A model generated the notes under the pieces. That model saw only the letters and a list, made by a program, of their open reading frames with translations, made no database searches and had not been told where the DNA came from. Position numbers and translations under genes: made by a program. From positions 1-44,214 of the forward strand of contig CALUXH010000064.1 of NCBI GenBank assembly GCA_944324695.1: 44,214 nt of DNA. Direction: 5' to 3'. Positions 1-44,214 of this stretch are shown one piece after another (positions within the stretch are counted from its first letter, which is position 1; every line of letters begins with the position of its first letter). The DNA is from an uncultured Elusimicrobiales bacterium. Lineage in GTDB: Bacteria > Elusimicrobiota > Elusimicrobia > Elusimicrobiales > Elusimicrobiaceae.

Positions 1-2
1 AT

Positions 3-107
3 GGGAAACGGGTGGCGCGAGGAGTGTATTTTGGGTTGGTGGACTTCCGGGCAGCCAACGGACGGCAGCACTGCCAGAAAGTGGTAAAAATATTAATCCC
101 CAGATAA
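3..107 (+). CDS. 3' end of an upstream gene with a type IX secretion-like C-terminal sorting tail (partial)
   Basis: Frame 3 is open from the window edge to TAA at 105-107 and gives 34 residues. The tail has a Gly-Lys-Arg-Val-Ala stretch, then RGVYF, then a short spacer and a final KVVKI strand. This is the pattern of FlgD-like or type A T9SS C-terminal domains, where a G-V-Y-(F/Y) strand is followed by a Lys-rich last strand. The protein would be exported and sorted to the outer surface. The gene for a PorV/PorQ-like protein, a family that includes T9SS shuttle and sorting components, starts nine bases downstream, which supports the reading. Frame 2 is also open through this stretch, so the frame choice rests on the motif and the neighbour. 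Only the tail is visible and the main domain is unknown. Confidence 0.45.
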   Translation, partial: GKRVARGVYFGLVDFRAANGRQHCQKVVKILIPR

Positions 108-116
108 CGACATTTT

Positions 117-1085
117 ATGAAGAGAAAAAATAGCATTCTGTTTATTTGTTTCATCCTGGCTTTAGCGGCCCCGGCCGCGTGGGCCCAGAGTTATTCCGAG
201 GCCGGTACGAGCGCGAGCGCGTTTTTAAAAATCGATTCCGGTTCTCCGCGTGCGCAGGCCTTGGGCAATGCGTTTGTATCTATTGCCGAGGGGCCGGAGG
301 CGTTGTTCTGGAACCCGGCTGGTACGGCTTCGGCCACAACCAAAGAGTTGCAGCTGTCCTACCAGGATTATTTGCAGGGATACACTTCCCGTGCGTTGGC
401 CTATTTGCATCCGATGGGCAAGACCATTATCGGCGTGACGCTGAATTATATGGATATGGACGGCTTTGATTACCGTGATGAATGGGGGCAGCTCCAGCCC
501 GAAATCAGCACGCCGGTGCAGAACTTTGTGGGCAGCCTGTCCCTGGCCCGCGGTTTTTTTGACCAGGGCTTGCAGATTGGCGCAACGGCAAAGTATATTA
601 ATGAAAAGTTGGAAAATTACCGCTATACCAATGAGGGTTTTGACGTGGGCGCCAAAGCCCGCCCTTGGAAATGGCTGGGCCTGGGCGGCGCCATCGTCAA
701 TATCGGTGATAAGGACGAAATGCCCCGCGGCTGGCGTTTGGGCGCGGACATTAACACCAAATACTGGACGGTGTCCGGCGAATATATGAAATATGTGGAC
801 GACGAGGGCCGCATCGGCGTAGGCCTGGAAGTGCACATACCGGAAGATTTGCTGCAGGTGGCCCGGTTTGATTTGCGCGTTGGTTATTACAGCCGCGAAA
901 GCATCGGCTACAGCGACAGCGAAACCTTAAAAAGCCTGGGGTTGGACGGAACGTCTAAACTGTCTTTTGGTTTTGGCATTTACAGTTCCGAACTGTTCGG
1001 TTACGGTGCGCGTATAGATTACGCCATTACGCCGTTCGGCGCGCTGGGCACGGCCCAGCAGATAGCGGTGGGCATTCAGTTCTAA
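117..1085 (+). CDS. PorV/PorQ-family outer-membrane beta-barrel protein (UPF0164-like)
   Basis: This 322-residue protein begins with a signal peptide ending near AWAQ. The N-terminal hallmark of the PorV/PorQ family follows: a run of small residues, SPRAQALGNAFVS, then a WNPAG motif at about residues 65-70. The rest alternates aromatic and polar residues as in a beta-barrel and ends in F, like many outer-membrane proteins. In Bacteroidetes, PorV carries T9SS cargo to the attachment complex and PorQ binds lipid; other members are plain FadL-like barrels. Here the preceding gene ends in a T9SS-like tail, while the Tad pilus operon starts 24 bases downstream. No Shine-Dalgarno sequence precedes the ATG (context CATTTT-ATG), so translation may be coupled to the upstream gene. 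Family assignment is firm; the exact role is inferred. Confidence 0.75.
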   Translation: MKRKNSILFICFILALAAPAAWAQSYSEAGTSASAFLKIDSGSPRAQALGNAFVSIAEGPEALFWNPAGTASATTKELQLSYQDYLQGYTSRALAYLHPMGKTIIGVTLNYMDMDGFDYRDEWGQLQPEISTPVQNFVGSLSLARGFFDQGLQIGATAKYINEKLENYRYTNEGFDVGAKARPWKWLGLGGAIVNIGDKDEMPRGWRLGADINTKYWTVSGEYMKYVDDEGRIGVGLEVHIPEDLLQVARFDLRVGYYSRESIGYSDSETLKSLGLDGTSKLSFGFGIYSSELFGYGARIDYAITPFGALGTAQQIAVGIQF

Positions 1086-1109
1086 CGGGTTTAAATCCCG
1101 GGAGGCGGT

Positions 1110-1292
1110 ATGAAAGCATGCAAAGCGGCCGCAAAAAACAAAAGAGGCCAGACCGCCATTGAATATGTACTGACGGCGGGGTTTTTATTCGGGGCTTTTT
1201 TGGCGTTTTACGCTTTGTACTCCAACCTGGTGCCGCAGCAGTTTGACCAGGGAGCGGAGCTGATTTTAACGACGTATGAAGCAGGAAATTAG
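1110..1292 (+). CDS. flp: Flp-type prepilin (Tad pilus major pilin candidate 1)
   Basis: This 60-residue protein has a basic leader and then G-QTAIEY at about residues 15-21, the class IVb prepilin cleavage site: Gly at -1, Glu at +5 and Tyr at +6. A hydrophobic helix of about 20 residues follows. The length fits Flp pilins. A prepilin peptidase (TadV/CpaA type) would cut after the Gly, and the mature pilin would polymerise through its N-terminal helix. No such peptidase is encoded in this window. The start has a GGGAGG ribosome site. It is the first pilin of the tad operon, followed at once by a second Flp-like pilin. Confidence 0.85.
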   Translation: MKACKAAAKNKRGQTAIEYVLTAGFLFGAFLAFYALYSNLVPQQFDQGAELILTTYEAGN

Positions 1293-1317
1293 TTTTATAA
1301 AAAATCAGGAGGAATCC

Positions 1318-1545
1318 ATGAAGTTTATTATTGCCATGCAAAACAAGTTGGACGCCGCCAAACGGGCTGCGTTTAACTGTCTGAAAAAACAGGACGGCCA
1401 AAACACGGTGGAATATATCATTATGTTGACCGTGGTGGTGGCCGTAGTGCTGGTGGTCGGGGCCGCCATGCGCAGCATGATGCCGGAAGTGTTTGAAAAC
1501 GTAAAGCAGAAAATCCTGGGCGGCATCAATTCCAGCGGGAATTAA
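1318..1545 (+). CDS. flp: Flp-type prepilin (Tad pilus pilin candidate 2)
   Basis: The protein is 75 residues from the ATG at 1318, chosen because AGGAGG lies just upstream; an in-frame ATG at 1276 overlaps the previous gene and has no such site. The cleavage motif G-QNTVEY is followed by a strongly hydrophobic Val/Ala-rich helix and a short amphipathic C-terminus. It is a second Flp paralogue with a longer leader (about 25 residues) and a longer C-terminal part than the first. One of the two may be the major pilin and the other a minor one. The sequence does not tell which. Confidence 0.85.
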   Translation: MKFIIAMQNKLDAAKRAAFNCLKKQDGQNTVEYIIMLTVVVAVVLVVGAAMRSMMPEVFENVKQKILGGINSSGN

Positions 1546-1559
1546 TCCCGGCGGAATCT

Positions 1560-2048
1560 ATGAAAGCTTTTCATAGGGTGCGTGATGGGCAGGTGACGGT
1601 GGAACTGATGCTTATTCTGCCGGTGCTGATGTTAATGATATTTTTTGTATTGGAATACGGAAATATCGCCTATCACACCATTATTGCCAATCACGCTTCC
1701 TATGAATTTGCCCGCATCGGGGCCCTGGTGGGAACCAATAAACCTAGCGGCAAGGCCAATTCGGGAACGATGCGCAATAGAATAAACGCCGCCAAACAGA
1801 AAGTGTTTGGCTATAATGCGCGTTATATTAATGTAGGCGTAAAACTGCAGGCGACGGGGACCGACCCTAGGTATAAACGTCACCAGCATGAAGATGTGAT
1901 TGTTACGGTTACGTACCCCATTCGCTTGATTTTTCCCGGCACCAGCTGGCTGCTGGCCGATGAGCCCAAGCGCAACGGGATACGCCGCATAAAAGCCACG
2001 GCGCGTATGCCTGTGGAAAAAGTATATGCCAGCTTTGACCCGGCGTAA
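1560..2048 (+). CDS. TadE-like pseudopilin
   Basis: This 162-residue protein has a short basic leader, G-QVTVEL (Glu at +5), a hydrophobic helix and then the TadE-type continuation, in which small and aromatic residues lead into HASYEFARIGALVG. TadE and TadF are minor pseudopilins needed for Tad pilus assembly and are cut by the same prepilin peptidase. The exported part (from about residue 40) is basic and rich in beta-branched residues. It sits 14 bases behind the second Flp gene, within the tad operon. The pseudopilin class is clear; TadE versus TadF cannot be separated by eye. Confidence 0.8.
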   Translation: MKAFHRVRDGQVTVELMLILPVLMLMIFFVLEYGNIAYHTIIANHASYEFARIGALVGTNKPSGKANSGTMRNRINAAKQKVFGYNARYINVGVKLQATGTDPRYKRHQHEDVIVTVTYPIRLIFPGTSWLLADEPKRNGIRRIKATARMPVEKVYASFDPA

Positions 2049-2107
2049 AAACGCGGGAGAGAAAAGATTTTTATTTTAATTTACCGGGACGGATGTAAGG
2101 AGAAAAA

Positions 2108-2866
2108 ATGAAAAGAGGATTCATGTTGCCGTTGGTGTTAGGCATTTTGGCGACCGTCGTGTATATGCTCATAGTGAGCAGTGCGCAGAAAAAACTGGAA
2201 GCTTCCGGTACAATGCAGACGGTATTCGTGGCCAGCCGCGATATTAAAGAGCGGGAACTTATCAGCCCCAATATGCTGACCCGCGTCCGCATACCCAAAG
2301 CCTATGTGCAGAAAGACGCTTTCACCTATAATTCGGATGCCGATTTGTCCAGAATCAGCAACACGATTGCGCGCGTGCAAATCCCGAAAGGCAACCAGAT
2401 TTCCAAATATGCCGTCACCTCGCTTTCTCCCGAGGTGGGGCTGTCCAGCAAAATCCCGGTGCAAATGAGAGGCGTGGTAATCAGCGTGCCGACCAGCGTG
2501 GCCAGCATGATTAAGCCCGATGACAATATTGATATTTTGGTTACTTTTGACGCGATTATGAAAGACGGCTCCCGTCAGAAAGTAACCATGACGCTGCTGC
2601 AGAATATTAAGGTGCTTGGCGTGGGATCTGATTTGGGCCAAGGCTTGGACGCCCGTACGGCGGCCGCCATGCGCAACGATGAAGAAGACGCCAGCGCTTA
2701 TACCGATACGGGGACGCTGAGCCTGTCTCTTTCCCCGCAGGACGCGCAGTATTTGGCCTTGGCGCAAACGCAGGAAGGCAGCGAAGTTTCCGTGATCCTG
2801 CGCTCGCCCGGCGATGTAACGAGTTACGTCATGCAAATAGCCACTTTTGACAGATTATTTAACTAA
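2108..2866 (+). CDS. cpaB: Flp pilus assembly protein CpaB/RcpC
   Basis: This 252-residue protein has an N-terminal signal anchor and then a SAF domain (VASRDIKERELISPNMLT, residues about 37-55) typical of CpaB/RcpC. Next come the conserved block around VQIPKGNQISKYAVT and the RcpC domain with PTSVASMIKPDDNIDILVTF. The C-terminal part ends with a TLSLSPQDAQYLALAQ-type stretch, another family hallmark. CpaB is periplasmic and partners with the secretin CpaC, whose gene is the next one. An AAGGAG ribosome site precedes the ATG. Length and domain order are normal for the family. Confidence 0.9.
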   Translation: MKRGFMLPLVLGILATVVYMLIVSSAQKKLEASGTMQTVFVASRDIKERELISPNMLTRVRIPKAYVQKDAFTYNSDADLSRISNTIARVQIPKGNQISKYAVTSLSPEVGLSSKIPVQMRGVVISVPTSVASMIKPDDNIDILVTFDAIMKDGSRQKVTMTLLQNIKVLGVGSDLGQGLDARTAAAMRNDEEDASAYTDTGTLSLSLSPQDAQYLALAQTQEGSEVSVILRSPGDVTSYVMQIATFDRLFN

Positions 2867-2885
2867 ACGGGAATGATACGACATT

Positions 2886-3620
2886 ATGAAATTTACTTCT
2901 AAAATCACACTGGTTGTTTTGCTGCTGGCTTTGTTTTCCCCGGCCGCGTTTGCCAAAAAAACGCGCCTGGTGGCCGTCAGCGCGGACGTGGTGGAAATCA
3001 GCGGGACTTTGTCTTCGGCCAAAGGCTTTGAATGGAACCAGATTTTTGATTTCCAGGAAGCTGAGATTCCGGGTATATTGTCTTTGGGCGATTTTGAACG
3101 CCAGACCGCGGTGATTACGCGCTTGCGTTTATCCGAAACGGAAGGCCGCGCACAGGTGCTGTCCAACCCGAAAATCGTGACCAGTTCCGGAAATGCCGCA
3201 AAAATCACGGTGGGTGGTAAAGTGCCTATACCGGTGGTAAACAATCAAGGCGTCGGCTCCCAGCTGGAAGAATACGGTATCTTGCTTAACGTATTGCCTA
3301 CGATTATTCCCGAAAGAGGCAATATTATTGACTTGCAGGTTCAACTGTCCGTATCCTCGGTGGACTATTCCCGTACGGTGTCCGTGGGTACGTCTACGGC
3401 TCCTTCTTTCACCAACCGCGATGTGGAAACGCATGTGGAGCTCAACAGCGGGGAAACGCTGGTTATCGGCGGATTGAAGAGCAGTTCGCGCAACGTCAGT
3501 GAAACGCGGGTGCCTATATTGGGCCGTATCCCGCTGCTCGGCCTTTTGTTCAAGTATAAAGACGTCACCGAAGAGCAACGCTCACTCTTCCTGTTTATTA
3601 CCGTAGAAGTGGTGGAATAA
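2886..3620 (+). CDS. cpaC: Short Tad secretin (CpaC/RcpA-like), secretin domain only
   Basis: This 244-residue protein has a signal peptide ending near AAFA and then runs almost directly into a type II/III secretin domain. Recognisable parts are VLSNPKIVTSSGNAAKITVGGKVP, the LEEYGILLNVLPTI block and the closing PILGRIPLLGLLFKYK motif. Secretins form the outer-membrane channel through which the Tad pilus exits. Typical CpaC/RcpA proteins are about twice as long and carry periplasmic N-domains (N0/BON) that contact the inner-membrane machine. Those are absent here, and no frameshift is visible because upstream DNA encodes CpaB to within 20 bases. The ATG has no good ribosome site (context ACGACATT-ATG). 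Docking may rely on CpaB or another protein. Confidence 0.85.
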   Translation: MKFTSKITLVVLLLALFSPAAFAKKTRLVAVSADVVEISGTLSSAKGFEWNQIFDFQEAEIPGILSLGDFERQTAVITRLRLSETEGRAQVLSNPKIVTSSGNAAKITVGGKVPIPVVNNQGVGSQLEEYGILLNVLPTIIPERGNIIDLQVQLSVSSVDYSRTVSVGTSTAPSFTNRDVETHVELNSGETLVIGGLKSSSRNVSETRVPILGRIPLLGLLFKYKDVTEEQRSLFLFITVEVVE

Positions 3621-3630
3621 ATAACATTTT

Positions 3631-5928
3631 ATGGCAGAAATAGAGACACAAAAAAACGAAGCCAAAATTATTGCGCTCAGCAGCCCCAAAGAAGGCGCGG
3701 GGAAAACTACCCTGACGCTGAACTTGGCCTTGGGCTGGGCGGGTATACAAAAAAGGCCGGTGCTTATTGTACCGCTGGACCCGCTGGCGCGTCAGGAACA
3801 CAGTTTTTATTTGGATATTAAGAAGCCCGTCAGCGTGGCCGATATTTTGCGCACGCTGGGCAATGCCAATATTGCCGTGGTGGGGGGGCTTTTGCGCGGC
3901 AAGGTGTCCATGTCCCAATGGGGAGTGGGCGTATTGCCTTTGGGCAACACCCGCGCGCAGGTGGCCGCCATCAGTCCTAAAATTTTAATTCCCATTTTAT
4001 CGCGTCTTTCCCAGACGTTTGACATTTTTTTGGATGTGGATTCTTCCTTCCCCATGCAGGCTTTTGCTTTCGATATTGCCGACAAAATATTTTGGGTCTC
4101 TAACGCAACGCGTACGCATTTAAATTCCACGGTGCTTTTGTTTAACGATTACAAAGAACAGAGCTACCCTATGGAACGCCTCAGCGTGATTTGCAATCAA
4201 TATGATATGCCCGGTTCCATTCCGTATGAGGAAGTGGAAAAGTTCTATAATTCACTGGGCCGCGATATTGATGTGTTTTTACCGTGGGACGAAGGGATTA
4301 TGGCTTCTTCCAACCGCAAGGAAGTGGAAATTATTACCAACCCTCAGTCCGAATGGATTAAAGGCTTGCGTTTGGTGCTGGCCAAAATACGTGATTTAAC
4401 GCCCGCGCCGAAAGATTGGACGGCATCCGTCAGCGACGAAGAGTTTACGCAGGCTTCCAAAGAAATATGGAGTCCCATTTTCGGAGGGGGCGGCTCCGGC
4501 GCGCCGGAGGAAAGCCACATAGCGCAAGAGGACGAATCCAACAAAACCAAACTGTCTTTCTGGGATGAATTGAAACAAAAAATCCACAAAGATGTAGTGC
4601 GTACTCTGGAAATAGAGCGTATTGTCATCAGTGATGAAAGTACGGCCAGCGCACAAACGCGCAAACGCGTGGCAGCCATTGTGGAAGATATTTTGCAAAA
4701 GCAGCCCAATTTACAGTTTTCACGGGATCAGCGCAGCCGTTTTACTTCGGAACTGCTGGACGAAATTTTAGGATTGGGGCCGCTGGAAAATTTAATGCGT
4801 GACCCGAGCGTTACCGAAATCATGGTCAATGCCTTTGACAAAATCTTTATTGAGCAGCGGGGTAAGCTGACCCTGACCAAATATAAATTTAGAAATAATG
4901 AGCAGGTGGTACAGGTAATTAAGCGTATCGTTTCTCCGTTGGGCCGCCGTATTGACGAATCCGTGCCGCTGGTGGACGCCCGCTTGAAAGACGGTTCCCG
5001 CGTCAACGCCATTATTGCGCCTTTGGCCGTATCCGGCCCGACGTTGACCATCCGCCGTTTCTCCCAGAAACCTTTCGGGCCGGAAGATTACTTCCGTTTC
5101 GGCACCATCAGCCCCGAATGTATGGAGTTTTTGGAAAAGTGCGTGCGCATTCGCAAAAATATCATTGTCTGCGGGGGTACCGGTACCGGTAAAACCACTT
5201 TCTTAAACGCTTTGTCCGGCTATATCGCCGATGACGAACGTATTATTACGGTGGAAGACACGGCCGAGCTGCGTTTGCAGCAGCCGCACTGGGTGTCTTT
5301 GGAAAGCCGCCCTCCCAACGTGGAAGGAAAAGGGCAAATATCCATTCAGGATTTGGTCCGCAACTGTCTGCGTATGCGTCCGGACCGCATTGTAGTAGGG
5401 GAATGCCGCGGCGGCGAAGCGCTGGACATGTTGCAAGCCATGAACACCGGCCACGAAGGTTCTCTGACCACCATTCACGCCAATACGCCGCGCGACGGTC
5501 TGTCCCGTCTGGAGGCCATGTGCATGCAGGCCAGTGCCGATTTGCCTATTTTCGCCATCCGCGAAATGATTTCTTCGGCTGTGAACATGATTGTGCAGCT
5601 GTCGCGTTTTTCCGACGGGTCCAGAAAGGTGACCTATATCACTGAAATGCACGGTCAAAAAGACGGGGAAATCCAGTCTACGGACTTGTTCCGTTATGTA
5701 CAAACAGGGGTGGATGAAAACGGCAAGGTGCAGGGCGTTTTTGCCCCGACGGGGAATTTACCCACGTTTTATCGTGAATTTCAGGCTAAAGGCGTGCCCG
5801 TATCCGAAGAAGTATTTACAAAAGGTGCGGTAAAACTCAATGAAAGCGGAGAGCCAGACTTGGCCTCTCTTCAACAGCGGCCCAGGCCTCCGCAAGTCCC
5901 TCAGCCGCCGGCTAAGCCGCAGCCATAG
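3631..5928 (+). CDS. tadA: TadZ-TadA fusion ATPase (CpaE-like plus CpaF-like)
   Basis: A single 765-residue frame joins two Tad proteins that are normally separate. Residues 1 to about 265 form a MinD/ParA-like domain with a deviant Walker A (KEGAGKTTL, 20-28) and match TadZ/CpaE, which positions the pilus machine at a pole. From about residue 295 the sequence is a TadA/CpaF secretion ATPase: an N-terminal helical region, the NA-FDKIFIE strand region, Walker [10 protein letters not shown] (515-523), the Asp box VEDTAEL, Walker B-like [14 protein letters not shown] (583-595) and the His box [13 protein letters not shown]. TadA powers pilus assembly as a cytoplasmic hexamer. The C-terminus is a Pro/Gln-rich tail. 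The linker near 4480-4560 is Gly/Ser/Glu-rich. The start has no clear ribosome site (AACATTTT-ATG), 10 bases after cpaC. Confidence 0.9.
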
Positions 5929-5937
5929 GAGCAAGCC

Positions 5938-7563
5938 ATGAAAAAATATCTTTTGTGGGCTGTCATATTGGGCGGGATATTGGGGATGATATCCCCGCGC
6001 ACGGCTTTTGCCCGCGCCCTGGACCATCGGGACAAAAAACAGATTCAGTGTGCACAGTTTAAAATGGAAGTGTTGGCCCGGTTTTTTGACGTTAGCCGCA
6101 CGGCCGATCAAAATAAATTCGCCTATCCCGATGTTTGCGGTTCGGGGTTGGAAGGCAAGGAAATTACCATGCCGCAATGGTTCCCCGAAGACCTCAAACG
6201 CATGGAAGATGTGAAGGTGATTTATATTGAAGGGGAAGGGACGCTAAGCGAGGCAACCCTTTGGTATCGTACTTTTTCTAATATTTATGCGTTTTTGGCC
6301 CGTGCCAACAATGCGCTGGATCCGAATCAGCCTATTGTCCTGCCGGAATTGTCCAGGGGATATGTGTCCAACCGTATTAGTTTAATGGCGAACCTGGATC
6401 ATTTGAATAAAGATTTAACCCGCGGCTCGGTCGTGTACAGTATGAAAGACAGCATGCAGGGCCGTGCCCGCGCCATGCTGGCCACGCTGGAAGTTATGAA
6501 CCGCGAGTTTTACAGCACGGTGGAATCTTTTACCAGCGCCGCTTCGCAGAAGGATGACAAGTACCGCCAGTCCGTGATGGCGGTGGTTACCCTTTCCAAC
6601 CAGCTGTGGCATGAATTTTTCTCCGCCCCTATTCCCATGGAATTGCCGAAAGAAGAGCTTTTCCGCGTAACGGAAGGGGAACGGTTGTTTAATGCCCTGC
6701 TTTTGGTGCTGGGAATGGCCTGCGTGGGGTTTATGGTGTATTTCCTGTTAAAAAACAATGAGACATATGTGCAGCAGCGTTGGGAAGAATACACCCAAAA
6801 AAGCACGGCTTGGGCCGAAGATTTTAACCGGCAATTTTTGACCATTGATGTGCGGTATATCGTATTTGGCACCGTGGGAATTTTTGCGGCTTTTGGGTTG
6901 TTTTTAGGCATTTCCACCGGCGGGTTCGGGGGAGTGTTTTTGTTTTTCCTGGTACTGGCCGCTGGCGTCATGATATCGGTGCGCATTCCGCCGATTGTGC
7001 TGGATACGCTGAAGAAAAGCCGCGGCCGGAAAATCAATGCCCAGCTGATGGATTCTCTGATTTTGCTTTCCAATTCGTTGCGTTCGGGCATGGATATTGT
7101 GCAGGGATTTGAATTGGTGTCTCATGACATGCAGCCTCCGATTTCTGATGAATTTGGGCTGGTTATTAAAAACTACCAGTTGGGCACGCCGTTTGAGAAG
7201 GCCTTGGAAGGACTGGATGAACGCGTGGAAAGCCGTATGCTTTCTTATACAATTAAGGCTATTATCATCCAGAGGCAGGTGGGCGGTAATTTGACGGTTA
7301 TTTTCTCCCGCTTGGTGGAAAATATCCGCGAAGAAAGCAAACTGGAAGAGAAACTGGATGCCATGACCGCACAGCAAAAAATCCAGTCTATCGTGGTAGG
7401 CATTATGCCGGTCATCATGCTGGGGGTCATGTTTATGTTCCGTCCGGATGAAATGTTGGCCTTTTATACCACGCCGGTGGGCCTTATTGTGCTGTTCGGA
7501 TGCATGGTGTGGATTTTGATTGGCATGAAACTGATTCAAAAAATGGGCGAGGTAAAGGTATAA
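5938..7563 (+). CDS. tadB: TadB-like inner-membrane platform protein with large N-terminal extracytoplasmic domain
   Basis: The protein is 541 residues, far longer than usual TadB (about 300). It opens with a signal peptide (MKKYLLWAVILGG... ending near TAFA). An uncharacterised soluble region to about residue 245 follows, then a membrane segment near 250-270, a short polar loop, two membrane segments near 300-345, the T2SSF domain (QLMDSLILLSNSLRSG to about 480) and a terminal membrane hairpin. The T2SSF part is the platform that TadA acts on. The added domain would lie in the periplasm and might make the contact that the shortened secretin lost; this is an inference. A GGAG ribosome site precedes the ATG, and tadC follows four bases after the stop. 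Confidence 0.85.
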   Translation: MKKYLLWAVILGGILGMISPRTAFARALDHRDKKQIQCAQFKMEVLARFFDVSRTADQNKFAYPDVCGSGLEGKEITMPQWFPEDLKRMEDVKVIYIEGEGTLSEATLWYRTFSNIYAFLARANNALDPNQPIVLPELSRGYVSNRISLMANLDHLNKDLTRGSVVYSMKDSMQGRARAMLATLEVMNREFYSTVESFTSAASQKDDKYRQSVMAVVTLSNQLWHEFFSAPIPMELPKEELFRVTEGERLFNALLLVLGMACVGFMVYFLLKNNETYVQQRWEEYTQKSTAWAEDFNRQFLTIDVRYIVFGTVGIFAAFGLFLGISTGGFGGVFLFFLVLAAGVMISVRIPPIVLDTLKKSRGRKINAQLMDSLILLSNSLRSGMDIVQGFELVSHDMQPPISDEFGLVIKNYQLGTPFEKALEGLDERVESRMLSYTIKAIIIQRQVGGNLTVIFSRLVENIREESKLEEKLDAMTAQQKIQSIVVGIMPVIMLGVMFMFRPDEMLAFYTTPVGLIVLFGCMVWILIGMKLIQKMGEVKV

Positions 7564-7567
7564 GCTT

Positions 7568-8455
7568 ATGAGCGGCGGGCTTTCCATAGTATTGTTTATT
7601 TTATTGGGCATCGGCAGTATTTCTGTATTTGTCACGGTGCTGACTTTGCTTTCTCCCAAAGGAGAGCAGACGCAAATCGTGGACGTTTCCGCGCGCCGGT
7701 TTAAATCTTCCTCCAGCTTTGCCAGATTACAGCCGGAAACAAAGTGGACGGACCGTCTGGCGGTATTTGTGCTTAATTCTTTCCATCTGGAACGCCCTTT
7801 GGAGCAAATGCATATGCAGCTGGGCAGCCCCGATATGCCGCAGCCGGTGGATATATTGTATTATAAAATTATCTTTGCCTTTGTAGTCCCTGCCGGCGGG
7901 ATGTTGCTGTTCCACAGCATTTGGGCCGTCGTGTTGGTGCCGGTGGGCTTTTATTTGCCGGATATTATATTGAAAAGCCGTATCCAGAAAAGACAGGCTG
8001 AGATTTTGGGCAATTTTTCCAGCACGGTGGATTTGGCGGCCTTGATTATTGAGTCCGGTTTGGACTATTTGACGGCATTTGAAAGAATTATTAACATCGC
8101 CAAGAAGAAGACCGTTTTGGAGGAAGAACTGGAAAAAACCCTGAATGAAATTAAACTGGGTTATTCCCGCCGTGAGGCATTGGAGCGGTTTGCCAACCGT
8201 ACCGGCGTGCAGGAAGTGCGTTCGTTGGTCGGATTGATTATTCAGTCGGATGAGCTGGGTACCAGCCTGGTGGATTTGCTGCGTAATTTTTCTTCCGATT
8301 TGCGCAGCCGGCGCATGAGCCGGGCCGAAAAGCTGGCCGCACAGGCATCCACCAAGATGCTGTTCCCGTTGTTTATTTTCATATTCCCGACGATTTTTAT
8401 TTTAATTCTGTCGCCCATGATTAAAGGCCTGCTTTCGCAGGGGCTGAGCTTTTGA
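7568..8455 (+). CDS. tadC: TadC-like inner-membrane platform protein
   Basis: This 295-residue protein has an N-terminal membrane segment, a short cytoplasmic linker, two central membrane segments (about residues 98-135) and a T2SSF domain with LGNFSSTVDLAALIIESGLDYLTAFERI and the second half-motif RREALERFANRTGVQEVRSLVGLIIQSDELGTSL. A last membrane hairpin closes it. TadB and TadC together form the Tad inner-membrane platform. Length and layout match the family. It follows tadB closely and is translated from an ATG preceded by a GAGGTAAAGG stretch inside the end of tadB. Confidence 0.9.
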   Translation: MSGGLSIVLFILLGIGSISVFVTVLTLLSPKGEQTQIVDVSARRFKSSSSFARLQPETKWTDRLAVFVLNSFHLERPLEQMHMQLGSPDMPQPVDILYYKIIFAFVVPAGGMLLFHSIWAVVLVPVGFYLPDIILKSRIQKRQAEILGNFSSTVDLAALIIESGLDYLTAFERIINIAKKKTVLEEELEKTLNEIKLGYSRREALERFANRTGVQEVRSLVGLIIQSDELGTSLVDLLRNFSSDLRSRRMSRAEKLAAQASTKMLFPLFIFIFPTIFILILSPMIKGLLSQGLSF

Positions 8456-8467
8456 GAGGATATATTT

Positions 8468-9841
8468 ATGAAAAAATATTTTTCCCTGTTTTTGGTCTTG
8501 TCCTTGGTTTCCGTCTCGTTTGCCGCGCCTTTGCGCCAGCCCAATCCCATCCGTCAGCATGGCAAGGAAGAAGGGATGATTTTGGATTTGAATAAAATAA
8601 CCCTGGGTACGTTAAATGACGTGGAAGAAAAAAAACAGTATCTCTCTACGGTGCAGCTGGAGAAACAGCGTATCCAAAATTATATGTTGCGCCAAGTGTA
8701 TGAAAATGCTTACACATTATACCGCCATGGGGATTACCAGCGCGCGCAGGAACTGGCGCAGACCATTTTAAGCATTGATCCCAACTTTACCCAGGCTTCC
8801 ACGCTGGCCAAGCAAGCCGCCAATATGGGGGCGTACGGGACCATTTCCGAAGCGGAAGTGGTGGAGGCCAAATTCCAGGAAGCCAACCGCATGTATGACT
8901 CCGGCCGCCTGGTGGAAGCCAATGAAAAGTTAGATGAAATTTTAACGATTCAGCCCTATAATTCCAAAGCCGCGGCCTGGAAAAAACGCGTCGACAAAGA
9001 TATTGCCCAGGAATATAACCGCCGCGGGGATGTGGCTTACGAAGAACAAGACTACCAGCGCGCATTGGACAACTGGTATAATGCGCTGATTATCCGCAAA
9101 GATGACCCGGCGCTGGTAAACCGCATCGCCCAAACGGAAAATTTATTGCGCAAACAGCAGGTAAAAGAATTAATGGAAGAGGCCATGACGTATTATAACC
9201 AGGGCCGCTTTACGGAATCTTATGCCATGTTTGAACGTATTACCAAAATACAGCCCGGCGATATCCGCGCCCAGCGATATATGATGCAGTTGAAAGAGGA
9301 GATTATACAGACGTATTTTACGGCGGGGAATAATTCTTATCGGGCGCAAAAATATGATTCCGCTATTAATTATTGGACCAGCGCTAAAAAGTGGGGGGCG
9401 GACGCTTCCCATATGGACCGCCTGATTAAACAGGCCCGTAACGCCAAGGAGGATGCTTTGCGCCGCCGCCAGGAAGCCGTCCAGCAGGCCGCAGAGCAGG
9501 CCGCCCAGCAAGAAGCGGAACAAGAACCGGAACCGATAGAGGAAGAACCCATTGAAACGGTAACGGTGGAATCCGGCGGAAATATCCTGCAGCCCAGCGG
9601 CAGCGTGCCGGGAACGGATGTGAACTCCGTTACGGACGGCATCGGCGGGGCGGCCACGCGGGTTTCCCCGGAGGCTACGGCGGCTTCGCGGCAGAAATAT
9701 TTGGAAGGGCTGGCCGCTTATCAGCAAAATGATTATGAACGGGCCAGAGAGGCGTGGATTGCGGCCAGACAGCTTGACCCTGGCAATACGGACGCGGCGC
9801 AGGGCTTGCGCACCGTGGAAGAACTGACCGGCGTGCGATAA
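8468..9841 (+). CDS. Exported TPR protein of the tad operon (TadD-like position)
   Basis: This 457-residue protein has a signal peptide ending near VSFA. At least five TPR-like units follow, for example around YRHGDYQRAQELAQTILSID, GRLVEANEKLDEILTIQP, EEQDYQRALDNWYNALII and GRFTESYAMFERITKIQP. A Gln/Glu/Ala-rich stretch (about residues 335-360) comes next, then a low-complexity linker, and a last TPR near the end (QQNDYERAREAWIAARQLDPGN). TadD in other Tad systems is a TPR lipoprotein that helps secretin and pilus biogenesis. This one occupies the same operon position but is longer and lacks an obvious lipobox. A GAGAGGA ribosome site precedes the ATG. Confidence 0.75.
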   Translation: MKKYFSLFLVLSLVSVSFAAPLRQPNPIRQHGKEEGMILDLNKITLGTLNDVEEKKQYLSTVQLEKQRIQNYMLRQVYENAYTLYRHGDYQRAQELAQTILSIDPNFTQASTLAKQAANMGAYGTISEAEVVEAKFQEANRMYDSGRLVEANEKLDEILTIQPYNSKAAAWKKRVDKDIAQEYNRRGDVAYEEQDYQRALDNWYNALIIRKDDPALVNRIAQTENLLRKQQVKELMEEAMTYYNQGRFTESYAMFERITKIQPGDIRAQRYMMQLKEEIIQTYFTAGNNSYRAQKYDSAINYWTSAKKWGADASHMDRLIKQARNAKEDALRRRQEAVQQAAEQAAQQEAEQEPEPIEEEPIETVTVESGGNILQPSGSVPGTDVNSVTDGIGGAATRVSPEATAASRQKYLEGLAAYQQNDYERAREAWIAARQLDPGNTDAAQGLRTVEELTGVR

Positions 9842-9853
9842 GCGGGAGAGAAT

Positions 9854-10966
9854 ATGAAACTGACATCCAAGTGGATATTGTGGTTTGTTTGTGTGGCTTT
9901 GTATGCAGCCGTCATAGGCGGGTTGTTCTATTATAATATGTTCAAGTTTGTCTTTGACAAAAAGCTGCAGAACGAAATGGTGGAAATGGTGCGTTTCCGC
10001 GCGCCGCTTTTGGTGTCGAGCCTGGCCGCCCGCCCCCGCGGGGTGGCCACTTTCCAGGAAAGCGACCTGATGATACAATGGAAACGCAATGACGCGCGTA
10101 TTCGGGACCTGGTTTATCTAAACGACGACGGCTCCGTCCGCTGGCATGAGGATCCCCGGTTTATTAAAATGTCCTACGCCGATTATAACCAGGAAGTGGT
10201 GTTCCCTACGGCGGCTGTTTTGCTGGCCATTCGTGACCGCGTGCCCAAAGCGTTGCTGTTTGACGACGGTAATTATTATGATATGGCCATTCCCGTGTTG
10301 GCTAAAGACACGGTGGCGGGGGTGGTGAATGTTACTGTTTCCCGCCAGGAATCCAAAACGCTTATACGCCAGTCCATGGTGCGTTATGCCGTGGGGGCGT
10401 TCATTATGATTTTGTTGATCGGCGGAGTATTGTATTTGTTCCTGCTTTTAAAAATTATTCGCCCGCTGGAAAGCCTGAAAGACGGGGTGGACGCCGTATC
10501 ATTAAACCGTTTGGATCTGGCCTATGATCCGCGGGCGGACGAAATCGGCGACGTGGCCGTGTCTGTTACGGCGCTTTTAGGCCGGATAAAAGAAGACATT
10601 AAGGGCTTGGAAAGCGCCGAGATCATGTCTTTGGAAAAAGAACAAAAATGGTGGAAAACCATTTTGGCCGTTACGGTGCCCCACGGAGCGCGTGCTTTGG
10701 TAATAGATGAAAATAACAATATTTTGTATACCAATTTTGAAATGAATATCAAGAAAAAGGGCCCTGTGCACTTGCTGGATATTTTCGACGGGCGCCAGCA
10801 AAGCATTATCCAAGTAGTCGGGGAAGCTATGGAGAACCCCGGCAAAGTGCTGCGCAGCAGCATGATGAATAAAAATGTAAAGTGCCTGGTCAAAGCGGTG
10901 CAGCTGCCCGATGACGCCGGCAAAGACCGCATGTTGCTTGTATTGGAGCCTGAAAAATCTTTATAA
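9854..10966 (+). CDS. HAMP- and PAS-like membrane signalling protein without a kinase domain
   Basis: This 370-residue protein has an N-terminal membrane helix (about residues 6-27), an extracytoplasmic region of about 150 residues with a Cache-like core, and a second membrane helix (about 178-200). A HAMP domain (IIRPLESLKDGVDAVS, with the DEIGDVAVSV second helix) comes next, followed by a PAS-like fold near the end with ALVIDENNNILYTN. No histidine-kinase, GGDEF or methyl-accepting output domain follows, so it may signal to a partner or act as a sensor subunit of the pilus machine. It sits inside the tad operon 12 bases after the TPR gene, with a GGGAGAG ribosome site. Confidence 0.6.
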   Translation: MKLTSKWILWFVCVALYAAVIGGLFYYNMFKFVFDKKLQNEMVEMVRFRAPLLVSSLAARPRGVATFQESDLMIQWKRNDARIRDLVYLNDDGSVRWHEDPRFIKMSYADYNQEVVFPTAAVLLAIRDRVPKALLFDDGNYYDMAIPVLAKDTVAGVVNVTVSRQESKTLIRQSMVRYAVGAFIMILLIGGVLYLFLLLKIIRPLESLKDGVDAVSLNRLDLAYDPRADEIGDVAVSVTALLGRIKEDIKGLESAEIMSLEKEQKWWKTILAVTVPHGARALVIDENNNILYTNFEMNIKKKGPVHLLDIFDGRQQSIIQVVGEAMENPGKVLRSSMMNKNVKCLVKAVQLPDDAGKDRMLLVLEPEKSL

Positions 10967-10997
10967 TAGTAAAGGGGAATTTTCCCCGGGAGAGCTT

Positions 10998-11270
10998 ATG
11001 AAAGTGGAAATTAAGAAAGTCGGTGTGTGGAATGTGGTGTTTTCCTCCTTTTCCGTGGCCGTTTTTGTGGTAATGCTTATCAGCGGTATTATGGGAATGT
11101 TCAGCCCGGACGTGACGTTCAATCTTTCCTTTTTAATGAATATGATTATGTCCGCTATTGTCAACACCCTGTTGTTTTTGGTGTTTACCGTTTTCTTCCT
11201 GCTGGCTTATAATATTTTATGCGGCATCGGTATCCGCGGGGTGTCCGTGGAATTGGAAGACAAAGAATAA
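10998..11270 (+). CDS. Small two-helix membrane protein (DUF3566-like)
   Basis: The protein is 90 residues from the ATG at 10998, chosen for the GGGAGAG ribosome site; the open frame extends upstream without one. It has a short polar start (VEIKKVGVWNV), a membrane helix (about residues 15-35), a loop, a second longer helix (about 45-75) and the closing motif YNILCGIGIRGVSVELE. The layout of Lys-rich start, two helices and a YN...G-G-(I/V)-x-(V/L) end resembles the DUF3566 membrane family, of unknown function. I did not confirm this beyond pattern. It lies between the HAMP-PAS protein and the thioredoxin-fold protein in the tad operon. Confidence 0.6.
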   Translation: MKVEIKKVGVWNVVFSSFSVAVFVVMLISGIMGMFSPDVTFNLSFLMNMIMSAIVNTLLFLVFTVFFLLAYNILCGIGIRGVSVELEDKE

Positions 11271-11292
11271 TTTGGGTACAGGAGAGAATGAA

Positions 11293-12246
11293 ATGAAAAA
11301 GTGGATTGCTTTGGCAGTGGCTTGTTTGACAGCTTCTTCGGCGTTTGCCGCAGCTAAGACGGCGGCAAAGACGACCGATACAAAAAACACCCCGTCTAAA
11401 ATTGAATTTGTCGTAGTGGAGTCGGAAGACTATACCGCCGGGCAGCAGGATCCGCAGCTGGCGCCGGGGCTGGCCCGTTTTTTAGGCGGTGAAGCGGAAG
11501 TGACCGCTTTGACGTATGAGCAGGCGCAGCAAGACCCGAAGCTGGCCAATATGGATTACAGCTTTTTGCCGTTGTATTTAATTAAAAAAACGCCGGATTT
11601 GCGCGCCAAGCTGGAACAGCAAATTGCTGCCGGCTATGTGCAGGAAAATGACGACTACCTTATTTTCCCTCATTTAACCCGTACCGGCGTATACCGTGAA
11701 AAAGAAGCCAAACCCGGCCTGCTGGAAGTGTTTGTGATGTCCCAGTGTCCGTTCGGAGCCATGGCGGAAAATTTAATCATTCGGGCCCAGCAGGAGGGTA
11801 AAATCCCGCAAGATGTAAATGTTAAGCTGCGCTATGTGGTCAGCTATAACCCCCAGAGCGGCGCCTTCCAAAGCCTGCACGGTTCTGCGGAATGGGAGGA
11901 GAATGTCCGCCAGTTGTTAATAGCCAAATATTACCCGAAAAAACTTTGGAAATATTTGGAAATCCGGAACAAAGACTACCGTTCCAGCCGTTGGGACAAA
12001 GCCATGGATGAGGCGGGCATTAATTCCAAAAAAATCATGAAAAAGTTTGATACGGAAGGGGTGGAACTGCTCAAAGAAGAAGCGGCGTATAGCCAGGAGT
12101 ATAACATTAGCGCGTCCCCTACCTTCTTGTGGGAAGGCAAGGAAGTGTTGGACTTTGGCGGCGTGGCGCAAAAGCCAGGGTTGGAATTTTTAAATCCGGC
12201 GCTTGGCCGTCAGGGCGGAGCGGCGGCTCCTGCCGGCAGCTGTTGA
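11293..12246 (+). CDS. Exported thioredoxin-fold (DsbA/GILT-like) protein with a single-Cys CPFG motif
   Basis: The protein is 317 residues from the ATG at 11293 (GGAGAG ribosome site and a signal peptide right after; the open frame runs further upstream). The signal peptide ends near SSAFA. After about 120 residues of unknown fold comes a thioredoxin-like domain with LEVFVMSQCPFGAMAE (Cys152) and a cis-Pro loop NISASPTFLW. The usual second active-site Cys is replaced by Gly, so it is not a standard CXXC oxidase. The only other Cys of the mature protein is the last residue, which could pair with it. Such CP(Y/F)G domains are known in other bacteria. It ends the tad operon before a terminator and may act on the Cys-rich exported proteins encoded downstream; that link is inferred. 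Confidence 0.65.
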   Translation: MKKWIALAVACLTASSAFAAAKTAAKTTDTKNTPSKIEFVVVESEDYTAGQQDPQLAPGLARFLGGEAEVTALTYEQAQQDPKLANMDYSFLPLYLIKKTPDLRAKLEQQIAAGYVQENDDYLIFPHLTRTGVYREKEAKPGLLEVFVMSQCPFGAMAENLIIRAQQEGKIPQDVNVKLRYVVSYNPQSGAFQSLHGSAEWEENVRQLLIAKYYPKKLWKYLEIRNKDYRSSRWDKAMDEAGINSKKIMKKFDTEGVELLKEEAAYSQEYNISASPTFLWEGKEVLDFGGVAQKPGLEFLNPALGRQGGAAAPAGSC

Positions 12247-12268
12247 CCCATTTTTATAGACATACCGG

Positions 12269-12299
12269 CGGGGGCTTGGGTTTCCGGGCCCCCGTTTTT
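12269..12299 (+). terminator. Rho-independent terminator of the tad operon
   Basis: A seven-pair GC stem (CGGGGGC with GCCCCCG) around a 12-base loop is followed directly by five T. It lies 23 bases after the thioredoxin-fold gene and separates the tad operon from the kinase operon. Confidence 0.85.
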
Positions 12300-12319
12300 G
12301 AAAGTTCTGCCAATTTAGC

Positions 12320-14221
12320 ATGGAAGCGGGGTTTGTGGTGAAAAAACATACGGGCACTTTGTTTTCCAGAGCGGTCTGGGCTTTATCCGTAGTGTCTGCC
12401 GTGCCGGTGTTGCTCATCGGCTGGCATGTGCTGCGTGTGGACGGCCGCGTGCTGCAAAACGAAATGTTGGACCGCCAGCGTACTGTCGCCGTGCAAATAG
12501 CTTCCATTATATCCGAAGAAGTCAGCCAAAAAGTGCAGTTTTTTTCTACGTTTATGGATTTGCACAGCGATTTTGGCGGACACCCTTTTGTTAATAAAGA
12601 AGATATTGACTATTTGCGGGAAAAAAATCCGGCCATCACCCATATTTCCATACTGAATTCAAAGGGTCGTTTGTTGTTTTATTCCGGAGACGACGGCGGG
12701 CGCTTCAGTTATGTTTCTGAGCTGGACAGCATTTTGCGCGCCTGTGTACAAAGCGGAAAGGAATATATCGGTTCCGTTAACCGGGACAGCAACCATTTGT
12801 ATGTTTTAATGGCATTCCCCGTGCGGGAGCATCGTGCGGACGCCCGGGTGTCCGGCGTATTGGTGGCGGAAATGGATTTGGGCGGTTTGGGCCTGGCCTT
12901 GGAAAAGAATTATCCGAAAGATATGTTTGTGGCCGTAGTCAGCCCCGACGACAATTTGATTTCTTATTCCGGTGTTCCGGGAGGATTGGTTCTAACGCCT
13001 GATGACTCTCTGCGTGTTGATCTTTTCCAATGGGGAAAGGAACTAGACGGCCGCAGCGGCGCCCATATCAAGACTGTGCAGGGAAAAGGGGTTTTAGTCA
13101 GCCGCGCTGAAGTGCCGGTTTTGGACTGGGCCGTATATGTAGAGCAGCCTGCGGATATGCTGCGGCGGCTGTTTTGGGCAAGCACGATTCATTCGCTGTG
13201 GGACATTGCCGCTATTTTGTTGGTTATGATCGCTTTTGTGTTGCTGGTCTCCTATTTGGTTATTATTCCGATTATCCGCCCCGTGCAGCGTTTGCAGGAG
13301 GCCGCCGTCAAGCTGGAAAGGGAAGACGATTATATGCCTACGGAAAAAGACCTGATTATTCCGGACAATGAAATCGGTGAGCTGGCGCGGGTGTTTTTGC
13401 ATATGGCGGCCGTATTACTGGAGCGGAAAAATGCCATTTGGGCCGCACAAAAAGAATTAGCCGTTATGAACCGGGAACTGGAACAACGCGTACAGCTTCG
13501 TACGGAGGAATTAAAAAACGCTACGGAAGAACTGGTCAAGTCCGAGCGTTTGGCCGCCATTGGGCAAATGGCTTCCATCATCAGCCATGAAATCCGCAAC
13601 CCGCTGGCGGTTATCAGCAATGCCACACGTCTGATTAAGACCATTGTTCCCCCGTCTAACCCTAAGCTGATTAAACAGTTTTCCATTATTGAATCGGAAA
13701 TCCGCCAGGCCAACAGCATCATCAGCGAAGTGCTGGGCTTTGCCCGCAGTCGGGAAATGATATTGAGCGTTATTGATTTAAACAGTTACTTGCATGACAT
13801 TATTCAGTCGTTTCCTGCGCCGGCGGGCATCCGCCTGCGTGAAGAGTTGGACCCCGAGAGCGCCCGTCTGAAAGTGGACGCCGAAGAGATAAAGCAAGCC
13901 TTGCGCAATTTGATATCTAATGCCTGCGAGGCCATGCAGGGCCGGGGCACCGTGACGGTAGGCAGCCGCGTGGGCAAGACGGCGGTGTGTATTTATGTGG
14001 CTGATGAAGGGCCCGGGATTTCCGCCGAACTGAGAGAAAAAATCTTTTCTCCTTTTTTCACCACCAAAGCCCGCGGTACGGGGCTGGGGTTGGCTGTAGT
14101 GCGCAAAACTCTCAGCCGTCACAAAGGCAAACTGTTTATATCCAGCGAAGAAGGAAAAGGGGCCGTTTTTGCGCTTTATTTGCGGATTTATCATAAAACC
14201 GGAGATACAAGTTATGAATGA
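12320..14221 (+). CDS. Membrane sensor histidine kinase with Cache and HAMP domains
   Basis: This 633-residue protein has two membrane helices (about residues 18-35 and 290-315) that flank an extracytoplasmic double-Cache-like sensor. A HAMP domain (IIRPVQRLQEAAVKLE) and a coiled coil (about 370-410) follow. The HisKA domain has IISHEIRNPL with phospho-acceptor His423, and the HATPase domain has N-box NLISNACEAM, G1 DEGPGIS, F-box FFTTKA and G2 GTGLGLAV. It is a NtrB/AtoS-style orthodox kinase. The start is uncertain: ATG 12320 has no ribosome site, and GTG 12338 is an alternative. The stop overlaps the next gene by eight bases (ATGAATGA), so the two are translationally coupled. No promoter is obvious upstream. 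Confidence 0.9.
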   Translation: MEAGFVVKKHTGTLFSRAVWALSVVSAVPVLLIGWHVLRVDGRVLQNEMLDRQRTVAVQIASIISEEVSQKVQFFSTFMDLHSDFGGHPFVNKEDIDYLREKNPAITHISILNSKGRLLFYSGDDGGRFSYVSELDSILRACVQSGKEYIGSVNRDSNHLYVLMAFPVREHRADARVSGVLVAEMDLGGLGLALEKNYPKDMFVAVVSPDDNLISYSGVPGGLVLTPDDSLRVDLFQWGKELDGRSGAHIKTVQGKGVLVSRAEVPVLDWAVYVEQPADMLRRLFWASTIHSLWDIAAILLVMIAFVLLVSYLVIIPIIRPVQRLQEAAVKLEREDDYMPTEKDLIIPDNEIGELARVFLHMAAVLLERKNAIWAAQKELAVMNRELEQRVQLRTEELKNATEELVKSERLAAIGQMASIISHEIRNPLAVISNATRLIKTIVPPSNPKLIKQFSIIESEIRQANSIISEVLGFARSREMILSVIDLNSYLHDIIQSFPAPAGIRLREELDPESARLKVDAEEIKQALRNLISNACEAMQGRGTVTVGSRVGKTAVCIYVADEGPGISAELREKIFSPFFTTKARGTGLGLAVVRKTLSRHKGKLFISSEEGKGAVFALYLRIYHKTGDTSYE

Positions 14222-15335
14222 ACAGGTAAAAATTTTAGTGGTGGACGATGATGCCAATCTGCGGGAAACCTTGGCCGATTTGCTGGAAATAGAAGGCTAT
14301 AAAGTATATCAGGCCGGAGACGGGAAAGAATGCCTGGATTTGGTGTCTTCGGAATTTTTTAACGTTATTTTGATGGACTATAATTTGCCCGGGGAATCCG
14401 GACTGGATTTAATTCGTAAGATTCGCGCTTTTAACCAGGACAGCCAAATTCTGATGATTACGGCGTATGCTTCGCTGAATTCTATTATGGAAGCTATGAA
14501 GGAATCGGTGTATGATTTCCTGATTAAACCGGTGGATTTCGATTACCTCAAGCGCACCATTAACCGGGCGTTGGACAAATATTTCCTGGAACGCAGCAAT
14601 AAAGAATTATTGGCCCAGCTGAAAGCGCAGAATGCGGATTTGGACCGTCTTAATAATATGAAGTCCAAGTTCTTTTCCATCGTGTCCCACGATTTGTCCA
14701 ACTCGCTGATGACGCTGAAGATGAGTTTTGACATGCTGAAAAAGAAAATGACGCCCGACCCGGATCAGGCCAAAAAAATTTCATATATGGATGAGTCTTT
14801 GGATCAAATAGAACACCTGATTAAAGACCTGGTGGACTGGGCTGCTATTGAAAAGGGCAAGCTGCGTATTGAAAAAGCCAACTTTGAATTGACTGCCAGC
14901 CTGAAAAAAACCGCCGAGATTTTTAAAGATAAAGCGGCCAAGCGCGGCATTGCCCTGTCTTTTGAAAGCGTGGGGGAAATACCCGTATTTGCCGACGAGA
15001 AACGCATCCGCCAGGTCATCTCCAATATTTTGGAAAATGCCGTGCGGCATACGCCGGACGGCGGGCGCATCGGGGTAACCGTCAGCAAACTGGATGAAAA
15101 AAATGCTAAAGTGTCGGTATCGGACTCCGGGGACGGCATTGACCCGGAAGTGGCCCCTTCGCTGTTTACCAGCTTTACGCAGGTGGGAGATAAAAACCGC
15201 GTGGGTCGGCTGGGGCTGGGGCTGTCCATCGCCAAGGATATTGTAAACAACCACGGCGGACGGATTTGGGCGCACAGCCAGGGGTTGGGGCATGGCGCGT
15301 CTTTCAATTTTACTCTGCCGATAGGCAGCCATTAA
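14214..15335 (+). CDS. Receiver-histidine kinase hybrid (soluble)
   Basis: The protein is 373 residues from the ATG at 14214, inside the end of the kinase gene; an upstream in-frame start lies within that gene and is unlikely. An N-terminal receiver domain carries VVDDDA and phospho-acceptor Asp55 (ILMDYNLPG) with the ITAYAS and LIKPVD switch motifs. A short coiled linker is followed by HisKA with VSHDLSNSL (His159) and a HATPase domain with NILENAVRHTPDGG, DSGDGID and GLGLSIA. There is no membrane segment, so it is cytoplasmic. It can be phosphorylated by the upstream kinase and can itself phosphorylate another regulator, plausibly the LuxR-type one encoded next. Confidence 0.9.
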   Translation: MNEQVKILVVDDDANLRETLADLLEIEGYKVYQAGDGKECLDLVSSEFFNVILMDYNLPGESGLDLIRKIRAFNQDSQILMITAYASLNSIMEAMKESVYDFLIKPVDFDYLKRTINRALDKYFLERSNKELLAQLKAQNADLDRLNNMKSKFFSIVSHDLSNSLMTLKMSFDMLKKKMTPDPDQAKKISYMDESLDQIEHLIKDLVDWAAIEKGKLRIEKANFELTASLKKTAEIFKDKAAKRGIALSFESVGEIPVFADEKRIRQVISNILENAVRHTPDGGRIGVTVSKLDEKNAKVSVSDSGDGIDPEVAPSLFTSFTQVGDKNRVGRLGLGLSIAKDIVNNHGGRIWAHSQGLGHGASFNFTLPIGSH

Positions 15336-15363
15336 TTTGACGCAACACTGGAGCGAAAAACAC

Positions 15364-16044
15364 ATGAATAAAAAGAAAAAAGTCAGAGTGCTTATTGCAG
15401 ATGACCAGACGCTTTTTCGCGAGGGCATCAAAGACGTGCTGACCGGCGAAAAGTGGATCGAAGTCGTCGGGGAAGCTGCCGACGGTCTGGAGGCCGTGGC
15501 TCTGTCCAAAAAATTAAAACCCGACGTGGTGCTTATGGACATTAAACTGCCCAAATTGGACGGTATTTCCGCCACCCGGCAAATTCGTGCGGCTGCGCCG
15601 GAAGTCAATGTGCTGATGCTGTCCTCTTTTGAAGACGAAGCCCACGTGCTGGATGCCATCCAGGCGGGCGCCAACGGGTATTTGTCCAAAATGCTTCCGG
15701 CGGCGGAGTTGGTCAATTCCATTAAAACTTTCACGGCCGAAGGGTTAATGATTCCCCAGCAGCTTATGGGCAAGCTGTTGCACGGGCTGCGCCGTATGGG
15801 AGACGGCGGCCTGCCTACCCAGGCTACGCTGACCAAGACGGAAATAAAAGTCATGGACTATTTGGGCAAAGGCCTGAGCAATAAAGAGCTGGCCAAAGAG
15901 CTGGGCTGCAGTGTCAAAACGATTAAAAATCATTTGAACAGCGCCTTCCATAAACTGGGCGTCAGCAGCCGTACCGAAGCCGTGGTAAAGGCCATTGAAA
16001 AAGGTCTGATCTCCTCGGAGGGGACCAAGTTTGAGGATGAATGA
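15364..16044 (+). CDS. NarL/LuxR-family response regulator
   Basis: The protein is 226 residues from the ATG at 15364, preceded by GGAG; a TTG at 15337 is less likely. The receiver domain has IADDQ and Asp59 (VLMDIKLP), followed by SSFEDE and the Lys in GYLSKML. The C-terminal LuxR-type helix-turn-helix has LTKTEIKVMDYLGKGLSNKELAKELG and then SVKTIKNHL. It binds DNA as a dimer when phosphorylated. It sits between two sensor kinases and pseudopilin genes, and its stop overlaps the next Flp-like gene by eight bases (ATGAATGA). It therefore probably regulates the pilus or the downstream surface-protein cluster; no binding site could be defined. Confidence 0.9.
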   Translation: MNKKKKVRVLIADDQTLFREGIKDVLTGEKWIEVVGEAADGLEAVALSKKLKPDVVLMDIKLPKLDGISATRQIRAAAPEVNVLMLSSFEDEAHVLDAIQAGANGYLSKMLPAAELVNSIKTFTAEGLMIPQQLMGKLLHGLRRMGDGGLPTQATLTKTEIKVMDYLGKGLSNKELAKELGCSVKTIKNHLNSAFHKLGVSSRTEAVVKAIEKGLISSEGTKFEDE

Positions 16045-16219
16045 ATGCGCGCTTGCGTTAAAAGGCGCCAAATCCGCGCGTCGGCGCGGACAGGCATCTA
16101 TTGAATATGTGCTGATGCTCAGCAGCATATTGGTGGTGCTTTCGGCGTTTTTAACGGCTTTTCACAGCGACATCGCGCGTTGGTTTTTTATGTTCATCGG
16201 CCAGCTGCTTACGAGGTAA
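16037..16219 (+). CDS. Flp-like prepilin of the second pseudopilin set
   Basis: The protein is 60 residues from the ATG at 16037, which overlaps the regulator stop. A long basic leader (ALKGAKSARRR) ends at G-QASIEY with Glu at +5 and Tyr at +6. A hydrophobic helix follows, then a short C-terminus with further hydrophobic residues. It is a class IVb prepilin like the two at 1110-1545 but lies in the signalling operon. It may be a minor or alternative pilin. Coupling to the regulator gene suggests coordinated low-level expression. Confidence 0.75.
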   Translation: MNECALALKGAKSARRRGQASIEYVLMLSSILVVLSAFLTAFHSDIARWFFMFIGQLLTR

Positions 16220-16226
16220 ATGGCTT

Positions 16227-17330
16227 ATGTGGGGTATGGGAAAAAGTATATTGTCCGGCCGACGGGCGCAGGTATTGCTGCCCGCGGTCATGCTCGCCCC
16301 TATTTTCATGCTGCTCATTTATCTGTTGTTTGAAACGGCCAAATTGTCCATGAGCAAAGTGCGTGAGCAGTTCGCGCTGGACAATGCCGCCTATTCCCAA
16401 ATGTCCAGCACCAGCGCGTATTTAAATGCGTTGGCGCAGGTAAACGGCGTGTTGCCCTATCGTGTGATGAAAACCATGAGCCAGGAACTGCTGGCCAAGC
16501 AAACGGCAGAGGACGATGAAGAAGTGACCGTTTTTGACGTATTTTATAAGGCGGGGGCCTTTCCGGCCGCAGGGCCCAGCCATGACATCGGCCCCAACGG
16601 CGCGGTGAATAACCCCCGGCCCGAACCGGAATCCAACAACTGGAATTTCCAGTATTACAAAGGCAAACGCGCCAACTGGGCCAAAGAGGACCCGCAGGAC
16701 GATTTTGACGAAGAGGAAAAATACGTTTTAACGGATAAAGATATTGCGGACAATTACTTTTTCGGATCCTCCGGTCTCGGCCTGGCCGCCATTAAAGAGT
16801 ACGCCACCACTTTGATCCGCACAGGGTCTATTTACGCTTCCCAGACTTACGTGTATAATGACCTGGTGAAAAACGCGCGCATGTTCCGGCAGGCTTATTT
16901 TTTAAACGTGCGTAATTGCCGCGAGTCCACCTGTGCCCGCCAGTCCGCAGCCGTTATGGAGCGTTATTCGGTGGAAAGCAAGCCGTTTGAAATCAATGAG
17001 ACGCGTTATTACGTATCGGCGGATTATCAGGGCGCCACCATGCATTCTGGCGCTTATCCCATTGATTTGAAAATGGAGGAGATTCTGGGGGCCAAGCTCT
17101 TCCAGTTTGCATATTTGACTCCCCAGAGCCGCAGCATTTTGCGCAAGCTGGAGCGCGGCGTTACGCTGAAGCAAAAATATACGCTGCCTTCCAACAGCTT
17201 TAATATTAACCTGACGCAGCGTTATAACCCGTATGTGCGCAATACGGTATATATGTCTTGCCCCCGCTCCGGCAACAACTGCGTCTGGCCCAACCCTATT
17301 TCCAAATACAGCACGAGGATAGGACCGTGA
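16227..17330 (+). CDS. TadG-like pseudopilin-class protein with atypical leader
   Basis: This 367-residue protein has a short leader with GRRAQ, then a hydrophobic helix (LLPAVMLAPIFMLLIYLLFE) and a long exported domain. The shape matches TadG-like tip or minor proteins of Tad systems. The usual prepilin Glu at +5 is missing (the sequence after the Arg-Ala site is QVLLPA), so it may stay membrane-anchored. The exported region is acidic in the middle (about residues 90-175) and has a few Cys (a CRESTC pair near 230 and two near the end). ATG 16227 and ATG 16236 are both possible. The stop overlaps the next start by one base (TGATG). Confidence 0.55.
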   Translation: MWGMGKSILSGRRAQVLLPAVMLAPIFMLLIYLLFETAKLSMSKVREQFALDNAAYSQMSSTSAYLNALAQVNGVLPYRVMKTMSQELLAKQTAEDDEEVTVFDVFYKAGAFPAAGPSHDIGPNGAVNNPRPEPESNNWNFQYYKGKRANWAKEDPQDDFDEEEKYVLTDKDIADNYFFGSSGLGLAAIKEYATTLIRTGSIYASQTYVYNDLVKNARMFRQAYFLNVRNCRESTCARQSAAVMERYSVESKPFEINETRYYVSADYQGATMHSGAYPIDLKMEEILGAKLFQFAYLTPQSRSILRKLERGVTLKQKYTLPSNSFNINLTQRYNPYVRNTVYMSCPRSGNNCVWPNPISKYSTRIGP

Positions 17331-17863
17331 TGAAACTCAATCGCTTATTTGTTGGCCGCCGGGGCCAGGCCACCACGGAAACGGTGCTTTTGTTTCCCGT
17401 GCTGATTATTTTTATGCTGTTTATTATTAAAATTTTTGGTCTGTTGGTGCTCAGCCAAAAGGTGGAAATCGCCGGTTTTTACGCGGCGCGCCGCTACCAG
17501 CTGCAAAGCCATATGACCGATTCCCTGCAGCGCTGGGACAGGCGTTTTTTGGAGAAAGACATTAAGAAAAAGGTGGAAGAGTACCTGGGTTTTAATAATG
17601 CCGGCATGCGGCGGTTTTTGAGTTTGAAAAGTTTTGATTTGGATATCAACACTTCCGGTACATGGCACCGGGTGGTGCTGACGGTGCGCACCCGTGCGCC
17701 GCATATTAAATTTTTGTGCGATTACGACAAACAAGAGCTGTGTCAAAATGAAATGACCTGCTATAAAGGGTTTGAGTTTTTGTGTGAAACGGGCGGCCAA
17801 ATACAGGTTATTAAATACATCGGCCCCAACGAGCGCGTGCTGCCGTGGATGCGCCCGGATTAA
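17330..17863 (+). CDS. TadE-like pseudopilin of the second set
   Basis: The protein is 177 residues from the ATG at 17330, which overlaps the stop of the preceding gene; the open frame extends upstream inside that gene. A basic leader ends at G-QATTET, with Glu at +5, followed by a hydrophobic helix (VLLFPVLIIFMLFIIKIFGLLVLS) and a TadE-like AGFYAARRYQ stretch. The exported part is basic and ends with four Cys in a compact block (LCDYDKQELC, MTCYKGFEFLC). It closes the signalling and pseudopilin operon. Confidence 0.75.
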   Translation: MKLNRLFVGRRGQATTETVLLFPVLIIFMLFIIKIFGLLVLSQKVEIAGFYAARRYQLQSHMTDSLQRWDRRFLEKDIKKKVEEYLGFNNAGMRRFLSLKSFDLDINTSGTWHRVVLTVRTRAPHIKFLCDYDKQELCQNEMTCYKGFEFLCETGGQIQVIKYIGPNERVLPWMRPD

Positions 17864-17868
17864 ACCCC

Positions 17869-17897
17869 TTGACAAAAGGGCCGCAGCCGTTTATACT
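17869..17897 (+). promoter_or_regulatory. Sigma-70 promoter of the 18009-28079 surface-protein cluster
   Basis: A perfect TTGACA (17869-17874) and TATACT (17892-17897) are separated by exactly 17 bases. The expected start is near 17904, leaving a leader of about 100 bases before the ATG at 18009. Confidence 0.85.
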
Positions 17898-17941
17898 GTT
17901 AGTAGCACCAGGTGTGCGGCATTTTGAACTCTGTGTTTGAG

Positions 17942-17962
17942 CGTAAAGCGTCGGATTTTACG
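17942..17962 (+). promoter_or_regulatory. Possible stem-loop in the 5' leader of the surface-protein cluster
   Basis: CGTAAA and TTTACG form a six-pair stem with a nine-base loop inside the roughly 100-base leader. The leader is much longer than others in this window. No known riboswitch fold is recognised and the stem is short. Confidence 0.3.
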
Positions 17963-18008
17963 GGTCAGCAAGAGTGTATTTTTATATCTGTGTTTATGAG
18001 GTGGCGTT

Positions 18009-19598
18009 ATGTTTAACCTTTTTAATAAATCCAAGGTTCGCACCGGGAAGCAAACCGTTTCCGCCGGTCAAAAGCCCGCCGCGGGCCAGCCGTCCGGGGC
18101 CAAAAAGCAGGCCCCGTTTGCCGCTTTGGGCAAAACCTGGGCCAAGCTTAATAAAATGGACCGAAAGCAGGCCTATACGTGGGGCTCCATTGCCGTAGTG
18201 GCGCTGCTGGCCCTGATTACGTTTGTTTCCGCCATGGGGGGCAACGAGGAAGATTTTTCCGGCTTTGAAACCCGCGGTTATGACCTGGCCAACATGCCTT
18301 TCTCTTCCGACGAAGCGGAACAATACCTTTTAGCGACCAAATATCCGGATATGCAAAACAGCACGCTTCCGCCGGGCCTGTATTCCAGCGCGGAGAAAGA
18401 GGCCCGCCAGGAGGAAGACGCGCAGGCGGCTGAGCAAGAGCAGCAGTCCTGGGAGGCGGAAGAGGATTCTTCTTCCGACTATGTGCCCGGGCGGTATTAC
18501 GGCGGCGGCGGTGGCGGCGGCAGGCAGCGTGCGCCTACGCAGGTGGGCGCGCTGAACAGCGCCAGCCTGAAAAGTGCCGGCGGATCCGGCATCAGCGGCA
18601 CCTTTGGCCCCACGGGGGATTTTTCCAATTTCCGCAGTCAGGAAAAGGGCAGCGACGTGTTTGTGCCGCAGCAGGGCTCTGCGGGTAATGCCCGTAAAGC
18701 GCTGTTTACCAGCGCCATGGGCAGCCGCGCGGCCGCCGGCCAGCTGGACAATCGCCTGGCCAATGCCAAAAAAGCCATGCTGGGCAATGTGCAGGGCAGC
18801 GCCGCTTTTATGAATGACAGCGGCGCGGTGGACCTTTCCAAGGCCGCCGGCCTGAACCTGGACCCGAACGCTCCCGTCAGCTCGGCCGATCCCAACGCGT
18901 TTAACGACGCGCTGGACGCCGCCCATGACGATGCGGGGAATGATGCGGCGGATCAGGATGAAGCCGAATGGTGGCAAACCATGTTGCAGGATTTGGCAAA
19001 GCAACTGGTCCAAGGGGTTCTGTCTATGGGCTTGAATGCCACACAAGGAGCGATAGATCAGGCCGTGGCGGCACGAAATGCGGGCGCAGCCGCATATCAG
19101 GAGTACATAGCGAATTCGCCCAACTATCCTCCAACAACAGTCAAGGGGGTCGTTCCTACTGACCAATTGGGTGATTTAAAGCCGAGTGTTTTGGACCAAA
19201 TGGGATTAGAATACAACGCAGACAAAACACTGTTAATGAAGGGGGATACTGTCGTAGCTAGAGCTTCTGTTAAAGATGGGGGTACTAGTTGGGACTATGA
19301 AGATGGACAAACGATTAAAATAGGCAACTGGGATGTAAAACAGATTGCAAAAAAAGATGAGAAGTGGTATGCGGAAAACTACCCACGGGAATATACCCAG
19401 GCAAAAGCCTATGCAAAACAGGCTGGATATAATGCCAGAAATAAAGTACCCCCCAGCAGAAAAGACTTTAGTGGAGGGCAAAGTAATAATCTTCCTAACC
19501 CAGCGTATGTAGCAGTAGGTACCACACAGACTGTGAACGGTCAAACATGGCGGCTTCAGGAACAAAACGGGACGAAAGAGTGGGTACTAGCTAACTAG
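18009..19598 (+). CDS. Membrane-anchored Gly/Ala-rich exported protein A with low-GC C-terminal tail; unknown family
   Basis: This 529-residue protein fits no family I recognise. A basic cytoplasmic start (NLFNKSKVRTGK) is followed by one membrane helix at about 56-77 and an acidic Gln/Glu stretch (about 125-155). A Gly tract lies near 165-171, and a Gly/Ser/Ala-rich region contains SGTFGP, a motif shared with the protein at 21106. A charged block ends at EWWQTM (about 320-325). The remaining roughly 200 residues are different: polar, Tyr/Lys-rich and low in Gly, and encoded with A/T-ending codons (12 of 40 codons G/C-ending at 19203-19322, against 21 of 26 at 18720-18797). The membrane helix predicts that most of the protein is exported. 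It is first in its operon, behind a strong promoter. Function unknown. Confidence 0.8.
   Translation: MFNLFNKSKVRTGKQTVSAGQKPAAGQPSGAKKQAPFAALGKTWAKLNKMDRKQAYTWGSIAVVALLALITFVSAMGGNEEDFSGFETRGYDLANMPFSSDEAEQYLLATKYPDMQNSTLPPGLYSSAEKEARQEEDAQAAEQEQQSWEAEEDSSSDYVPGRYYGGGGGGGRQRAPTQVGALNSASLKSAGGSGISGTFGPTGDFSNFRSQEKGSDVFVPQQGSAGNARKALFTSAMGSRAAAGQLDNRLANAKKAMLGNVQGSAAFMNDSGAVDLSKAAGLNLDPNAPVSSADPNAFNDALDAAHDDAGNDAADQDEAEWWQTMLQDLAKQLVQGVLSMGLNATQGAIDQAVAARNAGAAAYQEYIANSPNYPPTTVKGVVPTDQLGDLKPSVLDQMGLEYNADKTLLMKGDTVVARASVKDGGTSWDYEDGQTIKIGNWDVKQIAKKDEKWYAENYPREYTQAKAYAKQAGYNARNKVPPSRKDFSGGQSNNLPNPAYVAVGTTQTVNGQTWRLQEQNGTKEWVLAN
18501..18521 (+). repeat. GGC-type triplet tract encoding poly-Gly
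   Basis: A run of GGC/GGT triplets encodes seven Gly in protein A. Such tracts can change length by slippage in whole codons, giving a flexible linker of variable length. Confidence 0.7.
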
Positions 19599-19610
19599 CA
19601 GGAGTAAATT

Positions 19611-21083
19611 ATGAAACTTATAAATTTATTTAAAAGAAAGACAGGCAAGCTGGCCCTTTCCCCCATGCAGGCGGTGGGTCTGGCCGCCGTGGTGGGCGTG
19701 GCGGGCATCGGCGCGTACCGCATGATGGGCTCGTCCGAACAGCCGGATTTGAATACGGTGTTTTCTTCCGGCGGGCAGGATGTGGTGTATGTGTCCGGTG
19801 CGTCCGGCGGCAGCTACGGCGGGGTGGTGTACGGCAGCGGCGGCGCTTATTCCGGCGGCGGGGAAATACAGTCCGGCATTCATACCACTTTGTCCAAAGA
19901 TTTACAGCTGATGCAGGCCGATGCCGCGCGTGCCGATGCGTCGCAGCCGCAGTACGTCCAGCAGGAAGAGGAAATAACCGCTTATAAACTGGACGGGAAC
20001 AGCGGCGGTCTGGGCATGGGTACCACGCTGGACCGGGAGAAAGCTTCTGTGGATATGGGCGGCAGTATGCAGGCCGTGCAGAGCCAAATAGCGGCTTTGC
20101 AGGCTTCAGTGGCGCAGCAACAGGAGGCCGCGGCGCAGCAGGCTGCGGCGGCACAAGGCGGGGACGCGGCTGCGGCCGCGGCGGCCGCTTTGCAGGGCGG
20201 TGGCAGGAACTGGGGGCAAATGGCCTCCGGCATGGCCCGTGCGTCGGGCAGTAATTTGAAATCTACGCCGCTCCAAGCTTCCCGGCACGAAGGGCAGACC
20301 GTCAGCGCTTCGGGCGTTTTGGGCGGCGGTGCGGCGGGCGTGCCGCCCGCATCCGGCGCTTTGGCCAACGGGGTGACGGGTATAGCCGGGGACCGGCGTT
20401 CTTTTTCACGCGCCGGGGATTATATCGGCATGGCGGACTCGCTGGAAGAGCTGCAGCGGATCTCCGGCAAGACGGCCGCCTCTTCCCACAACTCTACCGT
20501 GGCGACGGCCCGGGGCTTTTTGTCTTCGTCGCATTTGGCCGGCGGTATCTTCTTGGAAGGCAACGAAACGCTCAGCACCGGCGTGGGCAGCTCGGCGGAT
20601 TTCAGCGCCAACAATTCTTTGAGCGGCCTGGGCGGCGCCATGGGGGGTATCGAAGAAGAAACCACCAGCTATGCCGAGGATTTAAGAACGTTGCATAAGA
20701 AACTTAAACATATGGCGAACAAGACAATGGTTTGTTCATTCTTGCCCATTGGTGTTAACCGTGCGTGTGCGCGCGGGCCTTACAAAAACGTGGAAGGTGA
20801 TATAGACAAATTTAAAGCCAAGTGGAGTGAGACTCCTTATGAAAAGGAAAATGCGGACGGCCCCGTAGCCGACCGCGTACTGAGGTTGGCCAAGAATATT
20901 CGTGATACTGCGTGGGTACCTGTTTTGCCTAAAATACGTTATAATCAGAACGTCGGCGATATTTTTAACGCCAATGCGTCCGAAAATCTTGACAACGATG
21001 CTGTGGATTACAATACAAACGACGTAACCAGTCCATACGGCTCTTCTGCTGCAGATGACAGTCTGGATTTGAACGCACAGTAA
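19611..21083 (+). CDS. Membrane-anchored Gly/Ala/Gln-rich exported protein B with low-GC C-terminal tail; unknown family
   Basis: This 490-residue protein has the N-terminus NLFKRKTGKL, close to that of proteins A and C, and a membrane helix at about 17-38. Gly/Ser/Tyr-rich repeats follow, then an Ala/Gln-rich predicted helix with an eight-Ala run (about 155-195) and ARASGSNL (near 210). A block (LEELQRISGKTAASSHN to FLSSSHLAGGIFLEG, about 280-320) aligns with a block in protein C. From about 20690 the sequence becomes low in GC: hand count 38 percent at 20701-20760 against 77 percent at 20281-20340. It encodes a Lys/Asn-rich tail with one Cys pair (MVCSF, RACARG). The end, ADDSLDLN, resembles the end of protein C. 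Function unknown. Confidence 0.8.
   Translation: MKLINLFKRKTGKLALSPMQAVGLAAVVGVAGIGAYRMMGSSEQPDLNTVFSSGGQDVVYVSGASGGSYGGVVYGSGGAYSGGGEIQSGIHTTLSKDLQLMQADAARADASQPQYVQQEEEITAYKLDGNSGGLGMGTTLDREKASVDMGGSMQAVQSQIAALQASVAQQQEAAAQQAAAAQGGDAAAAAAAALQGGGRNWGQMASGMARASGSNLKSTPLQASRHEGQTVSASGVLGGGAAGVPPASGALANGVTGIAGDRRSFSRAGDYIGMADSLEELQRISGKTAASSHNSTVATARGFLSSSHLAGGIFLEGNETLSTGVGSSADFSANNSLSGLGGAMGGIEEETTSYAEDLRTLHKKLKHMANKTMVCSFLPIGVNRACARGPYKNVEGDIDKFKAKWSETPYEKENADGPVADRVLRLAKNIRDTAWVPVLPKIRYNQNVGDIFNANASENLDNDAVDYNTNDVTSPYGSSAADDSLDLNAQ
20235..20257 (+). repeat. Dispersed direct repeat, copy 1 (ARASGSNL coding block)
   Basis: These 23 bases match 21628-21650 at 21 positions. They encode the shared ARASGSN(L) motif of proteins B and C and indicate common ancestry or gene conversion. 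Confidence 0.7.
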
Positions 21084-21105
21084 GGCCCCGTGCCGCGGAG
21101 GGATT

Positions 21106-22581
21106 ATGAAAAACATATTTTCTTTTTTCAAAAGCCGTAAAGGCAAAATAAACGTCGGCGGCCTGCTGGGCGTAGCCGCCACGGCCGGCCTGGCCGGCAT
21201 GACGATGATGAGCTACGTCAACGCCAGCCCCGAACGTATGGAAAATGACGTGCTGCGCCGGATGTCGGAAATCCGGGACGGGGCGGGCTCACTGACCTTT
21301 GACGGCATACAAATCAGCACCGGCGGGCTGCAATTTGCCTCTCCGGAAGAGATTGCCGCGCAGGAAGGGCGGATTTTTGACGGCGGGGATACGGCCGCGG
21401 CGGCGATGGAAAACTTTTCCCTCCAGGGGCGCAACCTGGGCCAGACGGACGGACTGGGTATGGGGGCCAATGCCGCGGTGGAGTTGGGCCCTGACGGCAG
21501 ACCTCTGCCTGGGCAGGGCGGAAGAGCGGACGGATCTGCCATTGGCGCGGCGGCCGCGGCGGCCAACCAAACCCAAATTAATAAACTGGGGGCGGCGCCG
21601 CAGGGGGGGCTGCAGCGCGCCACCATTGCCCGGGCGTCCGGCAGTAATTTAGGTTCTTCCTCCGGCGGAGGTACGTTCGGTCCGTCTTCTTCCGCCGCTT
21701 CCTCCGGCCGCAGGAGCGGTTCTTCCTCCGGCGGGGCGGGCTATAACTTTACCGGCGCCATGCCCACGGGCAGCAGCGCGCTGCTGGCCTCGGCCGACAT
21801 GAGCGGCATCCGCGGCGTCAGCGGGGCCAGGTTTACGCCCGGCGGGCGGGACAGCCGCATCGGCAGCGGTTCGTCTTCCGAAGCGGGGAATAATTTGCGC
21901 GATATTGCCCGTCAGTCCTCCAAAGTGGCGGCAAACGCCCAAAAGAGCACCAGCTCCGGCGCCGGCCCGTTTTTGGCCGCCAGCAAAATGGCCGGCGGCG
22001 TGCAGGTGCAGGATGGGGATACAGTGACGCTGACGGACGGCACCCCGGCCGAATTTGAAGAAGAAATGAACAACCGGGAGCGCAACCTCGGCAGCAGTAT
22101 AGACGATTTGGATAACACCGAAAACGAGAAAAAGGAACACAGACAGCGGCTTTGGCAAACTATGGCCGGATTGCTGGGGGCTACCATGTTGGGCATGATG
22201 ACTATCGCCGCACTGAAAAAAAGTTTTCCGTGGGGATATGCCGCGGCGATTGTATTGGCGCTTGGTTTATTGGTGTGTATTGCCGCATTTATGACGGATA
22301 TTGGAAAGTTTGGAGTCAAATATGGAAACTGGGGGCTTTGTTCTTTCTTTTTCGCTATGGGTGCGGCCATGGCTGCAGGGGTGGCCCTTGCATTCTGCAG
22401 TATTAAATTCACTGGGTGGCTTAACGGAGTGATAGAGGCATTAAAGAGCAATTGGGCCTATATGACTGGTTTTTCATTACTTTCAAGCGGTCTTGTGGGG
22501 CAGGCGTATTCTGCTGTTCCCTCTACTTTTAAAGAAGCTTGGGGTAAGGGCAGCGGCGACGACAGCCTGAAGAATGACTGA
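21106..22581 (+). CDS. Membrane-anchored Gly/Ser-rich exported protein C with four-helix membrane tail; unknown family
   Basis: This 491-residue protein has the N-terminus FFKSRKGK and a membrane helix at about 17-37, like protein B. A Gly/Ala/Ser-rich region carries IARASGSNL and GTFGP. The block NNLRDIARQSSKVAANAQ to FLAASKMAGGVQVQDG (about 265-305) aligns with protein B. A charged stretch ends at LWQTM (about 348-352), echoing EWWQTM in protein A. From there the protein is hydrophobic with about four predicted membrane helices to residue 470. GC falls from 67 percent (21841-21900) to 42 percent (22441-22500) by hand count. The last residues (KGSGDDSLKND) are GC-rich again. A membrane-embedded tail on an exported stalk is unusual. 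Function unknown. Confidence 0.8.
   Translation: MKNIFSFFKSRKGKINVGGLLGVAATAGLAGMTMMSYVNASPERMENDVLRRMSEIRDGAGSLTFDGIQISTGGLQFASPEEIAAQEGRIFDGGDTAAAAMENFSLQGRNLGQTDGLGMGANAAVELGPDGRPLPGQGGRADGSAIGAAAAAANQTQINKLGAAPQGGLQRATIARASGSNLGSSSGGGTFGPSSSAASSGRRSGSSSGGAGYNFTGAMPTGSSALLASADMSGIRGVSGARFTPGGRDSRIGSGSSSEAGNNLRDIARQSSKVAANAQKSTSSGAGPFLAASKMAGGVQVQDGDTVTLTDGTPAEFEEEMNNRERNLGSSIDDLDNTENEKKEHRQRLWQTMAGLLGATMLGMMTIAALKKSFPWGYAAAIVLALGLLVCIAAFMTDIGKFGVKYGNWGLCSFFFAMGAAMAAGVALAFCSIKFTGWLNGVIEALKSNWAYMTGFSLLSSGLVGQAYSAVPSTFKEAWGKGSGDDSLKND
21628..21650 (+). repeat. Dispersed direct repeat, copy 2 (ARASGSNL coding block)
   Basis: Partner of 20235-20257, with 21 of 23 bases identical and the same reading frame, encoding the ARASGSN(L) motif in protein C. 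Confidence 0.7.
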
Positions 22582-22589
22582 GGTGCACT

Positions 22590-22859
22590 ATGGCAAAAGC
22601 AGACGGCAAAATGAAACGGTTTTTTATCGGGGCTTTGATATGGCTGGGCCTGTTGTCTTATATCGCGCTGTACTGGTACGCCGCCGCCGAACATAAGCAG
22701 GCCCGCCGGGAACTGGTGGATTTAAAGGCCCGCCAGCGGCTGGTGCAGGAACGGCGCGACAATGCCGCCCGCTGGGAGCGGGAAATGAAGGAGCAGCGTT
22801 TGCTGCGCCAGTACAACCGGGGCCGCGTCATCGGCGCGGACGGCAGAACCCTGAACTAA
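22590..22859 (+). CDS. Small membrane protein with coiled coil (protein D)
   Basis: This 89-residue protein has a short basic start, one membrane helix (about residues 10-30) and a long, highly charged helix rich in Arg, Glu and Gln (about 33-75) that looks like a coiled coil, ending in GADGRTLN. The layout resembles FtsB/FtsL-like bitopic proteins, but no family-specific motif is seen. A GAGGTG ribosome site precedes the ATG, eight bases after protein C. Its base composition matches the conserved parts of the cluster, not the low-GC tails. It could be an assembly partner for the anchored proteins. Confidence 0.65.
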   Translation: MAKADGKMKRFFIGALIWLGLLSYIALYWYAAAEHKQARRELVDLKARQRLVQERRDNAARWEREMKEQRLLRQYNRGRVIGADGRTLN

Positions 22860-22911
22860 CCCCGGCACAGGGGGCGGGCGGCCCGTCCCCCGAACAAAAG
22901 AGGATGCGGTT

Positions 22912-24375
22912 ATGGAACGCAAACCGGCGGATGTCAGACAAGGACAAAGGGTCTTTTCCCCCATGCCGAGGGGAAATGCCCCTGCGCGTGTTCCGCCGCC
23001 CCGGCGCCGCCTGCGGCTCATTATGTGGCTGGCACTTGCATTTTTCCTCTTTTCCGTTATATTTATAATACCGGTGGGACGCGTGCCGCTGTTGCGCAAC
23101 ATTGCCTGGCTGATGGGTTTTAGCCGGGAGGCAACGGGTTCCATCAGCTTTGGCCGCGCGCTTTTGACGTGGGTAAGCGATGAAAACGGACGCACCTTTG
23201 CCGGCAGCTGGGACGGCTTGGCCGTCCGGGACAATGAAACGTCCCTGTTTAATTTGGCGCAGCGGCCGGATTTTAACCCGTCCGGCCCCGTTTCGGCCCT
23301 GTTTGATATCCGGCGGGTGAACGCCGCCCGCCGCGCACGGGGCCTTGGGCCGGAGGGCTTGGCCTCAGCGTACGCCGCCGGTGAGGAAGAAGACGCCTCC
23401 CGGGCCGTATCCGGTCCGGATGCGCAGGCCGCCCGCAGCGTTACGGAGAGCGGAGCCAGCAAAGAATATTATTTTGGTACGGACGCCGAACTGGCCGCCC
23501 GTGCGGCGGCGCAGGATCGCCCCGGCAGAGGGTCGGCCGATACGGCGAAACTGCTGCCTTCCGGGACGGGAGTGTCCGGTGCGGCGGGGACGGATTGGCT
23601 GGCTATGGCCACGGACAAGGCTTTCTTGTTGGAAAACAGCCAGCTGGATGCCGGATTGCAGGACGCGGCCGGAGGGACCGTGACATTAAGCAATATTGCC
23701 GGCACCGTGACCGCGGGGCAAAAGCCGAAGCGGGATCTGGCCAATATATGGCTGATGTCCAAAGCGGCGGACAAGGCCAAATACCTGATGCTTAAAAAGC
23801 AGCTGGCCGCGGCGGGGTATTTGGCCATGTCCGTGCCTAAGAAAGTGTATGATTCCTCCGGGCAGGGGGCCGGGGTGCGGCTGGACGGCAATGAAATGCT
23901 GGCCCTGGCTGAGGAAACCAACCAGCAGCTGCTCGATGAAGAGCAGTGCCGCAATATCGCCGTCGGAGCCAACAACACCCTGCTGGACAAAAGCCGGCAG
24001 GCCGATGCGTATATATCCGCTTTGCGCAACGTACCCAAACGCTGCGGCGACGATATGACGGGCTGGAGCCAGAATTTGCGCGCGGTCAAAACAAATTGCC
24101 AGGAAGTAAAAGAAGTGTATGAAAATATGCAGACGTTTTGCGGGACGAAAGTGGTGTCCGGATCCGGCACATGCGACGCTTCCCGGCTGGACAGCTATGA
24201 AAGTTCGTATAATGAAATTTGCGCGGGATATGATATGCTGACCGATGAGGAAAAAGCCGAGCGGGATGCACAGCTGGACGCCGTATCCGCTTATGTGGAG
24301 GAAGACGTGCTTGACACTTTTAACACCTCGGGCAGCGGCGCCAGCAATAAGTTTTTCCCCGAAAGCGAGCTCTAG
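22912..24375 (+). CDS. Membrane-anchored exported protein E with six Cys; unknown family
   Basis: This 487-residue protein has a Pro/Arg-rich cytoplasmic start, a membrane helix at about 36-56 and then an exported region. A middle part rich in Ala, Gly and Glu (about 140-210) is followed by a predicted helical C-terminal half with six Cys between about residues 345 and 440, enough for three disulfides. Unlike A, B, C and F it has no marked GC drop at its end. It sits between protein D and the giant protein F, with an AAGAGG ribosome site. No family recognised; the signal-anchor topology groups it with its neighbours. Confidence 0.75.
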   Translation: MERKPADVRQGQRVFSPMPRGNAPARVPPPRRRLRLIMWLALAFFLFSVIFIIPVGRVPLLRNIAWLMGFSREATGSISFGRALLTWVSDENGRTFAGSWDGLAVRDNETSLFNLAQRPDFNPSGPVSALFDIRRVNAARRARGLGPEGLASAYAAGEEEDASRAVSGPDAQAARSVTESGASKEYYFGTDAELAARAAAQDRPGRGSADTAKLLPSGTGVSGAAGTDWLAMATDKAFLLENSQLDAGLQDAAGGTVTLSNIAGTVTAGQKPKRDLANIWLMSKAADKAKYLMLKKQLAAAGYLAMSVPKKVYDSSGQGAGVRLDGNEMLALAEETNQQLLDEEQCRNIAVGANNTLLDKSRQADAYISALRNVPKRCGDDMTGWSQNLRAVKTNCQEVKEVYENMQTFCGTKVVSGSGTCDASRLDSYESSYNEICAGYDMLTDEEKAERDAQLDAVSAYVEEDVLDTFNTSGSGASNKFFPESEL

Positions 24376-24450
24376 GGGGCAGATTTTGAGCCGTAAAAGC
24401 AGTAAGCAGTACCGGTTTTGACGTGCCCGGGCGGCCGTTAAAACCCATCC

Positions 24451-24475
24451 GCTCCGGCGTATAAGCCGCCGGGGC
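24451..24475 (+). promoter_or_regulatory. Stem-loop just upstream of the giant protein gene
   Basis: GCTCCGGCG pairs with CGCCGGGGC (nine pairs, one G-T) around a seven-base loop, ending 19 bases before the ATG at 24495 and next to its AGGAGG site. There is no T run, so it is not a terminator. It could modulate translation or protect the mRNA. Confidence 0.4.
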
Positions 24476-24494
24476 AGCAACATAGGAGGCTGTT

Positions 24495-27400
24495 ATGGCT
24501 GATAATAAAAAGGAAGCGTTTACGTTCAGCGATAAGATTAAAAACAGCAAGCCTGCTTTTAATCCGTTCGCCAGACGTGTTTCCTCCAAAATCGGCGCCA
24601 ACGGCAAACCGAAAAAGACGATATTTGAGCGTACCAAACGGGACGCGCCCTTTTTCATTGCCGCTTTGGCCGCCTTGCTGCTGTTGCCGTTTTTGTATAA
24701 ATACAGCGGCAGCATAGAGGAAACGGGTATTATTACTCCCGGTTCTGCCGATACGGTGTTTGACCCGTACCGGGACGGGATTGGCGGTGCATTTTTGGAT
24801 GACCCGGACGGCGCCATCGCCCAATATACGGGGCGTGACCCGCTGTCTTTAATACAGGGGTTTGGTTCGCCTGCGCCGGAGGATGATTTTTCCGGAGATA
24901 TTGTGGACTACCGCGTGCAGGACGGTTTGGACGACAATTATACCCCTGCGCGCCCTTCGGATTCTCCGCGTGCTTACGCCCCAGCGGCCACGCGCGCGGC
25001 TTTTCAGCGCCAGGCCACAAAAATCAATGAATTAGGCAGCGCCGGCCTGAACCTGCGCGGCGGAGCGGGAGTGCCGTTCCGTTTCGGCGGGGCCAGTTTA
25101 AAGCGGGCCGCCCAGGCCGATTCCGCCGGTGCGCCCAAACAGGGCACCAAGCCGGTGGCGTTGCAGCCGCTGCGCGCGGCGGACAGCCCGTCCCGTTCGT
25201 ATTTCGGCCAGCCCGGTGCGGCGCAGGCGCGCGCTTCGCGTGAAGCCATGGGCAAAACCAATGCGGCGCAGGCCGTGCGTGACGCCATGTTTAATCCCGC
25301 CCGGACCAGCGCCGGCGTAGGCGGTCTGGGTTCCGGCACGTTCGCCCCCGGCGGCGGCGCGGGACAGATAAACCATACGCTGGACTTCAAGGGCATTACT
25401 CCCTGGTGGTGGGACATGATGAAAGAGCGTTCCCAGGAAGCCTGGAGATGGAAATATTTCCTGTGGAGGAAAAACTTTACCGAAGCGCTGGTCAAGTCTC
25501 TGGGTGAGCTGGCGGGGTTGTTTGCCAAAAATATGGGCTGCTGTCTGCTTACGGGCAACCAGGACTGCGATATGGATACGTTCCTGGGCGCTTCGCCGGA
25601 AAACAGCACTGCGGACACCTGCTGCGGTATAAAAGCCAGTTCTTGGACGCCCGGCATGGTGGCGACTTATGGGGAGTTCGGAGAGGCAAGCTGTAAGGCC
25701 TTTAAGGAACAGGGCAAGACGGATAAAAATTTCCAATGTCCTGACGGCGGTTGGAAAGCCGGCCGCAAGTATACCAAGAAGCAAAACTTCTTCCAGGTGC
25801 GCGGGGCCTGCCTGGGCGCCGTCGGTTTGGGCAGTGATTACGGACAGGGAACGCCCAGCCTGAAGCTGGTGCCGGACGTGGGCGACTGCGTCGCGCTCAA
25901 CCGCACCCGGAACTACAGCGTAAAGCCGGAAGGCGAGGCGATGAAATGGCACATTTACCATTACCTCGTGACGCGCAATTACGTGCCCGTTACCCTGGAC
26001 GACGGAACGAAATACGTGAACTTGTGCGACCAGCAAACGCCGTATGAGATCAGCAAGAACCGCGCGGCGGCGCTGGCCATGATACAGAATGCCGACTCTG
26101 ACAGCTGGGACGATGCCCAGAAGATAGATAAGGAAATTGAAGCGTTGGAAAAGCAAATCAAGGGATATGCTGCTGACGATCCTAATAGAGCGAATCTGCA
26201 AAAAGCACTGAACCAGAGATACGCGGACCTTGAATTGCGCTTCAGCGAAGCCGTCAAGAAGGTAAAAGGCGATTCGCGCCACTTCAACAATCCGGTCAAT
26301 GAAGACTTCTCCGACGCGTGCGTGGTGTACGTGTCCGAAAGCAACACGCTTCATTGGGATACGGACGTACAGACGACTATGGTGAAACTGCTCTCCAAGC
26401 TGATTAAGCAGCGCGGTTTGGCGACGGACGATGTGCAGGTGGCCGAACTGGCGACGAAGGCGTTTAAGCAGATGGACTGGGCGTTTATAGAGTCTTTTGC
26501 GTCCAAATACGAACTGGCCTATAAACCGGATGATCTGCCCATGCCGTACTGGCAGTTCTTTGACTACTACCTGATGCGCCGCGGAGACAATAAAGTCATT
26601 GCCGACCGCAAGTTCCGTCAGGAAGGAATAGACAGCGTGCCCGGAGAGAGATGCTACTTTGACAACGCCGTCAAGTTCTACTGTGAAGATACGGAAGGAG
26701 AGGATACCGCCGCCAAAGCCGTGTTGAGCTTTACCGAGGCTTATCAGGGCGGAGGTGAGCAGAATGCTGCAGACGTATCCGTTACGGCGGCTTTTGCGCC
26801 GCTGGACGGTTCAGCGGGCGCTGTCAATGAACAGAAGGTCCGAGGGACCGAACAGTCAGACGGGTCTTTTGTGTATTCATATACGAATCCGAAATGGTTC
26901 TCGCAGGATCAGGTTCAGCAGAACGGTGCGGGCGAAAAAGCCGGCGTGGTAACCTGGAGGCTGTACCGCGGCGGTCAAGCCGTCAAGACCGTCAGCTGCG
27001 ATTACCATAATGAAGGGTCTGAGCCCATGGTGGAGACGGTTCAGCCGCCTCAGGTCGAGCCAAATCCTTCCGAGTTGCCGAGGAATAGAGATGTTACCAT
27101 GTTGGCTCAGCGTATTACGGATATCCCGAGCAATCCGTTTGTGCGCAATGTGCTGAGAGGAACGGAGAACCCCGTCGCACCGCAGGGACAGGCATGGATA
27201 AAACTGGACGATCTGAAAGAAAAGGAAAAAGATGAAACCAGACTTTCCCAAGCCTATGCCGGCAGCCAAGCCGCCAAAACATATGTAGAGAAGATAATAA
27301 AGGCCTATAACGAGCGTGTGACTCAGAATAGCTCTCCTGGTGGTACTGTTGTGGAAATGGTGCGGCCTCAGAATAATTATCCCCAAGTGCCGGAAGTGGT

Positions 27401-28079
27401 GGATGCTATGCGCGTAGCACAGGCTTTAGGGGAGACAACTGTACCTAAAAATGTCGTTTGCGATATGGCCCGCGGCATTGCCTTGCAAAGTGAAGACTAT
27501 ACCCCTGTCCAGACTCGAAAGGGAAGGCATGATGACAATACATTCGGTTCGTTTGCCATTTACATGGGTAATGGGTATATGTATCCACACCTGAATCAGC
27601 TCGAGAAGGGAGGAACCATGGTGCCTGATTATCGCTTCTACTGTTTGGAGAATGGAAGGTATCTTTGTACTCCCGATTATGAATGGGAAAATTACATTTG
27701 GAAACAAACAGGAAAACCGCAAGCTGTAACCCAGAGCCAGCTGGCAGCGGCTACGAAAGAGGGACGCTCCTTTACTGGAACCTATCCGCTGGCTGCTTTA
27801 GCCCAAGGTCCGTCTGGTTGTGCTCCTGGACGCGCGGAACAGTGCCGTGACGAATATGTCCAAAATAACTCTAAGGTTTTCGGCATTACGGAAGAGTGTG
27901 AGTTAGAGGGAGGTATGAAGATTGAAGACGCTTTAGCCTATGTGGAGATCGTGGCGAAGCGGAACGGTACTTCGTATAAACCCCAGGCTAGTAACAAGGA
28001 AAAAGGAGATTCCACGGATAAGCGCAATGTTCAACGCTATACCCCTGGCTCTGACATGGGGGTAACTGATCAATCATAA
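24495..28079 (+). CDS. Giant membrane-anchored Cys-rich exported protein F; unknown family
   Basis: This 1194-residue protein has a basic cytoplasmic start, a membrane helix at about 51-70 and an acidic segment. A Gly/Ala/Arg-rich region (about 150-300) contains GSGTFAPGG, similar to the GTFGP motif of A and C. An aromatic block with WWWDMMKERSQEAWRWKYFLWRK (two stretches at about 303-325) leads into a long region with about 20 Cys, all after residue 345, including two adjacent CC pairs. A coiled coil lies near 545-590. An immunoglobulin-like stretch near 735-840 leads to a Pro/Asn-rich and low-GC C-terminal part (43 percent at 27541-27600 against 70 percent at 25261-25320). The even number of Cys fits an extracytoplasmic disulfide-bonded fold. 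It ends the cluster ahead of strong hairpins. Function unknown. Confidence 0.8.
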   Translation: MADNKKEAFTFSDKIKNSKPAFNPFARRVSSKIGANGKPKKTIFERTKRDAPFFIAALAALLLLPFLYKYSGSIEETGIITPGSADTVFDPYRDGIGGAFLDDPDGAIAQYTGRDPLSLIQGFGSPAPEDDFSGDIVDYRVQDGLDDNYTPARPSDSPRAYAPAATRAAFQRQATKINELGSAGLNLRGGAGVPFRFGGASLKRAAQADSAGAPKQGTKPVALQPLRAADSPSRSYFGQPGAAQARASREAMGKTNAAQAVRDAMFNPARTSAGVGGLGSGTFAPGGGAGQINHTLDFKGITPWWWDMMKERSQEAWRWKYFLWRKNFTEALVKSLGELAGLFAKNMGCCLLTGNQDCDMDTFLGASPENSTADTCCGIKASSWTPGMVATYGEFGEASCKAFKEQGKTDKNFQCPDGGWKAGRKYTKKQNFFQVRGACLGAVGLGSDYGQGTPSLKLVPDVGDCVALNRTRNYSVKPEGEAMKWHIYHYLVTRNYVPVTLDDGTKYVNLCDQQTPYEISKNRAAALAMIQNADSDSWDDAQKIDKEIEALEKQIKGYAADDPNRANLQKALNQRYADLELRFSEAVKKVKGDSRHFNNPVNEDFSDACVVYVSESNTLHWDTDVQTTMVKLLSKLIKQRGLATDDVQVAELATKAFKQMDWAFIESFASKYELAYKPDDLPMPYWQFFDYYLMRRGDNKVIADRKFRQEGIDSVPGERCYFDNAVKFYCEDTEGEDTAAKAVLSFTEAYQGGGEQNAADVSVTAAFAPLDGSAGAVNEQKVRGTEQSDGSFVYSYTNPKWFSQDQVQQNGAGEKAGVVTWRLYRGGQAVKTVSCDYHNEGSEPMVETVQPPQVEPNPSELPRNRDVTMLAQRITDIPSNPFVRNVLRGTENPVAPQGQAWIKLDDLKEKEKDETRLSQAYAGSQAAKTYVEKIIKAYNERVTQNSSPGGTVVEMVRPQNNYPQVPEVVDAMRVAQALGETTVPKNVVCDMARGIALQSEDYTPVQTRKGRHDDNTFGSFAIYMGNGYMYPHLNQLEKGGTMVPDYRFYCLENGRYLCTPDYEWENYIWKQTGKPQAVTQSQLAAATKEGRSFTGTYPLAALAQGPSGCAPGRAEQCRDEYVQNNSKVFGITEECELEGGMKIEDALAYVEIVAKRNGTSYKPQASNKEKGDSTDKRNVQRYTPGSDMGVTDQS

Positions 28080-28091
28080 AGTAGTATTTAT

Positions 28092-28120
28092 CCCCGCCCT
28101 TTACAGGGCGGGGGTTCTTT
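28092..28120 (+). terminator. Terminator of the surface-protein cluster
   Basis: CCCCGCCCT pairs perfectly with AGGGCGGGG around TTAC and is followed by a T-rich stretch (TTCTTT). It starts 13 bases after the stop of the giant gene. Confidence 0.85.
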
Positions 28121-28133
28121 ACTTGTGAAAGCA

Positions 28134-28160
28134 ATCCCCCGGCATAGCCGGGGGATATTT
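28134..28160 (+). terminator. Second strong hairpin behind the cluster
   Basis: A perfect ten-pair stem (ATCCCCCGGC with GCCGGGGGAT) around a three-base loop is followed by ATTTATTG. Together with the previous hairpin it forms a tandem terminator; it may also act on transcripts coming from the minus strand. Confidence 0.7.
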
Positions 28161-28233
28161 ATTGTTTATAAAGCGGTGTGCCGGCTCAAAAGACTGCAGG
28201 GCCGGAACCCCGGCCCGGCCGGCATACCATAAA

Positions 28234-28253
28234 CCCCGGGCTTAAGCCCGGGG
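28234..28253 (-). terminator. Perfect 20-base palindrome behind dut
   Basis: CCCCGGGC and GCCCGGGG flank TTAA. Read on the minus strand the stem is followed by TTTAT, 26 bases beyond the dut stop, so it probably terminates the HEAT-dut transcript. Confidence 0.6.
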
Positions 28254-28279
28254 CGTTCCATTCCAAAAACAAAATATTT

Positions 28280-28696
28280 TTATTTTGCTCCCGTACTGCC
28301 AAAGCCTCCGCTTCCGCGCGCCGTGTCGGACAGGGCCTGTGCCTCTTCAAAATCCGGGTACAGCGTGGGCAGCACCACCAGCTGGGCCACTTTTTGGCCT
28401 TGTTCAAAGACAAATTCCGTATCGTTTAAATTATACATGCACACTATCAGTTCCCCGCGGTACGGTGCGTCCACCAGGCCCGCCATGGCCTTAATGCCTT
28501 TGCTTTCCACGGAGCTTTTGCCCCAGATAATGCCCGAAGTGCCCTCCGGCAGTTCCACCGCCACGCCGGTATGCACGTTCGTCACCGCGCGCGGCGGCAG
28601 AACCGTGCGGCGCAGGGCAAACAAATCCGCCCCCGAGTCCGACGGATGGGCCCGGCGGGGAAGCAAAGCGTCCGGATGCAGTTTTTTTACTTTCAT
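28280..28696 (-). CDS. dut: Deoxyuridine 5'-triphosphate nucleotidohydrolase (dUTPase)
   Basis: This 138-residue protein carries all five trimeric dUTPase motifs in order: DSGADLFA (motif 1), GKSSVESKG (motif 2), GLVDAPYRGEL with the catalytic Asp and uracil-pocket Tyr (motif 3), GQKVAQLVV (motif 4) and RGSGGFGSTG (motif 5, the phosphate-binding C-terminal arm). It hydrolyses dUTP to dUMP and pyrophosphate, keeping uracil out of DNA and feeding dTMP synthesis. The length is normal for the family. It starts three bases after the HEAT-repeat gene and so shares its transcript. Confidence 0.95.
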   Translation of the reverse strand: MKVKKLHPDALLPRRAHPSDSGADLFALRRTVLPPRAVTNVHTGVAVELPEGTSGIIWGKSSVESKGIKAMAGLVDAPYRGELIVCMYNLNDTEFVFEQGQKVAQLVVLPTLYPDFEEAQALSDTARGSGGFGSTGAK

Positions 28697-28699
28697 AAG

Positions 28700-29743
28700 C
28701 TACATGAGTTTGGCCATCTGTTTCAACGCCCCGTCCGCATATACTTTAACGGGGGCGCTGTCTTTTTTGACCATGTCGTTTAACTGTGCAATAAGGCTTT
28801 TGAGCAGACTGGAATCAAATTCTTTGTCCCGGGTGTAAAGCGCCGCGTCCGCACTGGCCAGCAGTGCGGCCATATACGCCGCCGCCCGGGCCGAATTGAT
28901 GCGTATGTTCAAATTGGTGCTGCCCAGCCCCTGCCGGATATCCTCCACCGCCTGGCCTGCCATGAGCCCCAGGGCCAGGGCATAGGTGGCGGCGGGCTTT
29001 TTGTTATAGTTGGTTTTCAATTCTTTAATCACGGCCTGCTGCGTCCACTGGCTGTTTTTGGCCAGGGCGGATGCGACGGCGGCCGCGGCCTGGTCGTTTT
29101 GCTCCGTTTTGGCCATTTTCAGCAGTTGTTTGGCCGCGTCCTGCGTCTGCAAATCCCCCAGCCACTGGGCGGCCGCCGCGCGTACCTGCGCATCGGCGGA
29201 TTTGGCGGCTTCTTTAAGGTTTTTGAGGGTGCTTTTTTCATCCTTGGCCAGCAGGTTCATGGCACGCTGGGCAAAGGCGGGGTCATAAATGTAAAGGTTG
29301 ACGATTTCGTCCCGATAAGGACTCCCTTCCGGGTTCAAAATCGTGTAGGCGCTGGCGGCATACGCGCGGACGGCGTGGTCCTGGCTGGAAGCGGCGTCCT
29401 GCAACAGGGGGGCCAGCTCCTCATGCATGCCGCCCATGGCGGTTAAAATAACGGCGGCAAAAGTTTTTTTCAGCACGTTGCTGTCTTTAATCAGTATATT
29501 AAAGAGACGTCCTTCCTGCGCCGGCGGCGGCGTAATGCGCACCAGGCTGGCGCCGGAAGCAAAAATGGTTTCCGGGCTGGAAGAAGAGGCAAACAGATTT
29601 AATACCCGGGCGTTTTGCGCGTCCGTGCGGGAAGGGGCCTGCAATAGAGGCAAATAGGAAGCCAGATCCGTTTCCTGGGCAGACGGCGCGGCGGCAAATG
29701 CATTACATGCCAAAAAAAATGCTAAAAAGATAAATTTTTTCAT
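28700..29743 (-). CDS. Exported HEAT-repeat protein
   Basis: This 347-residue protein has a signal peptide ending near NAFAA. The rest is built of paired helices rich in Ala and Leu with HEAT-like units, for example HAVRAYAASAYTILN, AQVRAAAAQWLGDLQ, QAAAAVASALAKNSQW and LNIRINSARAAAYMAALL. Such proteins are periplasmic scaffolds, and no enzymatic motif is present. The gene is first in an operon with dut. Its ATG lies only six bases from a TATAAT element and has no ribosome site, so the transcript is probably leaderless. Confidence 0.75.
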   Translation of the reverse strand: MKKFIFLAFFLACNAFAAAPSAQETDLASYLPLLQAPSRTDAQNARVLNLFASSSSPETIFASGASLVRITPPPAQEGRLFNILIKDSNVLKKTFAAVILTAMGGMHEELAPLLQDAASSQDHAVRAYAASAYTILNPEGSPYRDEIVNLYIYDPAFAQRAMNLLAKDEKSTLKNLKEAAKSADAQVRAAAAQWLGDLQTQDAAKQLLKMAKTEQNDQAAAAVASALAKNSQWTQQAVIKELKTNYNKKPAATYALALGLMAGQAVEDIRQGLGSTNLNIRINSARAAAYMAALLASADAALYTRDKEFDSSLLKSLIAQLNDMVKKDSAPVKVYADGALKQMAKLM

Positions 29744-29749
29744 TTTCTT

Positions 29750-29758
29750 ATTATAGCA
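29750..29758 (-). promoter_or_regulatory. Extended -10 promoter of the HEAT-dut operon, probably leaderless
   Basis: On the minus strand TGC-TATAAT ends six bases before the ATG at 29743. No TTGACA-like -35 is found 16-18 bases upstream. A start seven or so bases after the -10 would fall at the ATG. Confidence 0.7.
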
Positions 29759-29842
29759 TTTTGGCGCCGCCGGTTTGGCTCTCTCTATTTATGGGAGGAG
29801 ACGGCATGGCTGCGGCGTTTCGGCCGCAGTAAGGGCCGCCCG

Positions 29843-30001
29843 TTATTGGGAGGACACGGCATTGGCCAGGCGCTTTAGAAACAGGGCTCCGGCGCGGGGG
29901 GAGCGGTCGCTGTAGACGCGCAGGTCTTTGTCTTCCTGTGTAATAATGACTTTGGTACCCCCTAAAGCCAATAGAAAACGCAAATTGGATTTGTTATTCA
30001 T
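29843..30001 (-). CDS. Small unknown protein, 52 residues
   Basis: The frame runs from the ATG at 30001 to TAA at 29843-29845. The product starts MNNKSNLRFL and continues with a Gly-Gly turn, a short beta-like stretch (TKVIITQEDKDLRVYSD) and a basic helix. A GGAGAAAG ribosome site lies nine bases upstream, and a TATAAT lies 38 bases upstream of the ATG. These signals and ordinary codon use argue that it is real, although it is short and shows no recognisable family or export signal. It faces the same way as the HEAT-dut operon but has its own promoter. Confidence 0.5.
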   Translation of the reverse strand: MNNKSNLRFLLALGGTKVIITQEDKDLRVYSDRSPRAGALFLKRLANAVSSQ

Positions 30002-30039
30002 AATTTTCTTTCTCCGTCTATCATGCTATATTTTGATTT

Positions 30040-30045
30040 ATTATA
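30040..30045 (-). promoter_or_regulatory. -10 element of the small gene
   Basis: A minus-strand TATAAT lies 38 bases before the ATG at 30001, whose leader contains GGAGAAAG. No clear -35 is seen. Confidence 0.45.
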
Positions 30046-30166
30046 CTTTAGCGGTTTAAAAATGCCGGAACAAGGGTCTTTGGACCCAAACCCTTTTTGG
30101 GCCCGCTCCCCGGACGCTTGTGCGCGCGGCGGGCCCGCGCGGAAGATAGAAGAGATATGATTTTTT
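30046..30166. other. Intergenic stretch with several overlapping GC-rich inverted repeats
   Basis: No gene is seen. GGGTC and GACCC form a small stem near 30075-30088. GGGCCCGC near 30100 can pair with GCGGGCCC at 30129-30136, which competes with a seven-pair hairpin at 30123-30141 (CGCGCGG with CCGCGCG). The structures lie between divergently transcribed genes and could be an intergenic repeat element or terminator remnants. Confidence 0.4.
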
Positions 30167-30175
30167 TGTTACAAT
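30167..30175 (+). promoter_or_regulatory. Extended -10 promoter of the esterase-fold gene, probably leaderless
   Basis: TGT-TACAAT ends seven bases before the ATG at 30183, behind a run of T. There is no ribosome site and no clear -35. Confidence 0.6.
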
Positions 30176-30182
30176 ACCTAAT

Positions 30183-31157
30183 ATGAAACAACCTATCAGA
30201 CTACTTCTTTTGGGGGCGCTGTTGCTGCTTCCTTCGTTCGTCTTTTGCGGCGAACCGTTAATGTTGATTAATCCCGGGCGGGAAACCTTTTTGAATTTTC
30301 CTTCCGCCACGGTAGGCAATGAAAAAACCGTTACCGTTTTCCTGCCGGAGCCGGCCGTGCCGCTGCGCGGCAAATATCCCGTGGTATATCTGTTGGGCCC
30401 CGGCCCCAAAGACGCGCAAGCGGCGCGGCAGCGGCTGGAAGCCGCCGCGCGCAAGGCTATTTTGGTGGCCGTGGATTTTGATGAAAAAGAGCTGGCCGAT
30501 ACGGCCAAAATCGCCGCGTTCTTTTCACGCGAGCTGGTGCCGTATATTGACGTGAATTATCCGACGGTGGACGAGCCCTCCGCCCGTGCCGTTGCCGCCT
30601 CCGGCGCGGCGGGCAGCCGTGCCGTTGCCACCCTGCTGGCCAAAAAGAATTTGTTTGCGCGCGCTTTTATTTTGAACGGCGGTACGGAGCCTGTATCTTT
30701 GGCCGGGGCGGACCCGGATTTGCGGGTGTTGCTGGCCGGCGAACGCGTCCAAACGGCGGTCTGGCAGCAGACTTTGCAGGAAATGGGCAAAATATACGGG
30801 CCGGGCTTTGTTACCGTGCCGGGGGCGGGGGAAAACCTGCTGGAGGCCTTGGACCTGGATTACTTATTGGCCCCGGCGGCGGAGTTGGCCGTTAAAAAAT
30901 TAAAGGCGCAGGTTTTGCCCGCCAAAATTTCCCTGGAAGCGGGAGAGGGCGCCGTTTTATCCGTCCGGGCCCGTTTGGAAAACGGACGGGAATATGAATA
31001 TATTCCGCTTTCCCCGCGTTTAAGCCCGCCGTATTTGAAATGGGACGCGGCCACCGGCCGGCTGGAGCCTATTTCCGGTGCGGCTCCCGGAAAGATAAAA
31101 ATCAGCGGCGCTGTGGATAAAAAGAAGTTCAGCACCAGAATCAGGCTTAAAAAATAA
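30183..31157 (+). CDS. Exported esterase-fold protein lacking the nucleophile serine
   Basis: This 324-residue protein has a signal peptide (about residues 1-22). Residues 60-170 follow the putative esterase (esterase D-like) alpha/beta-hydrolase pattern: PVVYLLGPGP in place of the oxyanion LLHG, then ILVAVDF, then ELVPYIDVNYPT, then R-AVAASGAAGSRA. In active members the last block reads R-a-I-a-G-x-S-x-G-G. Aligned that way, the nucleophile position is Gly141, preceded by Ser140. The fold is probably kept without the activity, or Ser140 serves after a shift. The last 80 residues look like a small beta domain (Ig-like, with a GAAPGKIKISG end). It may be a structural or binding protein. A leaderless start is likely. 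Confidence 0.55.
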   Translation: MKQPIRLLLLGALLLLPSFVFCGEPLMLINPGRETFLNFPSATVGNEKTVTVFLPEPAVPLRGKYPVVYLLGPGPKDAQAARQRLEAAARKAILVAVDFDEKELADTAKIAAFFSRELVPYIDVNYPTVDEPSARAVAASGAAGSRAVATLLAKKNLFARAFILNGGTEPVSLAGADPDLRVLLAGERVQTAVWQQTLQEMGKIYGPGFVTVPGAGENLLEALDLDYLLAPAAELAVKKLKAQVLPAKISLEAGEGAVLSVRARLENGREYEYIPLSPRLSPPYLKWDAATGRLEPISGAAPGKIKISGAVDKKKFSTRIRLKK

Positions 31158-31202
31158 GGAAAAAACCTGTTTTTGGCGTTTTTTAGATAAAAAAATACGG
31201 AC

Positions 31203-31449
31203 TTGTCAACAGTTTTTTTGAAAATGTGTTTTTAGGGGCTTTTGGGCCTGTGGTCGGGTTTCTCCGACGGTATTTTCGGCGGAGCGAGCCTTTTTCCCCT
31301 ATACAAAGGCCCACTTGTCCACAGTTTTTGGCGTTTATCCACAGCCTACGGGCCTTTTTATCAGCCTGCGGCACCCAAAAAGCCTTTTAAAAGGTTTTTT
31401 GTAGAGTAAAAGCCCGGTTATCCACAGGTTGTTCACACTCTGTGGATAA
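31203..31449. other. DnaA-box cluster, candidate chromosomal origin (oriC)
   Basis: The gene-free stretch 31158-31560 holds six DnaA-box-like nonamers: TTGTCAACA (31203), TTGTCCACA (31315), TTATCCACA (31335), TTATCCACA (31418), TTGTTCACA (31429) and an inverted TTATCCACA (31441-31449). Three are perfect. The last three are packed within 32 bases. A/T-rich tracts (31211-31233, 31381-31410 and 31457-31478) could serve as unwinding elements. No dnaA, dnaN or gidA gene is within the window, so the assignment rests on the boxes alone. Confidence 0.6.
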
Positions 31450-31476
31450 CTGTCGGATAAAAAATTTTCGGCATTT

Positions 31477-31507
31477 TTGCCACCTGCGGGCGGGGTTTTG
31501 CTATAAT
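31477..31507 (+). promoter_or_regulatory. Promoter of the Pal-like lipoprotein gene
   Basis: TGC-TATAAT (31499-31507) is a perfect extended -10. A weak -35 (TTGCCA, 31477-31482) lies 19 bases upstream. The leader has AGGAGG (31549-31554) seven bases before the ATG. Confidence 0.75.
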
Positions 31508-31560
31508 TTGTAAGACATATTTGCCCGTACGCGGTTTTATGCCGGGCCAGGAGGAATTGG

Positions 31561-32097
31561 ATGAAAATTTGGAAATATATGGCCGTTATGCTGGGGGCTG
31601 TGTTGTTGGCGGCCTGTGCGTCCGACGGAGAAGTAAAAGAAGCGGACATCCCGCGTTTGCCGGAGCGGGACCCGATTATCCGCATAGAAGCGGAGCGCAA
31701 CGCCAAATTGTTCAAACAGAGTCCGGCCCAAATGGCCGAAAGTATGCAGCTGCCTGACATTACCTATAAGTTTGATTCCATTCGCCCGCCGGATTACGCC
31801 TATGAGTTTTTGGATAAGCTGGTTACGGTCATGCAGACATATCCAAGTCTGAAGCTGGTGATAGAAGGCAATACCGACATCGTAGGGGATAAAGATTACA
31901 ACTATTGGCTGGGCGCGGCGCGCGCGTCGGCTATGAAATCGTATTTGGTTAGCCGGGGGATTTTGGCGGACCGCATCCGCATTCATTCTTACGGCTCTGA
32001 CCGCCCGCTGACGCTGGATACCAGCAAAGAAGGCCGGCACACAAACCGACGCGTACATTTTGTGCTGACGACGCGGGAATGGAATTCCGTCTATTGA
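31561..32097 (+). CDS. OmpA/Pal-family peptidoglycan-binding lipoprotein
   Basis: This 178-residue protein has a signal peptide ending in the lipobox LLAAC, so Cys is acylated and the protein is anchored in a membrane, probably the outer one. After a charged linker, residues about 65-170 form an OmpA C-terminal domain: ITYKFDSI, LKLVIEGNTDIVGDKDYNYWLGAARA, the SYLVSRGI helix, RIRIHSYGSDRP and the closing HTNRRVHF with the conserved Asn-Arg-Arg. This domain binds peptidoglycan non-covalently. The length is typical for Pal. No Tol genes are adjacent. Confidence 0.9.
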   Translation: MKIWKYMAVMLGAVLLAACASDGEVKEADIPRLPERDPIIRIEAERNAKLFKQSPAQMAESMQLPDITYKFDSIRPPDYAYEFLDKLVTVMQTYPSLKLVIEGNTDIVGDKDYNYWLGAARASAMKSYLVSRGILADRIRIHSYGSDRPLTLDTSKEGRHTNRRVHFVLTTREWNSVY

Positions 32098-32123
32098 TGC
32101 GGGGTTGATCTCTCATAATGTAT

Positions 32124-32158
32124 ACGGAGCGCAGGCAACAGCCTGCGCTCCGTTGTTT
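32124..32158 (+). terminator. Terminator of the Pal-like lipoprotein gene
   Basis: A perfect 13-pair stem (ACGGAGCGCAGGC with its complement) around AACA is followed by TGTTTGT, 26 bases after the stop. Confidence 0.9.
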
Positions 32159-32426
32159 GTATCCCGGGAGAAAAGGGGGAACACATGTCCCTGCGTTCCC
32201 AAAGGGTTTTTTCACTTGGCCTGCGGTGGCGGGTAAAGCCGGGCCGGGATTTTGGAAGCCTAAAAAATTGGACGTCTAGCCCGGCTGTCATCAATCATCG
32301 TTTCCATTCCTACGGCTGGAGACAGCCCTTTCTTTCGGCGTGTCTGTTTTGTTTCCGGTTTGGTCTTCTTTTCGCATGAAAATTGAATAAGCCTTGCGCC
32401 CATGAGGCTTTGCGCCTTTTGTCTTT
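32159..32426. other. Gene-free stretch with an interrupted inverted repeat and a weak terminator
   Basis: No convincing gene is seen; short open frames on both strands lack ribosome sites. AGCCGGGC (32237-32244) and GCCCGGCT (32279-32286) form an eight-base inverted repeat 34 bases apart. Near the right end AAGCCT (32389-32394) and AGGCTT (32405-32410) form a small stem that could end the minus-strand gene stopping at 32427. Confidence 0.45.
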
Positions 32427-33308
32427 TTAATGCAGAGTTCTTATCTGTCTTGCCGTTCCGTCCAACGGGGACACCTTTTCCTTAGATAAATCCGCCTGCC
32501 ATACCCCGCAGCTCAGCGTACGGCTGCGCAGACGATGGACATTGACGCCGGTTTGGGCATGGGCGTAGCAGGTAACGCGGTAGATGTAATTCTCCTGAGG
32601 TTTGGCAACATAGAAGCGTTCACTGAGTAAAAAAACATAGCCTTTGGCGTTATAGGTTTTGTTTAAATTATAAAAATGCCGGTCTATAGCAATGCCTTCC
32701 TGGCGTTGCACCAGTTGCCGTGCGCGCCGTAATGCGGCCGGGTCATTATAAGAGGAGGCGGCCGCCGCTTCTGCCTGCACGGTTCGCTCGTCGGTCAGGG
32801 CGGCATTGCGGCGCACCTGCAGCAGGCGGGCTTCTTTTTCTATCTGAGCCAAACGTACGGGGTCTTCCAACGTTTTTTTCTTGAGCTTTACCGTACCGTT
32901 GCGGCTTATGGCCCCGCGGGGGCTGACCTTAACGGCAGTGGTGTTAAGCAGGTTGGAATGGGAAACTTTCAACGTAATTTTCCCGGGCGTATATTTATCC
33001 GCCCGTCCGTAATATTTCAAATTCCGTTCCACATTCTTGTTAAAATCCAGGGTCACTTCGTCTTTATCGCTGCGCCAGCAGCAGGCGTCTATGCACGTTT
33101 CGCGCAGATCCAGCGCCGCTTCCGCGTCGGCCGGCACAAAGCGCAGGCGGAACTGGTAACAGGAATCAAATTGTTTGCCGTCAAAGTCGGTCTTTTTGGC
33201 GGGGATGTCCAGCCAGGCTTTGGTGGTGGCGACCCCGGAATTGTTCAGCGGGGTATAACAGCCGGCCGTCATCCAGAATGACATTGCCAAAATCAGAGCT
33301 TTTTTCAT
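32427..33308 (-). CDS. Lipoprotein of unknown function
   Basis: This 293-residue protein has a short signal peptide ending in the lipobox-like MTAGC, so it is probably lipid-anchored. The mature part has Cys-containing segments (FDSCYQF, ETCIDACCW) and a region of beta-type residues. A strongly charged, Ala/Arg/Gln-rich helix (about 155-215) is followed by a final part with YVAKPQENYIYRVTCYA and a last Cys. No known domain is recognised. Its -10 element lies only eight bases from the ATG and overlaps that of the divergent MscS gene. Confidence 0.7.
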   Translation of the reverse strand: MKKALILAMSFWMTAGCYTPLNNSGVATTKAWLDIPAKKTDFDGKQFDSCYQFRLRFVPADAEAALDLRETCIDACCWRSDKDEVTLDFNKNVERNLKYYGRADKYTPGKITLKVSHSNLLNTTAVKVSPRGAISRNGTVKLKKKTLEDPVRLAQIEKEARLLQVRRNAALTDERTVQAEAAAASSYNDPAALRRARQLVQRQEGIAIDRHFYNLNKTYNAKGYVFLLSERFYVAKPQENYIYRVTCYAHAQTGVNVHRLRSRTLSCGVWQADLSKEKVSPLDGTARQIRTLH

Positions 33309-33316
33309 ACACTTAA

Positions 33317-33324
33317 ATTATAAT
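33317..33324. promoter_or_regulatory. Palindromic double -10 element between divergent genes
   Basis: ATTATAAT is its own reverse complement and gives a TATAAT on each strand: minus-strand, eight bases from the lipoprotein ATG at 33308; plus-strand, 27 bases before the MscS start. RNA polymerase could use only one direction at a time. Confidence 0.55.
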
Positions 33325-33351
33325 AACTTTTCCTGTGGAACACACGGAAGG

Positions 33352-34653
33352 ATGGTGGCGGATATGTTTGCCGATTGGTTGGAGCAGTATTTTGCCGCGT
33401 TGACGTTTTTATCCGACAAGTGGCGCGCAGTCGCAGCGGAGCTGGTCAGCGTGTTGATTTTTATTTTTGCCATTTACCTGACGGCTAAAATTTTTAAGGG
33501 CTTGGCGCATTTGTTCTGCAACAGCAAATTTGTGGGCGCGCGTTTCCCGCGTCTGATGCAGGCTTTTCAGCATGCCCGCCTGTTGGGGACGACGGGCTAT
33601 GTCATTTCCGCCATTGTGGCCGTCAATTTGTACTCCGTATTTGTGCCGACGCAGGGCGCCGTGCTGGGGGCGTTTATGTCGCGCGTAGTGGGCATTTATG
33701 TGGTGCTGTGTTTTATGATGCTGGCCGCCTCAGTGCTGAATGTGTTGGATTATTTGTACGGGCGCAACCCCAATATGCCGCTGCGCGGTTTGTTTCAGGT
33801 AGCCAAAGTTATCGTGTATCTGTTGGCGGCTTTGGTGGTGGTATCCATTTTAATCAGCAAAAAACCCATGTATGTCATTACCGGTCTGTCCGCCGCCAGC
33901 GCGGTGTTTATGCTGATTTTTCAGGACCCGATAAAAGGCTTTGCCGCCGGCCTGCAGCTGACCAGCAACCATTTGCTGCGCATAGGAGACTGGATTACCA
34001 TGCCTTCGCACAGTGCAGACGGTACGGTAATAGATATTTCTCTGACCACCGTGCGCGTGCAAAACTTCGACAATACCATCATCAGCGTGCCGGCGTATGA
34101 CTTGCTGTCCAAACCTTTTCAAAACTGGAACGGTATGGTTCAGAGCGGGGCTCGCCGCATAAAGCGTGCTATTAATATTGATGTGGAAACCATTAAATTT
34201 CTGGATGAAGATTTGCTTAAACGCTTGCAGAAAATCCAGTTGATATCGGAGTATTTGCAGGGGAAAATAAACGAGGTGCGTGCCTTTAACTCACAGCATG
34301 ATATCAAAGAAAGCATTTTAAACGGCCGGCATCTGACCAATGTGGGCACCTTCCGCGCTTATGCGTTGGCTTATTTAAACAGCCTTTCCACCATAGACCA
34401 TACCCAGACCTGCATGGTGCGCCAGCTGGATCCGACGACGTCGGGCCTGCCGCTGGAAATATATTGTTTTACGGCGACGACCGAGTGGGAAAAGTACGAG
34501 AATATCCAGTCCGATGTCTTTGACCACCTGTATTCCGTCATGCCGGAGTTTGATCTGTATCCGTTCCAGCAGCCGGCCGGCCGCAATGTCAGTATGACCG
34601 CGCGCGTGTTGTTGGCGCAGGGCAGAGGGCCTTCATCGGCATCAAGAGCATAA
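33352..34653 (+). CDS. MscS-family mechanosensitive channel, YbdG-like
   Basis: This 433-residue protein has about five membrane helices in the first 200 residues. The MscS core has FQDPIKGFAAGLQLTSNHLLRIGDWITMP, then SADGTVIDISLTTVRVQNFDNTIISVPAYDL and FQNWNGM. This stretch is very close to the pattern of E. coli YbdG (MscM), and the length is similar. The C-terminal domain (about 270-420) has the extended cytoplasmic part of that subfamily. The channel opens on membrane tension to release osmolytes during hypo-osmotic shock. ATG 33352 and ATG 33364 are both possible; the second has GGTGGCGG in front. It is a single gene with its own promoter. Confidence 0.9.
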   Translation: MVADMFADWLEQYFAALTFLSDKWRAVAAELVSVLIFIFAIYLTAKIFKGLAHLFCNSKFVGARFPRLMQAFQHARLLGTTGYVISAIVAVNLYSVFVPTQGAVLGAFMSRVVGIYVVLCFMMLAASVLNVLDYLYGRNPNMPLRGLFQVAKVIVYLLAALVVVSILISKKPMYVITGLSAASAVFMLIFQDPIKGFAAGLQLTSNHLLRIGDWITMPSHSADGTVIDISLTTVRVQNFDNTIISVPAYDLLSKPFQNWNGMVQSGARRIKRAINIDVETIKFLDEDLLKRLQKIQLISEYLQGKINEVRAFNSQHDIKESILNGRHLTNVGTFRAYALAYLNSLSTIDHTQTCMVRQLDPTTSGLPLEIYCFTATTEWEKYENIQSDVFDHLYSVMPEFDLYPFQQPAGRNVSMTARVLLAQGRGPSSASRA

Positions 34654-34780
34654 ACCCAGTATCTTTACGGACAAAGCCTCGGCGGGGCGGGCGCGGCAGA
34701 CTTTCCCGCTCTGCTGTGATATCGCTTGTCCATGAATATGTGAGAAACCAAAAAACCGATGCGGCGTTTTTGCTTTAGCG

Positions 34781-36190
34781 CTATCTGTGCTTTCGGAAAT
34801 TTTTGGACAAATAGCGTTTCGTTTCCGTTTTCAATTTATGCCGCAGCCGCCACAACATATATAAATTGGGCAGGGTCATCAGCGTCATCAGCAGCACCGT
34901 CAGCGCCCAGGTCAGCCGGGTACTCAAACCGATTTGAAACGCATCTGCAGAGATGGTCCACCCCAAAGAGAACGCCGTCCCCAGGCCGCTGCCGGCCAAA
35001 GCGCAGAATACGTAAAATACGCGCCAGGTCCGGGCCCACTTCCCTCCGCCTAAAAATTGCAGGGCTTTTTCCCCGTAATAAGACCATCCGATCAGCGTGG
35101 TAAATGAAAAAATAATCAGCGAAAAAACCAATGCCGCCGTGCCCACATAGGGCACGGTTTTAAAAGCGCTGTTGCACAGGTCGGCGGCGTAAACGTTGGG
35201 GTTGTGCCAGTCCCCGGCCAATACTACCACCACCCCGGATAATACGCAAATCAGCACCGTCCAAAACACCGAGGTGGCGGAAATAATGCCCATGCGCGTG
35301 GCCCCGTGCGTTTTGGCCGCGCAGGCCGCTATGGCCGCGCTGCCCAGGCCGGCTTCCGTGCACATGACGCCGCGGGATACGCCGCAGCCCACGGCGTTTA
35401 CCGCCGCCATGAAAACGGCATAAACGGTTGTTCCCAGAGCCCCGCCTACGGCTGCTTTGCCGGTGAACGCGCCGGAAACAATGGCCCACAATGCCTGCGG
35501 CAGCTGAGGCAGGTGCAGCAGGATGACCGCCAGGGAAACCAGCACATATACCGCCCCCATGACGGGCACCAACCATTCCGAATAGGCCGCAATGCGTTTC
35601 ACGCCGCCCACGGTAACGGCCGCCGTACCTGCGGCTACGAATAATCCCACCCACCAGGGGTTGATCCGGTACCCTTCACGCAGTACGTCGGCGATGGAGT
35701 TGGCCTGCAGCATGGCTCCCGCCACCAGGGCCATGCACAGAGTGCCTATGGCAAATAAAACGGCCAGCCATTTCATTTTCAGTACGCGGGTCATCACATA
35801 CATGGGGCCTCCCACATATTCACGATCCCTCCGTACGCGGTACTTAACGGCGGCGGTGCATTCGCAGTATTTTACGGCAAAATTAAAGACTCCCGCCACC
35901 GCCATCCACAAAACCGCTCCGGGGCCGCCTTCGGCCACGGCGGTGGTAACCCCCAAAATGCTGCCCGTGCCTACCGTGGCCCCTATCATGACGGCCAGAG
36001 AGCCAAAACTGCTTACCGTGCCTTCTCCGCCGTCGGGCCGCACGGAAAGGGCGACTGCTTTAAAGGTGTACTTTGGGATAAATCCCAGCCGAAACGTAAA
36101 GTATATGCCCAAGCCGAAGATAAGCAATATCATCGGCGGCCCCCAAATAAAATTATTGAGGGCATTGACGTAAGACAGCAATGATTCCAT
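34781..36190 (-). CDS. Sodium:alanine/glycine symporter (AGCS family)
   Basis: This 469-residue inner-membrane protein has about 11 hydrophobic helices. AGCS signatures are present: GATVGTGSILGVTTAVAEGGPGAVLWM, the FAVKYCECTAAVKYR motif, GGPMYVM and the CTEAGLGSAAIA segment. Members take up alanine, glycine or related amino acids with sodium. Length and layout are standard. It is monocistronic, with a TGC-TACAAT promoter and a GGAG site upstream of the ATG. Substrate cannot be told from sequence alone. Confidence 0.9.
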   Translation of the reverse strand: MESLLSYVNALNNFIWGPPMILLIFGLGIYFTFRLGFIPKYTFKAVALSVRPDGGEGTVSSFGSLAVMIGATVGTGSILGVTTAVAEGGPGAVLWMAVAGVFNFAVKYCECTAAVKYRVRRDREYVGGPMYVMTRVLKMKWLAVLFAIGTLCMALVAGAMLQANSIADVLREGYRINPWWVGLFVAAGTAAVTVGGVKRIAAYSEWLVPVMGAVYVLVSLAVILLHLPQLPQALWAIVSGAFTGKAAVGGALGTTVYAVFMAAVNAVGCGVSRGVMCTEAGLGSAAIAACAAKTHGATRMGIISATSVFWTVLICVLSGVVVVLAGDWHNPNVYAADLCNSAFKTVPYVGTAALVFSLIIFSFTTLIGWSYYGEKALQFLGGGKWARTWRVFYVFCALAGSGLGTAFSLGWTISADAFQIGLSTRLTWALTVLLMTLMTLPNLYMLWRLRHKLKTETKRYLSKNFRKHR

Positions 36191-36229
36191 AGTGCTCCGG
36201 TTGGTTGGATTGGAAAGAGTACAACATTT

Positions 36230-36238
36230 ATTGTAGCA
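36230..36238 (-). promoter_or_regulatory. Extended -10 promoter of the AGCS symporter gene
   Basis: Minus-strand TGC-TACAAT preceded by a T run, with a 39-base leader that contains CCGGAG just before the ATG at 36190. Confidence 0.65.
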
Positions 36239-36310
36239 AAAAACGGTTTCTGTGGGGGCGGGCTTGCCGGCCTGGACAAAAAATGTTTAAAATAATGACA
36301 TGCGGGGCCG

Positions 36311-36316
36311 TATAAT
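36311..36316 (+). promoter_or_regulatory. -10 element upstream of the small lipoprotein gene
   Basis: A perfect TATAAT lies 48 bases before the ATG at 36365, whose leader carries AGGAGA. The -35 is weak. Confidence 0.5.
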
Positions 36317-36364
36317 TTATACAATATATGTAACGCAGACGCCGTATAAAAAAGGAGAGCGGTT

Positions 36365-36778
36365 ATGAAAAAACTTTTTTTGTTCGCTTTGTTGGGCGGC
36401 TTAGTCGCCGGGTGTGCTTCTTCGTCGGAGCAAAAAGATGCGTATTACAACCAGTATGCCTCGGACGGGGCCGCTTATGACCAACAGACGCAGGCGGCGC
36501 AATATGCCAAGTACCAAATCGTGGACCAGGAATTTGAAAATATGGTTGTCCCCAATGACGGTTATGACCGCGTAGCTCCGTATGAGGATCAGGTCAGCGG
36601 TTCTTCTTATATTCAAAGCACCGTCCGTAAATCCGATCGCAAGCCTTCCCGCAATATGGCCGTCTATAAAACCGTGGTGGACGGAGAAGGCAATGTTTTG
36701 TCTTCCTCCATGCCTGCGGCGATAACGGATCAGGAACCTTTGCCGGATGAAGCGGGTGCGGATATGGCGGTCTATTAA
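36365..36778 (+). CDS. Small lipoprotein of unknown function
   Basis: This 137-residue protein has a signal peptide ending in the lipobox LVAGC. The mature part starts with a Ser/Gln/Tyr-rich stretch (SSSEQKDAYYNQYASDG), is polar throughout, and has no recognisable domain. AGGAGA precedes the ATG. It may share a transcript with nadA, whose start lies four bases after its stop. Confidence 0.75.
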   Translation: MKKLFLFALLGGLVAGCASSSEQKDAYYNQYASDGAAYDQQTQAAQYAKYQIVDQEFENMVVPNDGYDRVAPYEDQVSGSSYIQSTVRKSDRKPSRNMAVYKTVVDGEGNVLSSSMPAAITDQEPLPDEAGADMAVY

Positions 36779-36782
36779 TCGT

Positions 36783-37826
36783 ATGCTTTTTGCCGACATG
36801 AATACAGAAATTTTGGAACAGGAAGCCCATAGACTCTATGGGCTTCTTGGCTCTGTTTCGCGCAACAAAGAAGTTAAATGGACATATGCGGACTGTCTGC
36901 AGGCCGCGCCTTACACCCTGCGCATTAACCAGGTAAAAAAAGAAAAAAACGCCGTTATTTTAGCTCACTCTTACACCGTGCCGGAATTGGTGTACGGCGT
37001 GGCGGATGCCAGCGGAGATTCCTACGCGTTAAGCCGTAAAGCCGAAGAAACCTCCGCAGATACCATCATTTTTGCCGGCGTGTGGTTTATGGCGGAAACG
37101 GCCAAGATTTTAAATCCTTCCAAGCAGGTCATTATCCCCGCCGGCCGCGCCGGCTGTACGCTGGCGGACGGCATTACCGAAGAAGAAGTCCGCGCGCTCA
37201 AAGCCGCCCACCCGGGGGTGCCCGTTTTATGCTACGTCAACAGTACCGCCGGAGTCAAAGCCGAAAGCGACATTTGCGTAACTTCCGGAAACGTGTTTGA
37301 CATTGCGGCCAAACTGCCGCAGGACGAGTTGATTTTTGTGCCGGATTTGTTGATGGCGCAAAATCTGGAAATAGAACTTAAGCGCCGCGGTACGCCTAAA
37401 AAAATTATTGCTTCCGGCGCGTCCTGCTGCGTGCATAACGAATATACGCCCGATGATGTGGCTTCCCTGCGCCGCAAACACCCGGGCATCAAAGTCTTGG
37501 CGCATCCCGAGTGCCGCCCCGACGTATGTGCCGCGGCCGATTATGTGGGCAGCACCAAAGGCATGCAGGACTATGTGGCCGCTTCAACGGATAAAACTTT
37601 TGGGTTGCTGACGGAATTTGGCTTGGTTAACCGCCTGGAGGCCGAATATAAAGACAAAACCTTTATCTGGCCTTTTGGCGTATGCGCCTATATGAAGAAA
37701 AATACGTTGATAAACACCCTGCAGGCTTTGCTCAATCCGCGTCCGGAGCAGGTCGTGCAATTATCAGATGAAGTGATTGCCCGCGCGCGCAAATCCCTGC
37801 AAAACATGTTTGAGATGACGAAATGA
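36783..37826 (+). CDS. nadA: Quinolinate synthase (NadA)
   Basis: The protein is 347 residues from ATG 36783; ATG 36798 is an alternative, and an upstream frame runs into the lipoprotein gene. NadA condenses iminoaspartate with dihydroxyacetone phosphate to quinolinate using a [4Fe-4S] cluster. The triplicated fold is visible through VILAHSYTVPELVYGVADASGDS, the GVWFMAETAKILNP motif, AGCTLAD (Cys125, a cluster ligand), SCCVHNEY and the C-terminal GVCAYMKKNTL ligand. It overlaps nadC by four bases (ATGA), so the two are translationally coupled. No nadB (L-aspartate oxidase) or aspartate dehydrogenase gene is nearby. Confidence 0.95.
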   Translation: MLFADMNTEILEQEAHRLYGLLGSVSRNKEVKWTYADCLQAAPYTLRINQVKKEKNAVILAHSYTVPELVYGVADASGDSYALSRKAEETSADTIIFAGVWFMAETAKILNPSKQVIIPAGRAGCTLADGITEEEVRALKAAHPGVPVLCYVNSTAGVKAESDICVTSGNVFDIAAKLPQDELIFVPDLLMAQNLEIELKRRGTPKKIIASGASCCVHNEYTPDDVASLRRKHPGIKVLAHPECRPDVCAAADYVGSTKGMQDYVAASTDKTFGLLTEFGLVNRLEAEYKDKTFIWPFGVCAYMKKNTLINTLQALLNPRPEQVVQLSDEVIARARKSLQNMFEMTK

Positions 37827-38656
37827 TTATCGATAAAATTATACAGTTGGCTTTGGAAGAAGATTTGGGATTGGGAGATATTACCTCCGACAATATTTTT
37901 ACCCCTCACGACCGTGCCCGCGCCGCGGTGAAAGCCAAGGAAGATTTGGTGCTTTGCGGCATGGAAGTGGCGCGCCAGGTGTTTTGGCTGGTGGATGAAA
38001 ATTTGGTGTTTAAGCCGTTAAAACAGGACGGGGACGCCGTAAAAAAAGGCGAAACCGTGCTGGAGTTGGAAGGACGGACGTTGAGTATTTTAAAAGGCGA
38101 GCGTACCGCGCTGAATTTTATGCAGCGCATGAGCGGCATTGCCTCGGCCAGCCGCCGCTATGCCGACATAGCCAAACCCTACGGTGTGATGATTGTGGAT
38201 ACGCGCAAAACCCAGCCCGCCATGCGGCGTTTGGATAAATACGCCGTCCGCTGCGGCGGTGCGCGCAACCACCGCATGTCCCTTTCCGACAGCGTAATGA
38301 TTAAAGACAATCATATCGCGGCCGCCGGTTCTATTGCCGCGGCCGTGGCGCGCATTAAAGCCGCCATAGGACATACGCCCAAAATTGAAGTGGAAGTCAC
38401 GAATTTGGACGAAGTGCGTCAGGCGTTGGAAGCCAAGGCCGATATTATTATGCTGGACAATATGACCCCCGCCCAAGCCGCCGAAGCGGTCAAACTGGTG
38501 GCGGGCCGCGCCGTGGTGGAAGTATCCGGCGGCGTCAATGAAACCAATCTGGCCGCTTACTGTGAGGCCAAGCCGGACGTGATTTCCAGTGGCGCGCTGA
38601 CGCATTCCGTGCCTTCTAAAGATTTAAGCCTGAAAATAACCCAATATCTGAAGTAG
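37823..38656 (+). CDS. nadC: Nicotinate-nucleotide pyrophosphorylase, carboxylating (NadC)
   Basis: This 277-residue protein converts quinolinate and PRPP to nicotinate mononucleotide and CO2. Hallmarks are RTALNFMQRMSGIAS, the substrate-binding DTRKTQPAMRRLDKYAVRCGGARNHR block, IKDNHI, VEVEVTNLDEVRQAL, IIMLDNM and the C-terminal VSGGVNETNL. Length and order are normal. Its start overlaps the nadA stop (ATGA). Together the pair makes NAD de novo from iminoaspartate. Confidence 0.95.
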   Translation: MIIDKIIQLALEEDLGLGDITSDNIFTPHDRARAAVKAKEDLVLCGMEVARQVFWLVDENLVFKPLKQDGDAVKKGETVLELEGRTLSILKGERTALNFMQRMSGIASASRRYADIAKPYGVMIVDTRKTQPAMRRLDKYAVRCGGARNHRMSLSDSVMIKDNHIAAAGSIAAAVARIKAAIGHTPKIEVEVTNLDEVRQALEAKADIIMLDNMTPAQAAEAVKLVAGRAVVEVSGGVNETNLAAYCEAKPDVISSGALTHSVPSKDLSLKITQYLK

Positions 38657-38685
38657 CCGTATCAGCGGCCCGAGGAGCAGATAAT

Positions 38686-39897
38686 ATGAATTATGAAAAG
38701 CTATATTCCGAGACGGCCAGCGGCGTAAAGGCTTCGGCTATACGCGAATTGCTGAAAGTGACTGCTCGGCCGGAAATTATTTCTTTTGCGGGCGGGCTGC
38801 CCGATCCGACGCTTTTTCCGTCAGACACCGTAGCGGATATTTTATACAACGTGGTGAAAACTTCGCCGCGCGAGTCTTTGCAGTACGGCACGACGGAAGG
38901 ACAAACGGCTTTGAAAACGGAGCTGGTAAAACTGCTAAAAGAAACCGAAGATATTGACGCCGTGCCGGAGCAGCTGCTGGTGGTGTCAGCCTCTCAGCAG
39001 GCGCTGGATATGACCGCGCGCGTATTTTTAAACCGCGGCGACGCCATTATTACCGCTTCTCCCACCTATCTGGGGGCCCTGCAGGCGTTTGAAGCGGCCG
39101 GGGCCGACGTGTTCGGCGCGGACAGCGACGATTTCGGCGTAACGGTGGAAGGCGTGGAAAAACGCCTCAAAGAACTGCAGGCCGCCGGCCGGAAATGCAA
39201 GTTTATGTATATGGTGCCTGATTTTCAAAATCCCAGCGGGACGACTATCCCGCAGGAACGGCGCGTAAAAATTTTGGAATTGACCGAGAAATACGGCACG
39301 CTGGTGGTGGAAGATTCGCCGTACCGCCAAGTGCGTTTTGAAGGCGAGGCCCCGCAGACTTTTTATAAGTTGGACGGAGGGCGCGGCCATGTAATAACGC
39401 TGTTTACGTTTTCCAAAGTGTTTGTGCCCGGGTTTCGCCTGGGCTATGTGCTGGGCCCGGCGGAAATCATACAAAAGTTTGTGGTGCTTAAACAGGCCAT
39501 GGACCTGTGCACGTCGCCTATTTTGCAGTTGGCCACGGCGCAATATCTCAAAGGCGGGTATTTAATGAAACATGTGGCCGAAGTGGTGGAAGTATACCGC
39601 AAAAAACGCGACGCCATGCTGGAAATGCTTCAAAAATATATGCCGCAGGGAGTGAAATGGACGCGCCCGGAGGGCGGGCTTTTTCTGTGGGTAACATTGC
39701 CGGAGAAAATAGACACCACGCAAATGCTGAAAACCGCTCTGGAGCAGCAGGTGGCCTATGTGGCGGGGGTGGACTTTTACCCGCCGCGCGACGCCCGCCG
39801 CAACGATATGCGCCTGAACTTTTCTTTCTCCACCTTTGAGCAAATAGAAGAAGGCGTCAAACGTCTGGCGGCCACCATTAAAAAATGTCTGCAATAA
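38686..39897 (+). CDS. PLP-dependent aminotransferase, fold type I (2-aminoadipate/aromatic type)
   Basis: This 403-residue protein belongs to the class I/II aminotransferases closest in pattern to 2-aminoadipate and MocR-like transaminases: SFAGGLPDPTLFP near the start, LQYGTTEGQTALKTEL, SASQQALDM, VPDFQNPSGTTIPQERR, VEDSPYRQVRF and the PLP lysine in TFSKVFVPGFRLGYV (Lys244). The MocR N-terminal DNA-binding domain is absent. Substrates could be aromatic, branched-chain or aminoadipate; the sequence does not decide. It follows nadC by 29 bases with a GAGGAG site and ends at a strong terminator. Confidence 0.85.
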   Translation: MNYEKLYSETASGVKASAIRELLKVTARPEIISFAGGLPDPTLFPSDTVADILYNVVKTSPRESLQYGTTEGQTALKTELVKLLKETEDIDAVPEQLLVVSASQQALDMTARVFLNRGDAIITASPTYLGALQAFEAAGADVFGADSDDFGVTVEGVEKRLKELQAAGRKCKFMYMVPDFQNPSGTTIPQERRVKILELTEKYGTLVVEDSPYRQVRFEGEAPQTFYKLDGGRGHVITLFTFSKVFVPGFRLGYVLGPAEIIQKFVVLKQAMDLCTSPILQLATAQYLKGGYLMKHVAEVVEVYRKKRDAMLEMLQKYMPQGVKWTRPEGGLFLWVTLPEKIDTTQMLKTALEQQVAYVAGVDFYPPRDARRNDMRLNFSFSTFEQIEEGVKRLAATIKKCLQ

Positions 39898-39916
39898 ACC
39901 GTATAAAAGACCGTAT

Positions 39917-39945
39917 AAAATCCCCGCTTTTCAGCGGGGATTTTT
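39917..39945. terminator. Bidirectional terminator between the aminotransferase and OsmC genes
   Basis: AAAATCCCCGCT pairs perfectly over 12 positions around a four-base loop, with A and T runs on both sides. It lies between convergent genes and can serve both strands. Confidence 0.9.
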
Positions 39946-39985
39946 GTATCGTTTGAATTCCTCCGGCCATGCCCGGGGGCAAGGC

Positions 39986-40369
39986 TTATGCGTCGCGTGT
40001 CAGCGTGATGTCATGCTCCACCTTCACGTGGCGCGCCACCAAACAGCGTTTGGCCACTTCTATAAGCGCGTTTTCGTATTTTTCCGGGAAACCCGCCGGT
40101 ACGTGAATGACGACTTTAATTTTATCAATGACGTATTCGCTGATGTTCCATTCCGGGTCCAGCGTCAGATAGACGTTTTCGGGCAAGGCGTGCTGTTTGA
40201 GGAAGTTAAGCACAAATACACCGCTGCAGCTGCCCAGCGAGGCCAAAAATAAATCAATCGGCGTGGGGGCGGATCCGTCCCCGCCTTGTTCTTTGGGCTG
40301 GTCTGTCCAAATATCAAAATCTTTGACGCGGACCTTTACCCTTTTGTTTCCTTCAAAGGTAATTTTCAT
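39986..40369 (-). CDS. OsmC-family protein
   Basis: This 127-residue protein has the OsmC/YhfA fold pattern: a GGDGSAPTPIDLFLASLGSCSGVFVLNFLKQ block with the first redox Cys, and a second Cys in VAKRCLVARHV. Members reduce organic hydroperoxides or are involved in thiol-linked stress responses. The length is normal. AAGGAG lies just before the ATG. It is a single gene between a bidirectional terminator and the gap before the SIS gene. Confidence 0.85.
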   Translation of the reverse strand: MKITFEGNKRVKVRVKDFDIWTDQPKEQGGDGSAPTPIDLFLASLGSCSGVFVLNFLKQHALPENVYLTLDPEWNISEYVIDKIKVVIHVPAGFPEKYENALIEVAKRCLVARHVKVEHDITLTRDA

Positions 40370-40477
40370 TTCGGCTCCTTATGGATAAACGGCGGAAAAA
40401 TAAACGGCTTATTATCAGTATACTTATTTTTTCGCAATTTTCAACGGGAAAAATATTTTTCCCGACGGACGGCGGAA

Positions 40478-40507
40478 AAACAAAAAACCCGCGCCGTCGG
40501 CGCGGGT
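40478..40507 (-). terminator. Terminator of the SIS-domain gene
   Basis: On the minus strand ACCCGCGCC pairs with GGCGCGGGT around a three-base loop and is followed by a run of T. It starts five bases after the stop. Confidence 0.85.
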
Positions 40508-40511
40508 CTTC

Positions 40512-41252
40512 TCAGTCCAAATGTTTAATGCGGGTCTTATACTTTTCGGCCAGTTGGGCGTTGTATCCATCGTTTCCCGCGGCGTTGCTGCTGCGGTATA
40601 CGGGAGGCGGCAACCCTTTAGCGGCTAAGATTTCGGCCGCTTGATACAGCACGCCGTGCAGCACCGCACACGCGCCTATGGTGGAAACGGGGGCCAAATC
40701 CAGCTCGCCCAGCGTCAAACAGGTTTCGTTTTTTGATGCGCAGTTGTCCAACACGATATCCGCCGCGTCTTTAAGCATCAGACCGCTGGAGTGGCGGCTT
40801 TTGCTTTGTGCATGGGCCGAAGCGGCCGTGACGGCGATGGTCAGCACGCCTTTTTCTTTGGCGTACAATACCGCGTCCACGCCGGCGGGGTTGCGGCCGG
40901 AGTTGGAAAATACGAAAAGTACGTCTCCCGGGCGCAGGTCATGGCGTTTAAAAATAACGGGGGAATAACCCTCCAGGCGTTCCAAGTCCGTTCCCGTGTG
41001 CGCTCCCAGCTGGAACATCAGCCCGGGGTCCAATATGGCGTTCACCGCGGCGAAACAGCCGCTGCGGTGAAAAGGCTCCAACGCCGCGCTGCCGCTGTGC
41101 CCGCAGCCGAAGGTGTGTATGACGCCTCCTTTTTCCAGGCAATCCGCCACGGCCTGCGCCGCGCGCGTCATGGCGGCCTGCTGCGTGCTCTCTATACGCC
41201 CGAGCAGGCGGACGATTTCATTAAAATACGGATGTTTAAATGGGTTTTCCAT
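40512..41252 (-). CDS. SIS-domain sugar-phosphate-binding protein (UPF0309-like)
   Basis: This 246-residue protein has a SIS fold with FGCGHSGSAALEPFHRSG at the N-terminal phosphate site, VLFVFSNSGRNPAGVDAVLYAKEKG as the SIS signature and GVLTIAVTA. The pattern matches the UPF0309 group related to sugar-phosphate isomerases and N-acetylmuramate 6-phosphate handling; the precise substrate is unknown. The ATG is only six bases from TGC-TATAAT and no ribosome site is present, so the mRNA is probably leaderless. It is divergent from the phospholipase D-family gene. Confidence 0.85.
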   Translation of the reverse strand: MENPFKHPYFNEIVRLLGRIESTQQAAMTRAAQAVADCLEKGGVIHTFGCGHSGSAALEPFHRSGCFAAVNAILDPGLMFQLGAHTGTDLERLEGYSPVIFKRHDLRPGDVLFVFSNSGRNPAGVDAVLYAKEKGVLTIAVTAASAHAQSKSRHSSGLMLKDAADIVLDNCASKNETCLTLGELDLAPVSTIGACAVLHGVLYQAAEILAAKGLPPPVYRSSNAAGNDGYNAQLAEKYKTRIKHLD

Positions 41253-41258
41253 ACTCTT

Positions 41259-41267
41259 ATTATAGCA
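41259..41267 (-). promoter_or_regulatory. Extended -10 promoter of the SIS gene, probably leaderless
   Basis: Minus-strand TGC-TATAAT ends six bases before the ATG at 41252. It faces away from the plus-strand promoter at 41281-41289, and the two form an inverted repeat. Confidence 0.7.
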
Positions 41268-41280
41268 AGGCGGCGCATTT

Positions 41281-41289
41281 TGCTACAAT
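41281..41289 (+). promoter_or_regulatory. Extended -10 promoter of the phospholipase D-family gene, probably leaderless
   Basis: TGC-TACAAT ends five bases before the ATG at 41295, with no ribosome site. The expected -35 position is occupied by the divergent SIS promoter. Confidence 0.65.
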
Positions 41290-41294
41290 AAAGC

Positions 41295-43322
41295 ATGCAT
41301 TTTTTTAGAACGCTTCGTTTTTTCACGCTTATACTGGCCGCCGTTTTTTTGTGCGCCTGTTCTTCCGCTCCACTGCAGCGGCGTCAGGCCATGCATTCCA
41401 TTGAAACCCATCAAACCGCTCCGCAGGAAGTTTTTTTATGGAAGGATGAGGTATATCTTAAATACGTCTATGACGATACCCCGTTTTATTTTGTCGCTTC
41501 CGCCGTGCCGGATGAAGACAAGGGAACGCCATATTCTCTGCTTAGGCCCAAGCGCGCCTCCGACTCGGACCGCTATGCCCGTGCGGCGCGCGTGGTGTTG
41601 GTGGGCAGAGAGTGGGGGGAACTGGTTAAAGAAGTGGTTTTGTCCTTATTGCCGCAGAAGCCCGGGCAGGGACGCGTGGTGTTTATTTTAACCTATGAAA
41701 CGCTGCTGTACCGCCGTGCGGACGGCACGGCGGATCTGACGGAACTGGCCGATGCGCCGGCGGATGTGCGTATCATCGGCAAAGTGGAAGCGGACGAATT
41801 CCAGCGGTTGCTTTTTGACACGTTGAAAAAACAGGTGAAAGCCTCCGGCGCGCCCTATACCCGCTTTTTACTGCGGCTGGACGGCGTGCCGCTGACGCCG
41901 TTTATGTATGTGGATATTGAGCAGGGGCTGATGACTCCGCTGCAGCTGCCGCCCTACTATGAGCTGGAAAAGGAAATGACCAGCCTGGGCTTTTCGGCCT
42001 CGTTTATCTGGTCTTTCTTTGCCAAAAGCCATTTCTTCGGCATTATTAAGGCGCCGTTTACGTCGTCGTTTCGGTTGCTGTCATTGGCGGGGGCTTCACT
42101 CTACACCGCCTTGCCGCCCAGATACGGGGATTTGGACGAAGCGCCCCCTTTGAACGCGTCGGGCGAAGAAATGGATTTGGCGGACTTTGACGCCTGGCTG
42201 GACAAAAATATTACCAAACAAAAATACAAAGCTTCTTTGGAACTTCTGATAGACGGGGAGGAATTTTTCCCGCATTTTATTTTGGCCGCCCAGCGCGCCA
42301 AACATTCCATTTTTACGCGCGTGTATATTTTCGGCACGGACCCTTACGGTATAAAAATAGCCGATTTGCTCAAAGCCCGCGCCGCCGACGGAATAGACGT
42401 GCGCGTGCTGACCGACGAGCTCAACACCGTGTTAAACTCCGCCAAACAGCCGGAACTGAATTATCCGCCCGATTTTGTCATGCCCAAAAACATCAAAAGT
42501 TATATTCGCAAAGATTCCCGCGCCAAGGCGCGCACGCATTACAATACCTGGGCTACGTTTGACCATATTAAGGTGTATCTTATTGACCGGGAGCTGGCGT
42601 ATACCGGCGGTATGAACATCGGCGAAGAGTACCGTTATACTTGGCACGATATGATGGTGGCTATGCGCGGGCCGGTGGTGGGGCAGTTGGTGAAAAATTT
42701 TTATGAAGCCTGGTCTTTTAACGGCTGGGGAGGGGACTTTGCCGCCATTTACCGCCAGCTTTTCAGCCGCAGGCAGCGCAAAGGCAACAAAGAACGGCCC
42801 GGCATGGTGGACGTGCGCCTGCTGTATACCAAGCCGTCCCAGGCGGAAATTTTCCTTGCCCAGCTGGAAGCCATCAAGCGCGCCAAGCGGCGCATTTATA
42901 TAGAAAACGCCTATTTCTCCGACGACCGCATTGTGGGAGAGTTGATTAAAGCGCGCGGACGCGGGGTGGACGTGCGCGTGATTCTGCCCGGGGAAAACGA
43001 CGTGGGCATTATGGACAAAAACAACCAAATTATGGCCAACAAGCTCTGGCGCAACGGCGTGCGTGTGTATTTTTACAAAGGAATGACGCACGTCAAGGCC
43101 GCCCTGTATGACGGCTGGGCGGTGGTGGGGTCGGCCAATTTTGACAAAATGAGTTTATTCGTAAACCAGGAAATGAGCCTGGGCGTGTCCGACCCGACTT
43201 TTGTGGCGGAATTGGAAGAGCGGCTGTTTGAAAAAGATTTTGCCTATTCCGAAGAAATGACCAAAGAGCGCGACGTGGCCTGGACGGGTTTTATTGTGGG
43301 CGCGCTGACCAACCAGCTGTAA
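41295..43322 (+). CDS. Phospholipase D-family lipoprotein with two HKD motifs (cardiolipin synthase-like)
   Basis: This 675-residue protein has a signal peptide ending in the lipobox FLCAC, so it is probably lipid-anchored. An N-terminal region of about 320 residues has no recognised domain. Two PLD units follow: HIKVYLIDRE (His424, Lys and Asp in the HxKxxxxD pattern, followed by TGGMNIGEEY) and HVKAALYDGW (His599, followed by VGSANFD). This is the cardiolipin synthase arrangement, in which the two HKD motifs form one active site for phosphatidyl transfer. The lipoprotein anchor and the long N-terminal domain are unlike the classic ClsA with two membrane helices. No ribosome site; the promoter is five bases from the ATG. 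Confidence 0.85.
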   Translation: MHFFRTLRFFTLILAAVFLCACSSAPLQRRQAMHSIETHQTAPQEVFLWKDEVYLKYVYDDTPFYFVASAVPDEDKGTPYSLLRPKRASDSDRYARAARVVLVGREWGELVKEVVLSLLPQKPGQGRVVFILTYETLLYRRADGTADLTELADAPADVRIIGKVEADEFQRLLFDTLKKQVKASGAPYTRFLLRLDGVPLTPFMYVDIEQGLMTPLQLPPYYELEKEMTSLGFSASFIWSFFAKSHFFGIIKAPFTSSFRLLSLAGASLYTALPPRYGDLDEAPPLNASGEEMDLADFDAWLDKNITKQKYKASLELLIDGEEFFPHFILAAQRAKHSIFTRVYIFGTDPYGIKIADLLKARAADGIDVRVLTDELNTVLNSAKQPELNYPPDFVMPKNIKSYIRKDSRAKARTHYNTWATFDHIKVYLIDRELAYTGGMNIGEEYRYTWHDMMVAMRGPVVGQLVKNFYEAWSFNGWGGDFAAIYRQLFSRRQRKGNKERPGMVDVRLLYTKPSQAEIFLAQLEAIKRAKRRIYIENAYFSDDRIVGELIKARGRGVDVRVILPGENDVGIMDKNNQIMANKLWRNGVRVYFYKGMTHVKAALYDGWAVVGSANFDKMSLFVNQEMSLGVSDPTFVAELEERLFEKDFAYSEEMTKERDVAWTGFIVGALTNQL

Positions 43323-43341
43323 GGAGCGGAGTTGTGTTTTG

Positions 43342-43371
43342 AAGCCGGTGCGGACGTATCCATACCGGTTT
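43342..43371 (+). terminator. Possible terminator of the phospholipase D-family gene
   Basis: AAGCCGGTGCGG can pair with CCATACCGGTTT with two wobbles and one mismatch; only a weak T stretch follows. It lies 20 bases after the stop. Confidence 0.35.
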
Positions 43372-43434
43372 CCTATTGAGGCTGCGCGGCGATTTTAAAA
43401 GGTCTTGTGTTTTTCTTTTTTGATAAATCTTGTG

Positions 43435-43440
43435 TATAAT
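43435..43440 (+). promoter_or_regulatory. -10 element upstream of the terminal TPR gene
   Basis: TGTG-TATAAT lies 70 bases before the ATG at 43511; no clear -35 is seen. Confidence 0.45.
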
Positions 43441-43510
43441 AAAATTTATCAAAAATGTATTTGTTGTAAGTGGTGTGTTCGGAGTAAATCTCATTATTGT
43501 CGGGGGATGC

Positions 43511-44214
43511 ATGGAAGAAGAAATCAAAAAAATAACATCGCTTTTGGAACAGGGAAACACGCAAGAAGCCAATAAGGCGTGTGATGCGGCCCTGGCCGCC
43601 GATGCCGACAATGCCAAACTGTATTACTTAAAAGCGCTTATTATGTGGACTGAGAGTGAACTTTTTACTCTTGACCGTAAAAAATTTCCCGCTCTTTTAA
43701 AAAAAGCTACGGATTTGGACCCGCATTATGCCGCGCCCCACATGCTGTGGGCTTATACCAATCAGCTGTTGGGGTTTCCGTCCCTGGCTGAAAAGGGTTA
43801 TACGCGTGCATTACAGGCCAATCCCAATGAGTTGGAAGCATATGGACTCCGCGGGGAAACTCGTTGTGAACTAAACAAATTTCAAGAAGCAATAGAAGAT
43901 TTCAGCAAAGTGCTGGAAATTCAGCCGGACAGCAGCAAAGCATATGCTATGCGTGCTTATGCCCAAAAAGCGCTTAAAGACTGGACAGGTGCGGCAGAAG
44001 ACTACAGCAAAGCTATAGAATATGACCCTGATTGCGGTGACGAATTTTTCGGTCGGGGAGAATGCAAGGTACAACTGGGGGATTTGTCCGGCGCGCTGGA
44101 AGATTTCCAAAAAGCGCTTGAACTGGAGCCGGATAATGAAACGGTCTTGCGCGCGGTGAGTGATTTGCAGACCTCCATTTTGCGTTCTTTACCACAAGAT
44201 ACTCCCATAATGGA
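43511..44214 (+). CDS. TPR-repeat protein, cut by the window end
   Basis: The frame is open from the ATG at 43511 to the last base (234 complete codons, no stop). CGGGGG lies a few bases upstream. There is no signal peptide, so it begins as a cytoplasmic protein. After a first helical part, three clear TPR units follow: LRGETRCELNKFQEAIEDFSK, MRAYAQKALKDWTGAAEDYSK and GRGECKVQLGDLSGALEDFQK, each with the W/G-A-D-P-type spacing of 34 residues and ending in LEIQPD, IEYDPD and LELEPD. It is a protein-protein interaction scaffold; the C-terminal part is missing here. Confidence 0.85.
   Translation, partial: MEEEIKKITSLLEQGNTQEANKACDAALAADADNAKLYYLKALIMWTESELFTLDRKKFPALLKKATDLDPHYAAPHMLWAYTNQLLGFPSLAEKGYTRALQANPNELEAYGLRGETRCELNKFQEAIEDFSKVLEIQPDSSKAYAMRAYAQKALKDWTGAAEDYSKAIEYDPDCGDEFFGRGECKVQLGDLSGALEDFQKALELEPDNETVLRAVSDLQTSILRSLPQDTPIM

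What the first reader, a model, noticed from the sequence alone, without database searches (positions are those of the whole stretch)
3..1085. T9SS-like sorting tail and PorV/PorQ-like protein directly in front of a Tad operon
A G-V-Y-F/Lys-rich C-terminal pattern ends nine bases before a PorV/PorQ-family gene, which itself is 24 bases from the first pilin gene. Type IX secretion is best known from Bacteroidetes, so a pairing outside that group and next to tad genes would be notable.
Basis: partly seen in the sequence, partly recalled or inferred. Interest (0 to 1): 0.5.

Follow-up and report, generated by a model that had tools for sequence, protein, structure and literature searches.

The report
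Type-IX-like cargo and shuttle before Tad
In gut bacteria of the phylum Elusimicrobiota, a giant export-tagged protein and its likely outer-membrane shuttle stand at the head of the genes for an adhesive pilus, and the genome also carries a relative of the type IX export channel, a system usually credited to another phylum.

Summary
Window 3-107 is the last 34 codons of a gene cut by the contig edge; a PorV/PorQ-family gene (117-1085) follows after 9 bp and a Tad operon 24 bp later. In 79 loci of relatives (Elusimicrobiota by title, some titled only 'uncultured bacterium'), 56 of the 57 with at least 1,500 bp upstream carry a sorting-type C-terminal domain (CTD) directly before PorV; 78 of 79 have tad genes behind. 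The own genome carries a divergent SprA/Sov channel homologue of 1,813 aa (TIGR04189 2.3e-35, below its cut-off; only PDB relative SprA), found in 298 of 340 Elusimicrobiota genomes. In two relatives with many PorV paralogues, 16 of 18 further paralogues also follow a CTD-tailed gene, against 1 of 81 other ORFs. PorU-type peptidase: 1 of 334. Motor genes GldL (0 of 90) and GldM (0 of 334): not detected, no control rang. Best reading: a type IX-like route in which each cargo travels with its own shuttle, here welded to a Tad pilus. Secretion itself, adhesion and energy source are inferred. New variant, not a proven complete T9SS.

The parts
3..107 (+). 3' end (34 codons and stop) of a giant CTD-bearing protein gene, cut by the contig edge
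   Evidence: complete homologues in 19 relatives
117..1085 (+). PorV/PorQ-like outer-membrane barrel, 322 aa, signal-peptide-like start (by eye)
   Evidence: NF033709 1.8e-23 (83.6 bits, cut-off 90); model closest to T9SS PorV chains, tied with FadL
1110..1292 (+). small pilin-like protein, 60 aa (no family match; called by position and by eye)
   Evidence: homologue at this place in 78 of 79 loci
1318..1545 (+). Flp1-like pilin, 75 aa
   Evidence: PF16982 2.5e-4, below cut-off
1560..2048 (+). TadE-like pseudopilin
   Evidence: PF07811 1.1e-11
2108..2866 (+). CpaB/RcpC
   Evidence: TIGR03177 2e-30, over cut-off
2886..3620 (+). short protein with a secretin domain, 244 aa
   Evidence: PF00263 1.1e-41
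3631..5928 (+). TadA-type ATPase with a MinD/CbiA-like domain in front
   Evidence: TIGR03819 1.2e-99 (below cut-off), PF00437, PF01656
5938..7563 (+). T2SSF-type membrane protein (TadB-like)
   Evidence: PF00482 3.5e-17
7568..8455 (+). T2SSF-type membrane protein (TadC-like)
   Evidence: PF00482 5e-16
8468..9841 (+). TPR protein of the Tad operon
   Evidence: PF07719 1.1e-22

Best explanation
The window's left edge holds the end of the gene for a giant, Sec-exported protein with FlgD-type Ig domains, and the complete gene for its partner, a PorV-like outer-membrane barrel; both head a Tad pilus operon. The giant's C-terminal Ig domain most likely acts as a type A-like T9SS sorting signal: in the periplasm it is bound by the PorV-like barrel docked on the SprA-like channel encoded elsewhere in the genome, passes through, and stays on the cell surface with its shuttle, since no PorU-type sortase is seen. 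It would serve as an adhesin or scaffold made together with the Tad pilus. Shown: gene order and its conservation, homology of the SprA-like channel, family of the barrel, pairing of CTD genes with PorV paralogues, C25 missing from 333 of 334 genomes. Inferred: that the three parts work together, surface location, adhesion, energy source.
For: CTD before PorV in 56 of 57 testable loci and pilin, TadE, CpaB homologues behind in 78 of 79. Independent pairing: in G070 and G069, 16 of 18 PorV paralogues outside the Tad locus follow a same-strand gene with a CTD tail; 1 of 81 other ORFs has the tail and it too adjoins a PorV paralogue. SprA homologue in the own genome, 121 bits E 2.3e-35, PDB profile search hits two distinct sequences, both SprA, at 1.1e-20; present in 298 of 340 phylum genomes, 183 of 191 good ones. 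CTDs match PorZ (36 of 36), PorU (35) and TIGR04183 (30) models, weakly, against 3, 2, 1 and 1 for four FlgD-type models. CTD model: best PDB match PorU CTD, Z 9.0; RemA CTD bound in the translocon, Z 7.5, rmsd 1.8 over 74 of 76 residues. PorV model: T9SS PorV chains first, Z 29.6 and 29.2. PorV dN 0.02-0.07 against dS 0.4-1.1.
Against: No motor found: GldL 0 of 90, GldM 0 of 334 (uncontrolled). No C25 sortase in 333 of 334. The SprA-like scores below the TIGR04189 cut-off of 200 in all 90 family genomes. The fold does not separate PorV from FadL (Z 25-29) nor the CTD from other Ig domains (Z up to 8.6). TIGR04183 also rings in Deinobacterium chartae, so it is not proof of a T9SS. Sequence profiles of the PorV-like and of the CTD hit nothing significant in the PDB. 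No experiment shows secretion.
Confidence: 0.65

Rival explanations
1. Tad-delivered: the giant is a tip adhesin or accessory of the Tad pilus, leaves through the Tad secretin, and the PorV-like barrel anchors it or the machine in the outer membrane; the SprA homologue has another job.
For: Strict linkage of the giant and PorV-like genes to tad genes in the family; no T9SS motor detected.
Against: PorV paralogues elsewhere in G070 and G069 pair with CTD genes too (16 of 18), with no tad genes needed there for the pairing; CTD profiles match T9SS cargo models; Tad secretins are not known to export proteins of this size (recalled).
Confidence: 0.2
2. Surface-retention module only: PorV-like is a FadL-type barrel that holds an Ig domain, but the SprA homologue is an ancient envelope protein (its gene lies among LPS genes) that no longer exports this cargo.
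For: SprA-like gene beside LptF/LptG, ComF, Kdo transferase and heptosyltransferase; FadL folds tie with PorV; motor and sortase not seen.
Against: In genus g74, SprA-like and TIGR04183 tend to be kept or lost together (12 of 14 CTD-positive genomes have SprA-like against 6 of 27 CTD-negative; Fisher 1.6e-4, worst case 1.6e-3), though genome incompleteness inflates this.
Confidence: 0.1
3. Chance neighbours: an ordinary FadL-like barrel and an ordinary Ig-repeat protein that happen to precede tad genes.
For: The PorV-like score is under the curated cut-off; the own genome has an ordinary FadL that also weakly hits the PorV model.
Against: Gene order kept down to 45% PorV identity; pairing repeated with other paralogues; 30 of 30 homologues match PorV_fam and no FadL model; no FadL Pfam match for the window protein.
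Confidence: 0.05

Closest known systems
Type IX secretion system of Bacteroidota (SprA/Sov channel, PorV shuttle, type A CTD cargo)
   Same: SprA homologue, PorV-family shuttle candidate, Ig-like C-terminal domain matching T9SS CTD models weakly
   Different: Other phylum; divergent SprA below its cut-off; C25 sortase missing in 333 of 334; GldL and GldM not detected, uncontrolled; CTD gene and shuttle gene side by side; linkage to a Tad operon
T9SS-like CTD proteins without a channel in Poribacteria (PMC3909097, passages read)
   Same: TIGR04183-type tails outside Bacteroidota
   Different: Here a SprA homologue and paired PorV-like genes are found in the same genomes
Dedicated shuttle proteins of Flavobacterium johnsoniae (PMC12618676, title and start of abstract in a search listing)
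   Same: Idea that a shuttle serves its own substrate
   Different: Here inferred from gene pairs only
FadL/OmpP1 outer-membrane transporters
   Same: Same barrel fold, Z 25-29
   Different: Lower identity (12-18% against 21% to PorV), no FadL profile match for the window protein
Tad/Flp pilus operon
   Same: Pilin, TadE, CpaB, secretin, TadA, two T2SSF, TPR in order
   Different: Headed by a CTD-protein gene and a PorV-like gene

Membership tests
Type IX secretion system | SprA/Sov outer-membrane channel | tested here: met
   Homologue: TIGR04189 2.3e-35 but 121 bits against a cut-off of 200; PDB profile search hits only SprA
Type IX secretion system | PorV-type shuttle barrel | tested here: inconclusive
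   PorV_fam 30 of 30 homologues, window 83.6 bits against 90; fold tied with FadL
Type IX secretion system | Cargo with a type A C-terminal sorting domain | tested here: inconclusive
   TIGR04183 around cut-off in 4 of 6 giants, 30 of 36 CTDs weakly; fold closest to PorU CTD but near other Ig domains
Type IX secretion system | GldL/PorL and GldM/PorM motor | tested here: inconclusive
   0 of 90 and 0 of 334; nothing rang in the 14 control genomes, so absence is not shown
Type IX secretion system | PorU sortase (peptidase C25) | tested here: not met
   1 of 334 genomes, not the window's; the one ring shows the model can find the family in this phylum
Type IX secretion system | PorK/PorN ring, SprE/PorW, SkpA | not tested
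   No searches left
Type IX secretion system | CTD-dependent export across the outer membrane | not testable with these tools
   Needs experiment
PorV/PorQ family (NF033709) | Score over the curated cut-off | tested here: not met
   83.6 against 90 for the window protein; best member of the alignment E 6.1e-42
FadL/OmpP1 | Match to a FadL profile | tested here: not met
   No Pfam match at E 0.01; no FadL model among NCBIfam matches of 30 homologues
Tad/Flp pilus | CpaB, TadE, secretin, TadA ATPase, two T2SSF proteins in one operon | tested here: met

The most novel reading that the evidence does not exclude
Elusimicrobiota run a phylum-wide type IX-like export route (SprA-like channel; one PorV-like shuttle paired with each CTD cargo) without the GldLM motor and without PorU. 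In gut Elusimicrobiaceae it has shrunk to mostly one giant adhesin per genome, whose export or placement is coupled to the Tad pilus operon it heads, with the Tad ATPase or another inner-membrane machine giving the energy.
Probability: 0.3. Interest if true: 0.82.

Novelty: new variant of a known kind. Interest (0 to 1): 0.65.

Why it matters
A 2016 survey found the T9SS restricted to Bacteroidetes (PMC4793230, passages), and CTD proteins without a channel were left unexplained in Poribacteria (PMC3909097, passages). A SprA homologue in 183 of 191 good Elusimicrobiota genomes, with TIGR04183 matches in 141 of 191, gives such tails a candidate channel and makes the origin and minimal parts of type IX export testable. 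If the known motor is truly missing, the question is what drives release. Shuttle-next-to-cargo pairs give a simple rule for finding cargo and partner, and the Tad linkage points to an adhesion system of animal-gut bacteria.

Tried and rejected
Left extension in the own genome: not possible, the window is the whole contig; a relative's giant finds only window 3-104. TIGR04183 in the own genome: 0, as expected with only 34 codons of the CTD present.

The second PorV-model hit in the own genome (contig C67) is an ordinary FadL (PF03349 1.3e-63).

Idea that a type IV pilus cluster lies upstream of the giant: rejected. In the one locus scanned (L053) the genes are GlgA, alkaline phosphatase, FtsX-like, EnvC-like, Ctp protease, TsaD, solute-binding protein and diguanylate cyclase; ORF lengths there differ in L043, L044 and L050.

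Contig breaks at PorV: 22 of 79 loci have the PorV match within 300 bp of the upstream contig edge; 7 of these are cut inside PorV itself, 15 lie 70-279 bp from the edge, against about 1.0 expected under uniform placement (computed for starts within 300 bp). Likely cause: repeated giant 3' ends. In G022 and G026 two contigs share 141 bp of it and then diverge, in G054 55 bp until a first mismatch; in G072 the shared 141 bp is a plain overlap of two contigs; in G083 two tandem copies are identical over 1,345 aa.

PDB sequence searches with the PorV-like and CTD profiles gave nothing significant. Motor searches had no ringing control and I could reach no Bacteroidota genome to make one.

Papers: one search was malformed (a word stem with whole-word matching), not used, redone: 'SprA' with 'Elusimicrobia', 0 papers. 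'Por secretion' with 'elusimicrobia': 1. 'type IX secretion' with 'elusimicrobi': 5. 'T9SS' with 'elusimicrobi': 3; with 'elusimicrobiota': 1. Passages were read in PMC7031533, PMC12204202, PMC8542988, PMC8857248 and PMC3909097: none reports T9SS genes in Elusimicrobiota. PMC8026616 and the hits (91 papers, one listed) and 52 were seen in listings only; 0. Subscription journals and preprints are not held.

The test on genus g74 takes it as handles G248-G288, inferred from listings whose unmatched rows were cut; incomplete genomes lose both genes together. The tail pattern was written after seeing the tails; the control uses the same pattern.

Full report
What is there. The window is the whole contig C64 of a 1.41-Mb, 112-contig, 83% complete genome. 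Its first coding piece, 3-107, is the last 34 codons of a gene cut by the contig edge. A PorV/PorQ-family gene follows after 9 bases (117-1085), and 24 bases later a Tad operon begins: two small pilins, TadE, CpaB, a short secretin protein, a TadA-type ATPase with a MinD-like domain in front, two T2SSF proteins and a TPR protein.

Whose it is. A scan of genome contigs with the PorV-like alignment kept 79 loci, titled Elusimicrobia, Elusimicrobiota, Elusimicrobiaceae, Elusimicrobiales or Elusimicrobium, some only 'uncultured bacterium'. One at 90% identity is Candidatus Avelusimicrobium excrementipullorum.

The upstream gene. In 19 of 20 fetched relatives the gene ending directly before PorV encodes 1,118-1,778 aa; the 20th contig ends there. 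Among the 79 named loci, 56 of the 57 with at least 1,500 bp upstream carry the CTD there; the miss, L147, is a 28%-identical groundwater relative without tad homologues behind it. Seven of the 57 upstream ORFs are shorter than 800 aa: four run into the contig edge, two (L085, L114) are interrupted, one is L147. Pilin, TadE and CpaB homologues follow in 78 of 79; the secretin in 77 and TadA in 76, two loci (L077, L118) ending too early. Complete giants start with a signal-peptide-like stretch (by eye) and have FlgD_ig domains in 6 of 6 scanned.

The tail as a sorting domain. Of 36 CTDs, 36 match the PorZ model, 35 PorU, 30 TIGR04183, all weakly (best 8.5e-8, 5.6e-5, 2.1e-4); four FlgD-type models match 3, 2, 1 and 1. 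An AlphaFold2 model of a relative's CTD (pLDDT 82) finds the PorU CTD first in the PDB (Foldseek 2e-4; Z 9.0, rmsd 2.7 over 103), and also RemA CTD bound in the translocon (Z 7.5, rmsd 1.8 over 74 of 76) and PorZ (Z 7.4). Unrelated Ig-type domains reach Z 8.0-8.6, so the fold alone does not decide.

The barrel. The family search finds it in 85 of 90 genomes and 51 of 51 good ones, mostly once. All 30 aligned homologues match PorV_fam and none a FadL model; the window's own score is just under the cut-off. Its model (pLDDT 81.6) is closest to the T9SS PorV chains (Z 29.6, 29.2; 21% identity), tied with FadL-family chains (Z 25-29; 12-18%). dN is 0.02-0.07 against dS 0.4-1.1 over four comparisons.

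Independent test of pairing. Two relatives with larger genomes, G070 and G069, have 13 and 7 PorV-like matches. I fetched the 18 that are not the Tad-linked ones. In 16 of 18 the same-strand ORF directly before it ends in a CTD tail (for example WDGKNSSG..VASGVY near the end); of 81 other ORFs of at least 150 aa in these stretches 1 has the tail, and that one adjoins, in the opposite orientation, the PorV paralogue of L213. L214 has none. In the window 0 of 62 such ORFs has it. So cargo-then-shuttle is a general rule in these genomes, and the Tad-linked pair is one case of it.

The channel. TIGR04189 (SprA/Sov) matched 87 of 90 family genomes, none over its cut-off; none of 14 control genomes rang. 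The own copy on contig C97 is 1,813 aa, 121 bits, E 2.3e-35. A profile of 11 such proteins hits two distinct PDB sequences, both SprA, at 1.1e-20, in separate stretches in the same order. With that profile 298 of 340 phylum genomes match, 183 of 191 good ones, 92 of 100 genera, and 88 of the 90 family genomes. The gene lies beside LptF/LptG, ComF, a Kdo transferase and a heptosyltransferase.

What was not found. GldL 0 of 90, GldM 0 of 334, both without a ringing control. Peptidase C25 in 1 of 334, where two matches in G334 show the model can ring in this phylum. PorK, PorN, SprE and SkpA were not tested.

Cargo number. The CTD profile matches 76 of 90 family genomes, 48 of 51 good ones, mostly at one place, the giant. 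Misses include genomes whose contig breaks inside the tail. Second copies appear in G019, G022, G026, G054 and G083; the G072 pair is a contig overlap. Across the phylum TIGR04183 matches 224 of 334 genomes and 93 of 98 genera, yet in the window's genus only one genome, at 9.6e-4. The model also rings in Deinobacterium chartae, so it is not specific to a T9SS. The window's genus looks like a reduced, mostly single-cargo form.

How it would work. In F. johnsoniae the CTD binds PorV loops inside SprA and the pair leaves through the lateral opening (PMC10994853, passages). By analogy the giant would be taken by its PorV-like shuttle inside the SprA-like channel and, with no C25 sortase, stay uncut at the surface. 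The operon suggests joint production with the Tad pilus. Joint action, surface location, adhesion and energy source are inference.

Comparison and verdict. The route is homologous to the T9SS in its channel and related in shuttle and signal; the sortase test is not met and the motor is unproved. I say it works like a T9SS and do not file it as a complete one. I found no report of T9SS genes in Elusimicrobiota in the papers I could search (passages).

Noticed in passing
G070 and G069, loci L205-L222: 18 further PorV-like paralogues, 16 of them directly behind a gene with a CTD tail, one divergent from such a gene: looks like one shuttle per cargo.
   Followed up: partly
window 3631-5928: The TadA-type ATPase has a MinD/CbiA-like domain in front, as if TadZ and TadA were fused.
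   Followed up: no
window 2886-3620: The Tad secretin protein is short, 244 aa, mostly the secretin domain.
   Followed up: no
window 18009-24375: Four proteins of 487-529 aa without Pfam matches, rich in Gly, Ala and Ser, follow the Tad and two-component genes.
   Followed up: no
L050 4764-8867 and 9068-13210 (G083): Two tandem giant genes identical over 1,345 aa but with different N-terminal starts; could be real or an assembly effect.
   Followed up: partly
L189 and L190 (G022:C8, G026:C79): A second copy of the giant's 3' end, followed by other genes (an ABC transporter, a GAPDH-like gene, by eye) and not by PorV.
   Followed up: partly
L058 (G000:C97): The SprA-like gene sits among LPS genes (LptF/LptG, Kdo transferase, heptosyltransferase) and ComF.
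   Followed up: no
window 12320-16044: Two histidine kinases (one with a receiver domain) and a LuxR-type response regulator lie inside the long gene run behind the Tad genes.
   Followed up: no

What the first reader, a model, noticed from the sequence alone, without database searches (positions are those of the whole stretch)
18009..28079. Undescribed cluster of membrane-anchored exported proteins with interchangeable-looking tails, next to a Tad system
Seen: five large proteins and one small one in a single orientation behind one promoter. Each large protein has a short basic N-terminus, one membrane helix and a long Gly/Ala/Ser-rich exported part. A, B and C share an NLF/FF-K...GK N-terminal pattern. 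B and C share ARASGSNL and a 40-residue block. A, C and F share GTF(G/A)P. Their C-terminal parts do not resemble one another: a soluble Tyr/Lys-rich tail (A), a Cys-containing polar tail (B), a four-helix membrane tail (C) and a Cys-rich low-GC end (F). I recognise no family. Inference: a modular surface or secretion-substrate system, perhaps displayed or exported with the adjacent Tad machinery and controlled by the two-component genes in between.
Basis: partly seen in the sequence, partly recalled or inferred. Interest (0 to 1): 0.9.

Follow-up and report, generated by a model that had tools for sequence, protein, structure and literature searches.

The report
Envelope proteins with exchangeable tail segments
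Gut bacteria of the phylum Elusimicrobiota carry an undescribed row of genes for cell-envelope proteins whose inner parts stay the same between species while their tail ends are replaced wholesale, which suggests that the tails recognise, or are attacked by, something that keeps changing.

Summary
A-F (window 18009-28079) is a co-directional set with its own promoter-like site and terminators. Pfam, NCBIfam, PDB sequence and fold searches assign none of the proteins to a known family. The window is an Elusimicrobiaceae gut MAG. The A-B-C-(D)-E-F order recurs throughout its genus, and a homologous A-B-C-E-F block occurs in three further families of the class.

Between related species the stalks of A, B, C and F align fully at DNA level, while the tails are replaced all-or-none. 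Tail genealogies conflict with the species tree, and tails have lower silent-site GC. E is never exchanged and serves as internal control. The membrane half of small protein D is exchanged together with the membrane tail just upstream, in two separate clades.

The Tad link is partial: A-F follows tad genes in the window's genus, but lies apart from tad in other families and is dispersed in the presumed Elusimicrobium minutum genome. No toxin domain, immunity-gene pattern or pilin match was found.

Best reading: a class-specific envelope complex with tails under diversifying selection, exchanged by homologous recombination. Function is inferred.

The parts
17869..17897 (+). promoter-like site TTGACA-17-TATACT, between the TadE gene and A
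   Evidence: 11 of 12 consensus positions; pattern match only
18009..19022 (+). A, conserved stalk: cytoplasmic N-terminus, one membrane helix (aa 60-78), Gly/Ser/Ala-rich exported part
   Evidence: 100% DNA coverage against L044
19023..19598 (+). A, exchanged tail (unalignable with nearest relative L044, whose stalk is nearly identical)
   Evidence: GC 0.46 against 0.61 in the stalk
19611..20657 (+). B, conserved stalk (paralogue of C)
20658..21083 (+). B tail; soluble in the window's clade where other clades mostly have a membrane tail; exchanged between species
21106..22062 (+). C, conserved stalk
22063..22581 (+). C, membrane tail of 3-4 helices, exchanged between species
22590..22859 (+). 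D, small one-helix protein with a coiled-coil-like second half; its membrane half (aa 1-39, 22590-22706) is exchanged together with the membrane tail directly upstream
22912..24375 (+). E, one N-terminal helix and a helical C-terminal domain with six conserved Cys; never seen exchanged
24495..27014 (+). F, part shared with L044: near-invariant 70-aa cytoplasmic/membrane segment, disordered linker, PWWWDMMK motif, first part of the folded Cys-rich region
27015..28079 (+). F, exchanged tail as seen against L044 (in other pairs the exchange starts nearer aa 430-505)
28090..28156 (+). two terminator-like hairpins after F
1560..8455 (+). adjacent tad genes: TadE-like, CpaB/RcpC, short secretin, TadZ-TadA fusion ATPase, two T2SSF proteins
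12320..16044 (+). histidine kinase and two response-regulator genes between tad and A-F
16227..17863 (+). TadG-like (by position and size) and TadE-like genes directly upstream of A

Best explanation
A-F encode a cell-envelope complex specific to the class Elusimicrobia. Each large subunit is anchored in the inner membrane, with a short cytoplasmic segment, one helix and a long flexible exported stalk. The stalks and all of E form the constant scaffold. The C-terminal tails of A, B, C and F are variable modules in contact with something that changes between populations (a phage, a rival's toxin, a partner cell or a host surface). Incoming DNA replaces a tail by homologous recombination through the conserved stalk on one side and the conserved next gene on the other; D's membrane half travels with the membrane tail upstream of it. 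Shown: gene order, absence from known families, conserved stalks, replaced tails, conflict with the species tree, co-exchange of D. Inferred: that the proteins form one complex, that the tails face a changing partner, and that recombination uses DNA taken up from relatives.
For: Window against L044: DNA 84-92% identical over 16 kb; the two gaps in the alignment are A's tail (19022-19592) and F's end (27016-28222). In 14 pairs with TadE identity of 80% or more, stalks are 94-100% covered, A tail 26%, F tail 50%, C tail 73%, B tail 79%, with E at 98-100%; tail values are mostly near 0 or near 1. Tail alleles are scattered on the TadE2+TadE3+E tree. That tree rejects the clade of the two closest B tails, L053+L079 (p 2e-58), whose tails are closer (0.49) than their stalks (0.71), and the clade sharing an F tail (p 0.0016). 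C of L062 has its stalk nearest L049 but its tail nearest L053. Fourfold-site GC is lower in tails of A, B, C, F (p 1e-4 to 1e-11) but not in the C-part of E (p 0.74). D's membrane half tracks the B tail in one clade and the C tail in the window's clade (0 of 2000 permutations), while its other half tracks the stalks. No further B/C copies serve as silent donors in 12 genomes. ComEC is present in 21 of 21 genomes. The block recurs in three further families.
Against: No structure or family match supports any particular function. Surface exposure of B and C tails is doubtful, since they look like inner-membrane helices. Co-exchange of D may follow simply from its being adjacent and does not prove contact. 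One expected conflict (L074 with the L063 clade) is not significant (p 0.33). Stalk/tail borders were set from the window alignment and are approximate.
Confidence: 0.5

Rival explanations
1. Accessory or tip subunits of the adjacent Tad pilus: the tails ride on or pass through the Tad machine and vary as adhesins or receptors.
For: A-F directly follows TadG/TadE-like genes in all 38 Elusimicrobiaceae loci where these were recovered; Tad is universal in the order; no Flp pilin model matches in the genome, so some Tad substrates may be unrecognised.
Against: In other families the block lies away from the TadE genes, and in G083 A, E, F and TadA are dispersed. A-F do not match the TadE model.
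Confidence: 0.2
2. A polymorphic toxin locus: the tails are toxins, D an immunity protein.
For: Constant front, exchanged end; D's membrane half is exchanged with the membrane tail before it.
Against: No toxin domain in 45 A homologues. A, F and the window's B are exchanged without a following immunity gene; in the clade with D after B the exchanged C tail has none either. D's second half is conserved.
Confidence: 0.12
3. A DNA-uptake or competence-related envelope complex whose variable tails affect which DNA or partner is accepted.
For: In the sister family comEC lies a few kb downstream of F in the genomes compared (positions).
Against: dnaX lies between in the loci read, so this may be ordinary neighbourhood; in the window's genome comEC is on another contig.
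Confidence: 0.08
4. No exchange: tails are simply unconstrained and diverge very fast.
For: Tails lack known domains; A tails are short and polar in many genomes.
Against: Sharp all-or-none borders, alleles shared across lineages, tails closer than stalks in some pairs, rejected clades, distinct silent-site composition.
Confidence: 0.06
5. Chimeric assembly of metagenome bins.
For: Most loci are MAGs.
Against: Intact reading frames and the same border positions in assemblies from several projects and animal hosts.
Confidence: 0.03

Closest known systems
Polymorphic toxins (CdiA, Rhs, MafB types)
   Same: constant N-terminal part, C-terminal part replaced by recombination (known biology, from memory)
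   Different: no toxin domain found, no immunity gene after each variable tail, inner-membrane anchors, four different proteins vary in one operon
Polymorphic identity proteins: mycobacterial Mid/Msmeg0070 in the esx1 locus (PMC9040860), myxobacterial TraA (PMC6626042)
   Same: highly polymorphic protein, in the mycobacterial case inside a secretion locus
   Different: family models give no match here; several proteins vary at once; no recognition phenotype is known
TadE/TadF/TadG minor pilins of the Tad (Flp) system
   Same: same locus in Elusimicrobiaceae, single N-terminal helix, exported C-part
   Different: no TadE model match; block exists apart from tad in other families
T7SS EccD (NCBIfam TIGR03920)
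   Same: weak match of C's membrane region
   Different: 23 bits against a cut-off of 95

Membership tests
Tad minor pilins (TadE/F/G) | match to the TadE model PF07811 | tested here: not met
   only the genes at 1560 and 17330 match; A-F do not
Tad minor pilins (TadE/F/G) | constant linkage to tad | tested here: not met
   linked in the window's genus, unlinked in other families and G083
Tad minor pilins (TadE/F/G) | processing by prepilin peptidase | not testable with these tools
   a peptidase A24 gene is present; cleavage cannot be tested
Polymorphic toxin system | constant front with replaced C-terminus | tested here: met
Polymorphic toxin system | recognisable toxin domain in the variable part | tested here: not met
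   Pfam and NCBIfam on 45 A homologues; Pfam, NCBIfam, PHROGs, PADLOC on A-F
Polymorphic toxin system | immunity gene directly after each variable end | tested here: not met
   none after A, after the window's B, or after F; D follows only B or C in most loci, and only its membrane half is exchanged
Polymorphic recognition (kin/identity) protein | high polymorphism through recombination | tested here: met
Polymorphic recognition (kin/identity) protein | tail determines recognition between cells | not testable with these tools
   needs strains and assays
T7SS EccD | score above the curated cut-off | tested here: not met
   23 of 95 bits

The most novel reading that the evidence does not exclude
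An ancient envelope machine unique to the class Elusimicrobia, unrelated to known secretion or pilus systems, serves in gut lineages as a multi-slot display in which four subunits each carry an independently exchangeable tail, including exchangeable inner-membrane bundles paired with a small partner.
Probability: 0.35. Interest if true: 0.9.

Novelty: categorically new. Interest (0 to 1): 0.78.

Why it matters
Wholesale tail exchange with constant anchors is normally seen where cells recognise, attack or evade something. Finding it in four proteins of one operon, with no known relatives, in a core locus of an almost uncultured phylum of animal-gut bacteria points to a biological conflict that, as far as the held literature shows, nobody has described there. 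It gives directly testable predictions: strain-level tail diversity, pairing of membrane tail with D, and changed sensitivity on tail replacement.

Tried and rejected
Known families: Pfam, NCBIfam, PHROGs, PADLOC, PDB sequence profiles for E and F, folds of F and E. F's folded tail gave only weak matches to immunoglobulin-like folds (best E 1e-4 at TM 0.27); nothing for E. Viral origin of tails: no relatives in IMG/VR. Silent donor cassettes for B/C: none in 12 genomes. GTF(G/A)P as a shared module: not conserved. Toxin-immunity reading: see rivals. B's soluble tail first looked like a free swap with C; it is instead mostly confined to the window's clade. Literature: no paper found describing the block.

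Full report
Where it is. The window is a contig of a 1.41 Mb genome, 83% complete. Close relatives found with the F stalk are gut MAGs named Elusimicrobiaceae, Elusimicrobiales, uncultured Elusimicrobium or Candidatus Avelusimicrobium. Upstream lies a tad locus with CpaB, a short secretin, a TadZ-TadA fusion, two T2SSF proteins and TadE-like genes, then two-component genes, then A-F.

Six genes in one direction, short gaps, a promoter-like site before A and terminators after F. A, B, E and F have one N-terminal helix; C has 3-4 more in its tail. The proteins match no curated family and no solved structure by sequence for E and F. The only PHROGs match is weak and of unknown function.

The block is conserved. 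F is found in nearly every genome of the family, usually once. Loci with enough sequence keep the order TadG-TadE-A-B-C-E-F, with D after B, after C, or both. A homologous A-B-C-E-F set, with the same order and membrane topology, recurs in the sister family and in two more families of the class, where no TadE genes lie beside it. Its homology to the window's proteins is supported by profile matches for C, E and F and by position for A. G083 is a single contig of 1,643,562 bases; from memory that is the size of the Elusimicrobium minutum Pei191 genome. There F, A and E lie at 646, 711 and 773 kb and TadA at 1303 kb, and no B/C was detected. So the relation to Tad is common but not required.

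The tails are exchanged. Between the window and its nearest relative L044, DNA identity is 92% up to position 19022, absent until 19592 (A stops at 19598), 84% until 27016, absent until 28222 (F stops at 28079) and 89% beyond. Over 110 locus pairs the same holds for the tails of A, B, C and F in different combinations: L064 and L101 share B and F tails but not A and C; L095 and L101 share B, C and F but not A. Among the close pairs, stalks and E stay aligned. A's tail changes fastest: 27 types in 33 loci.

This is replacement and not only fast change. Tail types are scattered over a tree built from TadE2, TadE3 and E. The B tails of L053 and L079 are closer than their stalks (0.49 against 0.71), and the tree rejects these two as sisters (p 2e-58). 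The F-tail group L047, L049, L051, L079 is rejected as a clade (p 0.0016). L062's C stalk is nearest L049 (0.23) while its tail is nearest L053. One further case, L074, is suggestive but not significant by that test (p 0.33). Silent-site GC, restricted to fourfold codons, is lower in the tails of A, B, C and F than in their stalks, and equal in the two halves of E.

D travels with its neighbour. In the clade where D follows B, D's membrane half groups as the B tails do (partial correlation 0.41, against -0.13 for the C tail). In the window's clade, where D follows C, it groups as the C tails do (0.55, 0 of 2000 permutations). The second half of D follows the stalks in both. The exchanged stretch therefore seems to run from the end of the stalk into D. 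Contact between tail and D is a natural reading but is not shown.

How it may work (inference). Constant anchors with replaceable ends suggest that the ends meet a changing partner. No extra B/C copies exist in the genomes searched, so donors are probably other cells; ComEC is present throughout. AlphaFold gives a folded tail for F behind a disordered linker (pLDDT above 90 in parts, mean 67) and a helical C-terminal domain for E with six conserved cysteines, in keeping with an oxidising, exported location. A in the sister family is about 320 residues and conserved end to end, about the length of the A stalk in the window's family (335), so the exchanged A tail looks like an addition of the gut family.

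Comparison with the known. By behaviour the locus resembles polymorphic toxins and kin-recognition proteins, such as the polymorphic Mid protein in the mycobacterial esx1 locus (PMC9040860, abstract read). By membership tests it is neither a toxin system (no toxin domain, no immunity gene after each tail) nor a set of Tad minor pilins (no model match, no constant linkage).

Limits. Nearly all genomes are MAGs and there is one genome per species, so the exchange rate within species is unknown. Borders are approximate. Surface exposure, complex formation and function are untested. 'Categorically new' refers to the gene block and its multi-slot tail exchange; the evolutionary pattern itself is known from polymorphic toxins and kin-recognition loci.

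Noticed in passing
L135-L142, L165-L170 (sister family): In the sister family comEC lies a few kb downstream of F in the genomes where both were located (e.g. G026: F ends C12:16259, comEC starts C12:20995), with a conserved exported protein of about 285 aa and dnaX in between in the loci read.
   Followed up: partly
window 2886-3620: The tad secretin is only 244 aa: signal peptide plus the secretin domain, apparently without the usual N-terminal domains.
   Followed up: no
window 3631-5928: TadZ-like MinD/ParA domain fused to the TadA ATPase; found in nearly every genome of the order (61-98% identity in the window's family where intact, about 55-60% in the sister family).
   Followed up: partly
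whole genome G000: No Flp/Fap pilin match although a full tad set is present; the major Tad pilin is unrecognised or absent from the bin.
   Followed up: partly
L058-L103, A tails: A tails look mosaic: short end modules (CPxGQTW..., SPNDFxTxTQYEDYVxGL, WWxxYGxxYGD...) recur behind unrelated middle parts.
   Followed up: partly
L031 11880-13627 of the reverse-complemented locus: The C-D pair is duplicated in tandem in G023.
   Followed up: no
window 24495-24710 (F aa 1-72): The cytoplasmic and membrane segment of F (KKDSFTFSDKIK...KPKKTLFERTKRDAPFF in the consensus) is far more conserved than the rest, suggesting an unknown cytoplasmic partner.
   Followed up: no
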